Shown piece by piece: positions 1 to 64,000 of a stretch of DNA of 64,000 nt. The stretch's first letter is position 1; each line of letters starts with the position of its first letter. The DNA is taken from positions 2,356,001 to 2,420,000 of the forward strand of contig NZ_CP132343.1 of assembly GCF_040529065.1 (NCBI RefSeq), given 5' to 3'. This DNA comes from Xanthomonas sacchari. Lineage in GTDB: Bacteria > Pseudomonadota > Gammaproteobacteria > Xanthomonadales > Xanthomonadaceae. The notes beneath the pieces are model-generated. The model did no database searches and was not told the origin of the DNA. It was given only the letters and a program-made list of their open reading frames with translations. Made by a program: the position numbers and the translations under genes.

Positions 1-1013
1 AACACGCCGGGCGCGGTCTCGGCGATGTGGCCCTTGCGGATCAGCGCGTTGCGCCGCCGTGCGAGCGCCTGCAGGAAGCGGCTGTAGCGCTGCGGCGAGC
101 GGTAGCGCTGCGTGGCGACGGCCAGGGTCAGCACCAGGATCAGCAGTTCCAGCGCCAGGAAGATCACGTACATGGTCATCGACCTGGCCGACAGCAGGAA
201 CACGAAGATGCCGGGGTTGGCGCTCAGGAACAGGCGGATGAACCACGCCCAGAAGCCGCCACGTGCGGTGTCCTGCACCAGTTCCTCGGGCTTGCCCGCC
301 AGGCGTGGGTGCAGCCGCAGCAGGCGCCTGCGCAGGATGCCAGTCCAGGCACTGCGCAGCGGCAGCAGCAGCCACACCAGCACCAGCAGGCCCACCCAGG
401 CGATGGCGCCGCGCCGCCAGTGCATGCCGTCGTCGGCCGGTTGCGCCAGTTCGGCGACGGCTTCGGGATCCTGCGCCGCGGCGCGGCCCATGAAGTCGAA
501 GGCGGCCACGATGGCGTCGGCGGTGTCGCCCTGGCGCAGGCGCGGGGCCAGGTAATCGTCCAGCGCGTGCCGCGCGACCAAGTCGGGCAGCACGCCTTCC
601 AGGCCGTAGCCGACCTCGAAGCGCAAACGCCGGTCCTGCATCGCCAGCACCAGCAGCAGGCCGTTGTCCGTGCCCTTCTGACCGAGCCGCCAGGTGCGGA
701 AGGCGCGCTCGGCCAGGCGCTCGATCGGTTCGTCCTGCAGCGATGGCACGATGTAGACCGCGCCCCAGATGTGCTGGCGCTCGCGCAGGCGCTGCAGCGC
801 CGCGTTGATCCGCTGCGTGTCCTCCGCGCTGAGCGTGCCGGCGGGATCGACCACGTTCGGCGTGTAGGGTGGAATGGCGACGGCGCCGCGGCCGAGCGCC
901 GGCCACAGCAGCAGGGCCAGGAGCAGCAGCGTACCGAGCCGGAACGGCGCCCAGGTGCGCAGTGTGTCGGGGCTGCGGCGCGGGGTGGTGACGTGTGGAC
1001 GCTGCTTGCGCAT
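1..1013 (-). CDS. TPM-domain membrane protein (YgcG-like), 3' end cut by window edge
   Basis: The start codon lies at 1013 and the frame stays open to base 1, giving 337 codons of an incomplete protein. A basic N-terminus is followed by a hydrophobic segment around residues 28-42 that could be a signal peptide or anchor. From about residue 50 (YTPNVVDPAGTLS) comes a TPM domain with typical elements: the GAVYIVPSL strand, WRLGQKGTDNGLLL and FEVGYGLEGVLPD. At least two further hydrophobic segments follow in the C-terminal half. TPM domains in related proteins are extracytoplasmic; roles in photosystem repair (plants) and respiratory complex assembly have been reported, but no activity can be assigned here. 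It starts 3 nt after the racemase gene stop, so the two are probably co-transcribed. Confidence 0.8.
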   Translation of the reverse strand, partial: MRKQRPHVTTPRRSPDTLRTWAPFRLGTLLLLALLLWPALGRGAVAIPPYTPNVVDPAGTLSAEDTQRINAALQRLRERQHIWGAVYIVPSLQDEPIERLAERAFRTWRLGQKGTDNGLLLVLAMQDRRLRFEVGYGLEGVLPDLVARHALDDYLAPRLRQGDTADAIVAAFDFMGRAAAQDPEAVAELAQPADDGMHWRRGAIAWVGLLVLVWLLLPLRSAWTGILRRRLLRLHPRLAGKPEELVQDTARGGFWAWFIRLFLSANPGIFVFLLSARSMTMYVIFLALELLILVLTLAVATQRYRSPQRYSRFLQALARRRNALIRKGHIAETAPGV

Positions 1014-1015
1014 CG

Positions 1016-1705
1016 CTAGGCCAGGCTGTGCAGGGCCGCGGCCCGCGCGTGCAGCACGGTCGTGTCGAACAGCGGCACCGCCGCATCGGCGGGGCCGACC
1101 AGCAAGCCGATCTCGGTGCACCCCAGGATCACCGCCTCGGCGCCCTGCGCCTGCAGCCCCGCGATCACCTCGCGGTAGCGCAGCCGCGACGACGTCTGCA
1201 CCACGCCCTGGCACAGTTCCTCGTAGATGATGCGGTGCACGTCCTCGCGCGCCGGCGCATCCGGGATCAGCACCTCGAAGCCGCGCCGCTGCAATCGTTC
1301 GCGGTAGAACGCCTGCTCCATGGTGAAGCGGGTGCCGAGCAGACCGACGCGGACGATGCCGGCGGCCTGCAGCGCATCGGCGGTGGCATCGGCGATGTGC
1401 AGCAGCGGCAGCGGCACTGCGGCGGCGATCGCGTCGGCGACGCAGTGCATGGTGTTGGTGCACAACACCAGGAAATCGGCGCCGCCGGCCTGCAGTGCGC
1501 GCGCCGACGCCGCCAGTGCGGCGCCGGCCGCATTCCAGTCGCCGTCGCGCTGGTACTGCGCGATCTCGTGGAAGTCCACGCTGTGCAGCAGCAGCTTGGC
1601 CGAATGCAGCCCGCCCAGCTGTGCGCGCACCTTCTCGTTGATGTGCCGGTAGTAGGGCAGGGTGGATTCCCAGCTCATGCCGCCGATCATGCCGATGGTC
1701 TTCAT
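1016..1705 (-). CDS. Aspartate/glutamate racemase family protein
   Basis: A 229-residue protein beginning MKTIGMIGGMSWEST, the hallmark N-terminus of the YgeA/aspartate racemase family. These PLP-independent racemases use two cysteines as the acid/base pair. Both are present: C82 in LCTNTMH and C196 in ILGCTEIG. Length fits the family (about 230). Substrate is probably Asp, Glu or a related amino acid; it cannot be fixed from sequence. It ends 3 nt before the TPM gene begins. A role in supplying D-amino acids for the wall would fit murB two genes upstream, but that is inference. Confidence 0.88.
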   Translation of the reverse strand: MKTIGMIGGMSWESTLPYYRHINEKVRAQLGGLHSAKLLLHSVDFHEIAQYQRDGDWNAAGAALAASARALQAGGADFLVLCTNTMHCVADAIAAAVPLPLLHIADATADALQAAGIVRVGLLGTRFTMEQAFYRERLQRRGFEVLIPDAPAREDVHRIIYEELCQGVVQTSSRLRYREVIAGLQAQGAEAVILGCTEIGLLVGPADAAVPLFDTTVLHARAAALHSLA

Positions 1706-1782
1706 CCTGGGTCGCTTGCTGCCGTCTTGAGTGCGCGAGGATGGTAGCGGCATCGGCCACACGCAGCGACCGCGCGTGGCAC

Positions 1783-2691
1783 TCAGGCGTCCAGCGTCGG
1801 GGGCGTGCCGGCGCCGGCGCGTGCCGCGCGCCGCGCCAGCACCGCCTCGCGATGGGCGATGTAGGCGTTGGCGCCGAGGATCACCACTGCGCCGAGTACG
1901 GTGCCGCCGTCCGGTGTTTCGTCGAACAGCCACCAGCCGAACAGCGCCACCAACGGCAGTTGGGTGAAGCTGATCGGGGTCAGTGCGGAGACCTCGCCGA
2001 GGCGCAGCGCGTGCGTCCACAGCAACTGGCCGAGGGTGCCGAACAGGCCGGTGGCCAGCAGCCACAGCCAGTCGATGCCCTGCGGCCAGCGCCACACGAA
2101 CAGCGCCGGCAGCAGCGACATCGGTACCCAGAACGCGTAGGTGTAGAACACCACCGTGTTGGCGGCGTCCACCCGCGCCAGTTGCTTGATCTGGATCGCG
2201 ACCAGGGCGCTCATCACCGCCGCCAGTACCGCCACCAGGGTGCCGGGGCTGAACGCGGCGGCGCCGGGGCGCACGATCAGCAGCACCCCGACGAAGCCGC
2301 ACAGCACCGCCAGCCAGCGCCGCAGGCGCACCGTCTCGCCCAGCCACAGCGCGGCGGCCAGGGTCGCGAACAGTGGGGTGGAGTAGGACAGGGCGATCGC
2401 CTGCGACAGCGGCAGATGGCCGATCGCCCAGAACCCGGCCAGCATCGACACCAGGCCGATCGCGGTGCGCAGCAGGTAACGCGGCAGTTGCGCGGTCCGC
2501 GGCCATGGCCGGCCCGGGCGCAGCAGCATCGGCAACAGGAACAGCAGGCCGAACAGGTTGCGGAAGAACGCGATCTGCAGCGTGGACAGCTGCGCCGAGG
2601 CCAGCCGGATCGCGACGACCATCAGCCCGAAGGCCATCGTACTGGCCAGCATCAGCAGCGCCGCGCGCAGCGGCGTGGGCGCGCTTACCAC
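1783..2691 (-). CDS. EamA/DMT-family permease
   Basis: A 302-residue, very hydrophobic protein with about ten membrane segments arranged as two EamA repeats, the layout of drug/metabolite transporters (RhaT/YdcZ-type exporters). Cues include the [13 protein letters not shown] and [19 protein letters not shown] stretches of repeat one and the [17 protein letters not shown] stretch of repeat two. I chose the GTG start at 2691, which overlaps the end of murB by 7 nt; the next candidate is an ATG about 14 codons in. The exported substrate is unknown. It sits in the murB-pyrD transcription unit. Confidence 0.85.
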
Positions 2692-3728
2692 TGCGTGCCG
2701 ACGATACGCGGTTCCGGCTCCAGGATGACGCCGAAGCGCTCGCCCACCGAGGCGGTGATGCGCCGTGCCAGCGCCAGCAGTTCGGCACCGCTGGCCTGGC
2801 CGTGGTTGACCAGCACCAGCGCGTGCGCGGCGGACACGCCGGCATCGCCGTCGCGGTAGCCCTTCCAGCCGCAGGCCTCGATCAGCCACGCCGCCGACAG
2901 CTTGCGCTGGCTGTCGTCGTCGCCGGGAAACACCGGCAGCGCCGGGTACTCGTGCTGCAGCGCCAGCGCCTGTTCCAGCGGCAGCAGCGGGTTCTTGAAG
3001 AAGCTGCCGGCGTTGCCGAGCACGTCCGGGTCGGGCAGCTTGCGCCGGCGGATGTTGATCACCGCCTGGGCCACGTCGGGCGCACCGGGGGTGGCGATGC
3101 CCATCGCCTGCAGTTCCTCGCCGATGCCGGCGTAGTCCAGGCGCAGCGCGTGCAGCCGCGGCAGGTTGAACTCCACCGCGGCGATCAGGTAGCGGTCGGG
3201 CTGGCGCTTGAACAGGCTGTCGCGGTAGCCGAACTCGCAGGCGGCCGCGTCCAGCCGCACGAAGCGCGCATCGGCGCGGTCGTAGGCCTCGACCACGTGC
3301 ACGAACTCGCCCATCTGCGCGCCGTAGGCGCCGATGTTCTGGATCGGCGCGGCGCCGACCGTGCCCGGGATCAGCGCCAGGTTCTCCAGGCCGGACAGGC
3401 CTTGCGCCAGCGACCACATCACCAGCTCGTGCCAGCCCACGCCGGCGCCGGCGCGGACGATGGCGTAATCGGCGCGGTGCTCCAGGGTGTCGATGCTGCG
3501 GTTGGCGAAGCACAGCACCACCCCGGGCGCGTCGCCGGCGAACAGCATGTTGCTGCCGCTGCCCAGCGGCAGCAGCGCGGCGCCGGCCAGTTCCGGCGCC
3601 AGCAGCGCCTCGGGCAGCGCCTCGGGCGCGAAGATCTGCAGCAGCCACGGTGCCTGCGCGGCGACGTGGAAGGTGTTGAGCGCCTGCAGCGGCGCCTGCG
3701 CGGTGAGCGACCAGGCCGTCGTGCTCAT
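2685..3728 (-). CDS. murB: UDP-N-acetylenolpyruvoylglucosamine reductase (MurB, type I)
   Basis: FAD enzyme that reduces UDP-GlcNAc-enolpyruvate with NADPH to UDP-MurNAc, the second committed step of peptidoglycan precursor synthesis in the cytoplasm. The 347-residue protein carries the FAD loop [13 protein letters not shown] near residue 50, the [17 protein letters not shown] motif, the catalytic serine in NAGSFFKNP and the terminal glutamate in [10 protein letters not shown]. Size and the inserted middle region match the E. coli type I form. ATG at 3728 forms a 4-nt ATGA overlap with the pyrD stop, so translation is probably coupled. Confidence 0.95.
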
Positions 3729-4780
3729 GGCGCGACCACGTCCCCGCGGCTGGGCGCTTCGCGGCGCCGGCGCATCGCCTCGACGCACTCGCCGATCAGC
3801 TCCGGACCGCGGAACACCAGCCCGCTGTAGCACTGCACCAGGGCCGCACCGGCGGCCATCTTCGCCACCGCGTCGGCGCCGGAGAGGATGCCGCCGACAC
3901 CGATCAGGGGGATGCTCTCGGGCAGGCGCGCGCGCAGCCGGCGCAGCACCAGGGTGGACTGGCCCAGCAGGGGCGCGCCGGACAGGCCGCCGCTTTCGGC
4001 GCCCAGCGGCTCTTGCTCCAGGCCGGGCCGGGCGACGGTGGTATTGGTGGCGATCACCCCGTCCACCTGCAGGTCCGACAGCACCCGCGCCGCCGCGTCG
4101 ATGTCGCTGTCGCTCAGGTCCGGCGCCACCTTGACCAGCATCGGCACGCGCTTGCCATGGCGCGCGGCCAGCGCTTCCTGCGCCTCGCGCAGCCGCGCGA
4201 TCAGCTGCCGCAGCGCCTGTTCTTCCTGCAGTTCGCGCAGGCCGGCGGTGTTGGGCGAGGAGATGTTGACGGTGACGTAGTCGGCCAGCGCGTAGACCTT
4301 CTCCAGGCAGTGCAGGTAGTCGGACGCGGCGTCCTCGTTCGGGGTGTCCTTGTTCTTGCCGATGTTGATGCCGAGCAGGCCGCGCCGGCGCCGCGCGCGT
4401 TCGACGTTGCGCACCAGCGCGTCCACGCCCAGGTTGTTGAAGCCCATGCGGTTGATCACTGCCTGCTGCCGTGGCAGGCGGAACATGCGCGGCTGCGGAT
4501 TGCCGGCCTGCGCGCGCGGGGTGACCGTGCCGATCTCGACGAAGCCGAAGCCCAGCGCCAGCAACGCGTCGATGTGCTCGCCGTTCTTGTCCAGGCCCGC
4601 GGCCAGTCCGACCGGATTGGGAAACTCCAGGCCGAAGGCGCGCGTGGGCATCGGTGCGATCGTGCGCGCCAGCAACGGATTGGTGCCGGTGCGGTAGGCC
4701 AGTTCGATCGCGCGCAGGCCCAGTGCGTGGGCGCGCTCGGCGTCGAAGGCGAACAGGAACGGTCGGGCGAGGGAATACAT
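3725..4780 (-). CDS. pyrD: Dihydroorotate dehydrogenase, class 2 (quinone-linked)
   Basis: Fourth step of pyrimidine synthesis: dihydroorotate to orotate, with electrons passed to membrane quinone. The 351-residue protein has the class 2 N-terminal amphipathic helix region ([19 protein letters not shown]), the FMN barrel motif [21 protein letters not shown], the catalytic serine in [12 protein letters not shown], and TNTTVARPG. The C-terminal [12 protein letters not shown] binds FMN phosphate. Length equals the E. coli class 2 type. Start ATG 4780 is 8 nt after the methyltransferase stop. Confidence 0.95.
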
Positions 4781-4788
4781 GGCGTGGC

Positions 4789-5562
4789 TCAGGTCAGCGT
4801 CCCGGCGAAGGCGCGGGTGCGGTAATGGAACGCGACGACGCCGTCGCGCTGGTGCCGGTCGAACAATGCACGCAACGCCTCCAGCATCGGCGCGTGGCGC
4901 GGGTGGCCGGGCAGCGGCGCGTAGGAGGACGACAGCAGGCGACCGCGCAGCGCCTCGAAGTCCATGCGCTGTTCGTTGGGGAACTGCGCGGTGCCGCGCA
5001 GGCCGTCGCCGAACCAGCGCTGCATGGTGGCATCGTCGTGGTAGCGCTCGGCCACCGCGCTGTAGTCGGTGCCGTACTCCAGCAGCAATTGCTCGTAGCC
5101 TTCCAGGAACGGCGTGGCGTCGAGCAGGCGCGAGTTCCAGTAGACCAGCGCCAGGCCGCCGGGGCGCAGCACCCGCGCCCATTCGCGGCGCACCGCCTCC
5201 AGGTCGAACCAGTGGAAGGCCTGTGCGGCGCTGATCAGGTCGACGCTGGCGTCGGCCAGGGTGGTGGCTTCGGCGCTGCCGTCGATGGCGCGGAACCCCG
5301 GCTGGTCCCGCAGCAATTCCTCGGCGGCCGCGCGCATCGCCGCGTTCGGCTCCACTGCCAGGGTCGGGTGCCCGGCCTGCAGGAACAGGCGGGTGGAGAT
5401 CCCGGTGCCGGCGCCGATGTCGGCGACCAGCGCGTCGCGGGCCACGCCCAGCTCGCCGTGCACCCAGTCGAGCAGGGCCGGCGGATAGCTGGGGCGGTAG
5501 CGCACGTAATCGGCGACGCGGTCGCTGAAGCGCTCGCGCGGCGCGGCGGCGTCCCGGCTCAC
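4789..5562 (-). CDS. SAM-dependent class I methyltransferase
   Basis: A 257-residue Rossmann methyltransferase. Motif I is [11 protein letters not shown] near residue 48, followed by [10 protein letters not shown] (motif II, ribose-binding acidic residue) and the post-I region [15 protein letters not shown], typical of the Methyltransf_11/UbiE-like group that includes YafE-like proteins. The GTG start at 5562 overlaps the previous stop as GTGA, which I prefer over an in-frame ATG 21 nt upstream that would lie inside the preceding gene. Substrate unknown. Confidence 0.82.
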
Positions 5563-5840
5563 GACTGGGTGCTGGCGAACCACGCCAGCCCGCCGAAGAA
5601 CAGCACGAAGGCCAGCAGCGCCAGCATGGCCAGGACCACCGCGGCCCAGCCCAGGATCAGCCCGCCCACGGCCAGGCCGTCGCCCTGGAAACGCTGCGGC
5701 TCGCGGCGGATCTGCGCGCGCGCCAGGTGCCCGGTGACGATCGCGCCGAGGCTGCCCAGCACCGGCATCAGGGTCCAGCCGAGGATGCCGGCGATCAGGC
5801 TGACCACCGCCAGGGAATTGGTTTCGCGAACGGTGCTCAT
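5559..5840 (-). CDS. Small DUF4190-like membrane protein
   Basis: A 93-residue protein with two hydrophobic segments ([20 protein letters not shown] and [21 protein letters not shown]) separated by a [19 protein letters not shown] linker. This two-helix hairpin with a central GH.A..QI motif is the DUF4190 pattern. Function is not established for the family. It is translationally coupled to the downstream methyltransferase (GTGA overlap). Confidence 0.75.
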
Positions 5841-5937
5841 CTGGACTCCTCGTGCGAGCAAGGCGGCATGCGCCAGGTGGACGCGCGCTTGCGCAGGATG
5901 GGCGAATTATCCCAGAAGCGCGCCTGGCGTGCGCCGC

Positions 5938-6678
5938 TCATACGGGCATGCGCCCGTGCCGCAAGGCATGCGCCCAGTGCGGCTGGCCGTTGCGCTCGGC
6001 CTGCGCGGCGGCGCTGGCGTGGTCGTAGTCGATCGCGTGCAACTGCGCGTGCCACTGGCCGTCGCGGTATTCCAGCACCGCGTAGCGCGCCTGCGGCGTG
6101 CCGGTTTCGACCCGGTGCGGTTGCGGCTGGGTCTCGGCGTAGGCGGGCAGGCCGACACTGCCGGGATTGCACAGCAGGCGCCCGTCGTCCAGGCGCAGCG
6201 TGCGTGGCAGGTGGCTGTGTCCGCACAGCACCAGCGCCGCGTGCGGGGCGTCGCCGAGCCGCTCGCGCACGCGCTGCGCATCGGCGGCGCGCAGCCGCGG
6301 CGGTTCCAGTTCGTCGAGCAGCCAACACAGGTCGTCGTGCGGCGTGCCATGGCACAGCAGCGCATGCGGCAACGACAGGGTCGGCGGCGATGCGGCCAGC
6401 CAGCGCCGCTGTGCCGGCGTCAGCTGCGCATGGGCATAGGCGTCGCTGGCGCCCATGGCCGTCGGTTCCAGTTCGCTCAACTGGCGCTCGTGGTTGCCGC
6501 GCACCGTGGGCAGCGCCAGCGGCATCAGCCGCGCGGCTGTTTCCTGCGGCCACAGCGGGCCGGAGACGATGTCGCCCAGATTGACGATCCGGTCCACGCC
6601 GCGCCGTCCGATATCCGCAAGCACGGCCTCCAGCGCGGGCAGGTTGCCGTGGATATCGGAGAGCGCGGCCAGACGCAT
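5938..6678 (-). CDS. Metallophosphoesterase (YfcE/calcineurin-like)
   Basis: A 246-residue protein with a compact calcineurin-like active site: LSDIHGN (metal ligands D and H) near residue 7, LGDIVSGP (D), VRGNHER (N, H), CHGTPHD and LCGHSHLPR (two H). The C-terminal GSVGLP motif is typical of the YfcE/MJ0936 subfamily, which are metal-dependent phosphodiesterases. The natural substrate is unknown. It begins 1 nt after the aldehyde dehydrogenase stop and so likely shares its transcript. Confidence 0.85.
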   Translation of the reverse strand: MRLAALSDIHGNLPALEAVLADIGRRGVDRIVNLGDIVSGPLWPQETAARLMPLALPTVRGNHERQLSELEPTAMGASDAYAHAQLTPAQRRWLAASPPTLSLPHALLCHGTPHDDLCWLLDELEPPRLRAADAQRVRERLGDAPHAALVLCGHSHLPRTLRLDDGRLLCNPGSVGLPAYAETQPQPHRVETGTPQARYAVLEYRDGQWHAQLHAIDYDHASAAAQAERNGQPHWAHALRHGRMPV

Positions 6679-6679
6679 C

Positions 6680-8212
6680 TTACAGATCGAACTTGATGCC
6701 CTGCGCCAGCGGCAGCGAATCGGAGTAGTTGATCGTGTTGGTCTGCCGGCGCATGTACACCTTCCACGCGTCCGAGCCGGATTCGCGGCCGCCGCCGGTG
6801 TCCTTCTCGCCGCCGAAGGCGCCGCCGATCTCGGCGCCGGAGGTGCCGATGTTGACGTTGGCGATGCCGCAGTCGCTGCCGGCCGCGGACAGGAACTTCT
6901 CCGCCGCCTTCAGGTTCTGGGTGAAGATCGACGAGGACAGGCCCTGCGGCACGCCGTTCTGCATGTCGATGGCCTCGTCCAGGGTGCTGTACTTCATCAC
7001 GTACAGGATCGGCGCGAAGGTCTCGTGCTGCACCACTTCATCGCTGTTCTTCAGGCCGGTGACGATGGCTGGCAGCACGAAGTTGCCAGGACGATCCAGC
7101 GCGGTGCCGCCGGTCTCGACGGTGCCGCCGGCGGCCTTGGCCCTGGCGATCGAGTCCAGGAACTGCTCGACCGCGCCGCGGCTGTTCAGCGGGCCCATCA
7201 GGTTGGCCGGGTCGGTGGGGTCGCCGATCTTGCCTTCGACCTGCTTGTAGGCCTTGACCAGGGTCGCCAGCACGGTGTCGTAGATCGATTCGTGCACGAT
7301 CAGGCGACGCGTGGTGGTGCAGCGCTGGCCGGCGGTGCCGACCGCGCCGAACACGATGCCGGGCACCGCCAGCTTCAGGTCGGCGCTCTCGTCGAGGATG
7401 ATCGCGTTGTTGCCGCCCAGCTCCAGCAGGCAGCGGCCCAGGCGGCGCGCGCACTTCTCGGCCACGACGCGGCCGACCTGGGTGGAGCCGGTGAAGCTGA
7501 TCAGCGGGATGCGGGTGTCCTCGACCAGGCGCTCGGACAGGGCGACGCCGGCATCGTTGATCAGGAAGAAGATGTCCGGGAAGCCGGCATCGCGCAGCGC
7601 GTCGTTGCAGATCTTCATCGACGCGATGGCGGTCAGCGGGGTCTTGTTGGACGGCTTCCAGATGCAGATGTCGCCGCAGATCGCCGCCAGGAACGCGTTC
7701 CAGCTCCACACCGCGACCGGAAAATTGAACGCGCTGATGATGCCGACCAGGCCCAGCGGCTGGTACTGCTCGTACATGCGGTGGCCGGGGCGCTCCGAGT
7801 GCAGGGTGTAGCCATAGAGCATGCGGCTCTGGCCGACCGCGAAATCGGCGATGTCGATCATCTCCTGCACTTCGCCGTCGCCTTCCGGCTTGCTCTTGCC
7901 CATTTCCAGCGCGACCAGCGAGCCCAGCGCGTCCTTGTGCTTGCGCAGCGCCTCGCCGCACAGCCGCACCGCCTCGCCGCGGCGCGGGGCCGGGGTGGTG
8001 CGCCAGATCTTGAACGCGGCCTGGGCGCGGGCGATCACCGTCTCGTAGTCCTGCTCGGTGGTGGCCTGCACCTCGGCGATGATGGCGTTGCTCGACGGGT
8101 TCAGCGGCTGCAGTACGCCGGCGCCGGTGGCGCTGGACCACTCGCCGTTGCCGAGATAGGTGCCGGAGTTGGTGGCGGCGAGGCCGAGCGCCTTGAGCAG
8201 GTCAGCGGACAT
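6680..8212 (-). CDS. amaB: ALDH7-family aldehyde dehydrogenase (probable alpha-aminoadipic semialdehyde dehydrogenase)
   Basis: A 510-residue NAD-dependent aldehyde dehydrogenase. Visible are the [11 protein letters not shown] segment, [18 protein letters not shown] (NAD fold), the catalytic glutamate in LELGGNNAI and the catalytic cysteine in [12 protein letters not shown]. Together with [19 protein letters not shown], these are the strongly conserved hallmarks of antiquitin-type ALDH7, the enzyme that oxidises 2-aminoadipate 6-semialdehyde in lysine catabolism (AmaB/Pcd). Substrate assignment is by family. Gene symbol is tentative. Confidence 0.85.
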
Positions 8213-8461
8213 GGAATCTCCTGGGTTCGTTGCGACAGGGAAGGCGACCGCAGGCGGGGGACGCGGGACGCGCGGCCGGCAATTTTAGCAGACCGCACGC
8301 AGCCGGCCGCTGCCGCTCGCCGGGCTGGGTGCCTTGTGAGCGCAAAAGCCCACCGGCGTGCCGGCGTGGCGGCTGCGCCACGTGCCTCGGCAGGCAAAGA
8401 GGGAGGACAGAGGGAGGGGGCGCTGCCGGCACGGGTGCCGCTGCCGCCGACATGAACGAAA

Positions 8462-8538
8462 TGGTGACCCCGGCGCGATTCGAACGCACGACCTGTCCCT
8501 TAGGAGGGGACCGCTCTATCCAGCTGAGCTACGGGGCC
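8462..8538 (-). tRNA. tRNA-Arg, anticodon CCU
   Basis: On the minus strand a 77-nt cloverleaf reads from 8538 to 8462. The acceptor stem GGCCCCG pairs with CGGGGTC (one G-U), the D arm contains AGCTCAGCTGGATAGAG, the anticodon stem GTCCC/GGGAC encloses loop CTCCTAA (anticodon CCT, reading AGG), and the T arm has GTTCGAATC. CCA is encoded. Such tRNA genes are frequent integrase targets, but no integrase or repeated 3' end is visible next to it. Confidence 0.95.
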
Positions 8539-8890
8539 ATTGGCCTGCGGGGGATTCTACGACGCTGAATCGCGCGTTGTCGCCCCGGCCTGCAATAACG
8601 TCCTCTACACCTTGTGCCGACGCGGGCTGAGCATCGCCCTGCGTAGGCTGCGGACGTCGGCCACTGCGTCTGGCGGCGATTCGCGCTGCGATCCCGCGTT
8701 GTTGCAGGGGCGACACATGACGGACGCAGTCGCGTCCGCCACGTCCGCTACAAGCGTCCCGACCGCAGTTCCTGCGGCGGGACGATCGCCGCCGCGCATC
8801 GGCGGTCCTGGTCGCTGCGGGCTGGCGTGATCGCCGGTTGTCCGGCATGACCGCAGCGATTCCCACCCCTATGCGAAGCAGGAGTCACAG
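8539..8890. other. Intergenic region without recognised gene
   Basis: About 350 nt between the tRNA and the lipoprotein gene. Open frames exist on both strands, as expected at this GC content, but none has a recognisable protein pattern or a convincing ribosome binding site. The promoter of the tRNA and that of the lipoprotein gene must lie in or near it; I see no strong sigma-70 match. Confidence 0.4.
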
Positions 8891-9238
8891 ATGAAAACAG
8901 CAATGAAGATGGTCCTGGTCGGTTCGATGCTGGCTGCCCTGGCAGCGTGCAAGCGCGATGGCGACCAACCGGCCACCGATCCGAATGCGGCCAATCCGCC
9001 GGCCGCGGCCGATGGCAGCCCGGCAGGCGGCAGCACCGCTCCAGCAGGCAGTACCGCGCCGGCGGGCAGCACCAGTGGCGACGCCAGCGGCACCGCGACT
9101 GGCACCACCGGCACCGATGCCGGCCAGGGCACGATGCAGGGGCAGGACGGCACGTCGCCGACCACCCCGAAGGACCCGGCCAACCCTGATCCGCAGCAGC
9201 CGCCGCAGACGCCGCCGGCGGATCAGAAGCAGCAGTAA
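8891..9238 (+). CDS. Small low-complexity lipoprotein
   Basis: A 115-residue secreted lipoprotein. The N-terminus MKTAMKMVLVGSMLAALAAC ends in a lipobox (LAAC, Cys at 20). The rest is a disordered Gly/Ser/Thr/Ala/Pro-rich tail with short repeats (STAPAGSTAPAGST) ending in PQQPPQTPPADQKQQ. A clear ribosome site (AGGAG) lies 8 nt before the ATG and a rho-independent terminator follows at 9341, so it is a monocistronic gene. No function can be assigned; it looks like a flexible surface or periplasmic tether. Confidence 0.8.
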   Translation: MKTAMKMVLVGSMLAALAACKRDGDQPATDPNAANPPAAADGSPAGGSTAPAGSTAPAGSTSGDASGTATGTTGTDAGQGTMQGQDGTSPTTPKDPANPDPQQPPQTPPADQKQQ

Positions 9239-9340
9239 GGCTTGCGCAAGCGCGCGGCGCCACGGGCGTCGCGCGCTTGGTCGGTGCGCATCGTCCGGTA
9301 CGGGGCGCATCGGCATTTTCCGCGTGCTCGCTTGCGATGC

Positions 9341-9364
9341 AACCCGGCGCAACACCGGGTTTTT
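9341..9364 (+). terminator. Rho-independent terminator of the lipoprotein gene
   Basis: Perfect 7-bp stem AACCCGG/CCGGGTT with a 7-nt loop running directly into a T tract. It lies about 100 nt after the lipoprotein stop and separates it from the thr operon. Confidence 0.8.
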
Positions 9365-9440
9365 CGAGCTTTCGCGATAGTCACTTTTGCAACCGTCTTG
9401 TTCGGCCGCCTGGTCGATGCTGCGGTTGCACACGTGGCGC

Positions 9441-9468
9441 TTGACAGCGCCCCGGCGCATGATGTCCT
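9441..9468 (+). promoter_or_regulatory. Candidate sigma-70 promoter of the thr operon
   Basis: A perfect TTGACA at 9441-9446 is followed, with a 16-nt spacer, by a weak -10 TGTCCT at 9463-9468. Transcription would begin around 9475, almost at the ATG of the leader peptide (9478), so the leader may be translated from a leaderless or near-leaderless mRNA; no Shine-Dalgarno sequence is visible. The -10 match is poor, so the call is tentative. Confidence 0.45.
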
Positions 9469-9477
9469 CTTGCGTCC

Positions 9478-9612
9478 ATGCCTCTGGTCCACGCCCTCAT
9501 CGCCACCTCGCTTCCGCGCTCGCTTCGGCACGCGGCTGCGGTTGCTGCGGGCATTACCACCGGTATTACCACCCTCACCATTCGCCCGGTGCGGCCCGTC
9601 GTCTTCGTCTGA
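9478..9612 (+). CDS. thrL: thr operon leader (attenuation) peptide
   Basis: A 44-codon frame, ATG at 9478 and TGA at 9610, immediately before thrA. Residues 25-34 read ITTGITTLTI: five Thr and three Ile codons within ten, the pattern expected of a peptide whose translation senses charged tRNA-Thr and tRNA-Ile. Enteric thrL is likewise a Thr/Ile-rich peptide upstream of thrA. The control codons sit near the 3' end, followed by 10 codons and then by mutually exclusive hairpins (9627-9695). The N-terminal half (MPLVHALIATSLPRSLRHAA) is unremarkable; an alternative shorter start cannot be excluded. Confidence 0.7.
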   Translation: MPLVHALIATSLPRSLRHAAAVAAGITTGITTLTIRPVRPVVFV

Positions 9613-9626
9613 TCGTCGAACACCAC

Positions 9627-9695
9627 GGCCCCGCACCCGGATCAGGATGCGGGGGACACCCTCGGCCTGATGCGAGCGGGGCCTCCACTCCGAGG
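9627..9695 (+). promoter_or_regulatory. Attenuator-like alternative hairpins before thrA
   Basis: CCCCGCA (9629-9635) pairs perfectly with TGCGGGG (9648-9654). Overlapping this, GGCCCCGC (9627-9634) pairs perfectly with GCGGGGCC (9676-9683), so the two stems exclude each other. A third stem, CCTCGG (9660-9665) with CCGAGG (9690-9695), would bury the GAGG that is the only plausible ribosome site of thrA. No T tract follows any stem, so control may act on translation initiation or Rho access rather than by a classical intrinsic terminator. Confidence 0.5.
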
Positions 9696-9701
9696 TCTCC
9701 C

Positions 9702-12227
9702 ATGTCGTCCCCCGCCGTCGCTCCCGCTGTTGCCGTTTCGCCCGATTCCGCCGTCGATCCCGCGCTCGCCGCCGCCACCGTCGTGCACAAGTTCGGCGGC
9801 ACCTCGGTGGCCGATGCCGAACGCTACCGCCATGTCGCGCAACTGCTGCTGGCGCGCCCGGAGCGGTTCCAGGTCACCGTCGTCTCGGCGATGAAGGGCG
9901 TCACCGATGCCTTGATCGGCCTGGCCGAGCTGGCCGCGCGCGGCCACGGCGACTGGCGCGAGCGCTGGCACGAAACCCGCGCCCGCCATCGCGCCGCCGC
10001 CGTGGCGCTGCTCGGCGAGCACGCCGGCGCCACGGTGGAATGGCTGGACGCGCGCTTCGAGCACCTGGCCGAGATCCTCGCCGCGCTGGCGGTGATCGGC
10101 GAGCTGCCGCGGGAAGTGCTGGATCGCGTGCAGGGCCTGGGCGAGGTGTATTCGGCGCAACTGCTGGGCGACCACCTGCAGGCGCTGGGCGAGGACTGCG
10201 CGGTGCTGGACGCGCGCGAGGTGCTGGTGGTCGACCGCGGCGAGCTGGGCGTCGACGTGGACTGGGAAGCCAGCGCGCAGCGCCTGGCGCAGTGGCGCGC
10301 GCAGCACCCGCAGCAGCGCATCGTGGTCACCGGCTTCGTCGCCCGCGACCGCGCCGGCCGCATCACCACGCTCGGCCGCAACGGCAGCGACTACTCCGGC
10401 GCGATCTTCGCCGCGCTGTTCGAGGCGGCGGAACTGCATATCTGGACCGACGTCGACGGCGTGCTCTCGGCCGACCCGCGGGTGGTGCCCGAGGCGGTGC
10501 AACTGGAGACGCTCAGCTACGACGAAGCCTGCGAACTGGCGTACTTCGGCGCCAAGGTGGTGCATCCGCAGACCATGTCGCCGGCGATCGAGCGCGGCCT
10601 GCCGATCATCATCCGCAACACCTTCCAGCCCGAGCACCCGGGCACCCGCATCACCGCCAGCAGCGCCACCAGCGGCCCGATCAAGGGCCTGACCCTGAGC
10701 CCGGACCTGGCCGTGCTGAATCTGGAAGGCACCGGCCTGATCGGCGTGCCCGGCACCGCCGAACGCGTGTTCGCCGCGCTGCGCAACGCGCGGGTATCGG
10801 TGGTGATGATCTCGCAGGGTTCTTCCGAACATTCCATCTGCTGCGTGGTGCGGCAGAACGAGGCCGAGCGTGCGCGCGATGCGGTGCTCTCGGCCTTCGC
10901 CCACGAACTGGTGGTGGGCCAGGTGCAGCGCGTGCAACTGACCACCGGCATCAGCGTGCTGGCCGCGGTCGGCGACGGCATGGCCGGCCAGCCCGGCGTG
11001 GCCGCGCGCCTGTTCGAATCGCTCGGCCGCGCCCAGGTCAACATCCTGGCGATCGCGCAGGGCTCGTCCGAGCGCAACATCTCCGTGGCCATCGACAGCG
11101 CGCACGCGACCAAGGCGCTGCGCGCCGCGCATGCCGGCTTCTGGCTGTCGCCGCAGACCTTCTCGGTCGGCGTGATCGGGCCGGGCAACGTCGGTGCCGC
11201 GCTGCTGGACCAGTTGCGCGCGGCGCAGCCGCAATTGCTGGCCAAGGCCAACCTTGACCTGCGCCTGCGCGCGGTCGCCTCGCGCAGCACGATGCGCCTG
11301 GAGCCGCGCGCCTTCGCCGGCGACTGGCGGCAGGCGCTGGCGGCCGGGCAGCAGCCGACCGATCTGGACGCGTTCACCGCGCACCTGTTGTCGGCGCATC
11401 TGCCGCATGCGGTGATCATCGACTGCAGCGGCAGCGCCGACGTCGCCGACCGCTATGCCGGCTGGCTGGCCGCCGGCATCCACGTGGTGACCCCGAACAA
11501 ACAGGCCGGCGCCGGGCCGCTGCCGCGCTTCCACGCGATCCGCGCCGCGGCCGCGGCCAGCGGCGCGCGTTTCCGCTACGAGGCCACGGTCGGCGCCGGC
11601 CTGCCGGTGATCACCACCTTGCGCGACCTGGTCGATACCGGCGACGCCGTCACCGCGATCGAAGGCATCTTCTCCGGCACCCTGGCCTGGCTGTTCAACA
11701 AGTACGACGGCAGCGTGCCGTTCGCGCAGCTGGTGGCCGAGGCGCGCGGCATGGGCTACACCGAACCGGACCCGCGCGACGACCTGTCCGGCACCGACGT
11801 GGCGCGCAAGCTGGTGATCCTGGCGCGCGAGGCCGGGCACGAACTGAGCCTGGAGGACGTGGCAGTGGAAAGCCTGGTGCCGGAAGCGCTGCGGCAGGCC
11901 AGCGTGGACGATTTCATGGCGCGCCTGCACGAAGTCGATGCCGTCTTCGCGCAGCGCCTGCAGGCGGCCAAGGCGCGCGGCTGCGTGCTGCGCTACGTGG
12001 CGCGGCTGGCGCCGGGCCATGCGCCCAGCGTGGGCCTGGTGGAACTGCCGGCCGACCATGCCTTCGCCAACCTGCGCCTGACCGACAACGTCGTGCAGTT
12101 CACCACGCGCCGCTACTGCAATAATCCGCTGGTGGTACAGGGGCCGGGCGCCGGTCCCGAAGTGACCGCCGCCGGCGTGTTCGCCGACCTGCTGCGGGTG
12201 GCGGCGGGCGAGGGCGCGCGCCTGTGA
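9702..12227 (+). CDS. thrA: Bifunctional aspartokinase I / homoserine dehydrogenase I
   Basis: An 841-residue fusion (E. coli ThrA is 820) catalysing the first and third steps from aspartate to threonine. The kinase begins [19 protein letters not shown] near residue 27 and includes [22 protein letters not shown] (ATP/Asp site). Two ACT regulatory segments follow ([19 protein letters not shown] and [20 protein letters not shown]). The dehydrogenase begins near residue 488 with [15 protein letters not shown] and has [20 protein letters not shown] and [19 protein letters not shown]. The start at 9702 is set by the preceding GAGG and the leader layout. Threonine feedback is expected from the ACT domains. 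The stop overlaps the thrB GTG. Confidence 0.95.
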
Positions 12228-13189
12228 GCCGGATGCAGACGCTGCCGGCTCACACCGTTGGCACGGTCGCGCCGACGCAGGCCCGCGCGTTCGCGCCGGC
12301 CTCGGTGGCCAACGTGGCAGTGGGGTTCGACCTGCTGGGCTACGCGGTGGAGGGTGTCGGCGACACGGTGACGGTGCGCCGCATCGATGCGCCCGAGGTG
12401 CGCATCGCTGCGATCCGCGGCACGACCGTGGCCTTGCCGTTGGAGGCGGCGCGCAATACCGCCGGTGCCGCGCTGATGTCGTTGCGCGAGGCCTTGGCGC
12501 TGCCGTTCGGCTTCGAACTGGAGATCGACAAGGGTATCCCGCTCAGTTCCGGCATGGGCGGCTCGGCCGCCTCGTGCGTGGCCGCGCTGGTGGCGGCCAA
12601 TGCCTTGTTGCCCGAGCCGCTATCGCGCGATGCACTGTATCGCTACGCGCTGGACGGCGAGGCGGTGGCCAGCGGCAGCCGCCACGGCGACAACCTCGGC
12701 CCGATGCTGCTGGGCGGGCTGGTGCTGTCGACCCTGGAGCGGCTGGTGCCGGTACCGGTGCCAAGCGGCTGGCACAGCCTGCTGGTGCACCCGGATGCGA
12801 CGTTGGAGACGCGCCATGCGCGCGCTGCGTTGGCCGGGGAATACCGGCTCGGCGAGTTCGTGGCGCAGAGCGCGAACCTGGCGTTGGTGTTGGCCGGTTG
12901 CCATGCCGGCGACGAGGCGCTGGTACGCGCCGGCCTGCGCGACGTGCTGATCGAGCCACGCCGTGCGCCTTTGATCGTCGGCTTCGACGCGGCCAAGGCA
13001 GCGGCGCTGTCGGCGGGGGCGATGGGCGCGGGCATTTCCGGCGCTGGTCCCAGCGTCTTCGCCTGGTTCGCCAGCCGCGCCGAGGCGGAGGCGGCTGCAC
13101 CGGCGGTGCAGTCGGCTTTCGCGGATGCGGGCTTCGGCAGCCAGCATTGGGTTTCGCCGCTGCAGTGTGCGGGCGCGATGTTGCTGTAG
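12224..13189 (+). CDS. thrB: Homoserine kinase (GHMP family)
   Basis: Phosphorylates homoserine with ATP, fourth step of threonine synthesis. The 321-residue protein has the GHMP substrate motif [20 protein letters not shown] near residue 20, the ATP loop [14 protein letters not shown] near residue 105 and the C-terminal [15 protein letters not shown] motif. GTG at 12224 overlaps the thrA stop as GTGA; an ATG nine bases further in is an alternative. An 865-nt repeat-rich gap, not the usual overlap, separates it from thrC. Confidence 0.95.
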
Positions 13190-13199
13190 CCACTTATTG

Positions 13200-14018
13200 G
13201 AGCGGTGCGTTGTCGGCGCCGCTGTTGTTAGTGTCGTTGCTGTTGCTGTTGCTGATTTCGAATTTGCTGTTGCTGTTGCTGATTTCGAATTTGCTGTTGC
13301 TGTTGCTGTCGCTGTTGCTTTGGTCGTTGCTTTGCTGTTGCTGTTGCCGTACCGGGTTCCCTTCCGAAGCGGCGGCCATCGCGGGGAAAAACCCGAAGGG
13401 CGGCGTACATGGATGTACGCCGTCCGCGGCAGGGGCAGGATGCCCCTTCCGCGGATCCCCGCGATGGACGCGGACCCGGAGCGCGCAGCGCGGAGGGCGC
13501 GAGGCAGGGCGCGCTTTCTTTTGGTTACTTTTCTTTGCGCGAGCAAAGAAAAGTAACTCGCCGCAAGGCGAAAGCTGTTGCTGTTGCTTGATTTTTGCGT
13601 GTCGGACGAGCGGAACTTGTAGGAGCGGCTTCAGCCGCGACAGATGCTCCGCCTGTCGGTCTATGTCGCGCCTGAAGCCGCTGTTACGCAGAGCATCAAA
13701 GCAACAGCTTCCGCTAACGCGGGTCACTTTTCTTTGCTTGTGCAAAGAAAAGTAACCAAAAGAAAGCACACCCCGCAGCGCGCCCTCCGCGCTGACGCGC
13801 TCCGGGTCCGCAGCCACGACGGGCATTTTTCGACGGCACATCCATGTGCCGGCGAAAAACGACGCGCATCCTGCGCGTCGCCCTCCGGGTATTCGCCCGC
13901 CGCGGCTGCCGCGCCGAGGGGGCCCCGGGTGAAGCAGAAGCGCAACAGCCAAAGCAACAGCAACAGCTAGAGCAACAGCCAAAGCCAAAGCCAAAGCCAA
14001 AGCCAAAGCCAAGAATGC
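13200..14018. repeat. Nested inverted and simple repeats between thrB and thrC
   Basis: Left arm: GCTGTT/GTTGCT-rich microsatellite with a 27-bp unit containing ATTTCGAATTT repeated at 13250-13310. Right arm: the complementary AGCAAC motif plus six copies of AAAGCC (13974-14010). Inside lie two copies, in opposite orientation, of a block with CTTTCTTTTGGTTACTTTTC and a perfect stem (CTTTGC/GCAAAG) near 13518-13556 and 13725-13768, each preceded by a GC-rich stretch with GGATGTACGCC or ACATCCATGTG palindromes. Two opposed REP palindromes (13619-13641 and 13665-13687) sit at the centre. Frames run open through it, but the proteins are low-complexity and I do not call a gene. Confidence 0.75.
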
Positions 14019-14054
14019 CAGTGCGATCGAAATTCCCCTGCCGATGGAACCCCC

Positions 14055-15356
14055 ATGAACTTCATTTCCACCCGTAACGCCGCACCCGCCGTCTCGCTCA
14101 GCCAGGCCATCGCCGCCGGCCTCGCCCCCGATGGTGGCCTGTACGTGCCCGAGCGCATGCCCGCCGCCCGCGACCTGCGCGCCGGTGCCAGCCTTGCCGA
14201 GACCGCCGCGGAGCTGCTGGCGCCGTTCTTCGAGGGCGACGCCCTGGCCGCGGAACTGCCGGCGATCTGCGCCGAAGCCTTCGACTTCCCTGCGCCCCTG
14301 CAGCCGCTGGCCACCCCCGGCGACCACGCGCTGGAGTTGTTCCATGGGCCGACTGCCGCGTTCAAGGACTTCGGCGCCCGTTTCCTGGCGGCCTGCCTGA
14401 CCCGCCTGCGGCGCGGTGCGGCGACGCCGCTGACCATCCTGGTCGCCACCTCCGGCGATACCGGCGCCGCGGTCGCGGCCGCGTTCCATCGCCAGCCCGG
14501 GCTGCGCGTGGTGGTGCTGTATCCGGACGGGCGCGTGTCGCCGCGGCAAGCGCATCAACTCGGCTGCTTCGGCGACAACATCCACGCCCTGCGCGTGGCT
14601 GGCTCCTTCGACGACTGCCAGGCGCTGGTCAAGCAAGCCCTGAACGATGCCGAGCTGCAGGCGCAGGCGCCGTTGAGTTCGGCCAACAGCATCAGCCTGG
14701 GGCGCTTGTTGCCGCAGATGAGCTATTACTCGCATGCAGCGCTGCAGCACCACGCCGCGCATGCGCAGCCGCTGAACCTGGTGGTGCCCACCGGCAACCT
14801 GGGCAATGCGCTGGCCGCGATCCTGGCGCGGACGCTGGGCGTGCCACTGGGCCGGATCGTGCTGGCCACCAACGCCAACCGCGTGCTGCCGGACTTCTTC
14901 GCCGGCGCCGACTATGCGCCGCAGCCCAGTGTGGCGACCCTGGCCAATGCGATGGACGTCGGCGCGCCGAGCAACGTCGAGCGTCTGCGCTGGCTGTACC
15001 AGGGGGACGACGCCACGCTGCGTACCCAGTTCCAGGCCTACTCGGTGGACGATGCGCAGATCCGCCAGACCATCGGCGAGCGCTTCCGCCGCTACGGCGA
15101 GGTGCATTGCCCGCACACCGCCACCGCGCTGCACGTGCTGCAGCAACTGCGCGCCGAGGGCGCCGAGGCCGACGCCGGCGACTGGGCGGTGGCGGCCACT
15201 GCGCATCCGGCCAAGTTCGAAGGGGTGGTGGAGCCGCTGATCGGGCAGCCGGTGCCGGTGCCGCCGGCATTGGCGGCGTTGCTGCAGCGGCCGGCGCAGG
15301 CCGAGCCGATCGCGCCGGACTACGCGGCCTTGCGCGCGCGATTGCTGGCCGGCTGA
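14055..15356 (+). CDS. thrC: Threonine synthase
   Basis: PLP enzyme converting O-phosphohomoserine to threonine. The 433-residue protein starts MNFISTRNAAPAVSLSQAI and has the family pattern APDGGLYVPERMP, the PLP lysine in LFHGPTAAFKDFGARF (about residue 103), TILVATSGDTGAAVA (phosphate cup), FSSANSISLGRLLPQ-type core and VPTGNLGNALAAI. Size matches the E. coli type (428). It belongs to the thr pathway with thrA and thrB but is displaced from thrB by repeats, so it may depend on read-through or a promoter inside the repeat block. Confidence 0.95.
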   Translation: MNFISTRNAAPAVSLSQAIAAGLAPDGGLYVPERMPAARDLRAGASLAETAAELLAPFFEGDALAAELPAICAEAFDFPAPLQPLATPGDHALELFHGPTAAFKDFGARFLAACLTRLRRGAATPLTILVATSGDTGAAVAAAFHRQPGLRVVVLYPDGRVSPRQAHQLGCFGDNIHALRVAGSFDDCQALVKQALNDAELQAQAPLSSANSISLGRLLPQMSYYSHAALQHHAAHAQPLNLVVPTGNLGNALAAILARTLGVPLGRIVLATNANRVLPDFFAGADYAPQPSVATLANAMDVGAPSNVERLRWLYQGDDATLRTQFQAYSVDDAQIRQTIGERFRRYGEVHCPHTATALHVLQQLRAEGAEADAGDWAVAATAHPAKFEGVVEPLIGQPVPVPPALAALLQRPAQAEPIAPDYAALRARLLAG

Positions 15357-15392
15357 GCGGCACGTGGGCGATGTCGCCTGCGCACGTGTGGC

Positions 15393-15707
15393 TCAGTCGG
15401 ACGGCTGCAGCCGCTGCCAGGCGGCCAGGACGATGCCGCGCACCTGCAGCCAGTCCAGGCGCGAGCGCGGGTGGTCGCGCAGGAACACGTCGCGCAGTTG
15501 CGCGACCACGTCCTCCACGCGTTGGCCGTGGTACTTGAGGTAGGCGTCGTAGGCCAGCTTCAGCGCCGGCTCGTAGTCGTGGAACGTGTAACCAGGCTGA
15601 TGGAAGGGGCTGTGTACGAACTGCGCCTTCCAGAACTCCAGTTCGCGCTCGCGATCCAGCATCACGCAGGCGCGCGAGGCGTGTTGCATCTCGATGGCGA
15701 CGGCCAT
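15393..15707 (-). CDS. Conserved small protein of unknown function
   Basis: A 104-residue soluble protein, MAVAIEMQHASRACVML to WQRLQPSD, with several aromatic residues in the middle (FHQPGYTFHDYEPALKLAYDAYLKYHGQ). It looks helical, with no signal or membrane segment. The ATG at 15707 is preceded by a strong GGAGGG ribosome site, which decides the start over an upstream frame extension. I do not recognise a family. It is convergent with thrC, 36 nt apart. Confidence 0.6.
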   Translation of the reverse strand: MAVAIEMQHASRACVMLDRERELEFWKAQFVHSPFHQPGYTFHDYEPALKLAYDAYLKYHGQRVEDVVAQLRDVFLRDHPRSRLDWLQVRGIVLAAWQRLQPSD

Positions 15708-15894
15708 GTTGGCCCTCCGAGTGGTCCCCCCCACCGGCACCGCGGCGGCGCCGCAGGTGTATTGCGCACGCAGTCTAAGCCGGCAGGACGCCGCTGCCGC
15801 GAGGGCCGGCTGAAGCGTTCAGAGCGGGCGCGGCGGCAGCGTTGCACGCGCTGGCAGGCAGGCGACCCGTCGGCCGCCAGCGGAGGTTACACGG

Positions 15895-15940
15895 TTGTCC
15901 ACACGCGATGTGGAGCGTTGCCCTGGAATCCTGTGGATAA
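15895..15940. promoter_or_regulatory. Pair of convergent DnaA-box sequences
   Basis: TTGTCCACA (15895-15903, one mismatch to TTATCCACA) and, on the opposite strand, a perfect consensus box read as TGTGGATAA (15932-15940), 28 bp apart. They lie in the 300-nt gap between the small unknown gene and fnr. A DnaA-titration or regulatory site is possible; no replication gene is near, so an origin is unlikely. Two 9-mers could also occur by chance. Confidence 0.4.
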
Positions 15941-15978
15941 CTGGCCAGGCGCCGCACGGCGTCAGTGCCTGCAGCGGC

Positions 15979-15997
15979 GTGGCGAAAAAATCGCCAC
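15979..15997 (-). terminator. Hairpin just after fnr, possible terminator
   Basis: Perfect 7-bp stem GTGGCGA/TCGCCAC with a 5-nt loop of identical bases, 10 nt after the fnr stop when read on the minus strand. The T run lies in the loop rather than after the stem, so it is not a textbook terminator. Confidence 0.4.
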
Positions 15998-16007
15998 CTC
16001 GGTCCGC

Positions 16008-16763
16008 TCAGTCTTCGTCCGACGCCAGCCGGTGCAGCGCGGCGAAGTCGCGGATCTCGACCACGTGCAGTTGCGGCAAGGCGATCAGGCCCTGTTGGCG
16101 CAGCTTGGTGAAGGTGCGGCTGACCGTTTCCATGGTCAGGCCGAGATGGTCGGCGATGTCGCCGCGGCCCATCGGCAGCACCACCTTGTTGCCGGCATCG
16201 CCCTGGCGTGCGGCGCGGGCGGCGAGCTTGAGCAGGAAATCGGCCAGTTTCTCGGCCGGTTGCAGACGCGCCAGCGCCAGCGCCGCGTCCTGCGCCGCGT
16301 CCAGTTCCAGGCAGGCGCGCTGGAGCAGCTTGCGCTCCAGGTGCGGAAACTGGCTGCGCAACTGCTGCATCTGCGCCACCGGCACCCGGCACACCCGGCT
16401 GTCGGCGATGGCTTCGATGTCGTGGCGGTGCCGGGCCGATTCGCTCAGGCCCACGTAGTCGCCGGGCAGCACGAAGCCTGCCACCTGGCGACGGCCGTCG
16501 GCGAGGGTACGGACCAGGCGCAGCGCGCCGGCGGTGACGGTATAGACCGCCTGCCGCGCCTCGCCGGTGCGCGCCAGGGTGGCGCCGGCGGAGTAGGTCA
16601 GCGAGGTGGTGACCCGTTCCAGCGCCTGCACCTCGTCGCAGGCCAGCGCCGAGCAGATCGCCAGGTGGCGGACCGCGCAATGCAGGCATTCGTTGCCGTG
16701 CGGCGCGCGCGGGGCGGCCGGTTCGGCGTAGGGCAGGGCGAATCCGGAAGGAGGCCTGTTCAT
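16008..16763 (-). CDS. fnr: FNR/CRP-family transcription regulator with Fe-S cysteines
   Basis: A 251-residue regulator. The N-terminus has cysteines 26, 29 and 37 (ECLHCAVRHLAIC), a C-x2-C-x7-C spacing seen in FnrN/FnrL-type sensors, and a fourth at 125 (DSRVCRVP) at the position of E. coli FNR Cys122. All four ligands for an oxygen-sensing [4Fe-4S] cluster are therefore present. The C-terminal helix-turn-helix (DIADHLGLTMETVSRTFTKL) has the E..SR recognition residues that read TTGAT half-sites. It should switch genes for low-oxygen life. It is divergent from hisS. Confidence 0.88.
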   Translation of the reverse strand: MNRPPSGFALPYAEPAAPRAPHGNECLHCAVRHLAICSALACDEVQALERVTTSLTYSAGATLARTGEARQAVYTVTAGALRLVRTLADGRRQVAGFVLPGDYVGLSESARHRHDIEAIADSRVCRVPVAQMQQLRSQFPHLERKLLQRACLELDAAQDAALALARLQPAEKLADFLLKLAARAARQGDAGNKVVLPMGRGDIADHLGLTMETVSRTFTKLRQQGLIALPQLHVVEIRDFAALHRLASDED

Positions 16764-16874
16764 GGGCGTGGCAGCGGCTTCGGCACCCGCGAATGATACG
16801 CCGATGCGGTCGGGCGTGGCCGGTGCGGCTAGAATTGGCATCCCGCTCGCCCCCGAATCGCAGGAGTTCCGCAC

Positions 16875-18275
16875 GTGATCAAGCCCCGTACGCCGCCCGG
16901 CATCATGGAATTGCTGCCGCTCGAGCAGATCGCGTTCCAGCGCATGCTGGACGTCATCCGCCGCAATTACGAGCGGTTCGGGTTCCTGCCGGTGGAGACG
17001 CCGGTGTTCGAGCTGTCCGATGTGCTGCTGACCAAGTCCGGCGGCGAGACCGAGCGCCAGGTGTACTTCGTGCAGTCCACCGGCGCGCTGGCCAATGCCG
17101 CGGCCGAGGGCGCCGAGGGCGGGCTGCCGGAACTGGCGCTGCGCTTCGACCTGACCGTCCCGCTGGCCCGCTATGTGGCCGAGCACGAGCACGAGCTGAG
17201 CTTCCCGTTCCGCCGCTACCAGATGCAGCGCGTGTACCGCGGCGAGCGCGCCCAGCGCGGTCGTTTCCGTGAGTTCTACCAGTGCGACATCGACGTGATC
17301 GGCAAGGACGCGCTGAGCATCCGCTACGACGCCGAGGTGCTGGCGGTGATCCACGCGGTGTTCGCCGAGCTGGGCATCGGCGATTTCGCCGTGCAGTTGA
17401 ACAACCGCAAGCTGATGCGCGGCTTCTTCGAGAGCCTGGGCGTGGCCGAGGGCGAGCGCCAGCTCGCGGTGCTGCGCGAGGTCGACAAGCTGGACAAGCG
17501 CGGCGCCGACTACGTGCGCGAGACGCTCACCGGCGAGGGCTTCGGCATTCCCGCCGCGCAGGTGCAGCGCATCCTCGACTTCGTTGCGGTGCGCTCCAGC
17601 GGGCATGCCGATGCGCTGGCGCGGCTGCAGGCGCTGGAGGCCGACGCCGCTTCCAGTGCGATCCTGCGCGAGGGCGTGGCCGAACTGCGCGAGGTGCTGG
17701 CGCTGGTCAAGGCGCTGGGCGTGCCGGAGAGCGCTTACTGCCTGAACTTCTCCATCGCCCGCGGCCTGGACTACTACACCGGCACCGTCTACGAGACCCT
17801 GCTGACCGACTACCCGCAGATCGGCTCGATCTGCTCGGGCGGCCGCTACGAGGACCTGGCCAGCCACTACAGCAAGTCCAAGCTGCCCGGCGTGGGCATC
17901 TCCATCGGCCTGACCCGGCTGTTCTGGCAGTTGCGCGAGGCCGGGCTGATCGACGGCATCGCCTCCAGCAGCGTGCAGGCGATGGTGGCGCTGATGGACG
18001 AGGCCAAGCTCGACGACGCGCTGGACATCGCGCGGCGCCTGCGCGCCGGCGGCATCAACACCGAAGTGCAGATGGAGCCGAAGAAGATCGGCAAGCAGTT
18101 CCAGTACGCGGCCCGCGCCGGCATCCGCTTCGTGGTGCTGGCCGGCGACGACGAACTGGCGCGCGGCGTGGTCGCGGTCAAGGACCTGCTGCGCGAGCAG
18201 CAGTTCGAGGTCGCCCGCGACGAGCTGGCCAGCACGCTGCAGGTGGAACTGGAGCAGGCCAAGGTCATGGCCTGA
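16875..18275 (+). CDS. hisS: Histidyl-tRNA synthetase
   Basis: Charges tRNA-His. The 466-residue class II synthetase has motif 2 [25 protein letters not shown], the histidine motif [13 protein letters not shown] and motif 3 [29 protein letters not shown] precedes motif 2. It is about 40 residues longer than the E. coli enzyme, and [12 protein letters not shown] resembles the eukaryote/Bacteroidetes-like branch more than the E. coli RQFHQ type. Start is GTG at 16875, supported by CAGGAG eight bases upstream. Stand-alone gene divergent from fnr. Confidence 0.95.
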
Positions 18276-18320
18276 GTCTGTCGGCGGCCGGCGACGGCCG
18301 CCGCGCTGTGCAGGATTCTC

Positions 18321-18343
18321 GTAGGAGCGGCGTCAGCCGCGAC
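18321..18343 (+). repeat. REP-like palindrome
   Basis: One copy of the 23-bp element of the GTAGGAGCGGC.TCAGCCGCGAC type (here with G in place of T in the middle). Other copies in this window: 13619-13641, 13665-13687 (opposite), 54478-54500, 63441-63463, and variants at 54425-54447 and 63378-63400. The element lies in the convergent hisS/18389 gap. Confidence 0.8.
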
Positions 18344-18388
18344 CAGCATGGCCGGTAAACCCGGCCGTGGCTGATCCCCAAGCGCGGG

Positions 18389-19612
18389 CTACAGCAGGCC
18401 CGCGCCCTGCAGCATCGCCTTCAGCGCACGCCGCTGCGCGGCGTCGTCCGCCGGCCACCCATGCAATTGCGCGACCATCTTGCCGTCGCGCACCAGAAAG
18501 AACGTCGGCATGCGCCATTCGCGCGGCAACAGCGGCCATTCCTCCACGTCGTAGAGCGGGTGCAGCGGCGTCTGCGGCTGCGCCTGGTTCCAGGCGCGCA
18601 GTGCCTCCAGGTCCTCGCTGCCGGGTGGCAGGGTCAGCCACAGCGCATGGCGGCGGAACGCCGGGCCCAGTTCGGGATCGGCGGCAATGGCGCGTGCGGC
18701 GTCGGCGGCGAAATGGCAGCCGGCGGTGACCAGGAGTTGGGTCGGCCCCAGATCGATGCGCTGCCGGTGCAGGGTGCGGCCATCGGCGTCCAGCGACCAG
18801 AGCGTCGGCCCTTGCGTCGCTGCGCCCAGGCGGTCCTCGAAGCGCAGCCAATGCGGCCAGTCGGCGCTGCCGCCATCGGCCAGCAGGCGCCGTGCGTCGT
18901 CCACACGATGCGCGAGCAGCAGCGCGTTGCCGGCGTCGTCCACCTGCGCCGCGCTGGCCTGGCCGCGGTGCCGCAACTGCGCCAACACCTGCAGTTGCGT
19001 GTCCAGTCCCGCCGGGGTGGGGCGCAGCGCGTAGGTCGCGACGACGGCCCGATACAGAAGGTCCAGCGCGGTATCGTCCGATTGCGCGAGGGCCGCCGGG
19101 TCGAATGCTTCGGGCAGGGCGCTGCGCACGGCGGGCCAGGGATCGCGTCCAGTGCGGCGCAGGCCGTCCAGATTCCGGTTGTAGATGTTGTAGCGGCGCT
19201 CCAGGTCGCCGATGGGGGCGGCGGGATCGTGGGCACGCGGCTGCGTCGCCCAGTGCGGCAAGCTCTCGGCGTAGCGCTCGGCGCCGAACAGGGCCAGCAG
19301 TGCGCGGCCCTGTTCGCGGGTGAGCTGCGGCAGATCCTGTGTATCGAATCCGCCCAGGCCGTTGCGCCCGAACACCAGGCCGTCGAGAAAGCGCTCGCGG
19401 GCGCCGGGCGTGAGGGCGTCCAGGGGCGTGGCCTGGCCGGCGTGGGCGCGCAGGTAGGCCTGGAGCTGGGCGGTGGAGCGGATCGGCAGTCCTGGCGCAG
19501 TGGCCGCGGTGTCGCCGCTTGCGGCTCCTTGGACGGGAGGCGCTGGCGGCGGCTGCGCCACTGCCTGTGTCACCAAGCAAAGGGCAAGAGCAGCAAAACA
19601 CGCATGGCGCAT
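18389..19612 (-). CDS. Exported protein of unknown function with thioredoxin-like C-terminus
   Basis: A 407-residue protein. Residues 1-20 form a signal peptide (cleavage after AVA). A Pro/Ala-rich linker is followed by a helical region with no recognised motif. The last 120 residues look like a thioredoxin fold of the TlpA/DsbC type: TQLLVTAGCHFAADAAR, where a single cysteine takes the place of a CxxC pair, and a cis-proline-like EWRMPTFFLVRDGKMVAQLHGWP. With only one cysteine, redox activity of the usual kind is unlikely. It is divergent from yerC. Function not assigned. Confidence 0.7.
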   Translation of the reverse strand: MRHACFAALALCLVTQAVAQPPPAPPVQGAASGDTAATAPGLPIRSTAQLQAYLRAHAGQATPLDALTPGARERFLDGLVFGRNGLGGFDTQDLPQLTREQGRALLALFGAERYAESLPHWATQPRAHDPAAPIGDLERRYNIYNRNLDGLRRTGRDPWPAVRSALPEAFDPAALAQSDDTALDLLYRAVVATYALRPTPAGLDTQLQVLAQLRHRGQASAAQVDDAGNALLLAHRVDDARRLLADGGSADWPHWLRFEDRLGAATQGPTLWSLDADGRTLHRQRIDLGPTQLLVTAGCHFAADAARAIAADPELGPAFRRHALWLTLPPGSEDLEALRAWNQAQPQTPLHPLYDVEEWPLLPREWRMPTFFLVRDGKMVAQLHGWPADDAAQRRALKAMLQGAGLL

Positions 19613-19794
19613 GCGGCACTCCAGAAGGGGCAGCGGTTAGTGCCGATCCTAGCGGCTGCCGGGTACTCCTTCCATGCGCTGCCGGTGGCGTCTGCACGCG
19701 GCGTGAGGCCGGATCGCGGCAACGCGTAGGGCGCCAGAACCCGCAACAGGATAGCCCGGAGGCTGAATGCCAGGTCGTTGCGACCCACGCAGGC

Positions 19795-19823
19795 TTGACC
19801 TTGTAACAGTGTGCTATTACATT
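19795..19823 (+). promoter_or_regulatory. his-operon promoter with overlapping palindromic operator
   Basis: TTGACC (19795-19800), a 17-nt spacer and TACATT (19818-19823) form a good sigma-70 promoter. Transcription would start about 7 nt later, at the A of the yerC ATG (19830), making a leaderless mRNA; no ribosome site precedes the ATG. The spacer and -10 carry a palindrome, TGTAACAG-TGTG-CTATTACA (19802-19821), with arms that match at seven of eight positions. It is well placed for repression, perhaps by YerC itself. Confidence 0.65.
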
Positions 19824-19829
19824 AGCGCA

Positions 19830-20156
19830 ATGAAACAACGTCCCGTCCCTGCAGCAGACCGCGATGGCGACGCCTCGTTCAAGGCGTTGGCGCGTACCCT
19901 GGCCCAGCTCGGCAAGCCGCAGGAAGTGGCGGCGTTCCTGCAGGACCTGTGCACGCCGGCCGAGCTGGAAGCGATGGCGGACCGCTGGCGGGTGGTGCCG
20001 CTGCTGCTCAAGGGCGTGCCGTACCGCGAGATCCACGACCTGACCCAGGTCAGCGTCACCACCATCGGCCGTGTCGCACGGACCCTGGAATACGGCGCCG
20101 GCGGCTATGCCGCGGCGCTGCGCCGGCAGACGGCGCGCCCCTCCGATTCCCACTGA
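19830..20156 (+). CDS. yerC: YerC/YecD-family TrpR-like regulator
   Basis: A 108-residue protein of the TrpR superfamily. The helical core [30 protein letters not shown] is followed by the helix-turn-helix [23 protein letters not shown]. YerC-type proteins are small DNA-binding proteins whose ligand is not firmly known. It directly precedes hisG by 9 nt, so it is probably the first gene of the his operon and may control it. The short start at 19830 is chosen because the promoter predicts a leaderless transcript beginning there. An upstream ATG (19767) would put coding sequence over the promoter. Confidence 0.85.
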
Positions 20157-20165
20157 GATGTCCTG

Positions 20166-21080
20166 ATGAGTGCTTCCCTGGCAGCACCGGCCCGCGACCG
20201 GCTGCGTATCGCGATCCAGAAGAGCGGCCGCCTGGCCGAGCCGGCCCGCGCGGTGCTGGCCGCCTGCGGGCTGAGCTGGCGCGAAAGCCGCGACAAGCTG
20301 TTCTGCTACGGCGAATCGTTGCCGGTGGACCTGCTGCTGGTGCGCGACGACGACATTCCCGGCCTGATCGCCGACGGCGTGTGCGACTTCGGCATCGTCG
20401 GCCGCAACGAACTCGACGAGCAGGCCGGCGAGCGCCGCCGCAACGGCTTGCCGGAGGCCTATCGCGCCCTGCGCGGGCTGAACTTCGGCCAGTGCCGGCT
20501 AATGCTGGCGGTGCCGGAGAGCTGGGAGTGGAGCGGCCCGCAGCAGGTGCAGGGGCTGCGCATCGCCACCAGTTACCCGGCGGTGCTGGCCGACTGGCTG
20601 GACGCGCGCGGCATCGCCGCGCAGGTGGTGGAACTGTCCGGCTCGGTGGAGATCGCGCCGCGCCTGGGCACCGCCGACCTGATCTGCGATCTGGTGTCCA
20701 GCGGCGCCACCCTGGCGGCCAACCAGCTCAAGCCGGTGGAGACGCTGCTGGAGAGCGAGGCGGTGCTGGCCGGCCCGGTCCGCGAACCGGCCGACGCCCG
20801 CGCGGGCCTGGCGGCGATGCTGCTGCGCCGGCTCGACGGCGTGCTCAAGCTGCGCGACAGCAAGCTGCTGATGTTCCGCGCCGCGCGCGAACGCGTCGCC
20901 GACCTGGCGCGGCTGCTGCCCGATGCCGAACCGCTGGTGCAACTGCCCGGCGACGCCGACGGCCCGCTGCAATTGCAGACCATGTGCCACGGCGCGATCA
21001 CCTGGCAACGCATGGAGGAACTGGAGCGCGCAGGCGCGCAGGGGTTGATGGTCTTGACGGTGGAGCGGTCGCTGGCATGA
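20166..21080 (+). CDS. hisG: ATP phosphoribosyltransferase (long form)
   Basis: First step of histidine synthesis, joining PRPP and ATP. The 304-residue protein is the hexameric long form: the catalytic half has [39 protein letters not shown] and the PRPP loop region [26 protein letters not shown]. The last 75 residues are the ACT-like domain that gives feedback inhibition by histidine. No hisZ is needed. ATGA overlap couples it to hisD. Confidence 0.95.
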
Positions 21081-22372
21081 ATCGATTGGAGTGGAGCGCG
21101 CTCGACGCGCAGGAGCGCACCCAGGCGCTGACCCGGCCGGTGCAGCGCGTCGCCGACCAGACTCGCAGCGCCGTGGCGCAGGTGCTGGACGCGGTGCGCA
21201 GCCGCGGCGACGTCGCGTTGCGCGAGCTTACCGCGCGCTTCGACGGGGTGGTGCTGGAGACGCTCGAAGTGAGCGCCGAGGAGTTCGCCGCCGCCGAAGC
21301 GGCGGTGCCGGCGCCGCTGCGCGGGGCGATGGCCGAGGCGGCGGCGCGGATCGACACCTTCCACCGTGCGGGCATGGCGCAGCCGTATGCGATCGAGACC
21401 GCGCCGGGCGTGGTCTGCGAGCGCGTGGTCCGGCCAATCGGGCGGGTCGGCCTGTACGTGCCGGCCGGCAGCGCGCCGCTGCCGTCGACCGCGCTGATGC
21501 TGTGCGTGCCGGCGGCACTGGCCGGCTGCCGCGAGGTGGTGCTGTGCACGCCGCCGCGCGCCGACGGCTCGGCCGACCCGGCGGTGCTGGTCGCGGCGAC
21601 CCTGTGCGGCGTGGACCGGGTGTTCAAGCTCGGCGGCGCCCAGGCCATCGCGGCGATGGGTTTCGGCACCGAGACCGTGCCGTCCTGCGACAAGCTGTTC
21701 GGCCCGGGCAACAGCTACGTCACCGAGGCCAAGCAGCAAATCGCCCAGGCCGGCGCGGCGGCGATCGACATGCCGGCCGGCCCGTCCGAGGTGCTGGTGA
21801 TCGCCGACGCCGGCGCCGATGCCGCCTTCGTCGCCGCCGACCTGCTGTCGCAGGCCGAGCACGGTGCCGATTCGCAGGTGCTGCTGCTGTCCGACAGCGC
21901 CGCGCTGATCGAGGCGGTGGAGAACGAACTGGAGCGGCAGCTGGCGACGCTGCCGCGCGCGGCGATCGCCCGGCAGGCGCTGGCCGCGTCGCGGCTGATC
22001 CGCGTCGATACGCTGGAGGACGCCTTCGCCATCAGCAACCGCTACGCCCCGGAACACCTGATCCTGGCGCTGCGCGCGCCGCGCGACTGGCTGGACCGCG
22101 TCGAGGCCGCCGGCTCGGTATTCCTCGGCGACTACACCCCCGAGGCGCTGGGCGATTACTGCAGCGGCACCAACCACGTGCTGCCGACCAGCGGCGCAGC
22201 GCGCGCGTACAGCGGCGTGAGCGTGGCCAGCTTCCAAAATTTCGTCAGCGTGCAGAGCGCCAGCGCTGCCGGCATCGCCACGATCGGCGGCTGCGCGGTG
22301 CTGATGGCGCGTGCCGAGGGCCTGGACGCGCACGCCAATGCGGTGGCACTGCGCATGGAGAAGGCGGCATGA
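21077..22372 (+). CDS. hisD: Histidinol dehydrogenase
   Basis: Last two oxidations of the pathway, histidinol to histidine, Zn- and NAD-dependent. The 431-residue protein has [20 protein letters not shown], the signature region [18 protein letters not shown] with [26 protein letters not shown] (zinc ligands Q and H) and the C-terminal [18 protein letters not shown]. It overlaps hisG and hisC by ATGA. Confidence 0.95.
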
Positions 22373-23469
22373 GCGCGGCCTCCGATGCGCGCGCCGTGCT
22401 GGCGCTGGTCCGCCCGGATCTGCGCGACTTCGCCGGCTACTCGTCCGCACGCAGCAGCGCGCTGCAGGGCGACATCTGGCTCAATGCCAACGAGTCGGCC
22501 TGGGCCAACGCCGCCGATGGCGACGCCGGCAATCGCCGCTATCCCGACCCGCAGCCGCCGGCGCTGCGCGCCGCGCTGGCGCAGCTGTACGCCTGCGCCC
22601 CGGAACAGGTGCTGCTCGGCCGCGGCAGCGACGAGGCCATCGACCTGCTGCTGCGCGCCCTGTGCGAGCCGGGCCGCGATGCCATCGTCATCACCCCGCC
22701 GGTGTTCGGCATGTACGCGGTCTGCGCGCGGCTGCAGAACGCGCGCGTGGTCGAGGTACCGCTGCGCGATACCGCCGAAGGCCTGCTCACCGAGGTGGAC
22801 GCGGTGGTGGACGCCGCGCTGAGCCAGATGGCCAAGCTGGTGTTCCTGTGCTCGCCGGGCAACCCCGGCGGCGCGGCAATCGCGCTGGCCGACATCGCCC
22901 GCGCCGCCGAGCGTCTGCAGGGCCGTGCGGTGCTGGTGGTGGACGAAGCCTATGGCGAGTTCTCCGACGAGGCCTCGGCAACGACCTTGCTTGCGCGCCA
23001 TGCCAACCTGGCCGTGCTGCGCACGTTGTCCAAGGCGCACGCGCTGGCGGCGGCGCGGATCGGTTGCGTGATCGCCGATCCGGCGCTGATCGCGGTGCTG
23101 CGGCGCTGCCAGGCGCCGTATCCGATTCCGGCGCCGTGCACGCAGCTGGCGCTGGCCGCGCTGCAGCCCGAACCGCTGCGGCAGACCGCGGCGCGGGTGC
23201 AGGAGGTGCGTGCCGAGCGCACGCGCATGCAGGCGGCGCTGGCGGCGCTGCCCGGCGTGCGCCAGGTGTATCCGTCGCAGGGCAATTTCCTGCTGCTGCG
23301 CTTCGACGACGCCGAGGGCGCGTTCCAGGCGCTGCTGGCGGCAGGGGTGGTGGTGCGCGACCAGCGCGCCGCGCCCGGCCTGGGCGACGCACTGCGCATC
23401 ACCCTGGGAACGCCGGCGCAGAACCAGCGCGTGCTCGGCGCGCTGCAGGCGTGGAGGGCCGCGGCATGA
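22369..23469 (+). CDS. hisC: Histidinol-phosphate aminotransferase
   Basis: PLP aminotransferase making histidinol phosphate. The 366-residue protein has the N-terminal LNANESAW motif, [35 protein letters not shown] and the PLP lysine in [15 protein letters not shown]. The HALAAARIG stretch replaces the more usual FALAGLRVG but keeps the lysine and the phosphate-binding arginine. Overlaps hisD and hisB by 4 nt each. Confidence 0.94.
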
Positions 23470-24539
23470 CCCCGATCCTGTTCGTGGACCGCGACGGCAC
23501 CCTGATCGAGGAGCCGGCCGATTTCCAGATCGACGCCTACGAGAAGCTGCGCTTCGTGCAGGGCGTGATCCCGGCGATGCTCAAGCTGCGCGACGCCGGC
23601 TACCAGTTCGTCATCGTCACCAACCAGGACGGCCTGGGCAGCGAGGCCTATCCGCAGGCCGCCTTCGACGGCCCCAACGACCTGATGCTGCAGATCTTCG
23701 CCAGCCAGGGCATCGTGTTCCGCGAGGTGCTGGTCGACCGCAGCTGGCCGGCCGACAATGCGCCCACGCGCAAGCCCGGCATCGGTCTGATGCTGCCGTA
23801 CCTGCAGGACCGCAGCATCGACTGGGCACGCTCGGCGATGGTCGGCGACCGCGTCACCGACATCCAGTTCGCCGAGAACCTGCGCATCCGCGGCTTCCAG
23901 TTGCGCACCGCGCAGTTCGGCGGCGAGTGGGACTGGGCCGGCATCGCCCACGAACTGGCCGATGCGCCGCGGCGTGGGCGGGTGCAGCGCGACACCAAGG
24001 AAACCCGCATCGCGGTGGAACTGGACCTGGACCAGGCGCGCGACCCGCACTGCGCCACCGGCCTGCCGTTCTTCGACCACATGCTCGAGCAGATCGGCAA
24101 GCACGGCGGCTTCGCCCTGGACGTGCATGCCGAAGGCGACCTGCACATCGACGAACACCACACCATCGAGGACACCGGCCTGGCGCTGGGCCAGGCGCTG
24201 CGCCAGGCCTTGGGCGACAAGCGCGGCATCGGTCGCTACGGCTTCACCCTGCCGATGGACGAGACCCTGGCCAGCGCCGCGCTGGATTTCAGCGGGCGTC
24301 CGTACTTCGTGTTCGAAGGCGAGTTCAAGCGCGAGCGGGTCGGCGACATGCCGACCGAACTGGTGCCGCACTTCTTCCGTTCGCTGTGCGACGCCGCTGG
24401 GCTGAACCTGCACCTGAGCGTGCGCGGCGACAACGACCACCACAAGGTCGAGGCCTGCTTCAAGGCGCTGGCGCGCGCCTTGCGCCAGGCGCTGAAGCGC
24501 GAGGGCGCAGCGCTGCCCTCGACCAAGGGCGTGCTGTGA
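23466..24539 (+). CDS. hisB: Bifunctional histidinol-phosphatase / imidazoleglycerol-phosphate dehydratase
   Basis: A 357-residue fusion, as in enteric bacteria. Residues 1-165 are a HAD phosphatase with [11 protein letters not shown] (nucleophile and acid D), VTNQDG and the KPGIGLM / [12 protein letters not shown] motifs; it removes the phosphate from histidinol phosphate. Residues 170-357 are the dehydratase with the manganese-binding histidine motifs [25 protein letters not shown] and [18 protein letters not shown]. Unlike the other junctions, 28 nt separate it from hisH. Confidence 0.95.
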
Positions 24540-24567
24540 TGCGCGCGGGTTTCGCAGGGAGCGTGCG

Positions 24568-25170
24568 ATGAGCGATGTCGCCCTGATCGATGCCGGTGGC
24601 GCCAACCTCGGTTCGGTACGCTACGCGCTCGAACGCCTCGGCGTGGAAGCCCGGCTGGTGCGCGACGCCGCCGGACTGCAAGGCGCGGACCGGGTGATAT
24701 TGCCGGGTGTCGGCGCCGCGCCGCACGCGATGGCGCGGCTGCAAGAGCAAGGTCTGATCGAGCCATTGCGCGCGCTACAGGTGCCGCTGATCGGCATCTG
24801 CCTGGGCATGCAGTTGCTGTTCGAACGCTCGGAGGAGGGCGATGTCGACTGCTTGGGTCTGCTGACCGGCGTGGTCCGGCGCATGCCGCCGGCGCTGGGC
24901 ATCCGCGTGCCGCACATGGGCTGGAACCGGCTGTTGCCGCTGCGGCCGTCGTCGCTGCTGGCGGGTGTGCCGGACGGTGCCAGCGCCTACTTCGTGCACG
25001 GCTATGCCGCACCGGTCACAGGCGACACCGTCGCCGCCTGCGATCATGGCGGCCTGTTCACCGCGGTGGTGCAGCATGGTCGCCGCTGCGGCGCGCAATT
25101 CCATCCCGAGCGCTCGGCCGACACCGGCGCGCGCATCCTGCGCAACTTCCTCGAGACCGATTTCCCATGA
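24568..25170 (+). CDS. hisH: Imidazole glycerol phosphate synthase, glutaminase subunit
   Basis: Class I glutamine amidotransferase that feeds ammonia to HisF. The 200-residue protein has the nucleophile elbow [11 protein letters not shown] (Cys about 78) and the His-Glu pair in QFHPERS near residue 179. The oxyanion strand [10 protein letters not shown] is present. A GTGCG start-site context and the HisF partner two genes on confirm the role. Confidence 0.94.
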
Positions 25171-25901
25171 GCTTCGTCGTCTATCCCGCCCTGGACATCC
25201 GCGACGGCCGCGTGGTGCGGCTGGCGCAGGGCGACTACGCCCGCGAGACCCACTACGGCGACGATCCGCTGCGCCGCGCGCAGGCCTTTGCCGAGGCCGG
25301 CGCGCAGTGGATGCACCTGGTCGACCTGGATGCGGCTCGCGCCGGCGGCTACACCCTGGCGCCGCTGCTGCAGCGGATCCGCAGCGAGACCGGGCTGCAG
25401 GTGCAGACCGGCGGCGGCGTGCGCTCGCGTGCCGACGTGCAGCGCCTGCTTGAGGCCGGCGCCAGCCGCGTGGTGATCGGCTCGCTGGCGGTGCGCGATC
25501 GCGAATCGGTGCTGGAATGGCTGGCCGAGTTCGGTCCCGAGCGCATCACGGTGGCGCTGGACAGCCGCCAGGACGCGCACGGCGTCTGGCGCCTGCCGGT
25601 GCACGGCTGGACCGAAACCTCGTCGCTGAGCCTGGATACGCTGGCGGGCGAGTACGCCGCGGCCGGGCTGGTGCATCTGCTGTGCACCGACATCGCCCGT
25701 GACGGCATGCTGTCCGGGCCGAATCTGGCCTTGTACGCGCACCTGCGGCAGCTCGCGCCGACGCTGGCGGTGCAGGCCTCCGGCGGCATCCGCGACGCCG
25801 CCGACGTGCGCGGCGCGCGCGAGGCCGGCTGCGCCGGCGCGGTGCTCGGCAAGGCCTTGCTGGAAGGGCGGCTGCGCCTGGACGAGGCGCTGGCATGCTG
25901 A
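25167..25901 (+). CDS. hisA: ProFAR isomerase (HisA)
   Basis: Isomerises ProFAR to PRFAR. A 244-residue (beta-alpha)8 barrel with [19 protein letters not shown] (catalytic Asp), [40 protein letters not shown] (second catalytic Asp) and [11 protein letters not shown] phosphate site. ATGA overlap with hisH, 7-nt overlap with hisF. Confidence 0.95.
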
Positions 25902-26671
25902 GCCGGCGCATCATCCCGTGCCTGGACGTGCGCGAAGGGCGCGTGGTCAAGGGCGTCAAGTTCCGCGACCACGTGGACATGGGCGACATCGCCGAACTGG
26001 CGTTGCGCTACCGCGACCAGGGTGCCGACGAACTGGTGTTCTACGACATCGGCGCCAGCCCGGAAGGGCGCTCGGTGGACTACGCCTGGGTCGAGAAGGT
26101 GGCACGGTTGCTGGACATCCCGTTCTGTGTGGCCGGCGGCATCCGCGACGTCGCCACCGCGCGCGCAGTGTTGCACGCCGGCGCCGACAAGATCTCGATC
26201 AATTCGCCGGCGCTGGAGCGGCCGGCGCTGATCGCCGAGTTGGCCGAGGCCTTCGGCGTGCAATGCGTGGTGGTCGGCATCGATTCGATCCGCGAGGACG
26301 ACGGCCAGTGGCGCGTGCGCCGCTTCACCGGCGATCCCAGCAAGACCCAGGCGCTGCGCGTGCGCACCCTGGACTGGGTGGTGGAGGCGCAGCGCCTGGG
26401 CGCCGGCGAGATCGTGCTCAACTGCATGGACAACGACGGCGTGCGCCGCGGCTACGACATCGCCCAGCTGCACGAGGTGCGCGCCCTGTGCAAGGTGCCG
26501 CTGGTGGCCTCCGGCGGCGCGGGCGAGATGCAGCACTTCGCCGACGTGTTCGAGCGTGCCGACGTCGACGGCGCGCTGGCCGCCAGCGTCTTCCACAGCG
26601 GCGCGATTCCCATTCCCGAACTCAAGCGCTTCCTGCGCCAACGACAGATCGAGGTGCGCGATGGCGCATGA
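25895..26671 (+). CDS. hisF: Imidazole glycerol phosphate synthase, cyclase subunit
   Basis: Uses ammonia from HisH to form imidazole glycerol phosphate and AICAR. A 258-residue barrel beginning [22 protein letters not shown] (catalytic Asp 11), with [41 protein letters not shown] (second Asp) and VASGGAGEM. Overlaps hisA by 7 nt and hisI by 11 nt. Confidence 0.95.
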
Positions 26672-27284
26672 ACATTCCCACGATGCGGACGCCGCCGACG
26701 CGGCGCTGGAATGGGGCAAGGGCGATGGCCTGCTGCCGGTGGTGGTGCAGGATGCCGCCACGCTGCGCGTGCTGATGCTGGGCTACATGAACCAGGAGGC
26801 GCTGACGGCCACGCGCCGCAGCGGCCAGGTCACCTTCTACAGCCGCAGCAAGCAGCGGCTGTGGACCAAGGGCGAAAGCTCCGGCAACGTGCTGGACGTC
26901 GTGGCGATCGACACCGATTGCGATCGCGACACCTTGCTGGTGCTGGCGCATCCGCGCGGGCCGACCTGTCACCTCGGCCGCGACAGCTGCTTCCCGCAGG
27001 CACCGGGCCAGTTCCTGGGCGCGCTCGACCGCCTGGTCGCGCAGCGCGAGCGCGAGCGGCCGGCCGGCAGCTACACCACGCAGTTGTTCGAGAAAGGCAC
27101 GCGGCGCATCGCGCAGAAGGTGGGCGAGGAGGGCGTGGAGACCGCGCTGGCCGGCGTCGCCCAGGGCGACGACGAACTGCTCGGCGAATCCGCCGATCTG
27201 CTCTACCACCTGACCGTGCTGCTGCGCGCGCGCGGCCTGGGCTTGGCCGATGCGGTGGCGGTGCTGGAAGCGCGGCACTGGTAG
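26661..27284 (+). CDS. hisI: Phosphoribosyl-AMP cyclohydrolase / phosphoribosyl-ATP pyrophosphatase
   Basis: A 207-residue fusion (HisIE). The cyclohydrolase part has [30 protein letters not shown], the D-x-D-x-D metal site (AIDTDCDRD) and the zinc cysteines in [12 protein letters not shown]. The pyrophosphatase half has [25 protein letters not shown] and [12 protein letters not shown]. It closes the his operon. The ATG at 26661 is set by family length and lies inside the hisF end. Confidence 0.94.
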
Positions 27285-27362
27285 TCCAGGTGACGCCGCG
27301 TCAGGCGTCGCCCATCTTGTCTACATCGCAGCCGCCCTGCCGGTCTGATGTCGCTTGACAGC

Positions 27363-27457
27363 CCGCATGCCATTGATAAGCATGCGGACACGTGCGAATG
27401 CGCTGCCAAGATGGCAGCACCAACGCGGATGTTCAGGCCGCGAACTGCGTTCGCGGC
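27363..27457. promoter_or_regulatory. Three successive perfect hairpins after the his operon
   Basis: In the 274-nt gap: CCGCATGC/GCATGCGG with a 9-nt loop (27363-27387); GCTGCCA/TGGCAGC with a 3-nt loop (27402-27418); GCCGCGAA/TTCGCGGC with a 5-nt loop (27437-27457). None is followed by a T tract. They may act in 3'-end formation or stability of the his mRNA, or mark the left edge of the accessory island. Confidence 0.55.
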
Positions 27458-27558
27458 GATCAACTGGCGTGCAATGGAGATGCAATGGGAAGTCGGCTGG
27501 ATGCATCACGCCTCGCTGCGGGTAGTGCGCTCCCTGTGCGGTCCGCCGGTGTCGGCCT

Positions 27559-28233
27559 ATGAGCCCCGACGCCCAGGATCTCGGGGGCGCCCTGCAGCTG
27601 GCGCGCGTCATCAGGCGACTCAAGGCGCAGGTGCAGCCCAGCGAGTTGGGCGCCGAGACGGTCGAACACCTTGTGCGCCGCTACGCGCGCGTGCGCCCGC
27701 CGGCGTTGACGCTGGACATGCAGAGCCACTACGACCCAAACTGGCCGCGCGCATTCGAAGAGGAAAAGGATCGGCTGCTGGACGCGTTCGCCGGAGAGGA
27801 TGTGCTGGGTGTCGAGCATATCGGTAGCACGGCGATCCCGGACCTGCCGAGCAAGAACATCCTGGACATCGCGATGGCACGCGGCGCATCGCTGTCGGCC
27901 GAACGGCAGTCCGGCATATTGTCGGAACTCGGCTATCAGGCATATGGCGAAAGCCCGATCGATGCAGGATTCTCCTGGCATTGGCGCATCGGGCAGGCCG
28001 GCGATCGCGCGTTCGTGGTCCATACCTGCGCCGCCGACAATCCCCGATTCACCGACATCCGCAATTTCCGCGATTTCCTGCGTGCGTTTCCGCAAGAGCG
28101 GCAGCGCTATCTGGAGCTCAAGCAGGCGTTGGCGGCGGTGCCCGGCCAGACCTGGCTGGACTACAGCGTGTTCAAGAAAGTCCTCGTGGTGCGGATTACC
28201 GCACGCGCCAATGCGTGGCGCCAGGGGAGCTGA
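27559..28233 (+). CDS. GrpB-family (UPF0157) nucleotidyltransferase-fold protein
   Basis: A 224-residue protein. From residue 58 the GrpB pattern appears: YDPNWPRAFEEEK, then GVEHIGSTAIPDLPSKNILDI (residues 84-104), HWRIG and FRDFLRAFPQ. The GST..PDL..K..LDI block is the remnant nucleotidyltransferase active site of this family, which has no settled function (members include CoaE-fused domains). The first 55 residues, a helical stretch, are an extension beyond most members. It opens the accessory island; 60 nt separate it from the permease gene. Confidence 0.78.
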   Translation: MSPDAQDLGGALQLARVIRRLKAQVQPSELGAETVEHLVRRYARVRPPALTLDMQSHYDPNWPRAFEEEKDRLLDAFAGEDVLGVEHIGSTAIPDLPSKNILDIAMARGASLSAERQSGILSELGYQAYGESPIDAGFSWHWRIGQAGDRAFVVHTCAADNPRFTDIRNFRDFLRAFPQERQRYLELKQALAAVPGQTWLDYSVFKKVLVVRITARANAWRQGS

Positions 28234-28293
28234 CATGCCGGCATCCCTCCTGGAGGAATCCCGGCGTCATCTGCAGATGCGATCCGGTGCGGC

Positions 28294-29070
28294 ATGAAGG
28301 CCTCGCACAGCCTGATCGCGCTGCAGGCCCTGTTTCGACGCGAAATCGCGCACATGTTCCGGATGTGGGTGCAGACGCTGGTTCCGCCGCTGACGATGAT
28401 GGTGCTGTACGTCCTGATCTTCGGCAAGCTGATCGGAACCCGGATCGGAACCGTCGACGGCGTCAGCTACCTGCACTTCATCGCGCCGGGCCTGGTGATG
28501 ATGTGCGTCATCACCAACAGCTACGCCAATGCGTCGAACGCGTTCTATTTCATCCGCTTCAATCGCGCGATCGAGGAACTGCTGGTGTCGCCCATGCACG
28601 AATGGACCATCCTGCTGGGCTATGTGGCCGCGGCGGTGGTGCGCGGCCTGCTCGTCGGGGGGCTGGTGTTGTTGATCGCATTGCCGATGACCGCACTGCA
28701 GGTCGCGCATCCGTTCATCGTCTTTCTTTCGGCGCTTCTGGCGGCCACGATCTTTTCGCTGGTCGGTGTCATCGTCGCGATCTACGCGAAGAATTTCTAC
28801 GACACGGCGCATGTGTCCACCTATGTGCTGACCCCGCTGTCCTATCTCGGTGGTGTGTTCTACCCGATCGGCCTGCTGGGCGAGCCCTGGCAGAGCATTG
28901 CGCGCATCAATCCATTGATGCACATGATCAGCGCGTTCCGCTATGGCGTGCTGGGCGCGGACACCGCAGCGAGCGTCGGCACCTCGCTTGTGGTCATGCT
29001 GATGTTCATTATAGGCTTGGGCGCTTTCGCGCTGACGTTGCTCGGCAGAGGTGTCGGCGTCAGATCCTGA
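28294..29070 (+). CDS. ABC-2 type transporter permease
   Basis: A 258-residue integral membrane protein with six predicted helices and the ABC-2 signature: an N-terminal ALFRREIAHMFRMWVQTLVPPL elbow, FIAPGLVMMCVITNSYANASNAFYF, SPMHEWTILLGYV and near the end TPLSYLGGVFYPIGLL. It resembles the YadH class that pairs with a separate ATPase (YadG). No ATP-binding gene is visible anywhere in the window, so the ATPase must be elsewhere. Its place in the island suggests product export. Confidence 0.85.
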   Translation: MKASHSLIALQALFRREIAHMFRMWVQTLVPPLTMMVLYVLIFGKLIGTRIGTVDGVSYLHFIAPGLVMMCVITNSYANASNAFYFIRFNRAIEELLVSPMHEWTILLGYVAAAVVRGLLVGGLVLLIALPMTALQVAHPFIVFLSALLAATIFSLVGVIVAIYAKNFYDTAHVSTYVLTPLSYLGGVFYPIGLLGEPWQSIARINPLMHMISAFRYGVLGADTAASVGTSLVVMLMFIIGLGAFALTLLGRGVGVRS

Positions 29071-29072
29071 GC

Positions 29073-29945
29073 ATGGCGGTGAAGCATGCGCGGGACGCAG
29101 CGGTGACGATCGGTCGTCAGGACCAGGGAGCTCGCGACATGGACATCGGCGATGCCGCGCTTGCGCCAGGTCTGGTGGAAGCAGCACTCGATCAACCGGT
29201 GTATCGGGACACCCGATACGACGTGCGCGTGCGCGACCTTGTCGCCGTGTTGGGCCGTGACGGCAAGCGCGTTTTCGTTGTCGGAGGTGCGCCACGCGAC
29301 TGGCTGGCGGGCCTGCCTGGCAAGGACATCGATCTGGCGCTGGAGTGCGGCGTGGACGAGGCGCTGCGCCTGCTGCGCGACGCCTATCCCGATGCGGAGG
29401 CTGCGGTGCGCATGCGCAACGACCGCTTCGGCGTGGTGCGCTGGGGCGACCCCGCGTCAGGCGCGGTCGATCTCAACATCCTGCGCAGTTGGCGCGATGT
29501 CCAGGGCAGTGACATGTGGACGACGACGTTCGTCGCGCGTTCGGATCTGGTCGAAGACGCGCTGATGCGCGATTTTTCGGTCAATGCGTTCTATTACGAT
29601 TGCGCAAACCAGGTGCTGCGCGATCCTCTGCGGTGCGGCATTCAGGATCTGCGCGAAAAATCCCTGCGGATCATCGCCCATCCGCACGTGCTGGCGGCGA
29701 GCTACCGGATGACCTTCCGCATTGCCCAGTTCCTCAGTCGCGGCTATTCGCCGACGTCGAACGTGCTCGAGTATCTGGAAAGCCATGCCGATCGCGACAT
29801 CCAGGGCATGGGCGCGCGCATTCGTCGATGGACATCGGAGCAGCTGCGCGTGGAGCGCGATCAGCAGGCAGCGTTCAAGGGCGTCCTCTATGCGCACGCC
29901 CGCCAGGCCGCCTCCATCGAGACCTTGGACGCCTTCTTCGGCTGA
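29073..29945 (+). CDS. Short CCA-adding/poly(A) polymerase-like nucleotidyltransferase
   Basis: A 290-residue protein with the head domain of class II tRNA nucleotidyltransferases: VFVVGGAPRDWLAGLPGKDIDLAL (residues 67-90, metal-binding D85 and D87), the third carboxylate in GAVDLNIL (D123), RDFSVNAFYYD (156-166) and DPLRCGIQDLREKSLRII. The usual EDPxRxxRAxRFA motif is degenerate (AASYRMTFRIAQFL), and the RNA-binding body and tail (another 120 residues or more) are missing. It may therefore transfer a nucleotide to something other than tRNA. It starts 2 nt after the permease stop. Confidence 0.78.
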   Translation: MAVKHARDAAVTIGRQDQGARDMDIGDAALAPGLVEAALDQPVYRDTRYDVRVRDLVAVLGRDGKRVFVVGGAPRDWLAGLPGKDIDLALECGVDEALRLLRDAYPDAEAAVRMRNDRFGVVRWGDPASGAVDLNILRSWRDVQGSDMWTTTFVARSDLVEDALMRDFSVNAFYYDCANQVLRDPLRCGIQDLREKSLRIIAHPHVLAASYRMTFRIAQFLSRGYSPTSNVLEYLESHADRDIQGMGARIRRWTSEQLRVERDQQAAFKGVLYAHARQAASIETLDAFFG

Positions 29946-29956
29946 GGGAGACCTGC

Positions 29957-31237
29957 ATGCACGCATCCATCGCCACGATGTCGGCACCGTTCCGGCGCGT
30001 CTTCCAAGCCGGGATGCGCGACGGCGACGGCCACCTGCTCGGTGGCACCGAAGTGCTGCATCTGGTGCCGCATCGAGGAAAGCTGTTTTCGCTGTTGTCC
30101 TATTCCCACAACCGTTACCTGCCAGGCGACCCTCCGGTCGGCGCCCAGGTCGCCATGCTGGATCGGGCCGACGGCGAATGGCGCCAGGTGCACGCCTACG
30201 ACCGTGACTACTGGCGGGCAACGCTCAGGTCGGTGGCGTTTACCCAGGACGAACGCGGGCGACCGCTCGATGTGCCCGTCTCGCTGCTGCTCGCCGGGCC
30301 GTCCAACAACAAGGGCGCCGTGTATGTCGATTGCCTCGACGACGACATCGGGACGTGGGCGCGCACGCACCTGGGGAGCGGGGCGGGCCTGACCGCCGCG
30401 CGCAGCTTCTTCGTCCACCGCGACACGGTGACCGGGCAGGAGCGCGTCTTCGTCGGCACGTTGCCGCTCGGCATCTTCAGCGGCAGCTACGATCCGGACG
30501 CGCCAGGCAAGATCCGCTGGGACCGACAGGCCGAGCTAAGCGGCTACCGGCGCCGTCCCATGGCCTTCACCGAATGCGATGGGGTCCTGTACTGCAGCAT
30601 CAGGCCGGACATCTATCGGCGCATCGACGGCCCTGTGCCGCGATGGGAGAGCGTGCATACGATCGCCGAACCGCTGATCTTTCCGAGTTGCGGATATCGC
30701 GGGCTCATGGGCGTGCCGCATCCCTCGGGATCGGGGCAGGTGTTGCTGGCGGCGTTGGAAGGCGACCGTTGCCGCATCGTCCGGATCGATCCGCAGGACG
30801 ACTTCAGGGAGACCCTCGAACTGGATGTCCTCGAGTTTCTGGGCGCGCATTGGGGAAAGCGCCCGGCCTTTGGCGTGGTCGCCTACGACGACTTCACGCC
30901 GGTGCGCGATCCCGCCAGCGCACAGACGTTGCTGCTCGCAGGCGTTGGCGCCAGCGACAGTGCCCGCGACGACATGCATCCGCCCGACGGCTGGGCCCGC
31001 GACGCCTGGTATCTGATCCGCGATCCGGACGGGCAGCGGCATACGCTCGCTCGGATCGAATCTGCGGATCTGGCGCCGTCCACGCCGCTTTTTGCCGCAC
31101 GCAGCTTCGCGGCCTCGCCATTCGAACCAGGAATGCTGTACGTGGGCGGCTACGATCCCAACGCGCAGCCGTGCCGAGACACCGCATGGGTATTTTCCGC
31201 ATCCGTCGAGACGGTGCTCGCACCGCGAACGCGATGA
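29957..31237 (+). CDS. Unrecognised 426-residue protein, possible beta-propeller
   Basis: I do not recognise a family. The protein has no signal peptide or membrane helix. Many short beta-strand-like stretches recur with aromatic and small residues (LFSLLSYSHNRYLPG, GVLYCSIRPDIYRRIDG, LMGVPHPSGSGQVLLAAL, GMLYVGGYDPNAQ), spaced as in beta-propellers, and a LLLAG motif appears twice. A GAGGGAG ribosome site lies 8 nt before the ATG. It follows the nucleotidyltransferase by 11 nt, so it is probably the last gene of the first island operon. Confidence 0.6.
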   Translation: MHASIATMSAPFRRVFQAGMRDGDGHLLGGTEVLHLVPHRGKLFSLLSYSHNRYLPGDPPVGAQVAMLDRADGEWRQVHAYDRDYWRATLRSVAFTQDERGRPLDVPVSLLLAGPSNNKGAVYVDCLDDDIGTWARTHLGSGAGLTAARSFFVHRDTVTGQERVFVGTLPLGIFSGSYDPDAPGKIRWDRQAELSGYRRRPMAFTECDGVLYCSIRPDIYRRIDGPVPRWESVHTIAEPLIFPSCGYRGLMGVPHPSGSGQVLLAALEGDRCRIVRIDPQDDFRETLELDVLEFLGAHWGKRPAFGVVAYDDFTPVRDPASAQTLLLAGVGASDSARDDMHPPDGWARDAWYLIRDPDGQRHTLARIESADLAPSTPLFAARSFAASPFEPGMLYVGGYDPNAQPCRDTAWVFSASVETVLAPRTR

Positions 31238-31310
31238 GATCGAGTGCGCTGCCGCGCCCGCATCGACGCCGTCACTTGTCTACATTTTCGAGTCGCGGAT
31301 GAAAGGTGCG

Positions 31311-31390
31311 TTGAATTTCGCAAATTCTTCTGAATATACTCGGGCCACAGCCCCTACAGCATAAGGAAATGCACAATTATTGGTTGTGCA
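31311..31390 (+). promoter_or_regulatory. Sigma-70 promoter and 5' hairpin of the biosynthetic operon
   Basis: In an unusually AT-rich stretch for this window, TTGAAT (31311-31316) and TATACT (31335-31340) are separated by 18 nt. Transcription would start near 31347. Within the resulting 90-nt leader lies a perfect inverted repeat TGCACAA-N7-TTGTGCA (31370-31390), which could be an operator or an mRNA stem. Confidence 0.65.
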
Positions 31391-31437
31391 TCTGACAGCC
31401 GTATGTCTGCGGCCGGCAGCATGTTTCAAGGACGGAT

Positions 31438-31986
31438 ATGACCTCGCACTTGCTGGCCTCCTGGACCGCCTTTCCGGACCCGCGCCCTGCGGACGCGTAT
31501 GCCGATGGATGGTGTGCCGACGCCGTCCCCTCGCGACGGCTCAACGATTATCTGGCCTTGCGCGGCTCCACCACCTTCTTTCTGGAGGCGCTCGCCGGAT
31601 CGCCCGTCGAGGTCCATGTCCTCGATCAGCATATCGAAGCGCGGGCGAATGAAGGCGAGGTCCTGTGCCGCCGTTCCCGCCTTTACGTGCGCGATCCACG
31701 CAACATCCTCCTGGTCGCCGAATCGTCGATCCGCCTGTCCTGCGTCGATGCGCAGCAGCGGCGGAAGCTGCTCGACGGCAGCGTAGGAATCGGCAAGCTG
31801 TTCGATCCGCACGATCGTGGTCTCCTCGAAAAGACCGACCTGGAGACGCTTGCCGTGCCTGCACCTCGCAGTCTCCGCACCGACTCGACCTGGGCGCTCT
31901 CGCGGCGCTACGCGATGAAACTCAACGGCCTCGACTGCGTCGAGGTCAGCGAAATCCTCAACAACGAATCGCTGGAGCGCGCATGA
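31438..31986 (+). CDS. Chorismate-lyase-like protein (UbiC/Rv2949c fold)
   Basis: A 182-residue protein that lines up by eye with chorismate pyruvate-lyases, especially the DUF98/Rv2949c type: CRRSRLYVRDPRNILLVAES (77-96) against the family arginine strand, LLDGSVGIGKLF (111-122) against the G..PLG..L loop, and TWALSRRYAMKLNG then CVEVSEIL, where E172 sits at the place of UbiC catalytic Glu155. The family splits chorismate into pyruvate and 4-hydroxybenzoate. Overall identity is low, so a related arene product or a binding-only role cannot be excluded. The stop overlaps the ligase start (ATGA). Confidence 0.68.
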   Translation: MTSHLLASWTAFPDPRPADAYADGWCADAVPSRRLNDYLALRGSTTFFLEALAGSPVEVHVLDQHIEARANEGEVLCRRSRLYVRDPRNILLVAESSIRLSCVDAQQRRKLLDGSVGIGKLFDPHDRGLLEKTDLETLAVPAPRSLRTDSTWALSRRYAMKLNGLDCVEVSEILNNESLERA

Positions 31987-33335
31987 TGACGCCGGTCGAG
32001 TGCGCCGACGCGCCCGCGTGCGACTGGCGCGGCGCGCTGGCCGCCAGCGGCAGCGTGGTGCACCTGAATGGAGCGCGGGCGACGCTGCAGGACCTGCTGC
32101 ACAGCGGGCGCGAGCGCTGGAAGGCCAAGCGCGGGTGCACGCGGGCGGCGATGCTGGGCGTCGACGATCTGCAGATGCTGTCGCACTTGCTGGCCGCCAT
32201 TGTCGATGGGCATTCGCTGCTGCTGTGTGCAGGCAACGCGGCGCCACCGCCGCTGTGCGATGTGCATGTCGGTGCGGCGGTCGAAGGTGGCGCTGCGCCG
32301 TCGCCGCTGCAGATCCTCCCGCCACCGGCAGGGCATGCGCAGTGGCCCGCGGGCTTGGCGGTGCTGTCCTCGGGCACGGTGGGGGCGCCCAAGGTGATCT
32401 GGCATGCATACGACGATCTGCTGGCGACCAGCGCCATGGTGCTGCGCCGGTTGCAACTCGGCGCCGACGATCGGGTGTTGATCACCGTTCCCCTGCATCA
32501 CATGTATGGTCTCGGCGCGGCGCTGCTGCCGGCATTGCTGGCCGGTGCGCAGATCCATCTGCTGCCCAAGGCCAATCTGTTGGGCTTCAACGATGCGCTG
32601 CGCGCCGCAAGGCCGACCTGGGTCTATTCCACCCCGCATCTGTTGCGAATGCTGCTGCAGCGCAAGAACGCCCCGGTCGTCGGCTGTCGCGGCCTGGTGC
32701 TTGCCGGCGACGCGACGCCGCCGGTACTGCACGCGCAGGCGCAGCAGGTCTTCAATCGCGTTTTCGACCTCTACGGAAGTTCCGAACTGGGTGTGGTCGC
32801 GATTTCCGCGCCCAATGCGCCCGGGGCGTTGCGTCCGCTCGAGGGCGTGTCCGCATGCATCGCAGACACCAGCGCCGGACAGGGTAATCTGCTGGTGACC
32901 CATCCGCACGCCGCCACGCATCTGGCCCAGCAGGACGAACTGACGGCGTTTCCCGCCGTCTGGGACACGCGCGACATCGCGGCCTTCGATGACAGTGGTG
33001 GCTTCTGCATCCGCGGCCGCGCCGATCTCAGCCTGAACCGCGCGGGCAAGCTGCTGATCCTGGCCGATCTGGAGAGCACCATGATGGCGTGGCCCGACGT
33101 CGCGCAGGCCGTGGCGATCGTGCTCGACGAAGACACCACGGCGGGCAAGGCGATCGCGGCCGTGGTCAAGCCTGCCAACCCCACGCTGACCGTCGACGTG
33201 CTCAAGCAGCATGCGTCGATCACGCTGCCGGCCTTCGCCAGGCCGGATCACTACACGCTCGTTTCGGATCTGCCTTGTCTGGGCAGCGGAAAGCCCGACC
33301 GGAAGACCATCATCAAGGACTACTGCCATGGATAA
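31983..33335 (+). CDS. AMP-forming acyl/aryl ligase (ANL superfamily)
   Basis: A 450-residue adenylating enzyme, short for the family. Motifs: LSSGTVGAPK (128-137, phosphate loop), PLHHMYGLG (170-178), YGSSELG (254-260), WDTRDIAAFDDSG (327-339), GRADL (345-349) and the C-terminal catalytic lysine in LGSGKPDRKTI (K437). With a carrier protein next and a chorismate-lyase-like gene before it, it most likely activates a hydroxybenzoate-type acid and loads it on the ACP. Substrate is inference. It overlaps the ACP gene by 8 nt. Confidence 0.85.
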   Translation: MMTPVECADAPACDWRGALAASGSVVHLNGARATLQDLLHSGRERWKAKRGCTRAAMLGVDDLQMLSHLLAAIVDGHSLLLCAGNAAPPPLCDVHVGAAVEGGAAPSPLQILPPPAGHAQWPAGLAVLSSGTVGAPKVIWHAYDDLLATSAMVLRRLQLGADDRVLITVPLHHMYGLGAALLPALLAGAQIHLLPKANLLGFNDALRAARPTWVYSTPHLLRMLLQRKNAPVVGCRGLVLAGDATPPVLHAQAQQVFNRVFDLYGSSELGVVAISAPNAPGALRPLEGVSACIADTSAGQGNLLVTHPHAATHLAQQDELTAFPAVWDTRDIAAFDDSGGFCIRGRADLSLNRAGKLLILADLESTMMAWPDVAQAVAIVLDEDTTAGKAIAAVVKPANPTLTVDVLKQHASITLPAFARPDHYTLVSDLPCLGSGKPDRKTIIKDYCHG

Positions 33336-33609
33336 GCCCCAGATCGTCGACACCTTGAAGCGGCTGATCGCCGAGGACCTGGATCTCAATGTGCGCTACG
33401 AGCAGATCCCGGATGGGGCGTCGTTCCTGGAAGACGGGCTTGCGCTGGATTCGATCAGCATGGCGGAGTTCATCAACCATCTGGAGCGCCGCTTCCCGAT
33501 CCGCATCCTGGACGAAGACCTAGAGTCGGATACGTTCAGGTCGCTGGACAGCGTGGCCTCGCTCGTGCTCATGCGCCTGCCGGCGCGCACGGCCGAGGCG
33601 GCGCAATGA
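33328..33609 (+). CDS. Acyl carrier protein
   Basis: A 93-residue carrier protein with an acidic helical core and the phosphopantetheine site LALDSISMAEFINHLE, attachment serine 42. The LDS(I/L) motif and RFPIRI...SDTFRSLDSVASLV continuation are typical of stand-alone ACPs in secondary pathways. Start ATG at 33328 lies within the ligase gene, and the stop overlaps the radical SAM start, so ligase, ACP and radical SAM enzyme are made together. Confidence 0.88.
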   Translation: MDKPQIVDTLKRLIAEDLDLNVRYEQIPDGASFLEDGLALDSISMAEFINHLERRFPIRILDEDLESDTFRSLDSVASLVLMRLPARTAEAAQ

Positions 33610-34952
33610 CCGAGCTCACGATCGCGCTGGTCGACGATGCGCGTGGTCCGCCCCTGCCGCCGCCGGACTATCGCAACGAACTGCCCAACCGCGACGGCTT
33701 CGTGGTGGCGTGGCCGCCTCAGCGTTACTGGAAGTCGGCCGGCGACGCCGATCTCCTGGCCGAACAGCCGCTGCATCTGTACTTCCATATCCCGTTCTGC
33801 CTGCAGCGCTGTCGCTACTGCTTCTTCAAGATCGAGATCCTGTCCGACTCCTCGCATGCGGTCCGCGAGCGCTATGTCGACGCGCTGTGCCGCGAGATCG
33901 AACTGGTCGCCGATGCGCACCGGTTGCGCGGACGCACGGTGAAGTCGATCTACTTCGGCGGCGGCACGCCGAGCGTGATCCAGCCCGAGCAGCTGCGCCG
34001 CATCAAGCGCAAGATCGAGGAGTGCTTCGTGCTCGATGCGCCCGAGTTCGTCTTCGAGATCGAGCCGATCACGTTGAACAACCGCATGATCGATGGGTTG
34101 GCGGACCTGGGCGTCAACCGGATCAGCTTCGGCATCCAGTCCTTCGACGACCGCGTGGTCGCCCTGACCGGTCGCCACGATACCGACGAGAAGAACTCGC
34201 GGGCGATCGAGCGAGCGCTGAAGACCGGTGCCGTGGTCAATGTGGATCTGCTGTCCGGGCTCGAAGGCGAGGTGATGGGCAGCTGGCAGCATTCGATCAA
34301 CCGTGCCATCTCCCTCGGCGTGCATGCGGTCACCGTCTACAAGATGGAGTTGTACTCCAACGCGCACTACATGCACGACGTCCGCCAGGGCACGCTCACG
34401 CTGCCAGGCCCGGACCAGGAAATAGCGTTTGCGCGCTGGGGACTTTCGCGGCTGCGCGAGGCGGGCTATCTGCCGTCCACCTATTTCACCTTCACCCGCG
34501 AAGGGAAGTATCCGCAACGGCACATCATCAGCCGCTGGCGCGGCGAAGACTTGTATGGCTTCGGCGCATCGGCGTTCGGCACCGTGGGCGGACGCAGCCG
34601 GCAGAACGTCACCGAGATCGATGCCTATCTGGACCGCGTCGAGCGCGGTGCGATCCCGACGCAGCGGGTGCTGGAGATCAGCAGCGCCGACCAAATGCTG
34701 CGCGACCTGGTGATGGGGCTGAAGACGACCGCGATCGATCTCGGCGCCTACCGCGACAGGCACGGCGTGCAGCTGGACACGACGCTCGCCGACGACCTTG
34801 CGCACCTGCAGCAGCAGGGCCTGGTCACGCTCGAGGACGAGCGCCTGCGCCTGACCGACGAAGGCATCCTCTACGGCGACTACTGCGGCCGTTATCTGGG
34901 CGCCGGACTGCGCCGCAAGCTCACCGGAAAGGCCGGGCCGCTGAGAGCCTGA
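33606..34952 (+). CDS. HemN/HemW-like radical SAM enzyme
   Basis: A 448-residue radical SAM protein. LYFHIPFCLQRCRYCFF holds the cluster cysteines C65, C69 and C72 (CxxxCxxC); IYFGGGTPSVI, FEIEPITLNN, NRISFGIQSFDD and the late GEDLYGFGASAFGTVGGRSRQN are HemN-family features. The C-terminal winged-helix-like HemN_C region (LVMGLKTTAIDL to LTDEGILYGD) is present. The family includes oxidative decarboxylases, class C methyltransferases, cyclopropanases and haem-opening enzymes. In HemN the third cysteine is followed by G and C (YCGC); here it is FF. In this operon a tailoring step is more likely than haem synthesis. Confidence 0.85.
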   Translation: MTELTIALVDDARGPPLPPPDYRNELPNRDGFVVAWPPQRYWKSAGDADLLAEQPLHLYFHIPFCLQRCRYCFFKIEILSDSSHAVRERYVDALCREIELVADAHRLRGRTVKSIYFGGGTPSVIQPEQLRRIKRKIEECFVLDAPEFVFEIEPITLNNRMIDGLADLGVNRISFGIQSFDDRVVALTGRHDTDEKNSRAIERALKTGAVVNVDLLSGLEGEVMGSWQHSINRAISLGVHAVTVYKMELYSNAHYMHDVRQGTLTLPGPDQEIAFARWGLSRLREAGYLPSTYFTFTREGKYPQRHIISRWRGEDLYGFGASAFGTVGGRSRQNVTEIDAYLDRVERGAIPTQRVLEISSADQMLRDLVMGLKTTAIDLGAYRDRHGVQLDTTLADDLAHLQQQGLVTLEDERLRLTDEGILYGDYCGRYLGAGLRRKLTGKAGPLRA

Positions 34953-34957
34953 CCACG

Positions 34958-35713
34958 ATGCTGATCACGCCGGATTTCGTTTTCATCCATATGCCCAAGA
35001 CGGGCGGAACATTCATCACCGAGATGCTGCGACGTGCGTATGGCCCGCGGGCGGTCGAAACCGGGCGCAAGCACGGTACCTGCGACGAGATCCCGGACGC
35101 GGACCGGGGCAAGCCGATCCTCTCGGTCATGCGCTCGCCGTTCGAGCGCTATGTCTCGCAGTACCACTATGGCTGGTGGAAGACGCATCCGCAGGAATAC
35201 TGCGATCCTGCGCGGATCCAGCAGGAGTTCCCGGCGTATCCCCAGGTCGGTTTCGGGGAGTTCGTCGCGATCGCCAATCGTTTCTTCGTCAATGTGCATC
35301 GCGGCATGCCCAGCGGCTACGACACGCCGAAGCTGCCGGCCGAACGTGCGATCGGATGGCATACCGAGCAGTTCATCCGCTTCTTCTGCCGGGACCCGAA
35401 GCGCGTATTCGCCGGCATCGTCGACCAGGACCTGGACCGGGGCCATCTGCAGGCGCATGAGTATCTGGTGGAGTTCCTGCGCACCGAGACGCTCAACGAC
35501 GACCTCGCCGATTACCTCGAACGGCTGGGTGCGGATGCGGCGCTGTCCAGGTGCGTCCGACAGCACGACCGGGTCCTGCCGGATCAGGCCCACGAAGCGC
35601 GGGCGCGCCCGCACGCACGCGATTACTTCGACGATCGCTTGCGCGATTTCGTCGCGCGCAAGGAGGCCTTCCTGTTCAATCGCTTTCCGGAATACCGGGC
35701 AGGTGTGCAATGA
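34958..35713 (+). CDS. Sulfotransferase (Sulfotransfer_2-like)
   Basis: A 251-residue protein with the PAPS 5'-phosphosulfate loop FVFIHMPKTGGTFI (residues 7-20) and the 3'-phosphate-binding ILSVMRSPFERYVSQYH (R59, S67). HMPKTGGT with an RSPFERYVS partner is the pattern of carbohydrate/cytosolic sulfotransferase relatives. It should move sulfate from PAPS to a hydroxyl group. Start at 34958 is 5 nt after the radical SAM stop; the end overlaps the reductase by 4 nt. No PAPS synthesis genes are in the window. Confidence 0.82.
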   Translation: MLITPDFVFIHMPKTGGTFITEMLRRAYGPRAVETGRKHGTCDEIPDADRGKPILSVMRSPFERYVSQYHYGWWKTHPQEYCDPARIQQEFPAYPQVGFGEFVAIANRFFVNVHRGMPSGYDTPKLPAERAIGWHTEQFIRFFCRDPKRVFAGIVDQDLDRGHLQAHEYLVEFLRTETLNDDLADYLERLGADAALSRCVRQHDRVLPDQAHEARARPHARDYFDDRLRDFVARKEAFLFNRFPEYRAGVQ

Positions 35714-36414
35714 CGCAGACGCGCAGCGGCGATCGCGTCGCCCTCATCAGTGGCGGCAATCGCGGGATCGGGCTGGCGACGTGCGAAGGCCTCGCCGAGC
35801 GTGGCATGCAGGTGTACATGGGGTGCCGGAATCTGGCCGATGGCATGGCCGTGGTCGCGCGCCGCCAGCTGAGCGGGGTGACGCCGATCCAGCTGGACGT
35901 CTGCTCCGAAGCGTCGATGGCCGCGGCGGTCAACGTCATCGCACAAGCCCACGGGCATGTCGACGTGCTCGTGAACAATGCCGGCGTCTCCGTGGGCGTG
36001 CGCGATACGCCCAGTACGGAAGCCGAGGCGCAGGCGCGGGCGACGTTCGACGTCAACTTCTTCGGCCCGTGGCGGCTGATCCAGTTGGTCCTGCCCCTGA
36101 TGCAGTTGCGGCCGCAGGCGCAGATCATCAATGTCTCCAGCGGGCACGGCAGTTCGACCAAGATCGAAGGCAACAACCTGGCGTACCGCAGCTCGAAGTC
36201 GGCATTGAATGTGCTGACCCAGGCGCTGGCCATGGAGCTCGCCGACCGCGGCATCCGCGTCAATTGCATGACCCCGGGCTGGGTCAGGACCAAGCTCGGC
36301 GGCATCGCCGCGCCGCGCTCGCCGGAGCAGGGGGCCGAGACCATCCTGTGGCTGGCCGATGGCGGCGGCGAGACCGGCAAGTTCTACAAGGACAAGGCGG
36401 TTTTCCCGTGGTGA
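35710..36414 (+). CDS. Short-chain dehydrogenase/reductase
   Basis: A 234-residue classical SDR: cofactor loop SGGNRGIG (14-21), NNAG (89-92), catalytic serine in NVSSGHG (143-144) and AYRSSK (Y159, K163). CRN after strand two suggests NADP preference. The C-terminus LWLADGGGETGKFYKDKAVFPW matches the carbonyl-reductase-like subgroup (members act on ketones and aldehydes). Within this operon it could reduce a carbonyl on the ACP-bound or released intermediate. Overlaps both sulfotransferase genes. Confidence 0.87.
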   Translation: MTQTRSGDRVALISGGNRGIGLATCEGLAERGMQVYMGCRNLADGMAVVARRQLSGVTPIQLDVCSEASMAAAVNVIAQAHGHVDVLVNNAGVSVGVRDTPSTEAEAQARATFDVNFFGPWRLIQLVLPLMQLRPQAQIINVSSGHGSSTKIEGNNLAYRSSKSALNVLTQALAMELADRGIRVNCMTPGWVRTKLGGIAAPRSPEQGAETILWLADGGGETGKFYKDKAVFPW

Positions 36415-37256
36415 AGGCGCCGAACCTGTTCGTCATCGGCGCGCCGAGATGCGGGACCACCTCGTTGTTCGCCGCGCTCAAGCAGCATCCGGACGTCTAC
36501 GCGACCGTGCTGAAGGAGCCGCACTTCTACGCCGCGGACCTGCCCGCACAGCCGCACACCGTCTCCGATCCCGCGGACTACCAGCGCCTGTTCGCTGCTG
36601 CGGGCGACCAGCGCTATCGCGCCGAAGCGTCGGTCTGGTACTTCTACAGCCAGGAGGCGCCGGCACGGATCGCCAGGGCACATCCGGACGCGCGGATCGT
36701 GCTGCTGCTGCGAAGCCCGGCCGACATGCTGCTCAGCCTGTATGCGCTGTATCTGCGGACGGGCAACGAAGCCGACTCGAATCCCGAGGCGGCCGTGTTC
36801 CGCACGAGCGAGGCACGTTTCGCGAACACGTATTTTCCGTTCGGGCTGCACTACCTCAACTTGCTGGACGTCACCGGGCCACTGTCGCGTTGGCGCAGCT
36901 TCTTTCCCAGGGAGCGGTTGCGGGTGCTGACCTACGAGGACATGTACGCGTCGCCGCAGGCGGGGTTTCGCGATCTTTGCGGCTGGCTGGGCATCGACCA
37001 GGAAGCGCCGGTGAGCTTCGATGCCCGGCAGGCACGCGAGGCGGTGCGTCGCATGGCAACGAAGCAACTGCGCGATCTGCCCGATCATCTCCGCCGGAAG
37101 CTGAACCCCGCTGCCTCCCGATTGCACGCCGGCAAGGCGGACGTTGCGATCCCCGCTGCGCTGCGCACACGTCTGCGCCACCATGCGCAGGAACGCAACG
37201 CCGGCTTCGCGCTGGCAGCGGACAGGCCATGGCCTGACGCGTGGCGAGCTGCCTGA
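36411..37256 (+). CDS. Sulfotransferase (Sulfotransfer_1/3-like)
   Basis: A 281-residue protein with LFVIGAPRCGTTSLFAALKQHPDV (PAPS loop near residues 8-30), KEPHFYAADL, and RIVLLLRSPADMLLSLYALYL (3'-phosphate site). This is the bacterial heparan-sulfate/ST-type family and differs clearly from the first sulfotransferase, so the two probably modify different positions or intermediates. GTG at 36411 forms a GTGA overlap with the reductase stop; a second GTG lies 3 nt upstream. It ends the operon. Confidence 0.83.
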   Translation: MKAPNLFVIGAPRCGTTSLFAALKQHPDVYATVLKEPHFYAADLPAQPHTVSDPADYQRLFAAAGDQRYRAEASVWYFYSQEAPARIARAHPDARIVLLLRSPADMLLSLYALYLRTGNEADSNPEAAVFRTSEARFANTYFPFGLHYLNLLDVTGPLSRWRSFFPRERLRVLTYEDMYASPQAGFRDLCGWLGIDQEAPVSFDARQAREAVRRMATKQLRDLPDHLRRKLNPAASRLHAGKADVAIPAALRTRLRHHAQERNAGFALAADRPWPDAWRAA

Positions 37257-37391
37257 CAGGGGCGCCGGGAACATGATCGCCCGCGTGGCGGGTCAGGGCA
37301 GGGGAGCCTGTCTTCGGGTGGACGCCTGAGCGGACCTCGGGCGCCCAGCCGCCTCGAGCGCCGGGCTGCGGCTGCGTTGATCGCCTGCGTC

Positions 37392-37408
37392 CGCCCAACC
37401 GTTGGGCG
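37392..37408 (+). terminator. Hairpin in the gap after the sulfotransferase operon
   Basis: Perfect 7-bp stem CGCCCAA/TTGGGCG with a 3-nt loop in the 268-nt gap 37257-37524. There is no T run, so termination is only a possibility. The rest of the gap shows no gene. Confidence 0.35.
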
Positions 37409-37524
37409 TGGCTGTGCAGGACGTCGCCGGCCCGCTGGCTGTGCGCTGGACCGTCCGGTCGCGGTCACCGTCGTTCCGTGATCAATGGCTACAATGGCGG
37501 TTTCGCTTGCTCCCGGGATTGACC

Positions 37525-39111
37525 ATGTTGCTGCGTGCCGTCGTGCTCACCTGCCTGTTGACCGCCGCGCTTCCCGTGCTGGCGCAGCCGGCGACGATCA
37601 GCGGCAGCGTCTACCAGGAGCGCGATGGCCATGCGGGACGTGGCGATGGCGAGCCCGGCATCGCCGGCGTGCAGGTCTCCGATGGCGTGCACATCGTGCG
37701 CACCGACGCGCAGGGGCGCTACTCCCTGCAAGTGGAGCCGGGACGCACGGTCTTCGTGATCAAGCCCGATGGCTACACCTTCGCCAGCGCAGGCAACGGT
37801 CTGCCTGCCTATTGGCGCCACTACGCGCCGGCCGGCTCGCCCAAGCTCAAGTACCCGGGGATCGCGCCGACGACCGGCGCCACCGAGCACTGGGATTTCG
37901 CCCTGCGCGCGCAGCCCAAGGCCGACAGCACCGAGGTGCTGGTCTTCGCCGACAGTCAGACCGCCTCGATGACCGACGTCGGCTACTACGCCCGCGCGAT
38001 CGTCGCCCCGCTGGTCGGCAAGACCCAGGCGCGCCTGGGCACCACGCTGGGCGACCTGGTCAGCGACGACTTGTCGCTGTTTCCCGCGCTGAACGCCGAA
38101 ACCGTCAAGCTGGGCGTGCCGTGGTTCCACGTGCCCGGCAACCACGACCTGAATTTCGACGCGGCCGACGACCTGGGGTCGTTGGCTAGCTGGCGCGCGA
38201 TCTACGGCCCGGACACCTACGCGGTGGAGGACGGGGGCGCCAGCTTCGTGTTCCTCGACGACGTGATCTATCAGCCGCAGCGCCAGCCCGATTACATCGG
38301 CGGCTTGCGCGAGGATCAGTTCGCGTTCCTGCAGACCTACCTGGCGAGCGTTCCCAAGGATCGGCTGCTGGTGCTGGGGATGCATATCCACCTGTTCGAC
38401 GCGGTCCCCGGCAAGGAGTCCTTCCGCCATGCCGACCGTGCGCGGCTGTTCGCGCTGCTGAAGGACTTCCCGCACGTGCTGGTGCTCACCGCGCACAGCC
38501 ACACCCAGCGGCACATGTACTACACCGCCGCCGACGGCTGGCAGGGCGCGAGCCCGCTGCACGAGTACAACGTCGGCGCCGCTTGCGGCGCCTATTGGTC
38601 CGGCGTCAAGGGCGCCGATGGCGTGCCGGTGACGACGATGTCCGACGGCACGCCCAATGGCTATGCCGTGCTGACCGTGAAGCGCGGCGGCGACTATGCG
38701 CTCGCCTATCACGCCGCGCGCGCCGCCGGCGATCCGCAGTTGCAGTTGCATGCGCCCAAGGTGCTGCGCCGCGGTGCCTACCCGGCCTGGGGGGTGTACG
38801 CGAACGTGTTTATGGGCGAAGACGACACACGTGTGGAGTACCGTCTCGATGGCGGCCCCTGGAAGCCGATGCGGCACGTCCGGCAGCCGGATCCGGACCT
38901 GCTCGCGGAGAACGCGCGCGACGATGCCGCCGACGCGTTGCGTGGTTACGACCGTTCGCCGGAAGCCACGCCGTCGGAACACCTGTGGCGCGGCGTCCTG
39001 CCCACCGACCTGAGCGTCGGCGCACACCGGATCGAGGTTCGCGCCTTCGATCGCTGGCGCGGCGAGCAGCGCGCCAGCACCAGCTATCGGTTGCAGGACG
39101 CGTCGCCCTGA
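37525..39111 (+). CDS. Exported calcineurin-like phosphoesterase with MetallophosN/C domains
   Basis: A 528-residue secreted protein. Residues 1-21 are a signal peptide. An N-terminal beta-sandwich (ISGSVYQERDG to TDAQGRYSLQVEPG) resembles the carboxypeptidase-regulatory-like MetallophosN domain. The phosphoesterase core follows: VFADSQ, TTLGDLVSD, HVPGNHDLNF, MHIHLF and LTAHSHTQRHM, giving the metal ligands. The last 150 residues are a MetallophosC-like sandwich. It probably cleaves phosphodiesters in the periplasm or outside. Substrate unknown. It marks the right edge of the island. Confidence 0.82.
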   Translation: MLLRAVVLTCLLTAALPVLAQPATISGSVYQERDGHAGRGDGEPGIAGVQVSDGVHIVRTDAQGRYSLQVEPGRTVFVIKPDGYTFASAGNGLPAYWRHYAPAGSPKLKYPGIAPTTGATEHWDFALRAQPKADSTEVLVFADSQTASMTDVGYYARAIVAPLVGKTQARLGTTLGDLVSDDLSLFPALNAETVKLGVPWFHVPGNHDLNFDAADDLGSLASWRAIYGPDTYAVEDGGASFVFLDDVIYQPQRQPDYIGGLREDQFAFLQTYLASVPKDRLLVLGMHIHLFDAVPGKESFRHADRARLFALLKDFPHVLVLTAHSHTQRHMYYTAADGWQGASPLHEYNVGAACGAYWSGVKGADGVPVTTMSDGTPNGYAVLTVKRGGDYALAYHAARAAGDPQLQLHAPKVLRRGAYPAWGVYANVFMGEDDTRVEYRLDGGPWKPMRHVRQPDPDLLAENARDDAADALRGYDRSPEATPSEHLWRGVLPTDLSVGAHRIEVRAFDRWRGEQRASTSYRLQDASP

Positions 39112-39168
39112 ACGCGCCGCGGGTGCGACGCTGGTGTCCCGGCGACGCCAGTTCAGTCGCGATCTAGG

Positions 39169-39363
39169 TTCTTTCAACCGCTGTCCTGGGCTGGGACGGC
39201 GCGCCGGACCGGTCAAACGCCAGCCGATTCGCCAATGCAAGCGCCGATCGGCGCATCGGCTTCATCGCCAACGACAGCAGCCGGTTCTACTTCGTCCAGC
39301 GCCCGCGTGTGCTGGGCCCGATCGCTGTGCCAACTTTCATTTGCAGGTTACGCGAAGAACATT
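39169..39363 (+). pseudogene. Possible decayed coding fragment
   Basis: After a TAG at 39166-39168, a frame without start codon reads AVLGWDGAPDRSNASRFANA and RRIGFIANDSSRFYFVQRP up to a TGA near 39379. The composition is protein-like and unlike the other frames, as if it were the tail of a broken gene. I cannot name a parent family, and chance is possible. Confidence 0.2.
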
Positions 39364-39678
39364 CCTTGCATTGATTGAATAGCTGCATTGCTCCACACGG
39401 TTCGCCAGCTTTACATCCTGCGTTTGCTTGTCCGCGTACTTGCAGCGCATGGTGACGAAGCGGCCCTCGTCGTAGATGTAGCCGAGAGCCCAATGGCCGT
39501 CTCGTTCCTTTGCCACGTCGGGTTCAAGCGTTGCGAGATCCTGTGGTTCTCCATCGAATGCATCGATGGAGCGAAGTGGCTGGTTCTGTCGAATGGGGCA
39601 GACGGAAGGCGCGGCGAGCGCACTCCTCCAGCCAAATAGGCAAAGGAGGAGCGCGGCAAGTTGCTTGCTCGATGACAT
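39337..39678 (-). CDS. Small exported protein, possibly STY0301-like
   Basis: A 113-residue protein with a signal peptide (residues 1-24, ending SALAAP) and a mature part with four cysteines (VCPIRQN, RCKYADK, EQCSYS, VTCK) that could form two disulfides. The layout of a short exported protein starting VCP and ending in a cysteine recalls the STY0301 family of unknown function. I chose ATG 39678; another ATG lies five codons upstream. Local GC is lower than in the neighbours, and it lies next to a possible gene remnant, so recent acquisition is conceivable. Confidence 0.6.
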   Translation of the reverse strand: MSSSKQLAALLLCLFGWRSALAAPSVCPIRQNQPLRSIDAFDGEPQDLATLEPDVAKERDGHWALGYIYDEGRFVTMRCKYADKQTQDVKLANRVEQCSYSINARNVLRVTCK

Positions 39679-39826
39679 AGAGGTTGCTTCCATCTGCGCC
39701 GCGTCGGCCGGGCGTTCGCCTGTGTAGCCTTGATCGAGGAAGTCGGCTTCACCGCCTGCCGAGTCTGGAGTGGACCGCCGCTGCGGCGCGGCCCGGTGCA
39801 CTGCTGGTGTGGCATCGGCATGAAAC

Positions 39827-39848
39827 AAAAAAACCTCCATGAAGGAGG
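39827..39848 (-). terminator. Rho-independent terminator of the mtn/C13 peptidase operon
   Basis: Read on the minus strand: CCTCC/GGAGG stem with a 5-nt loop followed by seven T. It lies 250 nt past the stop of the C13 peptidase gene. I see no gene in the stretch 39849-40103 between them. Confidence 0.75.
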
Positions 39849-40103
39849 CCGATGAAACGCGAGGATCCTGGCTGGCGAGCGAAGGCTGGCGGGCGGGCGG
39901 ATCGGTGCGCAGCTGGCTGGCGAAAGGCTGGCGGGCTTGCTGCGGGGCGCAGTGTAGCGGCCGCGCGCGATCATCGGTCGAACGCGAATCACTCTCATCT
40001 ATGAGATCGCTGCGGACTCCTGCTCCAGGCTCCATGCGGGCACCGAGCGCTGGAGCCGTCACCGTCGGGGCAATACGTGCGCTGCTCGACGGAGCAGGAC
40101 GAC

Positions 40104-41216
40104 TCACTGCGCGGGAGCGGCAGTCGATGGTCGCGCCTGTTTTGCAGGCGTCGGGGGGGCAGTGGCTTGCGTGGTCCCGGGCGCGTGGTCCGGTTCGGTA
40201 TCTGCATCTGCATCGGCCGCAGTCGCTGCGTCGTCCGCATCGGGTTCCGGATACGGATAGGGCGGTGCGGCGGCGTTCGGCAACTGCGCGCGCCAGTGCT
40301 GCAGCCAGCTGCCGATGCGCGCACCCACGTACAGCTGCGGATACGACGGCGCTTCGCCTTCGGCCTGTTCGCGTGCGCTGATCTCGGCGCTGGCCAGGCT
40401 GTAGCTTTCGACCATGTCGGTGGTGCGCGCCAGTGCGTCGATCAGCCAGGCACGGCCGAAGTAGGTGGCGCTGGCGGTGTTGCCGCAGCCGAACGAGGGC
40501 CGGTCGCGGCGTGCGGCGGTGATCACCAGAGTGTCGGCGGTCTTCAGCGCCGGCACGAAGCCGCCGGAGTAGCAGGCCGAGATCACGATGATGCGGTTGC
40601 GGATGCCCGCGTCGTCGAGCAGGCGGCGCAGTTCCTGCGGGGTGATGGTGTCGTACTCGGCATCCTCGCCGGGGCCGAACTGCAGGTACAGCTCGTGCTT
40701 GTCGGTGCCGTGGCTGGTCAGGAACAGCAGCAGCGCATCCTCGCGCGGATCCATCAGCTTGCCGACGCGGTCCAGCGTATCGGCCAGGTTGTCGTAGGAC
40801 GCCTGCGGCGCGTAGGCGTGCGCGCCCAGGTTGTCGCCTTGGTTGATCAGGGTGGCGATGCGGCCAGCGGCGCCGAAGCGCTGCGTGAACATCTGCCGCA
40901 GGTACAGCACTTCGTTGCGGAACACGTCCTCGCTGGCGTCGCCGGCGAATCCGACCACGTACAGGTCGGGAATGCCTGGGCGCTGCGCCTGCAGCGACCC
41001 CAGCGCCTGGCGCAGTTGCGCCTGGTCGACCGGATCCGGTGCCGCCTCGTCCTGTGCGGCGTCGGCCGCGCCGGCCGGCATGGCGCCGGCGTCGGAATGG
41101 CAGGCGGGTAGGGCCAGCGCCAGCAGCGCTACCGGCAGCAAGCGGCGTCGCAGCAAGGCGAGCGGGCGCTGCCACGCCGCCAGGACGGCCACCAAGGCGG
41201 CGACAGGCCGGCGCAT
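40104..41216 (-). CDS. Exported C13-family (legumain-like) cysteine peptidase
   Basis: A 370-residue protein. The N-terminus has a hydrophobic segment followed by LALPACHS, a likely lipobox (Cys about 39). The peptidase core shows VVGFAGDASEDVFRNEV, the catalytic histidine in LLLFLTSHGTDKHELYL and the catalytic cysteine in IVISACYSGGFV, the His-Gly / Ala-Cys layout of clan CD family C13. ARRDRPSFGCG continues the family pattern. The last 65 residues are a disordered Pro/Ala/Asp tail. Bacterial C13 enzymes are little studied. The gene starts 8 nt after mtnC, so it is in the methionine-salvage operon. Confidence 0.83.
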   Translation of the reverse strand: MRRPVAALVAVLAAWQRPLALLRRRLLPVALLALALPACHSDAGAMPAGAADAAQDEAAPDPVDQAQLRQALGSLQAQRPGIPDLYVVGFAGDASEDVFRNEVLYLRQMFTQRFGAAGRIATLINQGDNLGAHAYAPQASYDNLADTLDRVGKLMDPREDALLLFLTSHGTDKHELYLQFGPGEDAEYDTITPQELRRLLDDAGIRNRIIVISACYSGGFVPALKTADTLVITAARRDRPSFGCGNTASATYFGRAWLIDALARTTDMVESYSLASAEISAREQAEGEAPSYPQLYVGARIGSWLQHWRAQLPNAAAPPYPYPEPDADDAATAADADADTEPDHAPGTTQATAPPTPAKQARPSTAAPAQ

Positions 41217-41224
41217 GCGGGTTC

Positions 41225-41923
41225 TCAGAAGCCCAGGTCGGCGAAGCTCTCCGCGCGGCGGTGGCCGTTGCAGGCCTCGCCCTGGCGCGGTTGCGGGTAA
41301 TCGTCGCGGCGGTCGATCAGCACCGTGTCCAGGCCGGCAGCGCGGGCCGCATCCAGTTCGGCGACCACGTCGGACAGGAACACGATCTGCGCCGGCGCCA
41401 CCCCGATTGCCTCGGCGATGCGCGCGTAGCTGGGCTGCTCGCGCTTGCCGCCGATCTCGGTATCGAACCAGCCGGAGAACAGCGCGCGCAGGTCGCCCGC
41501 GTCGCTATGGCCGAAGAACAGCTTCTGCGCCGGCACCGAGCCGGACGAGTACACGTACAGCGCGCGGCCGTCGGCGTGCCAGCGGCGCAGCGCCGGTGCG
41601 GCATCGGGATAGATGTGCGCAGTGAAGTCGGCATCGCGGTAGCCGGCTTCCCAGATCATGCCCTGCAGCGCCTTGAGCGCGGTGTGCTTGCGGTCCTGGT
41701 CGATCCAGCCCTGCAGGGTCTCCACGATCACCGCATCGGTGCAGATGCCGCCGCATTCGCTGGCGACGGCATCCAGCCAGTGCCGCACCTGCGGCTGCTG
41801 GCCATGCTCGCGCACGAAGCCGGGCAGGGCGCGGCGCGCGTACGGGAACAGCACGTCCTTGACGAAGGAGATGCTGCTGGTGGTGCCTTCGATGTCGGTG
41901 AGAACGACGCGCGGATCGGTCAT
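41225..41923 (-). CDS. mtnC: Acireductone synthase (enolase-phosphatase E1)
   Basis: A 232-residue HAD-family enzyme of methionine salvage, converting diketo-methylthiopentyl phosphate to acireductone. It has [25 protein letters not shown] (nucleophile Asp, family-specific EGTT), the [16 protein letters not shown] motif and [16 protein letters not shown]. Length matches the family (about 230). It follows mtnD by 3 nt. Confidence 0.95.
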
Positions 41924-41926
41924 CGC

Positions 41927-42493
41927 TCAGTGCGCCTCGCCGCGCAGCTTCGCCTCGTAGCGCGGGAAGCGCTGGGCGATGTCGGTGCCGGTGAAGTGGC
42001 CGACCCAGCCGTCCGGCTCGGTGAAGAAGCGGATCGCGACGAAGCGCGGTTCCGGCCCCATGTCGAACCAGTGGTGGGTGCCGTCGGGCACGGCGATCAG
42101 GTCGTTCTGCACGCACTCGATCTCGTAGACCTTGCCGTCCACGTGCAGGGTGAACAGACCGGAGCCGGCGACGAAGAAACGCACCTCGTCTTCCTTGTGG
42201 AAGTGCTCGTCGAGGAACTTCTTGCGCATCTCCTCGCGCTGCGGGTTGTCGGGGGCGATGCTGACCACGTCCACGGTCTTGAAGCCGTTGGCGGCGACCA
42301 GGCGGTCGATGTCGGCCTTGTAGGCAGCCATCACCGCTTCCGGCGAGGCGCCGGCCTCGATCGGCTGGTTGGCCTGCCAGCGCTCGAAGGTGACGCCGAT
42401 CTTGCGCAGTTCGGCGGCGATCGCGTCGCCATCGCGGCTGTCGAACAGCGGCGTGTCGGGAGTGGTGTCGGCGAAGATGCGGAGTCGGCTCAT
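41927..42493 (-). CDS. mtnD: Acireductone dioxygenase
   Basis: A 188-residue cupin that cleaves acireductone with oxygen to the methionine ketoacid (Fe form) or off-pathway products (Ni form). Metal ligands are in [16 protein letters not shown] (H, H, E) and [11 protein letters not shown] (H). It sits between mtnB and mtnC; a 94-nt gap separates it from mtnB. Confidence 0.95.
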
Positions 42494-42587
42494 GGCGGCG
42501 GGCGAAAGCGGCAGGGGGAACGAAAAGGGTAGCAGGTGCGCGGCTGGCGGCCGTTGCGGCGCTGGAACGCTGTCGCGCCGCGGCGGC

Positions 42588-43229
42588 TCAGCCGGCGGCG
42601 CGCAGCTTGCGCAGCTCCAGCTCGCAGTGCAGCAGGAACTCGAAGGCCTCCAGGTGGCGTCGCGCCTCGGCCATGTCGTGGCCCCAGGCGTACAGGCCGT
42701 GGCCGTCGATCAGGTAGCCCCACAGCGGCGTGCGGTCGAGCAGGGCGTCGACCTGCGTCGCCAGCACGGTCATGTCCTGGGTGTTGGCGAACACCGGCAG
42801 GTCCACCGCGGTCTCGTGGGTCTGGTTGCCGTGCAGCGCCTTCAGCAGCTCGTAGCCTTCCAGGCGGATATGGCCCTGCGGTGCGTACAGGCGCGAGGCG
42901 ATGGTCTGCACCGGCGAATGCGTATGCAGGATGCAGCCGACTTCGGGGAAGCGCCGGTACAACTGGGTGTGCAGCAGGGTCTCGGCGGATGGGCGCAGCG
43001 GACGGCCGACGGCCTGGCCGTCGAAGTCCACCACCATGATGTCGTCCTCCACCAGCCGGCCCTTGTCGCGGCCGGAGACGGTGATCGCCGCGTGGCGCTC
43101 GTCCAGGCGGTGCGAGAAGTTGCTGCTGGTGGCGGGAGTCCAGCCGGCCTGCGAGAGTTCGCGGATGTTGTCGATCAGCAGGTGCGCCAGCGTGCGCAGG
43201 CGCTCGGAATCGTAGGGCAGTGCGTTCAT
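42588..43229 (-). CDS. mtnB: Methylthioribulose-1-phosphate dehydratase
   Basis: A 213-residue class II aldolase-fold dehydratase, first gene of the mtn group here. Zinc ligands are seen in [12 protein letters not shown] and [11 protein letters not shown]; the [12 protein letters not shown] and GRDKGRL stretches bind the phosphate side. ATG 43229 is preferred over a longer frame that runs into repeats. mtnA and mtnN are not in the window. Confidence 0.93.
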
Positions 43230-43300
43230 GCGCGTAGTGTAGGGCTTGGGGGTTGGATTGGGATGACAGGTGGCTGGATCCAAGCGCATCTGCTCATGCC

Positions 43301-43903
43301 GTACCCTCACGCCAACCCCTCTCCCGGAGGGAGAGGGGCTACGGCTTTTCCTTCTCCCCTTGGGAGAAGGTGCCCCGCAGGGGCGGATGAGGGTCTGGGC
43401 GAAGCCACGTATGCCAGATGGGTGCAGCGCTTCGCGCTCCGTATCCTCACCCCAACCCCTCTCCCGGAGGGAGAGGGGCTACGGCTTTTCCTTCTCCCCT
43501 TGGGAGAAGGTGCCCCGCAGGGGCGGATGAGGGTCTGGGCGAAGCCACGTATGCCAGATGGGTGCAGCGCTTCGCGCTCCGTATCCTCACCCCAACCCCT
43601 CTCCCGGAGGGAGAGGGGCTACGGCTTTTCCTTCTCCCCTTGGGAGAAGGTGCCCCGCAGGGGCGGATGAGGGTACGGGCGAAGCCACGTGTCGCCAGCT
43701 GGGTGCAGCGCTTCGCGCGCCGGACCCTCACCCCAACCCCTCTCCCGGAGGGAGAGGGGCTACGGCTTTTCCTTCTCCCCTTGGGAGAAGGTGCCCCGCA
43801 GGGGCGGATGAGGGTACGGGCGAAGCCACGTGTCGCCAGCTGGGTGCAGCACTTCGCGCGCCGGACCCTCACCCCAACCCCTCTCCCGGAGGGAGAGGGG
43901 CTT
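43301..43903. repeat. 140-bp tandem repeat, four full copies and a partial fifth
   Basis: Units begin at 43301, 43441, 43581, 43722 and 43863 (periods 140, 140, 141, 141). Each has two strong inverted repeats, CCCTCTCCCGGAGGGAGAGGG and CTTCTCCC/GGGAGAAG with a short loop, followed by GTGCCCCGCAGGGGCGG, then CGAAGCCACGT and a GGTGCAGC.CTTCGCGC stretch. Units 2 and 3 are nearly identical while units 4 and 5 share variants (GTCGCCAGCT, CGCGCC). It fills the gap between mtnB and the permease stop. Open frames through it are by-products of the 140/141-nt period. Confidence 0.9.
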
Positions 43904-43910
43904 ATGGCGC

Positions 43911-45344
43911 TCAGCCCTGGCTGCCGCGCAGGCGGCTGTGGCGGTAGCCGTAGCCGAAGTAGATTGCCAGGCCGATCACCGTCCAGCCGGCCATCAGCAT
44001 CCAGTTGTGCGCGGTCATCGCCGACAGCAGCGCCAGGCAACTGAGCACGCCGGCGATGCAGATCGGCCACGCAAACGGGATGCGGAACGGCCGCGGCAGG
44101 TCCGGCTGGGTGCGGCGCAGGATCAGCACGCCGGCGCAGACCGCGGCGAAGGCGATCAGGGTGCCCATCGAGGTCAGTTCGCCCAGCACGTCCAGCGGGA
44201 ACAGCGCCGCCAGCAGGGCGATGCCGATGCCGGTGATCACCGTGTTGACGTGCGGGGTGCGGTAGGTCGGGTGGATCTTGGTGAACACCGGCGGCAGCAG
44301 GCCGTCGCGGGCGATGATCATGAAGATGCGCGGCTGGCCGATGATCATCACCAGCACCACAGAGGACAGGCCGATCAGCGCGCCGACCTCCACCACCACG
44401 CGCAGCCAGCCCAGCTGCGGATGCGCGGCGACCGCGGTCACCACCGGCTCGTCGGTGCCCAGTTGCGCGAACGGCACCAGCCCGGTCATCACCGCGGCCA
44501 TGGCGATGTACAGCACGGTGCAGATCACCAACGACAGGATCATGCCGATCGGCAAATCGCGCTGCGGCCGATGCGATTCCTGCGCCGCCACCGACACCGC
44601 CTCGAAGCCGATGTAGGCGAAGAACACCATCGCCGCGCCGCGCAGCACGCCGTCCATGCCGTACTTGCCGGGGCCTTCGTTGGCGGGGATGAACGGGTGC
44701 CAGTTGGCCGGATCCACGTATTTCCAGCCGGCGGCGATGACCAGCACGATCAGGCCGCTCTTCAGCACCACCATCGCCATGTTCATCGCCGAGGACTTGC
44801 GGATGCCGACGTAGCACAGCCAGGTCAGCAGCAGCACGATGCCGGCGGCGGGCAGGTTGGCGATCGCGCCGGTGGGCTGCAGCTTGCCGTCCAGCGGCGC
44901 GTTGACCAGCGCGGCCGGCAGATGGATGTTGAAGTGGTCGAGCAGGCTGAGGAAATAGCCGGTCCAGCTCACCGCCACCGCCGAGGCCGACACGCCGTAC
45001 TCGAGCACCAGCATCCAGCCGATGAACCAGGCCGCCAGTTCGCCGAAGGTGGCGTAGGTATAGGTGTAGGCGCTGCCGGAGACCGGCACCATCGCCGCGA
45101 ACTCGGCGTAGGCCAGCGCGCAGAACGCGCAGCACACCGCGGCCAGCACGAACGAGAGCATGATCGCCGGCCCGGCATGGTTGGCCGCGGCCTGCCCGGT
45201 GATGACGAAGATGCCGCCGCCGATCACCGCGCCAATGCCCAGCGCGGTCAGGCCCCAGGGGCCGAGCGCGCGTTGCAGGCCCAGCCCGCCGGCGTCCTCG
45301 TGGCTGGCATGGGGGTGTTTGGTGGCCAAGAGTTGTTTGAGCAT
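43911..45344 (-). CDS. APC-family amino acid permease
   Basis: A 477-residue transporter with 12 predicted helices. Hallmarks of the cationic amino acid/APC group: GLTALGIGAVIGGGIFVITGQAAANHAGPA in helix 1, CALAYAEFAAMVPVSGSAYTY, FFAYIGFEAVSVAAQESHRPQRDLPIGMI and RIFMIIARDGLLPPVF. It likely imports or exchanges an amino acid; specificity is unknown. It is a close paralogue of the neighbouring upstream permease. Confidence 0.9.
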   Translation of the reverse strand: MLKQLLATKHPHASHEDAGGLGLQRALGPWGLTALGIGAVIGGGIFVITGQAAANHAGPAIMLSFVLAAVCCAFCALAYAEFAAMVPVSGSAYTYTYATFGELAAWFIGWMLVLEYGVSASAVAVSWTGYFLSLLDHFNIHLPAALVNAPLDGKLQPTGAIANLPAAGIVLLLTWLCYVGIRKSSAMNMAMVVLKSGLIVLVIAAGWKYVDPANWHPFIPANEGPGKYGMDGVLRGAAMVFFAYIGFEAVSVAAQESHRPQRDLPIGMILSLVICTVLYIAMAAVMTGLVPFAQLGTDEPVVTAVAAHPQLGWLRVVVEVGALIGLSSVVLVMIIGQPRIFMIIARDGLLPPVFTKIHPTYRTPHVNTVITGIGIALLAALFPLDVLGELTSMGTLIAFAAVCAGVLILRRTQPDLPRPFRIPFAWPICIAGVLSCLALLSAMTAHNWMLMAGWTVIGLAIYFGYGYRHSRLRGSQG

Positions 45345-45392
45345 GGAGCGGTTCCAGCCGGGCGCGGCGCGCGAGGAAGAGGGGACGAACGC

Positions 45393-45418
45393 GAAGACCG
45401 GCGCGGACGCCGGTCTTC
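45393..45418 (-). terminator. Strong hairpin after the second permease
   Basis: Perfect 11-bp stem GAAGACCGGCG/CGCCGGTCTTC with a 4-nt loop, 12 nt after the stop of the 45430-46902 gene on the minus strand. No long T run, but stability and position suggest transcription termination or mRNA protection between the two permease genes. Confidence 0.55.
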
Positions 45419-45429
45419 GGGGAAAGGGA

Positions 45430-46902
45430 TCAGGCCTTCGCGGCCAGGCGGCTGTTGCGGATGCCGTAGAAGAAGTAGATGCACAGGCCGATCAGGGTCC
45501 AGCCGACGAACACTTTCCAATGCTCCTGGAACGCCTGGAAGAACAGGCCCACGCAGAACAGCGCGCCCAGCGGGCACACCGCCCAGAACAGCGGTACCCG
45601 GAACGGACGCGGCAGGTCGGGACGGGTGAAGCGCAGCACCATCACGCCGACGCAAACAGTGGCGAAGGCCAGCAGAGTGCCCATCGACACCAGTTCGCCC
45701 AGCACGTCCAGCGGAATCAGCCCGGCCAGCAGCGCAGCGAGCACGCCGACCACCACCGTGCCGACGTAGGGCGTGTGGAAGCGGCGATGGACCTTACCGA
45801 ACAGCTTCGGCAGCAGGCCGTCGCGGGCCATGGTGTAGAAGATGCGCGGCTGCGCCATCAGCATCACCAGCACCACCGAGGACAGGCCGGCGATGGCGCC
45901 GATCTCGACGAAGGTCTTCAGCCAGGCCAGCTGCGGGTAGTGCTCCAGCGCGGTGGCCACCGGCTTGGCGGTGCCGAGCTGGGTGTAGGGCAGCAGGCCG
46001 GTCAGCACCGCGCAGACGATGATGTAGATGATGGTGCAGATGGCCAGCGACACCAGAATGCCGATCGGCATGTTCTTCTGCGGGTCCTTGGTCTCGCCGG
46101 CCGAGGTGGAGACCGCATCGAAGCCGATGTAGGAGAAGAACACGATGGAGGCCGCACGGAAGATGCCGCTCCAGCCGAACTCGCCCGGGCCGGTGTTCTC
46201 GGGGATGAACGGGTGCCAGTTGTCCGGGTTGATGTAGAAGAGGCCGACGCCGACGAACAGGCAGATCACCAGCACCTTGATCGCCACCACGATGGCGTTG
46301 ACGAAGGCCGACTGGGTGACGCCGATGTAGCACAGCGTGCTGACCGCGGCCACGATCAGCACCGCCGGCAGGTTGACGAGGTTGCCCGAGGCCACGAACG
46401 CGTGGCCGGTCCAGGTCAGCGGCGCGCTGGCCAGTTCCGCCGGGAAGGGCAGGCCGAGGGTGCCGGTGACGAAGCTGATCAGGTAGGCCGACCAGCCGAC
46501 CGCGACGCTGGAGCCGGCGAACAGGTATTCCAGCACCAGGCACCAGCCGATGAACCAGGCCACGCCTTCGCCGAGCGTGGCGTAGGAGTACGAGTAGGCG
46601 CTGCCGGAGACCGGCAGCATCGCCGCGAACTCGGCGTAGCACAGGCCGGCGAAGGCGCAGGCAAGGCCGGCGAACACGAACGAGAGCATCACCGCCGGGC
46701 CGGCGTGATTGGCCGCGGCCTGGCCGGTGAGCACGAAGATGCCGGCGCCGATCACCGCGCCGATGCCGAGCAGGATCAGGTGTCTGGCGGTGAGGGTGCG
46801 TTTGAGGGTGGCTTCCCCCTCCAGACTGCCTTCGAACGGTTCGCCGGCATCGACGTGACCGGCCGGTTCGATCGGCTTGACCCTCAGCAGAGACTTGAGC
46901 AT
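45430..46902 (-). CDS. APC-family amino acid permease (paralogue)
   Basis: A 490-residue 12-helix permease with the same signatures as its neighbour: LGIGAVIGAGIFVLTGQAAANHAGPA, AEFAAMLPVSGSAYSYSY, FFSYIGFDAVSTSAGETKDPQ and RIFYTMARDGLLPKLF. A hydrophilic N-terminal extension (PIEPAGHVDAGEPFEGSLEGE) is extra. The tandem pair arose by duplication and has diverged clearly. Start ATG 46902; a further ATG three codons upstream is possible. Divergent from the Nudix gene. Confidence 0.9.
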   Translation of the reverse strand: MLKSLLRVKPIEPAGHVDAGEPFEGSLEGEATLKRTLTARHLILLGIGAVIGAGIFVLTGQAAANHAGPAVMLSFVFAGLACAFAGLCYAEFAAMLPVSGSAYSYSYATLGEGVAWFIGWCLVLEYLFAGSSVAVGWSAYLISFVTGTLGLPFPAELASAPLTWTGHAFVASGNLVNLPAVLIVAAVSTLCYIGVTQSAFVNAIVVAIKVLVICLFVGVGLFYINPDNWHPFIPENTGPGEFGWSGIFRAASIVFFSYIGFDAVSTSAGETKDPQKNMPIGILVSLAICTIIYIIVCAVLTGLLPYTQLGTAKPVATALEHYPQLAWLKTFVEIGAIAGLSSVVLVMLMAQPRIFYTMARDGLLPKLFGKVHRRFHTPYVGTVVVGVLAALLAGLIPLDVLGELVSMGTLLAFATVCVGVMVLRFTRPDLPRPFRVPLFWAVCPLGALFCVGLFFQAFQEHWKVFVGWTLIGLCIYFFYGIRNSRLAAKA

Positions 46903-47071
46903 TCGGTGCATCCCCAGGTGGCGGTACGGGGCAAGCGGCCCCGGCAATGGCGAAGCGCCGGGCCCGAAGCGGGCGACGCAAGCGTCGTACCATGCCAAAG
47001 CCGGCCGGCCGCCACAAGCCGCGCTGCACCGTCGGCGGCGATAATGGCGGCCCCCGAACGCGAGAACGCCG

Positions 47072-47620
47072 ATGCCGGAGTCGCCCCTACGCCAGCAGTT
47101 GCAGGCCCATGCCCGGCGGTGTCCGGACCAGGCCGAGGTCGCCGCGCAGTTCCTGGCCTTGCTGGACGATGCCGCCGATCCGTTCGTGCGCGCGCGCCTG
47201 GACGGCCATTTCACCGGCTCGGCCTGGCTGGTCAGCGCCGACGGCACGCGCACCCTGCTGACCCATCACCGCAAGCTGCAGCGCTGGCTGCAACTGGGCG
47301 GCCACGCCGACGGCGACCGCGATCTGGCGCGGGTGGCGTTGAAGGAGGCCGAGGAGGAGTCGGGGCTGGCTGGCCTGGGATTGGACGATGGCGCGATCTT
47401 CGACCTAGACCGGCACTGGATTCCTGAGCGGGGCGAGGTGCCGGGACACTGGCACTACGATGCGCGGTATGTGGTCCGCGCCGGCGCGGACGAGGCCTTT
47501 GCGGTCAGCGAAGAATCGCTGGCGTTGGCTTGGCGTCCGATTGCGGAACTGGTGGATGAAGCGGATCTGGATCCGTCGCTGCGGCGCATGGCGCAAAAGT
47601 GGCTGCAGCGAACTGCTTAG
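47072..47620 (+). CDS. Nudix hydrolase
   Basis: A 182-residue protein with a variant Nudix box GGHADGDRDLARVALKEAEEESGL around residues 94-117. The essential EAEEESG core (metal-binding glutamates) is intact; the first E of the consensus is replaced by R and the RE pair by KE, a pattern I associate with a sub-group of about this size. It hydrolyses a nucleoside diphosphate linked to something; substrate unknown. Confidence 0.85.
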   Translation: MPESPLRQQLQAHARRCPDQAEVAAQFLALLDDAADPFVRARLDGHFTGSAWLVSADGTRTLLTHHRKLQRWLQLGGHADGDRDLARVALKEAEEESGLAGLGLDDGAIFDLDRHWIPERGEVPGHWHYDARYVVRAGADEAFAVSEESLALAWRPIAELVDEADLDPSLRRMAQKWLQRTA

Positions 47621-47621
47621 C

Positions 47622-47860
47622 CCCTCTCCCCCCGGGAGAGGGGTTGGGGTGAGGGTACGGGCGCGAAGCGCTGCACCAATCTGGCAACACGATACTTCGC
47701 CCGTACCCTCATCCGCCCCTTCGGGGCACCTTCTCCCGACGGGAGAAGGGAAAGCCAAAGCCCCTCTCCCCCCGGGAGAGGGGCTGGGGTGAGGGTCCGG
47801 GCGCGCAGCGCACCCGCAAATCCCCAATCCCCAATCCCCAATCCCCAATCCCCAATCCCG
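47622..47860. repeat. Inverted copy of the 140-bp-type repeat plus heptamer tandem
   Basis: 47622-47806 carries the same elements as the 43.3-kb array in opposite order: CCCCTCTCC/GGAGAGGGG palindromes at 47622 and 47760, the CTTCTCCC/GGGAGAAG stem and the GGTGAGGGT.CGGGCGCG stretch, about 1.3 units. It is followed at 47821-47860 by five copies of the heptamer AATCCCC. All lies between the Nudix and serA stops. Confidence 0.8.
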
Positions 47861-49102
47861 CTAGTAAAGAATGCGCGTCCGCAACGTCCCCGCCACCTGC
47901 GCCAGTTCCTCCTTCAGCACCGCCGCCTGCTCCTCGCTTGCGCCGACGTCGATCACCACGTAGCCGACCTTGGGGTCGGTGCGCAGGAACTGGCCATCGA
48001 TGTTGACGTTGTGGCGCGAGAACAGTTCGTTGATCTGCGACAGCACGCCCGGCACGTTGCGGTGGATGTGCAGCAGGCGCAGGCTCTCGGCGTGCTCGGG
48101 CAGGGTCACCTCGGGGAAGTTCACCGCCGACAGGGTGCTGCCGTTGTCGCTGTAGCGCACCAGCTTGGCCGCCACTTCCACGCCGATGTTGTCCTGCGCC
48201 TCCAGCGTGCTGCCGCCCACGTGCGGGGTCAGGATCACGTTGTCGTGCCCGACCAGCGGCGATTCGAACAGGTCGCCGTTGCCCTTGGGTTCGATCGGGA
48301 ACACGTCCACCGCGGCGCCGCCGATGTGGCCGCTGCGCAGCGCCGCGTCCAGTGCGTCGATGTCGATGACGGTGCCGCGCGAGGCGTTGATCAGGTGCGC
48401 GCCCGGCTTCATCTGCGCCAGTTGCGCCGCGCCGATCATGTCGCGGGTGGCCGCGGTTTCCGGCACATGCAGGGTGACCACATCCGAGCGCGCCAGCAGG
48501 TCGTCCAGGTCGGTGGCGGTGCGGGCGTTGCCCAGCGACAGCTTGGTCTCGATGTCGTGGAAGATCACCTGCATGCCCAGCGCCTCGGCGAGCACGCCGA
48601 CCTGGGTGCCGATGTGGCCGTAGCCGACGATGCCCAGCACCTTGCCGCGGGTCTCGTGGCTGCCGGCGGCCGACTTCGACCAGCCGCCGCGGTGGCATTC
48701 GGCGTTCTTCTGCGGAATGCCGCGCAACAGCAGGATGGCCTCGGCGATCACCAGTTCGGCGACGCTGCGGGTGTTGGAGTAGGGCGCATTGAACACCGGG
48801 ATGCCGGCCAGTTCGGCCGCGTCCAGGTCGACCTGGTTGGTGCCGATGCAGAAGCAGCCGACCGCGATCAGGCGCTTGGCGTGGGCCAGCACCTCGGCGC
48901 TGAGCTGGGTGCGCGAGCGGATGCCGACGATGTGCGCCTCGGCGATGCGCTGCTTGAGCTCCTCTTCCGGCAGCGACTTGGCGTGCAGTTCGATCTGCGA
49001 GTAGCCGGCCGCGCGGAACACGTCGACGGCGGTCTGGCTGATGCCTTCGAGCAGCAGCACGCGGATATCCTGCTTCGGAAACGAGGTCTTCTTGGGCGAC
49101 AT
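47861..49102 (-). CDS. serA: D-3-phosphoglycerate dehydrogenase
   Basis: First enzyme of serine synthesis. The 413-residue protein (E. coli 410) has the NAD motif VLGIVGYGHIGTQVGVLAE, RSRTQL near residue 63, GCFCIGTNQVDLDAA, TLHVPET, INASRGTVIDIDAL and the catalytic His in ILTPHVGGSTLEAQ. The C-terminal 75 residues form an ACT domain (RLLHIHRNVPGVLSQINELF) for serine feedback. The start ATG 49102 removes a long upstream frame. SerA enzymes can also reduce 2-oxoglutarate to D-2-hydroxyglutarate, relevant to the divergent neighbour. Confidence 0.95.
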   Translation of the reverse strand: MSPKKTSFPKQDIRVLLLEGISQTAVDVFRAAGYSQIELHAKSLPEEELKQRIAEAHIVGIRSRTQLSAEVLAHAKRLIAVGCFCIGTNQVDLDAAELAGIPVFNAPYSNTRSVAELVIAEAILLLRGIPQKNAECHRGGWSKSAAGSHETRGKVLGIVGYGHIGTQVGVLAEALGMQVIFHDIETKLSLGNARTATDLDDLLARSDVVTLHVPETAATRDMIGAAQLAQMKPGAHLINASRGTVIDIDALDAALRSGHIGGAAVDVFPIEPKGNGDLFESPLVGHDNVILTPHVGGSTLEAQDNIGVEVAAKLVRYSDNGSTLSAVNFPEVTLPEHAESLRLLHIHRNVPGVLSQINELFSRHNVNIDGQFLRTDPKVGYVVIDVGASEEQAAVLKEELAQVAGTLRTRILY

Positions 49103-49361
49103 TGCGGCGAGGGAGCGATGGCCAACGGGCCGGTCACTATGCCAGATGGCTCCGTGCTTTGGTGCGCCGCAATAGGATGCCGGGAGGCCGTGGATGCAAC
49201 GCCGGGGAACGGTTTCAGGTGCATCGATTGAGCTGGGCCGGCGTGGGATTCGGGAGTGGGGATTGGGGATTCGCAAGAACGGCGGCGTCGACGCCGCAAC
49301 TGGACGTTGTTGCGCAACGCTGGCACGCTTGAACGATTGTCTACGCCTCGACCTCTCCGCC
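49103..49361. promoter_or_regulatory. Divergent region serA / D-2-hydroxyglutarate dehydrogenase
   Basis: A 259-nt shared control region. It contains a short GGGAGTGGGGATTGGGGATTCG repeat-like stretch (about 49250-49272), similar to the AATCCCC heptamer after serA. I see no clear promoter or operator by eye. Confidence 0.35.
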
Positions 49362-50750
49362 ATGACCGACCCGCGCCTGGATGCCCTGGCCCTCGCCGTT
49401 CCCGGCCTGCGCCTGAAGACCGATCCCGCCGACCTGGAGCACTACGGCCGCGACTGGACCCGGCGCTGGACCCCGGCGCCGCTGGCGATCGCGCTGCCTG
49501 CGACGGTGGAAGAGGTGCAGGCGGTGCTGCGCTGGGCCAACGAGCACGCGGTGGCGGTGGTGCCCTCCGGCGGCCGCACCGGCCTGTCAGGCGGCGCGGT
49601 GGCCGCGCATGGCGAACTGGTGCTGAGCCTGGAGCGGATGAACAAGGCGCTGGCGTTCGATCCGGTCGATCGCACCCTCACCGTGCAGGCCGGCATGCCG
49701 CTGGAAGCGGTGCACAACGCCGCGCGCGAGCACGGGCTGCTGTACCCGGTGGACTTCGCCGCGCGCGGCTCGTGCTCGATCGGCGGCAACATCGCCACCA
49801 ACGCCGGCGGCATCCGCGTGATCCGCTACGGCAACACCCGCGAGTGGATCGCCGGGCTGAAGGTGGTCACCGGCAGCGGCGAGCTGCTCGAGCTCAACCG
49901 CGGGTTGATCAAGAATTCCAGCGGCTACGATTTCCGCCAGTTGCTGATCGGCTCCGAAGGCACCCTGGGCATCGTGGTCGAGGCCACCCTGCGGCTCACC
50001 GATCCGCCGCCGCCGAGCAACGTGATGCTGCTGGCGCTGCCCTCGTTCGAGGTGCTGATGCAGGTGTTCGCCGCGTTCCGCAGCCGGCTGCAGTTGGAGG
50101 CGTTCGAGTTCTTCACCGACCGCGCGTTGCAGCACGTGCTCGCGCATGGCGCGCAGGCGCCGTTCGACACGGTCTATCCGTATTACGTGGTCACCGAATA
50201 CGCCAGCGGCAACGAGACGCAGGAGGCGGCGGCGCTGGCCGCGTTCGAGGCCTGCATGGAGCAGGGCTGGGTGCTGGACGGGGTGATCAGCCAGAGCGAG
50301 GCGCAGGCAGCACAGCTGTGGCGCCTGCGCGAAGGCATCACCGAGGCGGTGGCGCGCTACACCCCGTACAAGAACGACGTGTCGGTGCGGATCTCGGCGA
50401 TGCCGGCGTTCCTGGCACGGACCCAGGCGCTGCTCGGCGAGGCCTACCCGCAGTTCGAGGTGGTGTGGTTCGGCCACATCGGCGACGGCAACCTGCACAT
50501 CAACGTGCTCAAGCCCGACGCCACCGCGCCGGCCGAGTTCATCGCCGCCTGCGAGCAGGTCACCAAGCTGCTGGCGCAGGTACTGGCCGAGCACGGCGGC
50601 AGCATCTCCGCCGAGCACGGCATCGGCCTGGTCAAGAAACCGTACCTGGACAGCACCCGCAGCGCCGAGGAGATCGCGCTGATGCGTGCGGTCAAGCGCG
50701 TGTTCGATCCGTCGGGCCTGCTCAATCCCGGCAAGCTGTTCGATCCCTGA
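49362..50750 (+). CDS. FAD-linked D-2-hydroxyglutarate dehydrogenase-like oxidase
   Basis: A 462-residue flavoprotein of the GlcD/DLD family. The FAD-binding part has VPSGGRTGLSGGAVA, CSIGGNIATNAGGIRVIRYGNTREW and GSEGTLGIVVEATLRL; the C-terminal substrate half has VVWFGHIGDGNLHINVLKP and GGSISAEHGIGLVKKPYL. Glycolate and D-lactate oxidases share this fold. Placement next to serA favours D-2-hydroxyglutarate, since in Pseudomonas the dehydrogenase pulls SerA by removing that by-product. Start at ATG 49362. Confidence 0.85.
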   Translation: MTDPRLDALALAVPGLRLKTDPADLEHYGRDWTRRWTPAPLAIALPATVEEVQAVLRWANEHAVAVVPSGGRTGLSGGAVAAHGELVLSLERMNKALAFDPVDRTLTVQAGMPLEAVHNAAREHGLLYPVDFAARGSCSIGGNIATNAGGIRVIRYGNTREWIAGLKVVTGSGELLELNRGLIKNSSGYDFRQLLIGSEGTLGIVVEATLRLTDPPPPSNVMLLALPSFEVLMQVFAAFRSRLQLEAFEFFTDRALQHVLAHGAQAPFDTVYPYYVVTEYASGNETQEAAALAAFEACMEQGWVLDGVISQSEAQAAQLWRLREGITEAVARYTPYKNDVSVRISAMPAFLARTQALLGEAYPQFEVVWFGHIGDGNLHINVLKPDATAPAEFIAACEQVTKLLAQVLAEHGGSISAEHGIGLVKKPYLDSTRSAEEIALMRAVKRVFDPSGLLNPGKLFDP

Positions 50751-50866
50751 GCCCGGCCGCAGCACTGCCGCACGGCCCGTTCAGGCGCTGCGCGCGGCGG
50801 GCCGCTAGGCTATGCGGCGCGGCGCTGGCCGTCCCCCTTTTCACGATCCCGTTTGGAACGATTGCG

Positions 50867-51184
50867 ATGACCCGAGTGACCGCGCGCTGCGCCCTGCTGT
50901 TCGCCCTGATCCTGCCCGCGTTCGCGCAGGCGTCCAGCTTCGCCGGCAGCTCCGCCGGTTCGGCCTCGGCCGGTTCGGCCGGTAGTTCGGCGTCCTCGGA
51001 CAGCAGTTCCAACAACGACAAGGTGGTGCTGCAGGCGCGCGACGATGCGGCCGGCTTCGTCGCCAGCGCCGGGCGCATCCGCGGCGTGCAACTGGAAGCG
51101 GCGCTGCGCGTGCTGCGCGAGCGCAACCCGCAGGCGCAGCAGGCCAGCGACCTGGAACTGGCGCAGGCGATCCTGGCGCTGTGA
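50867..51184 (+). CDS. Small exported DUF2388 protein
   Basis: A 105-residue protein with a signal peptide (cleavage after AQA near residue 22), a Ser/Ala/Gly-rich linker, then KVVLQARDDAAGFVASAGRIRGVQLEAALRVLR and SDLELAQAILAL. The last 50 residues are the DUF2388 signature. No function is known for the family. Its stop overlaps the GTG of the DUF4105 gene, so the pair is translated together. Confidence 0.82.
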   Translation: MTRVTARCALLFALILPAFAQASSFAGSSAGSASAGSAGSSASSDSSSNNDKVVLQARDDAAGFVASAGRIRGVQLEAALRVLRERNPQAQQASDLELAQAILAL

Positions 51185-53100
51185 TCCCGCGCCGGCCACG
51201 GCGCTTGGGCGCGTGGTGGCTGGCGTTGCTGGCGCTGGCAGGTGCGGTGCATGCGGCGGCCGCGCCGCTGTCTGTCGACGAAACCGGCCTGAGTCCCGCC
51301 GAACGTACGGCCAGCGAGGCCGTGCTGGCCGCGGCGCAGGCGCGGCTGCCTCCGGCCTGGGCCGCGGCGCTGCCGACAGGGCTGCCGCTGCAATGGCGCG
51401 ACGACCTCCCCGCACAGGTGCACGGGCGCGCGCAGGCCAGGCGCCTGCTGTTGAACAAGCGCTTGCTGCGCGACTGGGTGGCGGCAGGGGCCGACACCGA
51501 TCCGGCCGCCGACCCGGCGCGGCGGCTGGCCCTGGCCGCGGTGCTGCACGAACTGGCGCATTTCTATGATCGTTCCACGGCAGGGCGGCTGTCGTCCGAT
51601 CCGCGGCTGCTGGATCTGGCCGGTTGGCAGGTCAGCCCGATGCGCCTGGGCCTGCGCCGCGGCCACAACCGGTTCACCGAGCGCAGCCCGGACCGCTACG
51701 AATTGCAGTCGCCGGCCGAGTTCGTGGCGGTGAATCTCGAACATTTCCTGCTCGATCCGGACTATGCCTGCCGCCGCCCGGCGCTGGCCGCGTATTTCGC
51801 CGAGCGCCTGGCGTGGACGCCACCGGCCCGCGACTGCGCGCCGGGCCTGGCGTTCGTGCAGGATCCGCTGGCCGAGCAGGCGGCGCTGCTGCAGATCGAC
51901 CCGGCGCGGGTCTACGCGGTGGACTACCTGTTGGCCGAAGGCAACGCGCAGCCGATGAGCCACTGGGGCCACAGCATGCTGCGCCTGGTGATCTGCGCGC
52001 CGGGGCGGCCGCTGGGGCCGGCATGCCGGCTGGACCTGGCCGAGCATCGGGTCTTGTCGTTCCGCGCCTTCGTCGACGACGTGCAGATCTCCAGCCTGCG
52101 CGGGCTGACCGGCTCCTACCCGTCGCGGCTGTTCGTGCTGCCGCTGCGCCAGGTGGTGGACGACTACACCCAGGTGCAACTGCGCGGCCTGCAGTCGCTG
52201 CCGCTGCGGCTCTCGCACGAGGAGATCGCCGCGCTGCTGGAGCGCGCCGCGCAACTGCACTGGAGCTACGACGGCCGCTATTACTTCCTCAGCAACAACT
52301 GCGCGGTGGAGACCTACGCCTTGCTGCACGACGGCGTGCCGCGGCTGGCGGCCGCGCACCTGTCCGGCATCAGCCCGACGGGATTGCGGCGGCGCCTGGT
52401 AGGGGCCGGCATCGCCGATGCGTCGGTGCTCGACGATGCCGATGGGGCGGTGCGGGAGGGCTATTACTTCCCTGCGGCGAGCGCGCACTTCGCGGAGATG
52501 TTCGCGGTGGCGCGGAGCTCGTTGGCGCTGCCGGCGCGCACTGCCGACGCGTGGCTGGACCTGCCGGCGGCGCAGCGCGCGCCGTGGCTGCAGCGCGGCG
52601 ACCTGCGCACCAGTGCGGCCTTGCTGGTGCTGGAGAACGCCGCGCGCCGCCGCGCCGAACAGCGCGGCCGCGATGCATTGAAGCGGCGCTATCTGGACAA
52701 GCAGCTGCCGTCCGCGGTGGCCGCTGCGGGCGAGGGCAAGGCGGCTGCCGACACCCGCGACGCCGCCAGCGCGGTGCGCGCCGTCCTGGCCGAGCAAGGG
52801 CTGCTGAACCAGCCGGCGAGCCTGCTGCAGGGGCAGCCGGGCTATGGCCTGCCGCAGGCGCAGGAACGCGCCTGGCTGCAGGTTCAGGGACAAGCGCGAA
52901 TCGCGGCGCTGCGCGAGGACGGTGCCGCGCTGCAGGCGCGCCTGCGCGGGTTGCTGCCGGCGCCGCTGCAGGCGGACCTGGTGCAGATCGACGCCAACCT
53001 GGCGACGCTGGGCGAACGCCTGCGCACGCTCAATCGCGAAGGTGGCGGGCTGCAGTTGGATTCGCCGTCGCTGTTGCGGCAGCGTGGTGGGCAGCCGTAG
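51181..53100 (+). CDS. Exported DUF4105 (Lnb-like periplasmic domain) protein
   Basis: A 639-residue protein with a signal peptide (cleavage near HAAAAP, residue 28). An N-terminal region has VLHELAHFYD near residue 122, a metal-site-like HELAH. The DUF4105 part has SHWGHSMLRLVI (about residue 260) and SNNCAVETYALL (about residue 375), whose His and Cys would form the dyad of an acyltransferase related to Lnb lipoprotein N-acyltransferase. A helical C-terminus follows. The acyltransferase idea is by family and unproved here. GTG start overlaps the DUF2388 stop. Confidence 0.78.
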   Translation: MIPRRPRRLGAWWLALLALAGAVHAAAAPLSVDETGLSPAERTASEAVLAAAQARLPPAWAAALPTGLPLQWRDDLPAQVHGRAQARRLLLNKRLLRDWVAAGADTDPAADPARRLALAAVLHELAHFYDRSTAGRLSSDPRLLDLAGWQVSPMRLGLRRGHNRFTERSPDRYELQSPAEFVAVNLEHFLLDPDYACRRPALAAYFAERLAWTPPARDCAPGLAFVQDPLAEQAALLQIDPARVYAVDYLLAEGNAQPMSHWGHSMLRLVICAPGRPLGPACRLDLAEHRVLSFRAFVDDVQISSLRGLTGSYPSRLFVLPLRQVVDDYTQVQLRGLQSLPLRLSHEEIAALLERAAQLHWSYDGRYYFLSNNCAVETYALLHDGVPRLAAAHLSGISPTGLRRRLVGAGIADASVLDDADGAVREGYYFPAASAHFAEMFAVARSSLALPARTADAWLDLPAAQRAPWLQRGDLRTSAALLVLENAARRRAEQRGRDALKRRYLDKQLPSAVAAAGEGKAAADTRDAASAVRAVLAEQGLLNQPASLLQGQPGYGLPQAQERAWLQVQGQARIAALREDGAALQARLRGLLPAPLQADLVQIDANLATLGERLRTLNREGGGLQLDSPSLLRQRGGQP

Positions 53101-53221
53101 TGCGGCATACGGGCTTGCGACGCGCGGCGATCGAAGGGAGATGTATCGCGCGTGCGGTTGACGGCGGCGCGGTCGCGGTTGAAGCCGCTTGTGTCAAATG
53201 AGGGTCTATCGTTGCAGGTGA

Positions 53222-53375
53222 GAGCGGAGTGCGGCAGGCCGTTTAGCCGTGGTGCCAGCAAGCACGAGTAGGAGTCAGCGCCGCCGCACCCCGTGTCTCC
53301 TGCCTCATCAGCCCGAACAGTTGCCCGAGTCGCGAGCTCGAACTCCACAAGCATGGGCGTCGGCAGGAGTGCTCT
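53222..53375 (+). ncRNA. Candidate IS110 bridge RNA
   Basis: Two stem-loop modules. Target module: outer stem GTGCGGC/GCCGCAC (53229-53235 with 53283-53289), tip GTGC/GCAC (53252-53255 with 53262-53265), and in the internal loop AGCCG (53245-53249, equal to the left target) and GTAGGAG (53268-53274, complement of CTCCTAC, the core plus right target). Donor module: outer stem CTCCTGCC/GGCAGGAG (53297-53304 with 53362-53369), GCCC/GGGC inside, tip CGAG/CTCG, and in the loop ACAGTTG (53317-53323, equal to the right element end before CT) and CACAAG (53346-53351, complement of CTTGTG, the core plus left element end). Exact ends are not determined. Confidence 0.72.
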
Positions 53376-53404
53376 CGTGCCTGAGTCTACTGCGGAGAAC
53401 GTCT

Positions 53405-54328
53405 ATGCGACGCTATATCGGGATCGATGTATCCAAGGCCGAACTGGTCATTCATGTACTGCCGGACGAGCAGACCTGGACCCAACCCAATACGCCACAG
53501 GGGCAGCGTGCGCTGGCCCAACGCCTGGCCGAGTTGGGCTGCGAGCGGATCGTGCTGGAAGCCAGTGGCGGCTACGAACATGCCGTGCTGCAGGTGCTCC
53601 GAGAGGCGAACCTGCCGGCAGTGCGGATGGCCGCCGATCGTCCGCGCAAACTAGCCCAGGCCTTGGGCCTGCATGCCAAGACCGATGTCCTGGACGCGCG
53701 CCTGCTGGCCATCGCCGCCCAGCACATCCCGACCACCCTCACGCCCGTGGTGCCTGAGCACCAGCAATCTCTTCGCGAACTGCTGGACCTGCGTGCCACC
53801 CTGGTGGGCCAGCGCGATGTCCATCGGCGGCGCCTGGAGCACATCACCAGCGCCAAAGTGCAACACCGCTGCCGAGAGGTGATCGCCCTACTGAACCAGC
53901 AGATCCAGACGTTGACGCAGGAGATCGAGCAGCAGGGCAAGACCTGCTCGAGCCTACCCAAGGTGCCTGGGCTCGGCACGATCCTGCGCGCGGTTCTGGC
54001 CGCGCGGCTGCCAGAACTAGGCACGCTGCCGCCACGCAAGCTCGCTGCCCTGGTCGGGCTGGCCCCGTTCAATCACGACAGCGGCTGCTGGAAAGGCCAA
54101 CGCCGCATCAAAGGCGGACGTGCCGACGTGCGGCGCGTGCTGTACATGGCCACCTGGGCCAGCATCCGTGCCAAATCCCCCTTGGCCAACACCTACGCGC
54201 GCCTGCGCGCAGCGGGCAAGCCGGCCAAGGTCGCCATCGTCGCCTGTATGCACAAGTTCCTGCGCTGGCTCAACGCCATCGTGCGCGATCACGCACCATA
54301 TGCTCCTCCTGTCATCGCAGGTGCATGA
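53405..54328 (+). CDS. IS110-family transposase (DEDD/serine recombinase)
   Basis: A 307-residue transposase. The RuvC-like N-terminus has D8 (IGIDVSK), E52 (VLEASGGYE) and D94/D97 (KTDVLDARLL). A coiled-coil stretch (about 115-180) leads to the Tnp domain VPGLGTILRAVLAARLPELG and APFNHDSGCWKGQR, where S226 is at the place of the catalytic serine. All key residues are intact and the frame is complete, so the element may be active. Confidence 0.93.
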   Translation: MRRYIGIDVSKAELVIHVLPDEQTWTQPNTPQGQRALAQRLAELGCERIVLEASGGYEHAVLQVLREANLPAVRMAADRPRKLAQALGLHAKTDVLDARLLAIAAQHIPTTLTPVVPEHQQSLRELLDLRATLVGQRDVHRRRLEHITSAKVQHRCREVIALLNQQIQTLTQEIEQQGKTCSSLPKVPGLGTILRAVLAARLPELGTLPPRKLAALVGLAPFNHDSGCWKGQRRIKGGRADVRRVLYMATWASIRAKSPLANTYARLRAAGKPAKVAIVACMHKFLRWLNAIVRDHAPYAPPVIAGA

Positions 54329-54424
54329 CAGTTGACTCCTACGACGCGGCCGGCGGTGGGTGTGTTGCATCGGCTGGTTGCAGCGCAGCCTTTTCGTTAT
54401 GAAAGGAGGCCGATAGTTCCAGTC

Positions 54425-54500
54425 GTCGGGACTGAAGTCCCTCCCACAAAAAAGCGGCGTCCCCTCCGCTCGGTTTTGTAGGAGCGGCTTCAGCCGCGAC
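54425..54500. repeat. Two opposed REP-like palindromes
   Basis: GTCGGGACTGAAGTCCCTCCCAC (54425-54447, a variant) and GTAGGAGCGGCTTCAGCCGCGAC (54478-54500) face each other across 30 nt. They lie in the 264-nt gap after the IS110 element, which otherwise shows no gene. Confidence 0.75.
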
Positions 54501-54592
54501 GAACGAAGGCGCGAAGCCGGCCGATGTCGACGGCCTTCAGGGCCGACGCCGATGCCCGCAAGGGCGCCACCTTGCCGGCCGGCAAGCCGTCA

Positions 54593-55024
54593 TCACGGCA
54601 GCTCGAGACCGACATCCTCGCCGTAGCGGCGCAGCCAGGCGTCGCGTGGCGGATCCTGGCGGTACTGCGCGCGCAGCGTCGCCCAGGTCTGTTCGTTGCC
54701 GCCGCAGTACTTGGCCATCGCCTGTTCCAGTTCGCGCCGCCGCGCCGCGTCGTAGGGCTCTTCGCCGGCGAAATGGGTGCAGGTGTCCTGGCGCGCGACG
54801 AAGACGCGGATCGGCGCGGGCATCGCGCAGAACCCGTCGTAATGCTCGGGATCGACCGCGTCCGGAATCGTGCACGCGGGCTTGGCCGCGGCTGCGGTGG
54901 CCGGCGTCACTGGCGCGGCGAGCGCCAGCGCCGGCACGGCCAGCAGCAGGCCGAGGGACGCGCGCCGTGGCGCGCGCTCGGTGCGGCCGGCGCGGGCGAC
55001 GTGATTCGCTCGGCGCCCGCGCAT
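54593..55024 (-). CDS. Small exported protein of unknown function
   Basis: A 143-residue protein. A basic N-terminus and LGLLLAVPALALAAPV make a signal peptide of about 37 residues. The mature part has four cysteines (PACTIPD, GFCAMPA, DTCTHF, KYCGGN) and a charged helical C-terminus. No family recognised. It begins 4 nt after the efpL stop, so it may share that transcript. The start may be internal (an ATG is not obvious nearer the hydrophobic segment). Confidence 0.6.
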   Translation of the reverse strand: MRGRRANHVARAGRTERAPRRASLGLLLAVPALALAAPVTPATAAAAKPACTIPDAVDPEHYDGFCAMPAPIRVFVARQDTCTHFAGEEPYDAARRRELEQAMAKYCGGNEQTWATLRAQYRQDPPRDAWLRRYGEDVGLELP

Positions 55025-55028
55025 GGAC

Positions 55029-55595
55029 TCAGTCGGCGCGGCCGGCGAATTCGCCGGTGGTGGTATTGACCAGCACGCGCTCGCCGTTGCCGATGTACTC
55101 CGGCACCATGATCTCGATGCCGGTATTGAGCTTGGCCGGCTTCGGGCGCTTGGTGGCGGTGCCGCCCTTGAGTTCCGGCGGGGTCTCGATCACTTCCAGG
55201 GTCACGCTCTGCGGCAGTTGGATCGCCACCGGCTGGTCGTCGATGACCTGCACGTAGATGCCGCTGAGGCCGTCGGTGATGTAGCCGGCGTCGGTGCCGA
55301 TCGCATCGGCGTCCAGTGTGTAGGGCGTGTAGTCCTCGTCGTCGAGAAACACGAAGGCCTCGCCGTCCTTGTAGGAGAAGGTGGCCTGGCGGCGCATCAG
55401 CTCGACCTCGCGCAGGTCGTCGTCGCCGTCGAAGCTGGCATCGAGCTTGTTGCCGCCCGGCACGCTGTACATCACGAAGCGGAAGCGCACGTTGCCGCCG
55501 CGGCCCTGCGGCGAGCTGCGCTCGATGTCGCGGATCTGGTACACGCCGTTGTTGTACTCGACGACGTTGCCTTTCTTGATTTCGTTGGCTTTCAT
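55029..55595 (-). CDS. efpL: Elongation factor P-like protein EfpL (YeiP)
   Basis: A 188-residue three-domain EF-P paralogue. [20 protein letters not shown] starts domain I; the acceptor loop reads SSPQGRGGN, where EF-P would carry its modified lysine or arginine, as in E. coli Yei[33 protein letters not shown] and the C-terminal [11 protein letters not shown]...GEFAGRAD match YeiP closely. EfpL helps ribosomes through proline stretches and related stalls. Confidence 0.92.
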
Positions 55596-55602
55596 GAGGG
55601 CT

Positions 55603-55709
55603 GGGAATCGGGAATGGGGAATAGGGAATCGGAACAGCGTCAAGCGGCCGGAAAGGATCGGCGGGAGGGAAGCGCTTTTGCGATTCCCCATTCCCGATTC
55701 TCCATTCCC
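55603..55709. repeat. Imperfect inverted repeat of GGGAATCGGGAATGGGG type
   Basis: GGGAATCGGGAATGGGGAAT at 55603 onward faces its complement ATTCCCCATTCCCGATTC at 55683-55700 with about 50 nt between, together filling the gap between the reductase stop and efpL. A large stem-loop could form in the transcript. The motif family is the same as the heptamer repeats near serA. Confidence 0.7.
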
Positions 55710-55711
55710 GG

Positions 55712-56482
55712 CTACTTCGGCGCCAACCGCACCGCGCCATCGAGGCGAATGGTTTCGCCGTTGAGGTAGCGGTTGCGCAGCAGGAACATCACCGTGTCGG
55801 CGAATTCGTCCGGACGGCCGAGACGCGAAGGATACGGGATCGACGCGGCCAGCGACTGTTGCACGGCCTCGGGCATGCCGTCGACCATCGGCGTCCAGAA
55901 GATGCCCGGGGCGATGGTGTTGACGCGGATGCCGAAGCGCGCCAGTTCGCGCGCCATCGGCAGGGTCATCGCCACCACGCCGCCCTTGGACGCGGCGTAG
56001 GCGGCCTGGCCGATCTGGCCCTCGTAGGCGGCCACGCTGGCGGTGTTGACGATCACGCCGCGCTCGCCGTCCTCGCCCGGGGCGTTGTGCTGCATCAGGT
56101 CGGCGGCAGCCTTGGCGACGTTGAAGCTGCCGACCAGGTTGACCATCACCGTGCCCTGGAAGGCGGCCAGCGGCATCGGCGCTTCCTTGCCGAGCACGCG
56201 ACCGGCGCCGAGGATGCCGGCGCAGTTGACCGCGGCATTGAGTCCGCCGAGGAAATCGCGTGCCGCCGCCAGCTGCGCCGCCACCTGGGCCTCGTCGCTG
56301 ACGTCGGTGCGCAGGTAGCAGGCCCGCTCCGCGCCCAGCGCGGCGACCGCGGCCGCGCCCTTGTCGTCGTTCAGATCGAACAGCGCCACCTTGCCGCCTT
56401 CGGCGACGATGCGCTGCGCCACCGCCAGGCCGAGGCCGGACACGCCGCCGGTGACCACCGCTTTGAGATCGGCAAGCTGCAT
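55712..56482 (-). CDS. SDR-family 3-hydroxyacyl-CoA dehydrogenase (type II-like)
   Basis: A 256-residue SDR with [23 protein letters not shown] (NAD-type aspartate), [44 protein letters not shown] (S, Y, K) and [16 protein letters not shown]. These features match HSD17B10/type II 3-hydroxyacyl-CoA dehydrogenases, which act in isoleucine and fatty acid breakdown. It lies downstream of HMG-CoA lyase in a run of acyl-CoA catabolic genes. Confidence 0.85.
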
Positions 56483-56594
56483 GGATTTTCCCTCCCAGGA
56501 AAACGCCCAGTTTAGAGGCTGCCGCCGATTGCGGCGAGACGCGACGACCGCCCGCGGTGCGCAAGCCTGTCGCCGGATGCGGCGCTGTCGCGGC

Positions 56595-57491
56595 TCAGGC
56601 CTCGGCGGCCAGCGCCTGGCCGACCTTGCTGCCGGTGGGCCGGCCGAGTTTCTGCGCCAGCCAGCGGCCGGTCGCGGCCAGTGCCGGCAGGTCGATGCCG
56701 GTGTCCACACCATTGCCGTGCAGCAGGTAGACCACGTCCTCGCTGGCCACGTTGCCGCTGGCGCCCTTGGCGTAGGGACAGCCGCCGGCGCCGGACACGG
56801 CGGCATCGACCACGCGCACGCCTTCTTCCAGGCAGGCGGCGATGTTGGCCAGGGCCTGGCCGTAGGTATCGTGGAAATGCACCGCCAATGCGTCCATCGG
56901 CACAGCGGCGGCGACCGCGCGCAGCATCGCCCGCGCCTTGCCCTGCGTGCCCACGCCGATGGTGTCGCCCAGCGAGATCTCGTAGCAGCCCATCGCGTGC
57001 AGCCGCTGCGCCACCCGCACCACGTCGTCCAGGGGGACCTCGCCCTGGTACGGGCAGCCGAGCACGGTGGACACGTAGCCGCGCACCTTAACCCCGTCCG
57101 CGGCCGCGCGCTCCAGCACCGGCGCGAAGCGCGCCAGCGATTCGTCGATGCCCGCATTGGTATTGGTGCGATTGAAGGTCTCCGAGGCGGCGGTGAACAC
57201 CGCCACCTCGCGCACGCCGACCGCGGCGGCACGTTCGTAGCCCTGCAGGTTCGGCACCAGCACCGGATAGTCCACCCCCGGCATCTGCGCGATGCCGGCG
57301 TAGACCTCGGCTGCATCAGCCAGCTGTGGCACCCATTTGGGGCTGACGAAGCTGGTCGCCTCGATGCTGCGCAGGCCGGTGCGGCCCAGCCGCGCGATCA
57401 GCTCGATCTTGTCGGCGGTGGCGACCCAGGCCTTCTCGTTCTGCAGGCCGTCGCGCGGGCCGACTTCGACGATGCGGACGTGGTCGCTCAT
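56595..57491 (-). CDS. mvaB: Hydroxymethylglutaryl-CoA lyase
   Basis: Cleaves HMG-CoA to acetoacetate and acetyl-CoA, last step of leucine breakdown. The 298-residue TIM barrel has VRIVEVGPRDGLQNE (metal and catalytic residues), ATSFVSPKWVPQLADA, SLGDTIGVGTQGKAR, VHFHDTYGQALANI and the catalytic cysteine loop SGAGGCPYAKGASGNVASED. Start at ATG 57491. A GC-rich hairpin lies upstream in the 166-nt gap to the VOC gene. Confidence 0.94.
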   Translation of the reverse strand: MSDHVRIVEVGPRDGLQNEKAWVATADKIELIARLGRTGLRSIEATSFVSPKWVPQLADAAEVYAGIAQMPGVDYPVLVPNLQGYERAAAVGVREVAVFTAASETFNRTNTNAGIDESLARFAPVLERAAADGVKVRGYVSTVLGCPYQGEVPLDDVVRVAQRLHAMGCYEISLGDTIGVGTQGKARAMLRAVAAAVPMDALAVHFHDTYGQALANIAACLEEGVRVVDAAVSGAGGCPYAKGASGNVASEDVVYLLHGNGVDTGIDLPALAATGRWLAQKLGRPTGSKVGQALAAEA

Positions 57492-57657
57492 TGCGCGCGC
57501 TCCCGCATCGGGAGGGAGTGCGCGCGCCGCGGCGTCTGCCGGGCACTGCGCATGAGACGGGAAGCAACGAGGATCATGGGAATTCCTGAGAGAGGGAGGC
57601 GGTGAAGCACCGGCAGCACGGCCAGCGCCTTGCGCGGGCACGACGCGGCGGCGCCGA

Positions 57658-58062
57658 TCAGGCCGCTGCCGGGTGGTGGCAGACCGCTTCGATGTTGTGG
57701 CCGTCCGGATCCAGCAGGAACGCGCCGTAGTAGTCGGGGTGATAGTGCGGGCGCAGGCCCGGTGCGCCGTGGTCGCGGCCGCCGGTCGCCAGGCCGGCGC
57801 GATGGAACGCGTCCACCTGCGCGCGGCTGGCGGCGACGAAGGCCACGTGCACGCCGTTGTCGCCGGCGTCGCGGCCGCCGTCGGCGATCCAGAAGCTGGG
57901 CTTGCCGTCGCGGCCGAAGCCGACATGGCGCTGGCCGCCGCTCTGTTCGGCGCTCACCTGCATCACCACGCCCAGGTCCAGCGCGGCCAGGGCGGCGCGG
58001 TAGAAGGCCAGGCTGCGGTCGAGGTCGCTGCAGCGCAGTCCGAGATGATCGAGCGGGTTCAT
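57658..58062 (-). CDS. VOC-family (glyoxalase-like) protein
   Basis: A 134-residue vicinal-oxygen-chelate protein: MNPLDHLGLRCSDLDRSLAFYRAAL at the start, HVAFVAASRAQVDAFH in the middle, and HYHPDYYGAFLLDPDGHNIEAV at the end, giving the usual metal-site H and E. Substrate unknown. ATGA overlap with the hydratase gene places it in the acyl-CoA operon. Confidence 0.87.
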   Translation of the reverse strand: MNPLDHLGLRCSDLDRSLAFYRAALAALDLGVVMQVSAEQSGGQRHVGFGRDGKPSFWIADGGRDAGDNGVHVAFVAASRAQVDAFHRAGLATGGRDHGAPGLRPHYHPDYYGAFLLDPDGHNIEAVCHHPAAA

Positions 58063-58847
58063 GGGCTGGCCCTCCAGGCCGGTTCGCGTTTCTCCAGGAA
58101 CGCAGTCAATCCTTCCTGGCCCTCGGTCGAGACCCGCAATTGCGCGATCAGCGCCGCGTTGGCCTGGTCCAGCGCATCGCGCTCGCCGCCAGCGGCGACC
58201 CGCCGCACCAGCGCCTTGGCGCCGGCGGCAGCCAGCGGCCCGGCCTGGCCGAGCAGGGCGACCTGGCGCTGCACCGCTGCGTCCAGGGCCTCGGGCGCCA
58301 CCGCCTGGTGGACCAGGCCGATCTGCGCCGCAGTGGCGGCGTCGAAGGTTTCCGCACTGGCGAACCAGCGTCGCGCCTGGCGCGCGCCGATCGCGGCGAT
58401 CACGTAGGGCGAGATCACCGCCGGCAGCAGGCCCAGGCGGCTTTCGCTGAGCGCGAAGCGGGCATCGGTGGCGGCCACGGCGATGTCGCAGCAGGCGACC
58501 AAGCCCACCGCGCCGCCGAACGCGGCGCCCTGCACCCGCGCCACCGTGGGCTTGGGCAGTTCGTCGAGCAGGCGCATCAGCCGCGCCAGGGCCAGCGCAT
58601 CGTCCAGGTTCGCCTGCTCGCTGGCGCCGGCCATCGAGCGCATCCACTGCAGGTCGGCGCCGGCCGAGAACGCCGCGCCGGCGCCGGCCAGGACCACGAC
58701 CTGCACCTGCGGATCGGCACCGATCTGCAGCAGCGCGTCGCTGAGCTGGGCGATCAGCACGGCGTCGAAGGCGTTGCGGACCTCGGGTCGGTTCAACTGC
58801 AGCGTCAGGACCTTGCCGGATCGTTGCAACAACAGGGCATCGCTCAT
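58059..58847 (-). CDS. Enoyl-CoA hydratase/isomerase, probable methylglutaconyl-CoA hydratase
   Basis: A 262-residue crotonase with LNRPEVRNAFD, the oxyanion stretch GAGAAFSAGADLQWMRSM, AAFGGAVGLVACCDIAVA and FALSESRLGLLPAVISPYV, whose glutamate is catalytic. The LQWM and ACCDIA features and the HMG-CoA lyase partner point to 3-methylglutaconyl-CoA hydratase (LiuC/GnyH) of leucine degradation. The carboxylase and isovaleryl-CoA dehydrogenase genes are not in the window. Confidence 0.85.
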   Translation of the reverse strand: MSDALLLQRSGKVLTLQLNRPEVRNAFDAVLIAQLSDALLQIGADPQVQVVVLAGAGAAFSAGADLQWMRSMAGASEQANLDDALALARLMRLLDELPKPTVARVQGAAFGGAVGLVACCDIAVAATDARFALSESRLGLLPAVISPYVIAAIGARQARRWFASAETFDAATAAQIGLVHQAVAPEALDAAVQRQVALLGQAGPLAAAGAKALVRRVAAGGERDALDQANAALIAQLRVSTEGQEGLTAFLEKREPAWRASP

Positions 58848-58935
58848 CGAACACGCTCGTACAAAGGGAAAACGGCAGCCATACGGCGATCATAGCCGGC
58901 CGCGTCAGCGCCGCCATGACGCGCCGCGGCGATGC

Positions 58936-58960
58936 TACAATTGATAACCATTCTTATCGA
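58936..58960 (+). promoter_or_regulatory. Fur-box-like operator before feoA
   Basis: TTGATAACCATTCTTATCGA (58941-58960) is close to the Fur consensus GATAATGATAATCATTATC and has an inverted-repeat form. It overlaps a possible -10 TACAAT (58936-58941). Iron repression of feoAB is expected. Confidence 0.65.
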
Positions 58961-58971
58961 CGGAACGTGCT

Positions 58972-59223
58972 GTGACGTTGTCCGACATGCCGTTGCGCAG
59001 CAGCGCCCTCGTGGAATCCGTGCACGACCGCCAGCCCAACGACGCCATTGCGCGGCGTCTGCGCGAGCTGGGCTTCGTCGCCGGCGAGCAGGTGCAGGTG
59101 CTGACCAGCGGGCCGATCGGCGGCGAACCGCTGCTGGTGCAGGTGGGCTACACGCGCTTCGCGCTGCGCCGCAGCGAGGCGGCGCGGGTGCAGGTCAGCG
59201 CGCTGGACGAGGTGCGCCCGTGA
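58972..59223 (+). CDS. feoA: Ferrous iron transport protein A
   Basis: An 83-residue SH3-like protein with ARRLRELGFVAGEQVQVLTSGPIGGEPLLVQVGYTRFALRRSEAARV, the FeoA pattern. It acts on the cytoplasmic side with FeoB. I give the GTG at 58972; ATG 58987 is an alternative. Its TGA overlaps the feoB GTG. Confidence 0.92.
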   Translation: MTLSDMPLRSSALVESVHDRQPNDAIARRLRELGFVAGEQVQVLTSGPIGGEPLLVQVGYTRFALRRSEAARVQVSALDEVRP

Positions 59224-61079
59224 GCGCGGTGGCCGCGCCGCTGCGCCTGGCCCTGGTCGGCAATCCGAACTGCGGCAAGACCGCGCTGTTCAACCAGCTG
59301 ACCGGCAGCAAGCAGAAGGTCGCCAACTACGCCGGTGTCACCGTCGAGCGTAAGGAGGGCCGTTTCCGCGCGCCGTCCGGGCGCGAGTTCGCGGTGCTGG
59401 ACCTGCCGGGCGCCTACAGCTTGCAGCCGGCCAGCCTGGACGAGGCGATCACCCGCGATCTGTGCCGCGGCTTCTACCCGGGCGAGCCGGCGCCGGACGT
59501 GCTGGTCTGCGTGGTCGACGCCACCAACCTGCGCCTGCACCTGCGCTTCGCGCTGGAGCTGCGCGAGCTGGGCAAGCCGATGCTGGTGGCCCTGAACATG
59601 GTCGACGCGGCGCAGCGCCGCGGCATCCAGATCGACCGCCAGGCGCTGGAGCAGGCGCTGGGCGTGCCGGTGATCGAGACCGTGGCGGTGCGCCGCAACG
59701 GCGCCCGCGCCCTGGTCGAGCGGCTCGACGCACTGGCGCCGGCACTGCCGCCGGCGGTGGCGCCGGCCGAGGGGCAGGGCGACTATCACCAGCAGGTGCG
59801 CGCGATCCTGGCCTCGGCGGTGTCGATGCCGACGCGCACCTCGCGAGTGGACGACGCGCTGGACCGCTGGCTGCTGCACCCGGTGGCCGGGCTGCTGACC
59901 CTGGCTGTGGTGATGTTCCTGATCTTCCAGGCGGTGTATGCCTGGGCGGCACCACTGATGGACCTGATCGACGGCGGCACCAAGGCGCTGGGCGCCTGGA
60001 TCGGCGGGACGCTGCCGGAGGGGCCGCTGAACAGTCTGCTGGTGGACGGCATCATCGCCGGTCTCGGCGGGGTGGTGGTGTTCCTGCCGCAGATCCTGAT
60101 CCTGTTCGCCTTCATCCTGGCGCTTGAGGAATCCGGCTATCTGCCGCGCGCGGCCTTCCTGCTCGACCGCATGATGGCCGCGGCCGGCCTGTCCGGGCGC
60201 TCGTTCATCCCGCTGCTATCCAGCTTCGCCTGTGCGGTGCCGGGGATCATGTCCACGCGCAGCATCCAGGACCCGCGCGACCGCCTGGCCACTATTTTGG
60301 TGGCGCCGCTGATGACCTGTTCGGCACGCCTGCCGGTGTACGCGCTGCTGATCGGCGCGTTCATCCCGCAACGGCAGGTGTGGGGCGTGTTCAACCAGCA
60401 GGGGCTGGTGCTGTTCGGCCTGTATTTCGCCGCCATCGCCAGCGCGCTGATGGTGTCGTGGACGATGAAGAAGTGGCGCCGCGACAAGGGCGAGCACCCG
60501 CTGCTGCTGGAACTGCCGTCCTACCGCGTGCCGCATCTGCGTGACCTGGCGCTGGGCCTGTGGGAGCGCGCGGCGATCTTCCTCAAGCGCGTCGGCGGCA
60601 TTATCCTGGCGCTGACCATTCTGCTGTGGTTCCTGCTGTCGTTCCCGGCGGCACCGGCCGACGCCACCCTGCCGGCGATCGACTACAGCTTCGCCGGCCG
60701 CATCGGCCACGCCATGACCACGGTGTTTTCGCCGCTGGGCTTCAACTGGCAGATCTGCATCGCGCTGATCCCCGGCCTGGCCGCGCGCGAGGTGGCGGTG
60801 TCGTCGCTGGCGACGGTGTACGCGCTGTCGGCGGCCGACGACGATGCCGCCGCGCAGGCGTTGTCGCCGCTGATCCACGACGGCTGGTCGCTGGCCACCG
60901 CGCTGTCGCTGCTGGTCTGGTACATCTACGCGCCGATGTGCCTTTCCACCCTGGCCACGATCAAGCGCGAGACCAACTCGTGGAAGCAGATGAGTTTCGC
61001 CGCGTTCTACCTGTTCGCGCTGGCATACCTGGCATCGCTGGTCACCTACCAGGTCGCGGTGGCGCTGGGAGCCGGCTGA
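59220..61079 (+). CDS. feoB: Ferrous iron transporter B
   Basis: A 619-residue GTPase-permease. G domain: LALVGNPNCGKTALFNQLTG (G1, near residue 15), VTVERKEG (G2), VLDLPGAYSL (G3), ALNMVD (G4). After about residue 215 come the membrane helices with two Gate motifs; RSFIPLLSSFACAVPGIMSTR and IPGLAAREVAVSSLATVY include the Cys-containing pore stretch. It is shorter than E. coli FeoB (773) but typical for this order. GTG start overlaps feoA by 4 nt. Confidence 0.95.
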   Translation: MSAVAAPLRLALVGNPNCGKTALFNQLTGSKQKVANYAGVTVERKEGRFRAPSGREFAVLDLPGAYSLQPASLDEAITRDLCRGFYPGEPAPDVLVCVVDATNLRLHLRFALELRELGKPMLVALNMVDAAQRRGIQIDRQALEQALGVPVIETVAVRRNGARALVERLDALAPALPPAVAPAEGQGDYHQQVRAILASAVSMPTRTSRVDDALDRWLLHPVAGLLTLAVVMFLIFQAVYAWAAPLMDLIDGGTKALGAWIGGTLPEGPLNSLLVDGIIAGLGGVVVFLPQILILFAFILALEESGYLPRAAFLLDRMMAAAGLSGRSFIPLLSSFACAVPGIMSTRSIQDPRDRLATILVAPLMTCSARLPVYALLIGAFIPQRQVWGVFNQQGLVLFGLYFAAIASALMVSWTMKKWRRDKGEHPLLLELPSYRVPHLRDLALGLWERAAIFLKRVGGIILALTILLWFLLSFPAAPADATLPAIDYSFAGRIGHAMTTVFSPLGFNWQICIALIPGLAAREVAVSSLATVYALSAADDDAAAQALSPLIHDGWSLATALSLLVWYIYAPMCLSTLATIKRETNSWKQMSFAAFYLFALAYLASLVTYQVAVALGAG

Positions 61080-61080
61080 G

Positions 61081-61335
61081 ATGACCGCCTCGCTGCTGCT
61101 GCAGTACTTGGTGATCGCGCTGGCGGTGCTGGTCAGCGCCTGGGTGGTGTTGAAGAAGCAATTCCCCGGCACCGCGCGCAAGCTGCGCGGCGCACTCGCA
61201 CTACGCCTGCTCAAGCCGGGCCGGGCGGCCTGGCTGCAGGCGCTGGGGCGGCGCATCGCACCGCCGGCCAGCGCCGGTGCAGGCGCCTGTGGCGGGTGCG
61301 ACAGCTGCGGGCCGGCGCCGCCGCGGCGGCACTGA
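61081..61335 (+). CDS. FeoB-associated Cys-rich small membrane protein
   Basis: An 84-residue protein one nucleotide after feoB. One N-terminal membrane helix (LLLQYLVIALAVLVSAWVVL), a basic stretch, and a C-terminal CGGCDSCGP cluster. It takes the place of FeoC in many bacteria; the cysteines could bind iron. Function is inferred from location. Confidence 0.8.
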   Translation: MTASLLLQYLVIALAVLVSAWVVLKKQFPGTARKLRGALALRLLKPGRAAWLQALGRRIAPPASAGAGACGGCDSCGPAPPRRH

Positions 61336-61406
61336 GCCGCGCCACGTATTGCCGTCTGGCGCACTTGTGCGCCGCACATGCGCGCGGCGAGGGCGGCGAC
61401 TATCCT

Positions 61407-62615
61407 ATGCCGATGACCAGCCCATTCCAGTTCTCCCGCCGTGCGCAGGCGCTGACCAGTTCGGCGATCCGCGAAATCCTCAAGGTCACCGAACGCCCGG
61501 AAGTGATCTCCTTCGCCGGCGGCCTGCCGTCGCCGGATACCTTCCCGGTCGCGCGCATGCGCGAGGCCTGCGACAAGGTGCTGCGTGACGCCCCGCAGGC
61601 GGCGCTGCAGTACGGCCCGACCGAAGGCCATCTGCCGCTGCGCGAATGGGTGGCGGCGCGACTGAGCCGCGACGGCGCCGACATCCGGCCCAGCCAGGTG
61701 CTGATCACCACCGGGTCGCAGCAGGGCCTGGACCTGCTCGGCAAGGTGTTCATCGACGAAGGCAGCAAGGTGCTGGTGGAAACGCCCAGCTATCTCGGCG
61801 CGCTGCAGGCGTTCTCGCTGTTCCAGCCGGCGTTCGCGGCGATGCAGTCGGACGACGACGGCGTGGTGGTGGACGCGCTAGACGATGCGCAACTGGCCGG
61901 CGCGCGCTTCATGTACGTGCTGCCGAACTTCCAGAATCCGACCGGGCGGCGCCTGCCGCTGCATCGCCGCCAGGCGCTGGTCGCCCGTGCGGCCGCGGCC
62001 GGCGTGCCGATCGTCGAGGACGATCCCTATGGCGAGCTGTGCTACAGCGGCGACACGCTGCCGAGCCTGCTGTCGATGAACCCGGACGGCGCCATCTACA
62101 TGGGCTCCTTCTCCAAGGTGTTCGCCCCCGGCCTGCGCCTGGGCTACGTGGTCGCGCCGGAGGCGGTGCATGCCAAGCTGGTGCAGGCCAAGCAGGCGGC
62201 CGACCTGCACACGCCCTCGTTCAGTCAGCGCATCGTGTACGAAGCGGTGCAGGACGGCTTCCTGGATGCGCATATCCCCGGCATCCGCACGCTGTACGCC
62301 AGCCGCTGCGAGCAGATGCTCGCAGCGCTGACCAAGTATTTCCCGGCGCAGGTGCGCTGGAACCGCCCGGCCGGCGGCATGTTCATCTGGGTCGAGCTGC
62401 CTGAGGGCATGGACGGCGGCGCGCTGCTGAGCAAGGCGATCGAGCGCAACGTGGCGTTCGTGCCGGGCGCGCCGTTCTTCGCGGTCGCGCCGCAGCGCAA
62501 TACCTTGCGGCTGTCGTTCGTGACCGTGCCGGCCGAGCGCATCGAGACCGGCGTGCGCATCCTCGGCGCGCTGTTGCAGGATGAGGTCGCCGCGCACCGA
62601 CGCGCGACGGCCTGA
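61407..62615 (+). CDS. PLP-dependent aminotransferase (LysN/2-aminoadipate type)
   Basis: A 402-residue fold type I aminotransferase. ISFAGGLPSPDTFP near residue 35 and the LQYGPTEGHLPLREWVA block are typical of the ARO8/LysN-like class. Also seen: ITTGSQQGLDLLGKVF, LPNFQNPTGRRL, VEDDPYGELCYSG and the PLP lysine in GSFSKVFAPGLRLGYV. It probably transfers amino groups from branched, aromatic or 2-aminoadipate substrates. Two start ATGs lie 6 nt apart (61407, 61413). Confidence 0.88.
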   Translation: MPMTSPFQFSRRAQALTSSAIREILKVTERPEVISFAGGLPSPDTFPVARMREACDKVLRDAPQAALQYGPTEGHLPLREWVAARLSRDGADIRPSQVLITTGSQQGLDLLGKVFIDEGSKVLVETPSYLGALQAFSLFQPAFAAMQSDDDGVVVDALDDAQLAGARFMYVLPNFQNPTGRRLPLHRRQALVARAAAAGVPIVEDDPYGELCYSGDTLPSLLSMNPDGAIYMGSFSKVFAPGLRLGYVVAPEAVHAKLVQAKQAADLHTPSFSQRIVYEAVQDGFLDAHIPGIRTLYASRCEQMLAALTKYFPAQVRWNRPAGGMFIWVELPEGMDGGALLSKAIERNVAFVPGAPFFAVAPQRNTLRLSFVTVPAERIETGVRILGALLQDEVAAHRRATA

Positions 62616-62635
62616 GCCTGGCCTCGCGTCTGTCG

Positions 62636-63349
62636 ATGACGTCGTCCGGTTCCGCGGTCGCCTCGTGGACCATCGATGCGGTCCTGATCGGCCGCGCGCA
62701 GGCGTTCACCCGCCCGGGCAGCCGCAGCGCGATCGACAAGCGGCCCCAGAACGGGCGCCTGCGCATCGGCCCGGAAGGGCTGGAACTGGACGAGCAAGGC
62801 GACCGCCGCGTGCATGGCGGCCCCGACAAGGCCTTGCACCATTACCCGCGCGACCATTACCCGGCCTGGCGCGAGGAGCTGGGCGCGCATGCCTTGCTGG
62901 ACGCGCCGGGCGCGTTCGGCGAGAACCTCAGCAGTTGCGGGGTGACCGAAGCCGACCTGTGCCTGGGCGATCGTCTGCGTTTGGGTACCGCGCTGGTCGA
63001 GGTCTCGCAGTCGCGGCAGCCGTGCTGGAAGCTGTCCGACCGCTTCGGCGTGCCGGCGCTGGCGCGGCGCGTGCAGGACAGCGGCCGCACCGGCTGGTAC
63101 TACCGCGTGCTGCAGCCCGGCGAGGTCGCCGCCGGCGATCGCCTGGAGTTGCTGGAGCGTCCGTATCCGCAGTGGCCGCTGGTACGGCTGGTCGGCCTGC
63201 TGTACCGGCGCGAGATCGACCCGGCGCAATTGCGGGACGTGCTGGCGCTGCCGCTGGTGCCGAACTGGCGCACCCTGTTCGAGCGGCGCCTGGCGCAGCG
63301 CGCGGTGGAGGACTGGGACAAGCGCTTGTTGGGGCAGGCTCCGGAGTAG
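62636..63349 (+). CDS. MOSC-domain protein (YiiM-like)
   Basis: A 237-residue protein with RRVHGGPDKALHHYPRDHYPAW, GAFGENLSSCGVTEADLCLGDRLRLG and EVSQSRQPCWKL, where the conserved cysteine would hold sulfur or molybdenum cofactor. YiiM-type proteins detoxify N-hydroxylated bases. A C-terminal 3-alpha-like helical part follows (REIDPAQLRDVLALPLVP). Monocistronic. Confidence 0.87.
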   Translation: MTSSGSAVASWTIDAVLIGRAQAFTRPGSRSAIDKRPQNGRLRIGPEGLELDEQGDRRVHGGPDKALHHYPRDHYPAWREELGAHALLDAPGAFGENLSSCGVTEADLCLGDRLRLGTALVEVSQSRQPCWKLSDRFGVPALARRVQDSGRTGWYYRVLQPGEVAAGDRLELLERPYPQWPLVRLVGLLYRREIDPAQLRDVLALPLVPNWRTLFERRLAQRAVEDWDKRLLGQAPE

Positions 63350-63377
63350 GGCAGCAAGGCCCCGTTCCTCGCACCGC

Positions 63378-63463
63378 GTCGGGGCTGAAGCCCCTCCCAC
63401 AGTGGGATGCCCCATCGGCTGCGATTGCGTTCAGCCCGTCGTAGGAGCGGCTTCAGCCGCGAC
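63378..63463. repeat. Two opposed REP-like palindromes upstream of dapB
   Basis: GTCGGGGCTGAAGCCCCTCCCAC (63378-63400) and GTAGGAGCGGCTTCAGCCGCGAC (63441-63463), the same opposed variant/consensus pairing as at 54425-54500. They lie in the 246-nt gap before dapB. Confidence 0.75.
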
Positions 63464-63595
63464 GAGTGAAGCCGGCTCACCTCCGAAGCAGCGCACGCGC
63501 GACGTCGAACGTCGCTGGCATTTCGTCAGGCGCGCATGCGTCTCCGGCGCGCACACCCTCTGTCGCACCCGCGCGCAAACCGCTAGCCTTTGCCG

Positions 63596-64000
63596 ATGAC
63601 GACTTCTCCGCTGCGTGTGTTGATCCATGGTGCGTCGGGCCGGATGGGCCAGGCGTTGTTGCGGCTGGCCGCGCAGGACCCGGCACTGCAGGTGGTGGCC
63701 GCGGTGGTGCGGCGCGCGCCGGCGCAGCGGGTGATCGACGGCGTGCCGTACTTCGCCGCGGCCGAGCTGGGCGGCGTGCCGGCCTTCGACGTGGCGATCG
63801 ATTTCAGCCTGCCGCAGGGCTTCGATCCGGTGCTGGCCCTATGCACGGCGCGCGGCGCGGCGCTGGTGTCCGGCACCACCGGGCTGGAAGACGCGCAGCG
63901 GCAAGCGCTTGCCGCCGCCGCCGAGCGCATTCCCTTGATCTGGGCGTCGAACTTCAGCCTGGGCGTGGCGGTGCTGCACGACCTGGTCGAGCGCGCCGCC
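63596..64000 (+). CDS. dapB: 4-hydroxy-tetrahydrodipicolinate reductase, 3' end cut by window edge
   Basis: The first 135 codons of DapB, which makes tetrahydrodipicolinate for lysine and diaminopimelate. VLIHGASGRMGQALLRLA is the NAD(P) loop (GxxGRMG), VAIDFSLPQGFDPVLALC and LVSGTTGLEDAQRQAL follow the family, and IWASNFSLGVAVL starts the substrate domain. The gene runs past base 64000. Confidence 0.95.
   Translation, partial: MTTSPLRVLIHGASGRMGQALLRLAAQDPALQVVAAVVRRAPAQRVIDGVPYFAAAELGGVPAFDVAIDFSLPQGFDPVLALCTARGAALVSGTTGLEDAQRQALAAAAERIPLIWASNFSLGVAVLHDLVERAA

Follow-up and report, generated by a model that had tools for sequence, protein, structure and literature searches.

The window, a 64,000-nt stretch of Xanthomonas sacchari DNA, contains an acquired island of eleven genes, and the evidence tilts slightly towards its being a transferable biosynthetic unit which makes a carrier-held, radical-altered, sulfated aromatic by the steps proposed below.

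Gene content and operon layout

Seven genes on the forward strand encode, in order, a chorismate-lyase-fold protein nearest to the DUF98 (Rv2949c-like) family (CL, 31438..31986), an AMP-forming acyl/aryl ligase (ANL, 31983..33335), a carrier protein (ACP, 33328..33609), a HemN-like radical SAM enzyme (rSAM, 33606..34952), a probable sulfotransferase (ST1, 34958..35713), a carbonyl-reductase-like short-chain dehydrogenase (SDR, 35710..36414) and a further sulfotransferase (ST2, 36411..37256). The junctions are, successively, overlaps of 4, 8 and 4 nt, a 5-nt gap between rSAM and ST1, and two more overlaps of 4 nt. The arrangement described in the first-pass annotation, seven same-strand genes with overlaps of 4-8 nt or gaps of at most 5 nt, is thus borne out by the ORF coordinates, and a single operon is supported. 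The seven genes stand as given, but the conserved unit is longer by four genes upstream (27559-31237). The only RNA feature found in the window was one tRNA.

The claim of a clear sigma-70 promoter held in part. The sequence TTGAAT-N18-TATACT is present on the forward strand (31311..31340) as a partially conserved pattern match, TTGAAT-18-TATAGT occurs at the equivalent position in two Lysobacter loci, and all six aligned loci retain TATA(C/G)T. The -35 element, however, is deleted in the other two Xanthomonas carriers, and one site in 11 kb, against a mean of 1.3 in shuffled sequence, is no excess over chance.

The four upstream genes, also on the forward strand, encode a GrpB/UPF0157 family protein (27559..28233; PF04229, 106 bits), an ABC-2 transporter permease (28294..29070; PF01061, and NF011648 at 309.7 bits with a cut-off of 225), a stand-alone poly(A) polymerase/CCA head-domain nucleotidyltransferase (29139..29945; PF01743, 57 bits; PcnB structure 3aql, E 4.5e-10) and a 426-aa protein of no recognised function (29957..31237), which has no Pfam family above cut-off. 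Any roles that we assign to these four are guesses. The GrpB/UPF0157 protein presumably has a nucleotidyltransferase-like fold, and the head-domain protein carries KDIDLA, which we take to be its metal-site motif. The latter matched four of 219 genomes of the class at E 1e-15, namely its own and three others at 58-62 bits, where the matches sit in frames of 442-455 aa. The 426-aa protein is mostly beta in a low-confidence model (pLDDT 48) and among 398 genomes of the phylum was found only in its own. The eleven genes include none for the ATPase of the permease.

Insertion and distribution of the island

The seven operon genes are collinear in 7/7 carriers, with approximately 50-90% amino acid identity, and the four upstream genes travel with them in every case. 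Because of this collinearity, and because dN/dS is 0.13-0.28 (window compared with one carrier, G004), the operon is conserved beyond chance. An empty site, in which hisIE and a metallophosphatase gene stand without the island between them, was found in 15 of the 20 genomes of the genus. Two of the three empty sites compared place the island edges at 27279..37443, and the third puts the right edge at 37529. The island has a G+C content of 65.7%, and the window outside it 70.2%. The Lysobacter loci compared have dissimilar left flanks and partly common right-flank DNA (locus L067 with L011 over 3.2 kb, and with L010 over 1.1 kb). Ten ORFs of these flanks were scanned; four gave fimbrial, Lnb_N or StcE-like domains and six gave no match.

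The co-occurrence of the seven families in other genomes, proposed earlier as a check, was thus found in linked and collinear form. Scattered, unlinked homologues and an already known product were both looked for, and within the scope of the tools neither turned up to refute the proposal. No description of this gene set was seen in the titles and abstract openings of open-access literature among the matches listed, and no product was found for the combination.

Outside these carriers, one genome (G192) has a CL-ANL-ACP-rSAM quartet. The rSAM was absent from the other genome of its order that was searched (1/2 positive), and the G192 CL gave no BLASTP match with the CL of the window. When the rSAM profile was run on 398 genomes of the phylum at E 1e-60, the own genome scored 896 bits and four others 206-209 bits; in one of the four, G309, the rSAM-like protein groups with HemN and no ANL or ACP match lies within the 20 kb examined. 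In 72,556 plasmid records, the window and G192 rSAM proteins matched 46 and 64 records, respectively, none reaching 60% identity. The best 30 matches of each have 26-31% identity and are annotated as HemN, HemW, HutW, STM4012, other radical SAM or coproporphyrinogen-oxidase-family proteins, or not at all. The same records yielded nothing for ST1 or the head-domain nucleotidyltransferase, and for the 426-aa protein one match (32%), a Hymenobacter T9SS protein. A role in anti-phage defence was also considered and rejected, as a PADLOC scan of ten island proteins (all but the ACP) gave 0/10 matches at E 0.001.

Proteins of the operon

The family assignments made at first pass stood for ANL, ACP, the radical SAM and HemN_C domains, SDR and ST2, all of which exceed the Pfam cut-offs, but ST1 and CL fall short of them. 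ANL matches PF00501 (90 bits) and PF13193, and its nearest PDB entries are oxalate-CoA ligase, then Cfl and 4-chlorobenzoyl-CoA ligase. ACP matches PF00550 and carries Ser42 in a DSIS motif. Both have sub-cut-off matches to the cispentacin proteins AmcH and AmcB. SDR (PF00106, 154.5 bits) keeps Ser143-Tyr159-Lys163 and is nearest to structure 1n5d. ST1 scores 17.4 bits against PF03567 (cut-off 22; 19.7 for the L007 ortholog). In an alignment of four ST1 sequences PKTGGTF is invariant and RSPF-RYVSQY nearly so, and we take these to be PAPS motifs. ST2 is well above the cut-off of 27 for PF13469 (60.2 bits); its nearest structure is 3rnl (E 1.7e-28), and it is distantly similar to heparan sulfate sulfotransferases.

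The description of CL as chorismate-lyase-like has to be qualified. CL has no Pfam match at E 0.01, and the gathering score of 22 bits for PF01947 (DUF98) is missed (16.7 for the L007 ortholog, 11.8 in the own-genome search), but its profile matches the DUF98 structure 2nwi (E 1.4e-7) and its predicted structure has the chorismate-lyase fold shared by UbiC and the DUF98/Rv2949c-like lyases. The active site of UbiC contains an Arg and a Glu. In CL, Arg78 is invariant in seven sequences and Glu172, conserved near the C-terminus, aligns with a Glu of 2nwi; the residue-level alignment with UbiC itself is weak (hhalign probability 14%) and its register loose. The setting also differs from those of known lyases. 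In E. coli ubiC is followed by ubiA, both ubiquinone genes, and Rv2949c-like lyase genes lie beside phenolic glycolipid genes, whereas CL is followed by ligase and carrier genes.

The rSAM has the radical SAM domain (PF04055, 77 bits) with CX3CX2C and the HemN_C domain (PF06969, 52.2 bits), the domain composition of class C. The earlier label of HemN-like is accordingly kept and can be made more precise: together with the G192 rSAM the protein forms a clade of its own (support 99/99), which has NocN-type two-SAM residues. Of the NocN contacts Tyr34, Tyr96, Arg153, Asp196 and Ser225, as given in PMC13266988, four are identical and Ser225 is replaced by Thr243. Most of these are conserved in other HemN-like proteins as well, so they do not single out methylases, and the key residue Tyr276 of NocN falls beyond the aligned stretch. 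Judged by sequence, the rSAM is probably of the class C (two-SAM) type.

Proposed pathway and alternatives

The chemical steps, the order of the radical SAM, SDR and sulfation steps and the release from the ACP are as we infer them. CL would strip pyruvate from chorismate, leaving a hydroxybenzoate (4-hydroxybenzoate is the likeliest), which ANL would adenylate and load onto Ser42 of the phosphopantetheinylated ACP. The rSAM, using two SAM as in NosN/NocN, would modify the tethered ring with a one-carbon unit at an sp2 carbon; SDR would reduce a carbonyl, and ST1 and ST2 would sulfate hydroxyls with PAPS as donor. The two nucleotidyltransferase-type proteins may cap or inactivate an intermediate, and export could be via the ABC-2 permease, the matching ATPase being supplied by a gene outside the island. 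The carrier-tethered logic suggested at first pass is supported. More tentatively, and at somewhat less than even chances, CL-ANL-ACP-rSAM may be a new portable module joining radical one-carbon chemistry, a chorismate-derived hydroxybenzoyl unit and a free-standing carrier, which in Xanthomonas and Lysobacter feeds a new class of bis-sulfated, possibly nucleotidylated aromatics and is mobile between bacteria as a 10-kb island.

It is rather unlikely, though worth serious consideration, that the quartet makes a modified aryl acyl unit for a larger peptide, sugar or lipid scaffold made elsewhere, with the sulfotransferases acting on the scaffold and the island serving as a tailoring or starter cassette. 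In G192 an NRPS gene ends approximately 5 kb from the quartet, whose neighbours include alpha/beta hydrolases, a carbamoyltransferase and a flippase-like protein; the likeness of ST2 to heparan sulfate sulfotransferases points the same way, as does the lack of a recognised releasing enzyme (thioesterase or NosK-type alpha/beta hydrolase) among the eleven proteins. Against this, NRPS, PKS and glycosyltransferase families are missing from the eleven, the left flanks of the Lysobacter loci compared are dissimilar, and the flank ORFs scanned gave only the domains noted above, although right-flank DNA is partly common. The same family scan bore out the claim that the unit has no ketosynthase or NRPS, from which a small product had been expected; given the NRPS gene near the G192 quartet, that expectation may fail in some hosts. 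In an improbable reading, with some grounds, CL has the lyase fold but serves in binding or sensing, and ANL loads another acid (fatty, dicarboxylic or plant-derived aryl). The CL model matches GntR-type effector-binding domains at a Z similar to that for UbiC (13.3 against 12.8), oxalate-CoA ligase heads the PDB matches of ANL, and the cispentacin matches would fit.

It is very improbable that the rSAM belongs with the ordinary HemN, HemW or HutW paralogues and has its neighbours by accident. Its top named NCBIfam matches are HutW, HemW, STM4012 and HemN, but it falls below the equivalog cut-offs (HutW 199.6/400, HemW 180.8/205.4, HemN 161.8/324.95 bits), its clade is separate and it is clustered in 7/7 carriers. 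Still harder to credit is a pathway to a pigment of the aryl polyene or xanthomonadin type. Xanthomonas does make xanthomonadin from hydroxybenzoate loaded on an ACP, and the proposed carrier-held hydroxybenzoate in the same genus would be a likeness, but aryl polyene and xanthomonadin clusters have a ketosynthase, whereas the eleven proteins include no ketosynthase, dehydratase or acyltransferase family and the island has a radical SAM enzyme and sulfotransferases.

Relation to known systems

The proposed pathway most resembles NosI-NosJ-NosN of nosiheptide/nocathiacin (PMC5585349, PMC13266988), where an adenylating ligase, a small carrier and a HemN-family class C radical SAM enzyme likewise act on an aromatic acid; the NocN-type two-SAM contacts are kept in the island rSAM. 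By comparison, the island has no recognised precursor peptide and no NosK-type hydrolase, its acid would come from a chorismate-lyase-fold protein, and SDR and two sulfotransferases are additional. The physiological act of NosN is itself described differently in the two papers. The HemN-like enzymes C10P/C10Q and that of coelulatin (PMC6050322, PMC9714029) perform one-carbon chemistry in natural product pathways, as proposed here, on other scaffolds, and the openings of those abstracts mention no chorismate-lyase/ligase/ACP trio.

If the proposal is right, the island adds a source of aromatic building blocks, with radical SAM chemistry on carrier-bound hydroxybenzoate, and its minimal core is a four-gene module that occurs in genomic surroundings of two very dissimilar kinds. 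Sulfated signals are known in plant-associated bacteria, where doubly sulfated aromatics would be of interest. Given the empty sites, the carriers and their close non-carrier relatives form natural comparison strains for metabolomics.

Operon and conserved gene order

The seven genes lie on one strand at 31438-37256 (+), as the first-pass annotation had placed them, with overlaps of 4-8 nt and one gap of 5 nt. The families then assigned to them scored above the Pfam cut-off for the AMP-forming ligase (ANL), the ACP, the radical SAM enzyme with HemN_C (rSAM), the SDR and the second sulfotransferase (ST2), while the first sulfotransferase (ST1) fell below it and the chorismate-lyase-fold protein (CL) had no Pfam match. 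The proposed sigma-70 promoter matches its description, but one such site was found where 1.3 were expected, and the count alone is not beyond chance. TTGAAT, followed at 18-nt spacing by TATAGT, recurs in two Lysobacter loci, and the -35 element has been removed by deletion in the other two Xanthomonas carriers. The observation of a seven-gene operon was confirmed and strengthened; the interpretation placed on it is partly supported.

The conserved unit is larger than the operon. Eleven genes were found in the same order in all seven carrier genomes: those encoding GrpB, an ABC-2 permease, a poly(A)-polymerase-head nucleotidyltransferase and a 426-aa protein (27559-31237, +), followed by CL, ANL, ACP, rSAM, ST1, SDR and ST2. 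All eleven gave dN/dS values of 0.13-0.28 between the window and the carrier G004. CL was located in 4 of 149 relatives searched and ST1 in 3 of the 20 genus genomes; at E 1e-80 the rSAM profile detected 7 of the 395 genomes of the family. A pattern scan of a named collection, described as covering 84,980 species, returned four loci, from Xanthomonas bonasiae FX4, a Lysobacterales MAG, Lysobacter enzymogenes ATCC 29487 and Lysobacter sp. yr284, which are identical with those of genomes G016, G078, G1074 and G1083. The scan misses divergent members because exact peptide words are required, and G000, G004 and G1099 were absent from its matches. Literature searches of one open-access library, some aimed at the gene set or its hosts, listed no description of this set. 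The island is a natural-product pathway not characterised so far, with a core similar to a known logic but newly combined.

Insertion and edges of the island

The eleven-gene block is an island. In 15 of the 20 genus genomes a metallophosphatase gene comes immediately after hisIE, the block lies between the two in three, and two have no metallophosphatase gene in the stretch examined. The breakpoints are at 27278 and 37444 against two empty sites, and at 27278 and 37529 against a third. The island has a G+C content of 65.7% and the remainder of the window 70.2%; none of 108 island-sized sliding windows was lower, and the sole equal one overlies the island.

In alignment with G008, a near relative, the window shows 94-98% identity up to 27278, the island is without counterpart, identity is only 77-86% from 37529 to about 40,400 (the metallophosphatase region), and beyond this it is mostly 94-98%, with dips. 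The simplest reading of these alignments is that the island and the metallophosphatase region were imported by homologous recombination from another Xanthomonas. Region 37529-40400 would be a recombination tract adjoining the island, most other flanking DNA being 94-98% identical to G008.

A stretch of ~270-350 bp, its length varying with the empty site used, flanks the island on both sides in X. bonasiae and G004 (loci L005 and L006); it begins close to where hisIE ends and reaches into the beginning of the metallophosphatase gene. This is the pattern expected from single-crossover integration of a circle.

Between the Lysobacter loci L010 and L011 the match spans 10.0 kb and goes no further. 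In its right flank a third Lysobacter locus, L067, has 3.2 kb of DNA in common with L011 and 1.1 kb in common with L010, and the flanking ORFs of the Lysobacter loci have fimbrial, Lnb_N or StcE-like domains, or no match. With such flanking ORFs, the block seems to end at ST2.

A separable core

Among 369 class genomes, the rSAM profile at E 1e-60 detected only the genome under study and G192, a member of another family with 43% G+C in the stretch examined. There the order CL, ANL, ACP, rSAM is unchanged, and identity to the window proteins is 39% for rSAM, 32% for ANL and 39% for ACP. The two CL proteins gave no match by plain BLASTP but are related by profile comparison (probability 97%, E 1.1e-10). 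The end of an NRPS gene lies about 5 kb upstream, and the neighbourhood also holds hydrolases, a flippase-like protein, a carbamoyltransferase and a PEP-utiliser mobile domain; the best sulfotransferase match in the 20 kb examined had E 0.72. Judged from this one genome's sequence, the aryl-carrier-radical core is separable from the reduction and sulfation genes. The G192 stretch (L018:60-14331) also holds a nearby 350-aa protein without Pfam match.

The radical SAM enzyme and proposed chemistry

The solved structures nearest to rSAM are HemN and NocN, the nocathiacin enzyme, and rSAM scored below the HutW, HemW and HemN cut-offs. With its G192 counterpart it forms a clade (support 99/99) that is separate from the reference sequences for HemN, HemW, HutW and STM4012 in a tree of 18 rows with some long branches. 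The NocN paper names residues that hold the two SAMs (PMC13266988); along the structure-match alignment, four of the five are identical in rSAM and one is changed from Ser to Thr. Tyr96 of NocN, which binds the second SAM at its methionine end (PMC13266988), corresponds to Tyr116 in rSAM, to His in the three HemN-clade sequences compared, and to Tyr also in HutW and STM4012. This fits a NosN/NocN-like use of the second SAM better than a HemN-like one.

In nosiheptide synthesis, NosI loads 3-methylindolic acid on the carrier NosJ and the carrier-bound acid is methylated by NosN (PMC5585349); the NocN paper describes side-ring closure as the act of NosN (PMC13266988). By analogy with NosI-NosJ-NosN, the island's acid, probably 4-hydroxybenzoate, would be loaded on the ACP and then gain carbon. 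The SDR and two sulfotransferases would then be consistent with an aromatic product that is reduced and sulfated; the genome carries an APS kinase gene and PPTase-family genes. A nucleotidyl cap serving export or self-protection is conjecture, and the ABC-2 permease would require an ATPase from elsewhere.

Other features

A protein encoded at 40104-41216 (- strand) appeared Caspase-like or C13-like by eye from its translation, and identity to G008 is just 77% in part of this stretch (from 40000). Repeated GC-rich stretches of about 140 bp at 43299-43905 are also matched in G008. Two adjacent genes at 43929-46780, permease-like by eye, are about 71% identical in DNA, from cross matches in the G008 comparison. 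A T9SS-sorted protein of a Hymenobacter plasmid (L046:5926-7467), with efflux genes nearby, has 32% identity to the 426-aa protein over 91% of the latter.
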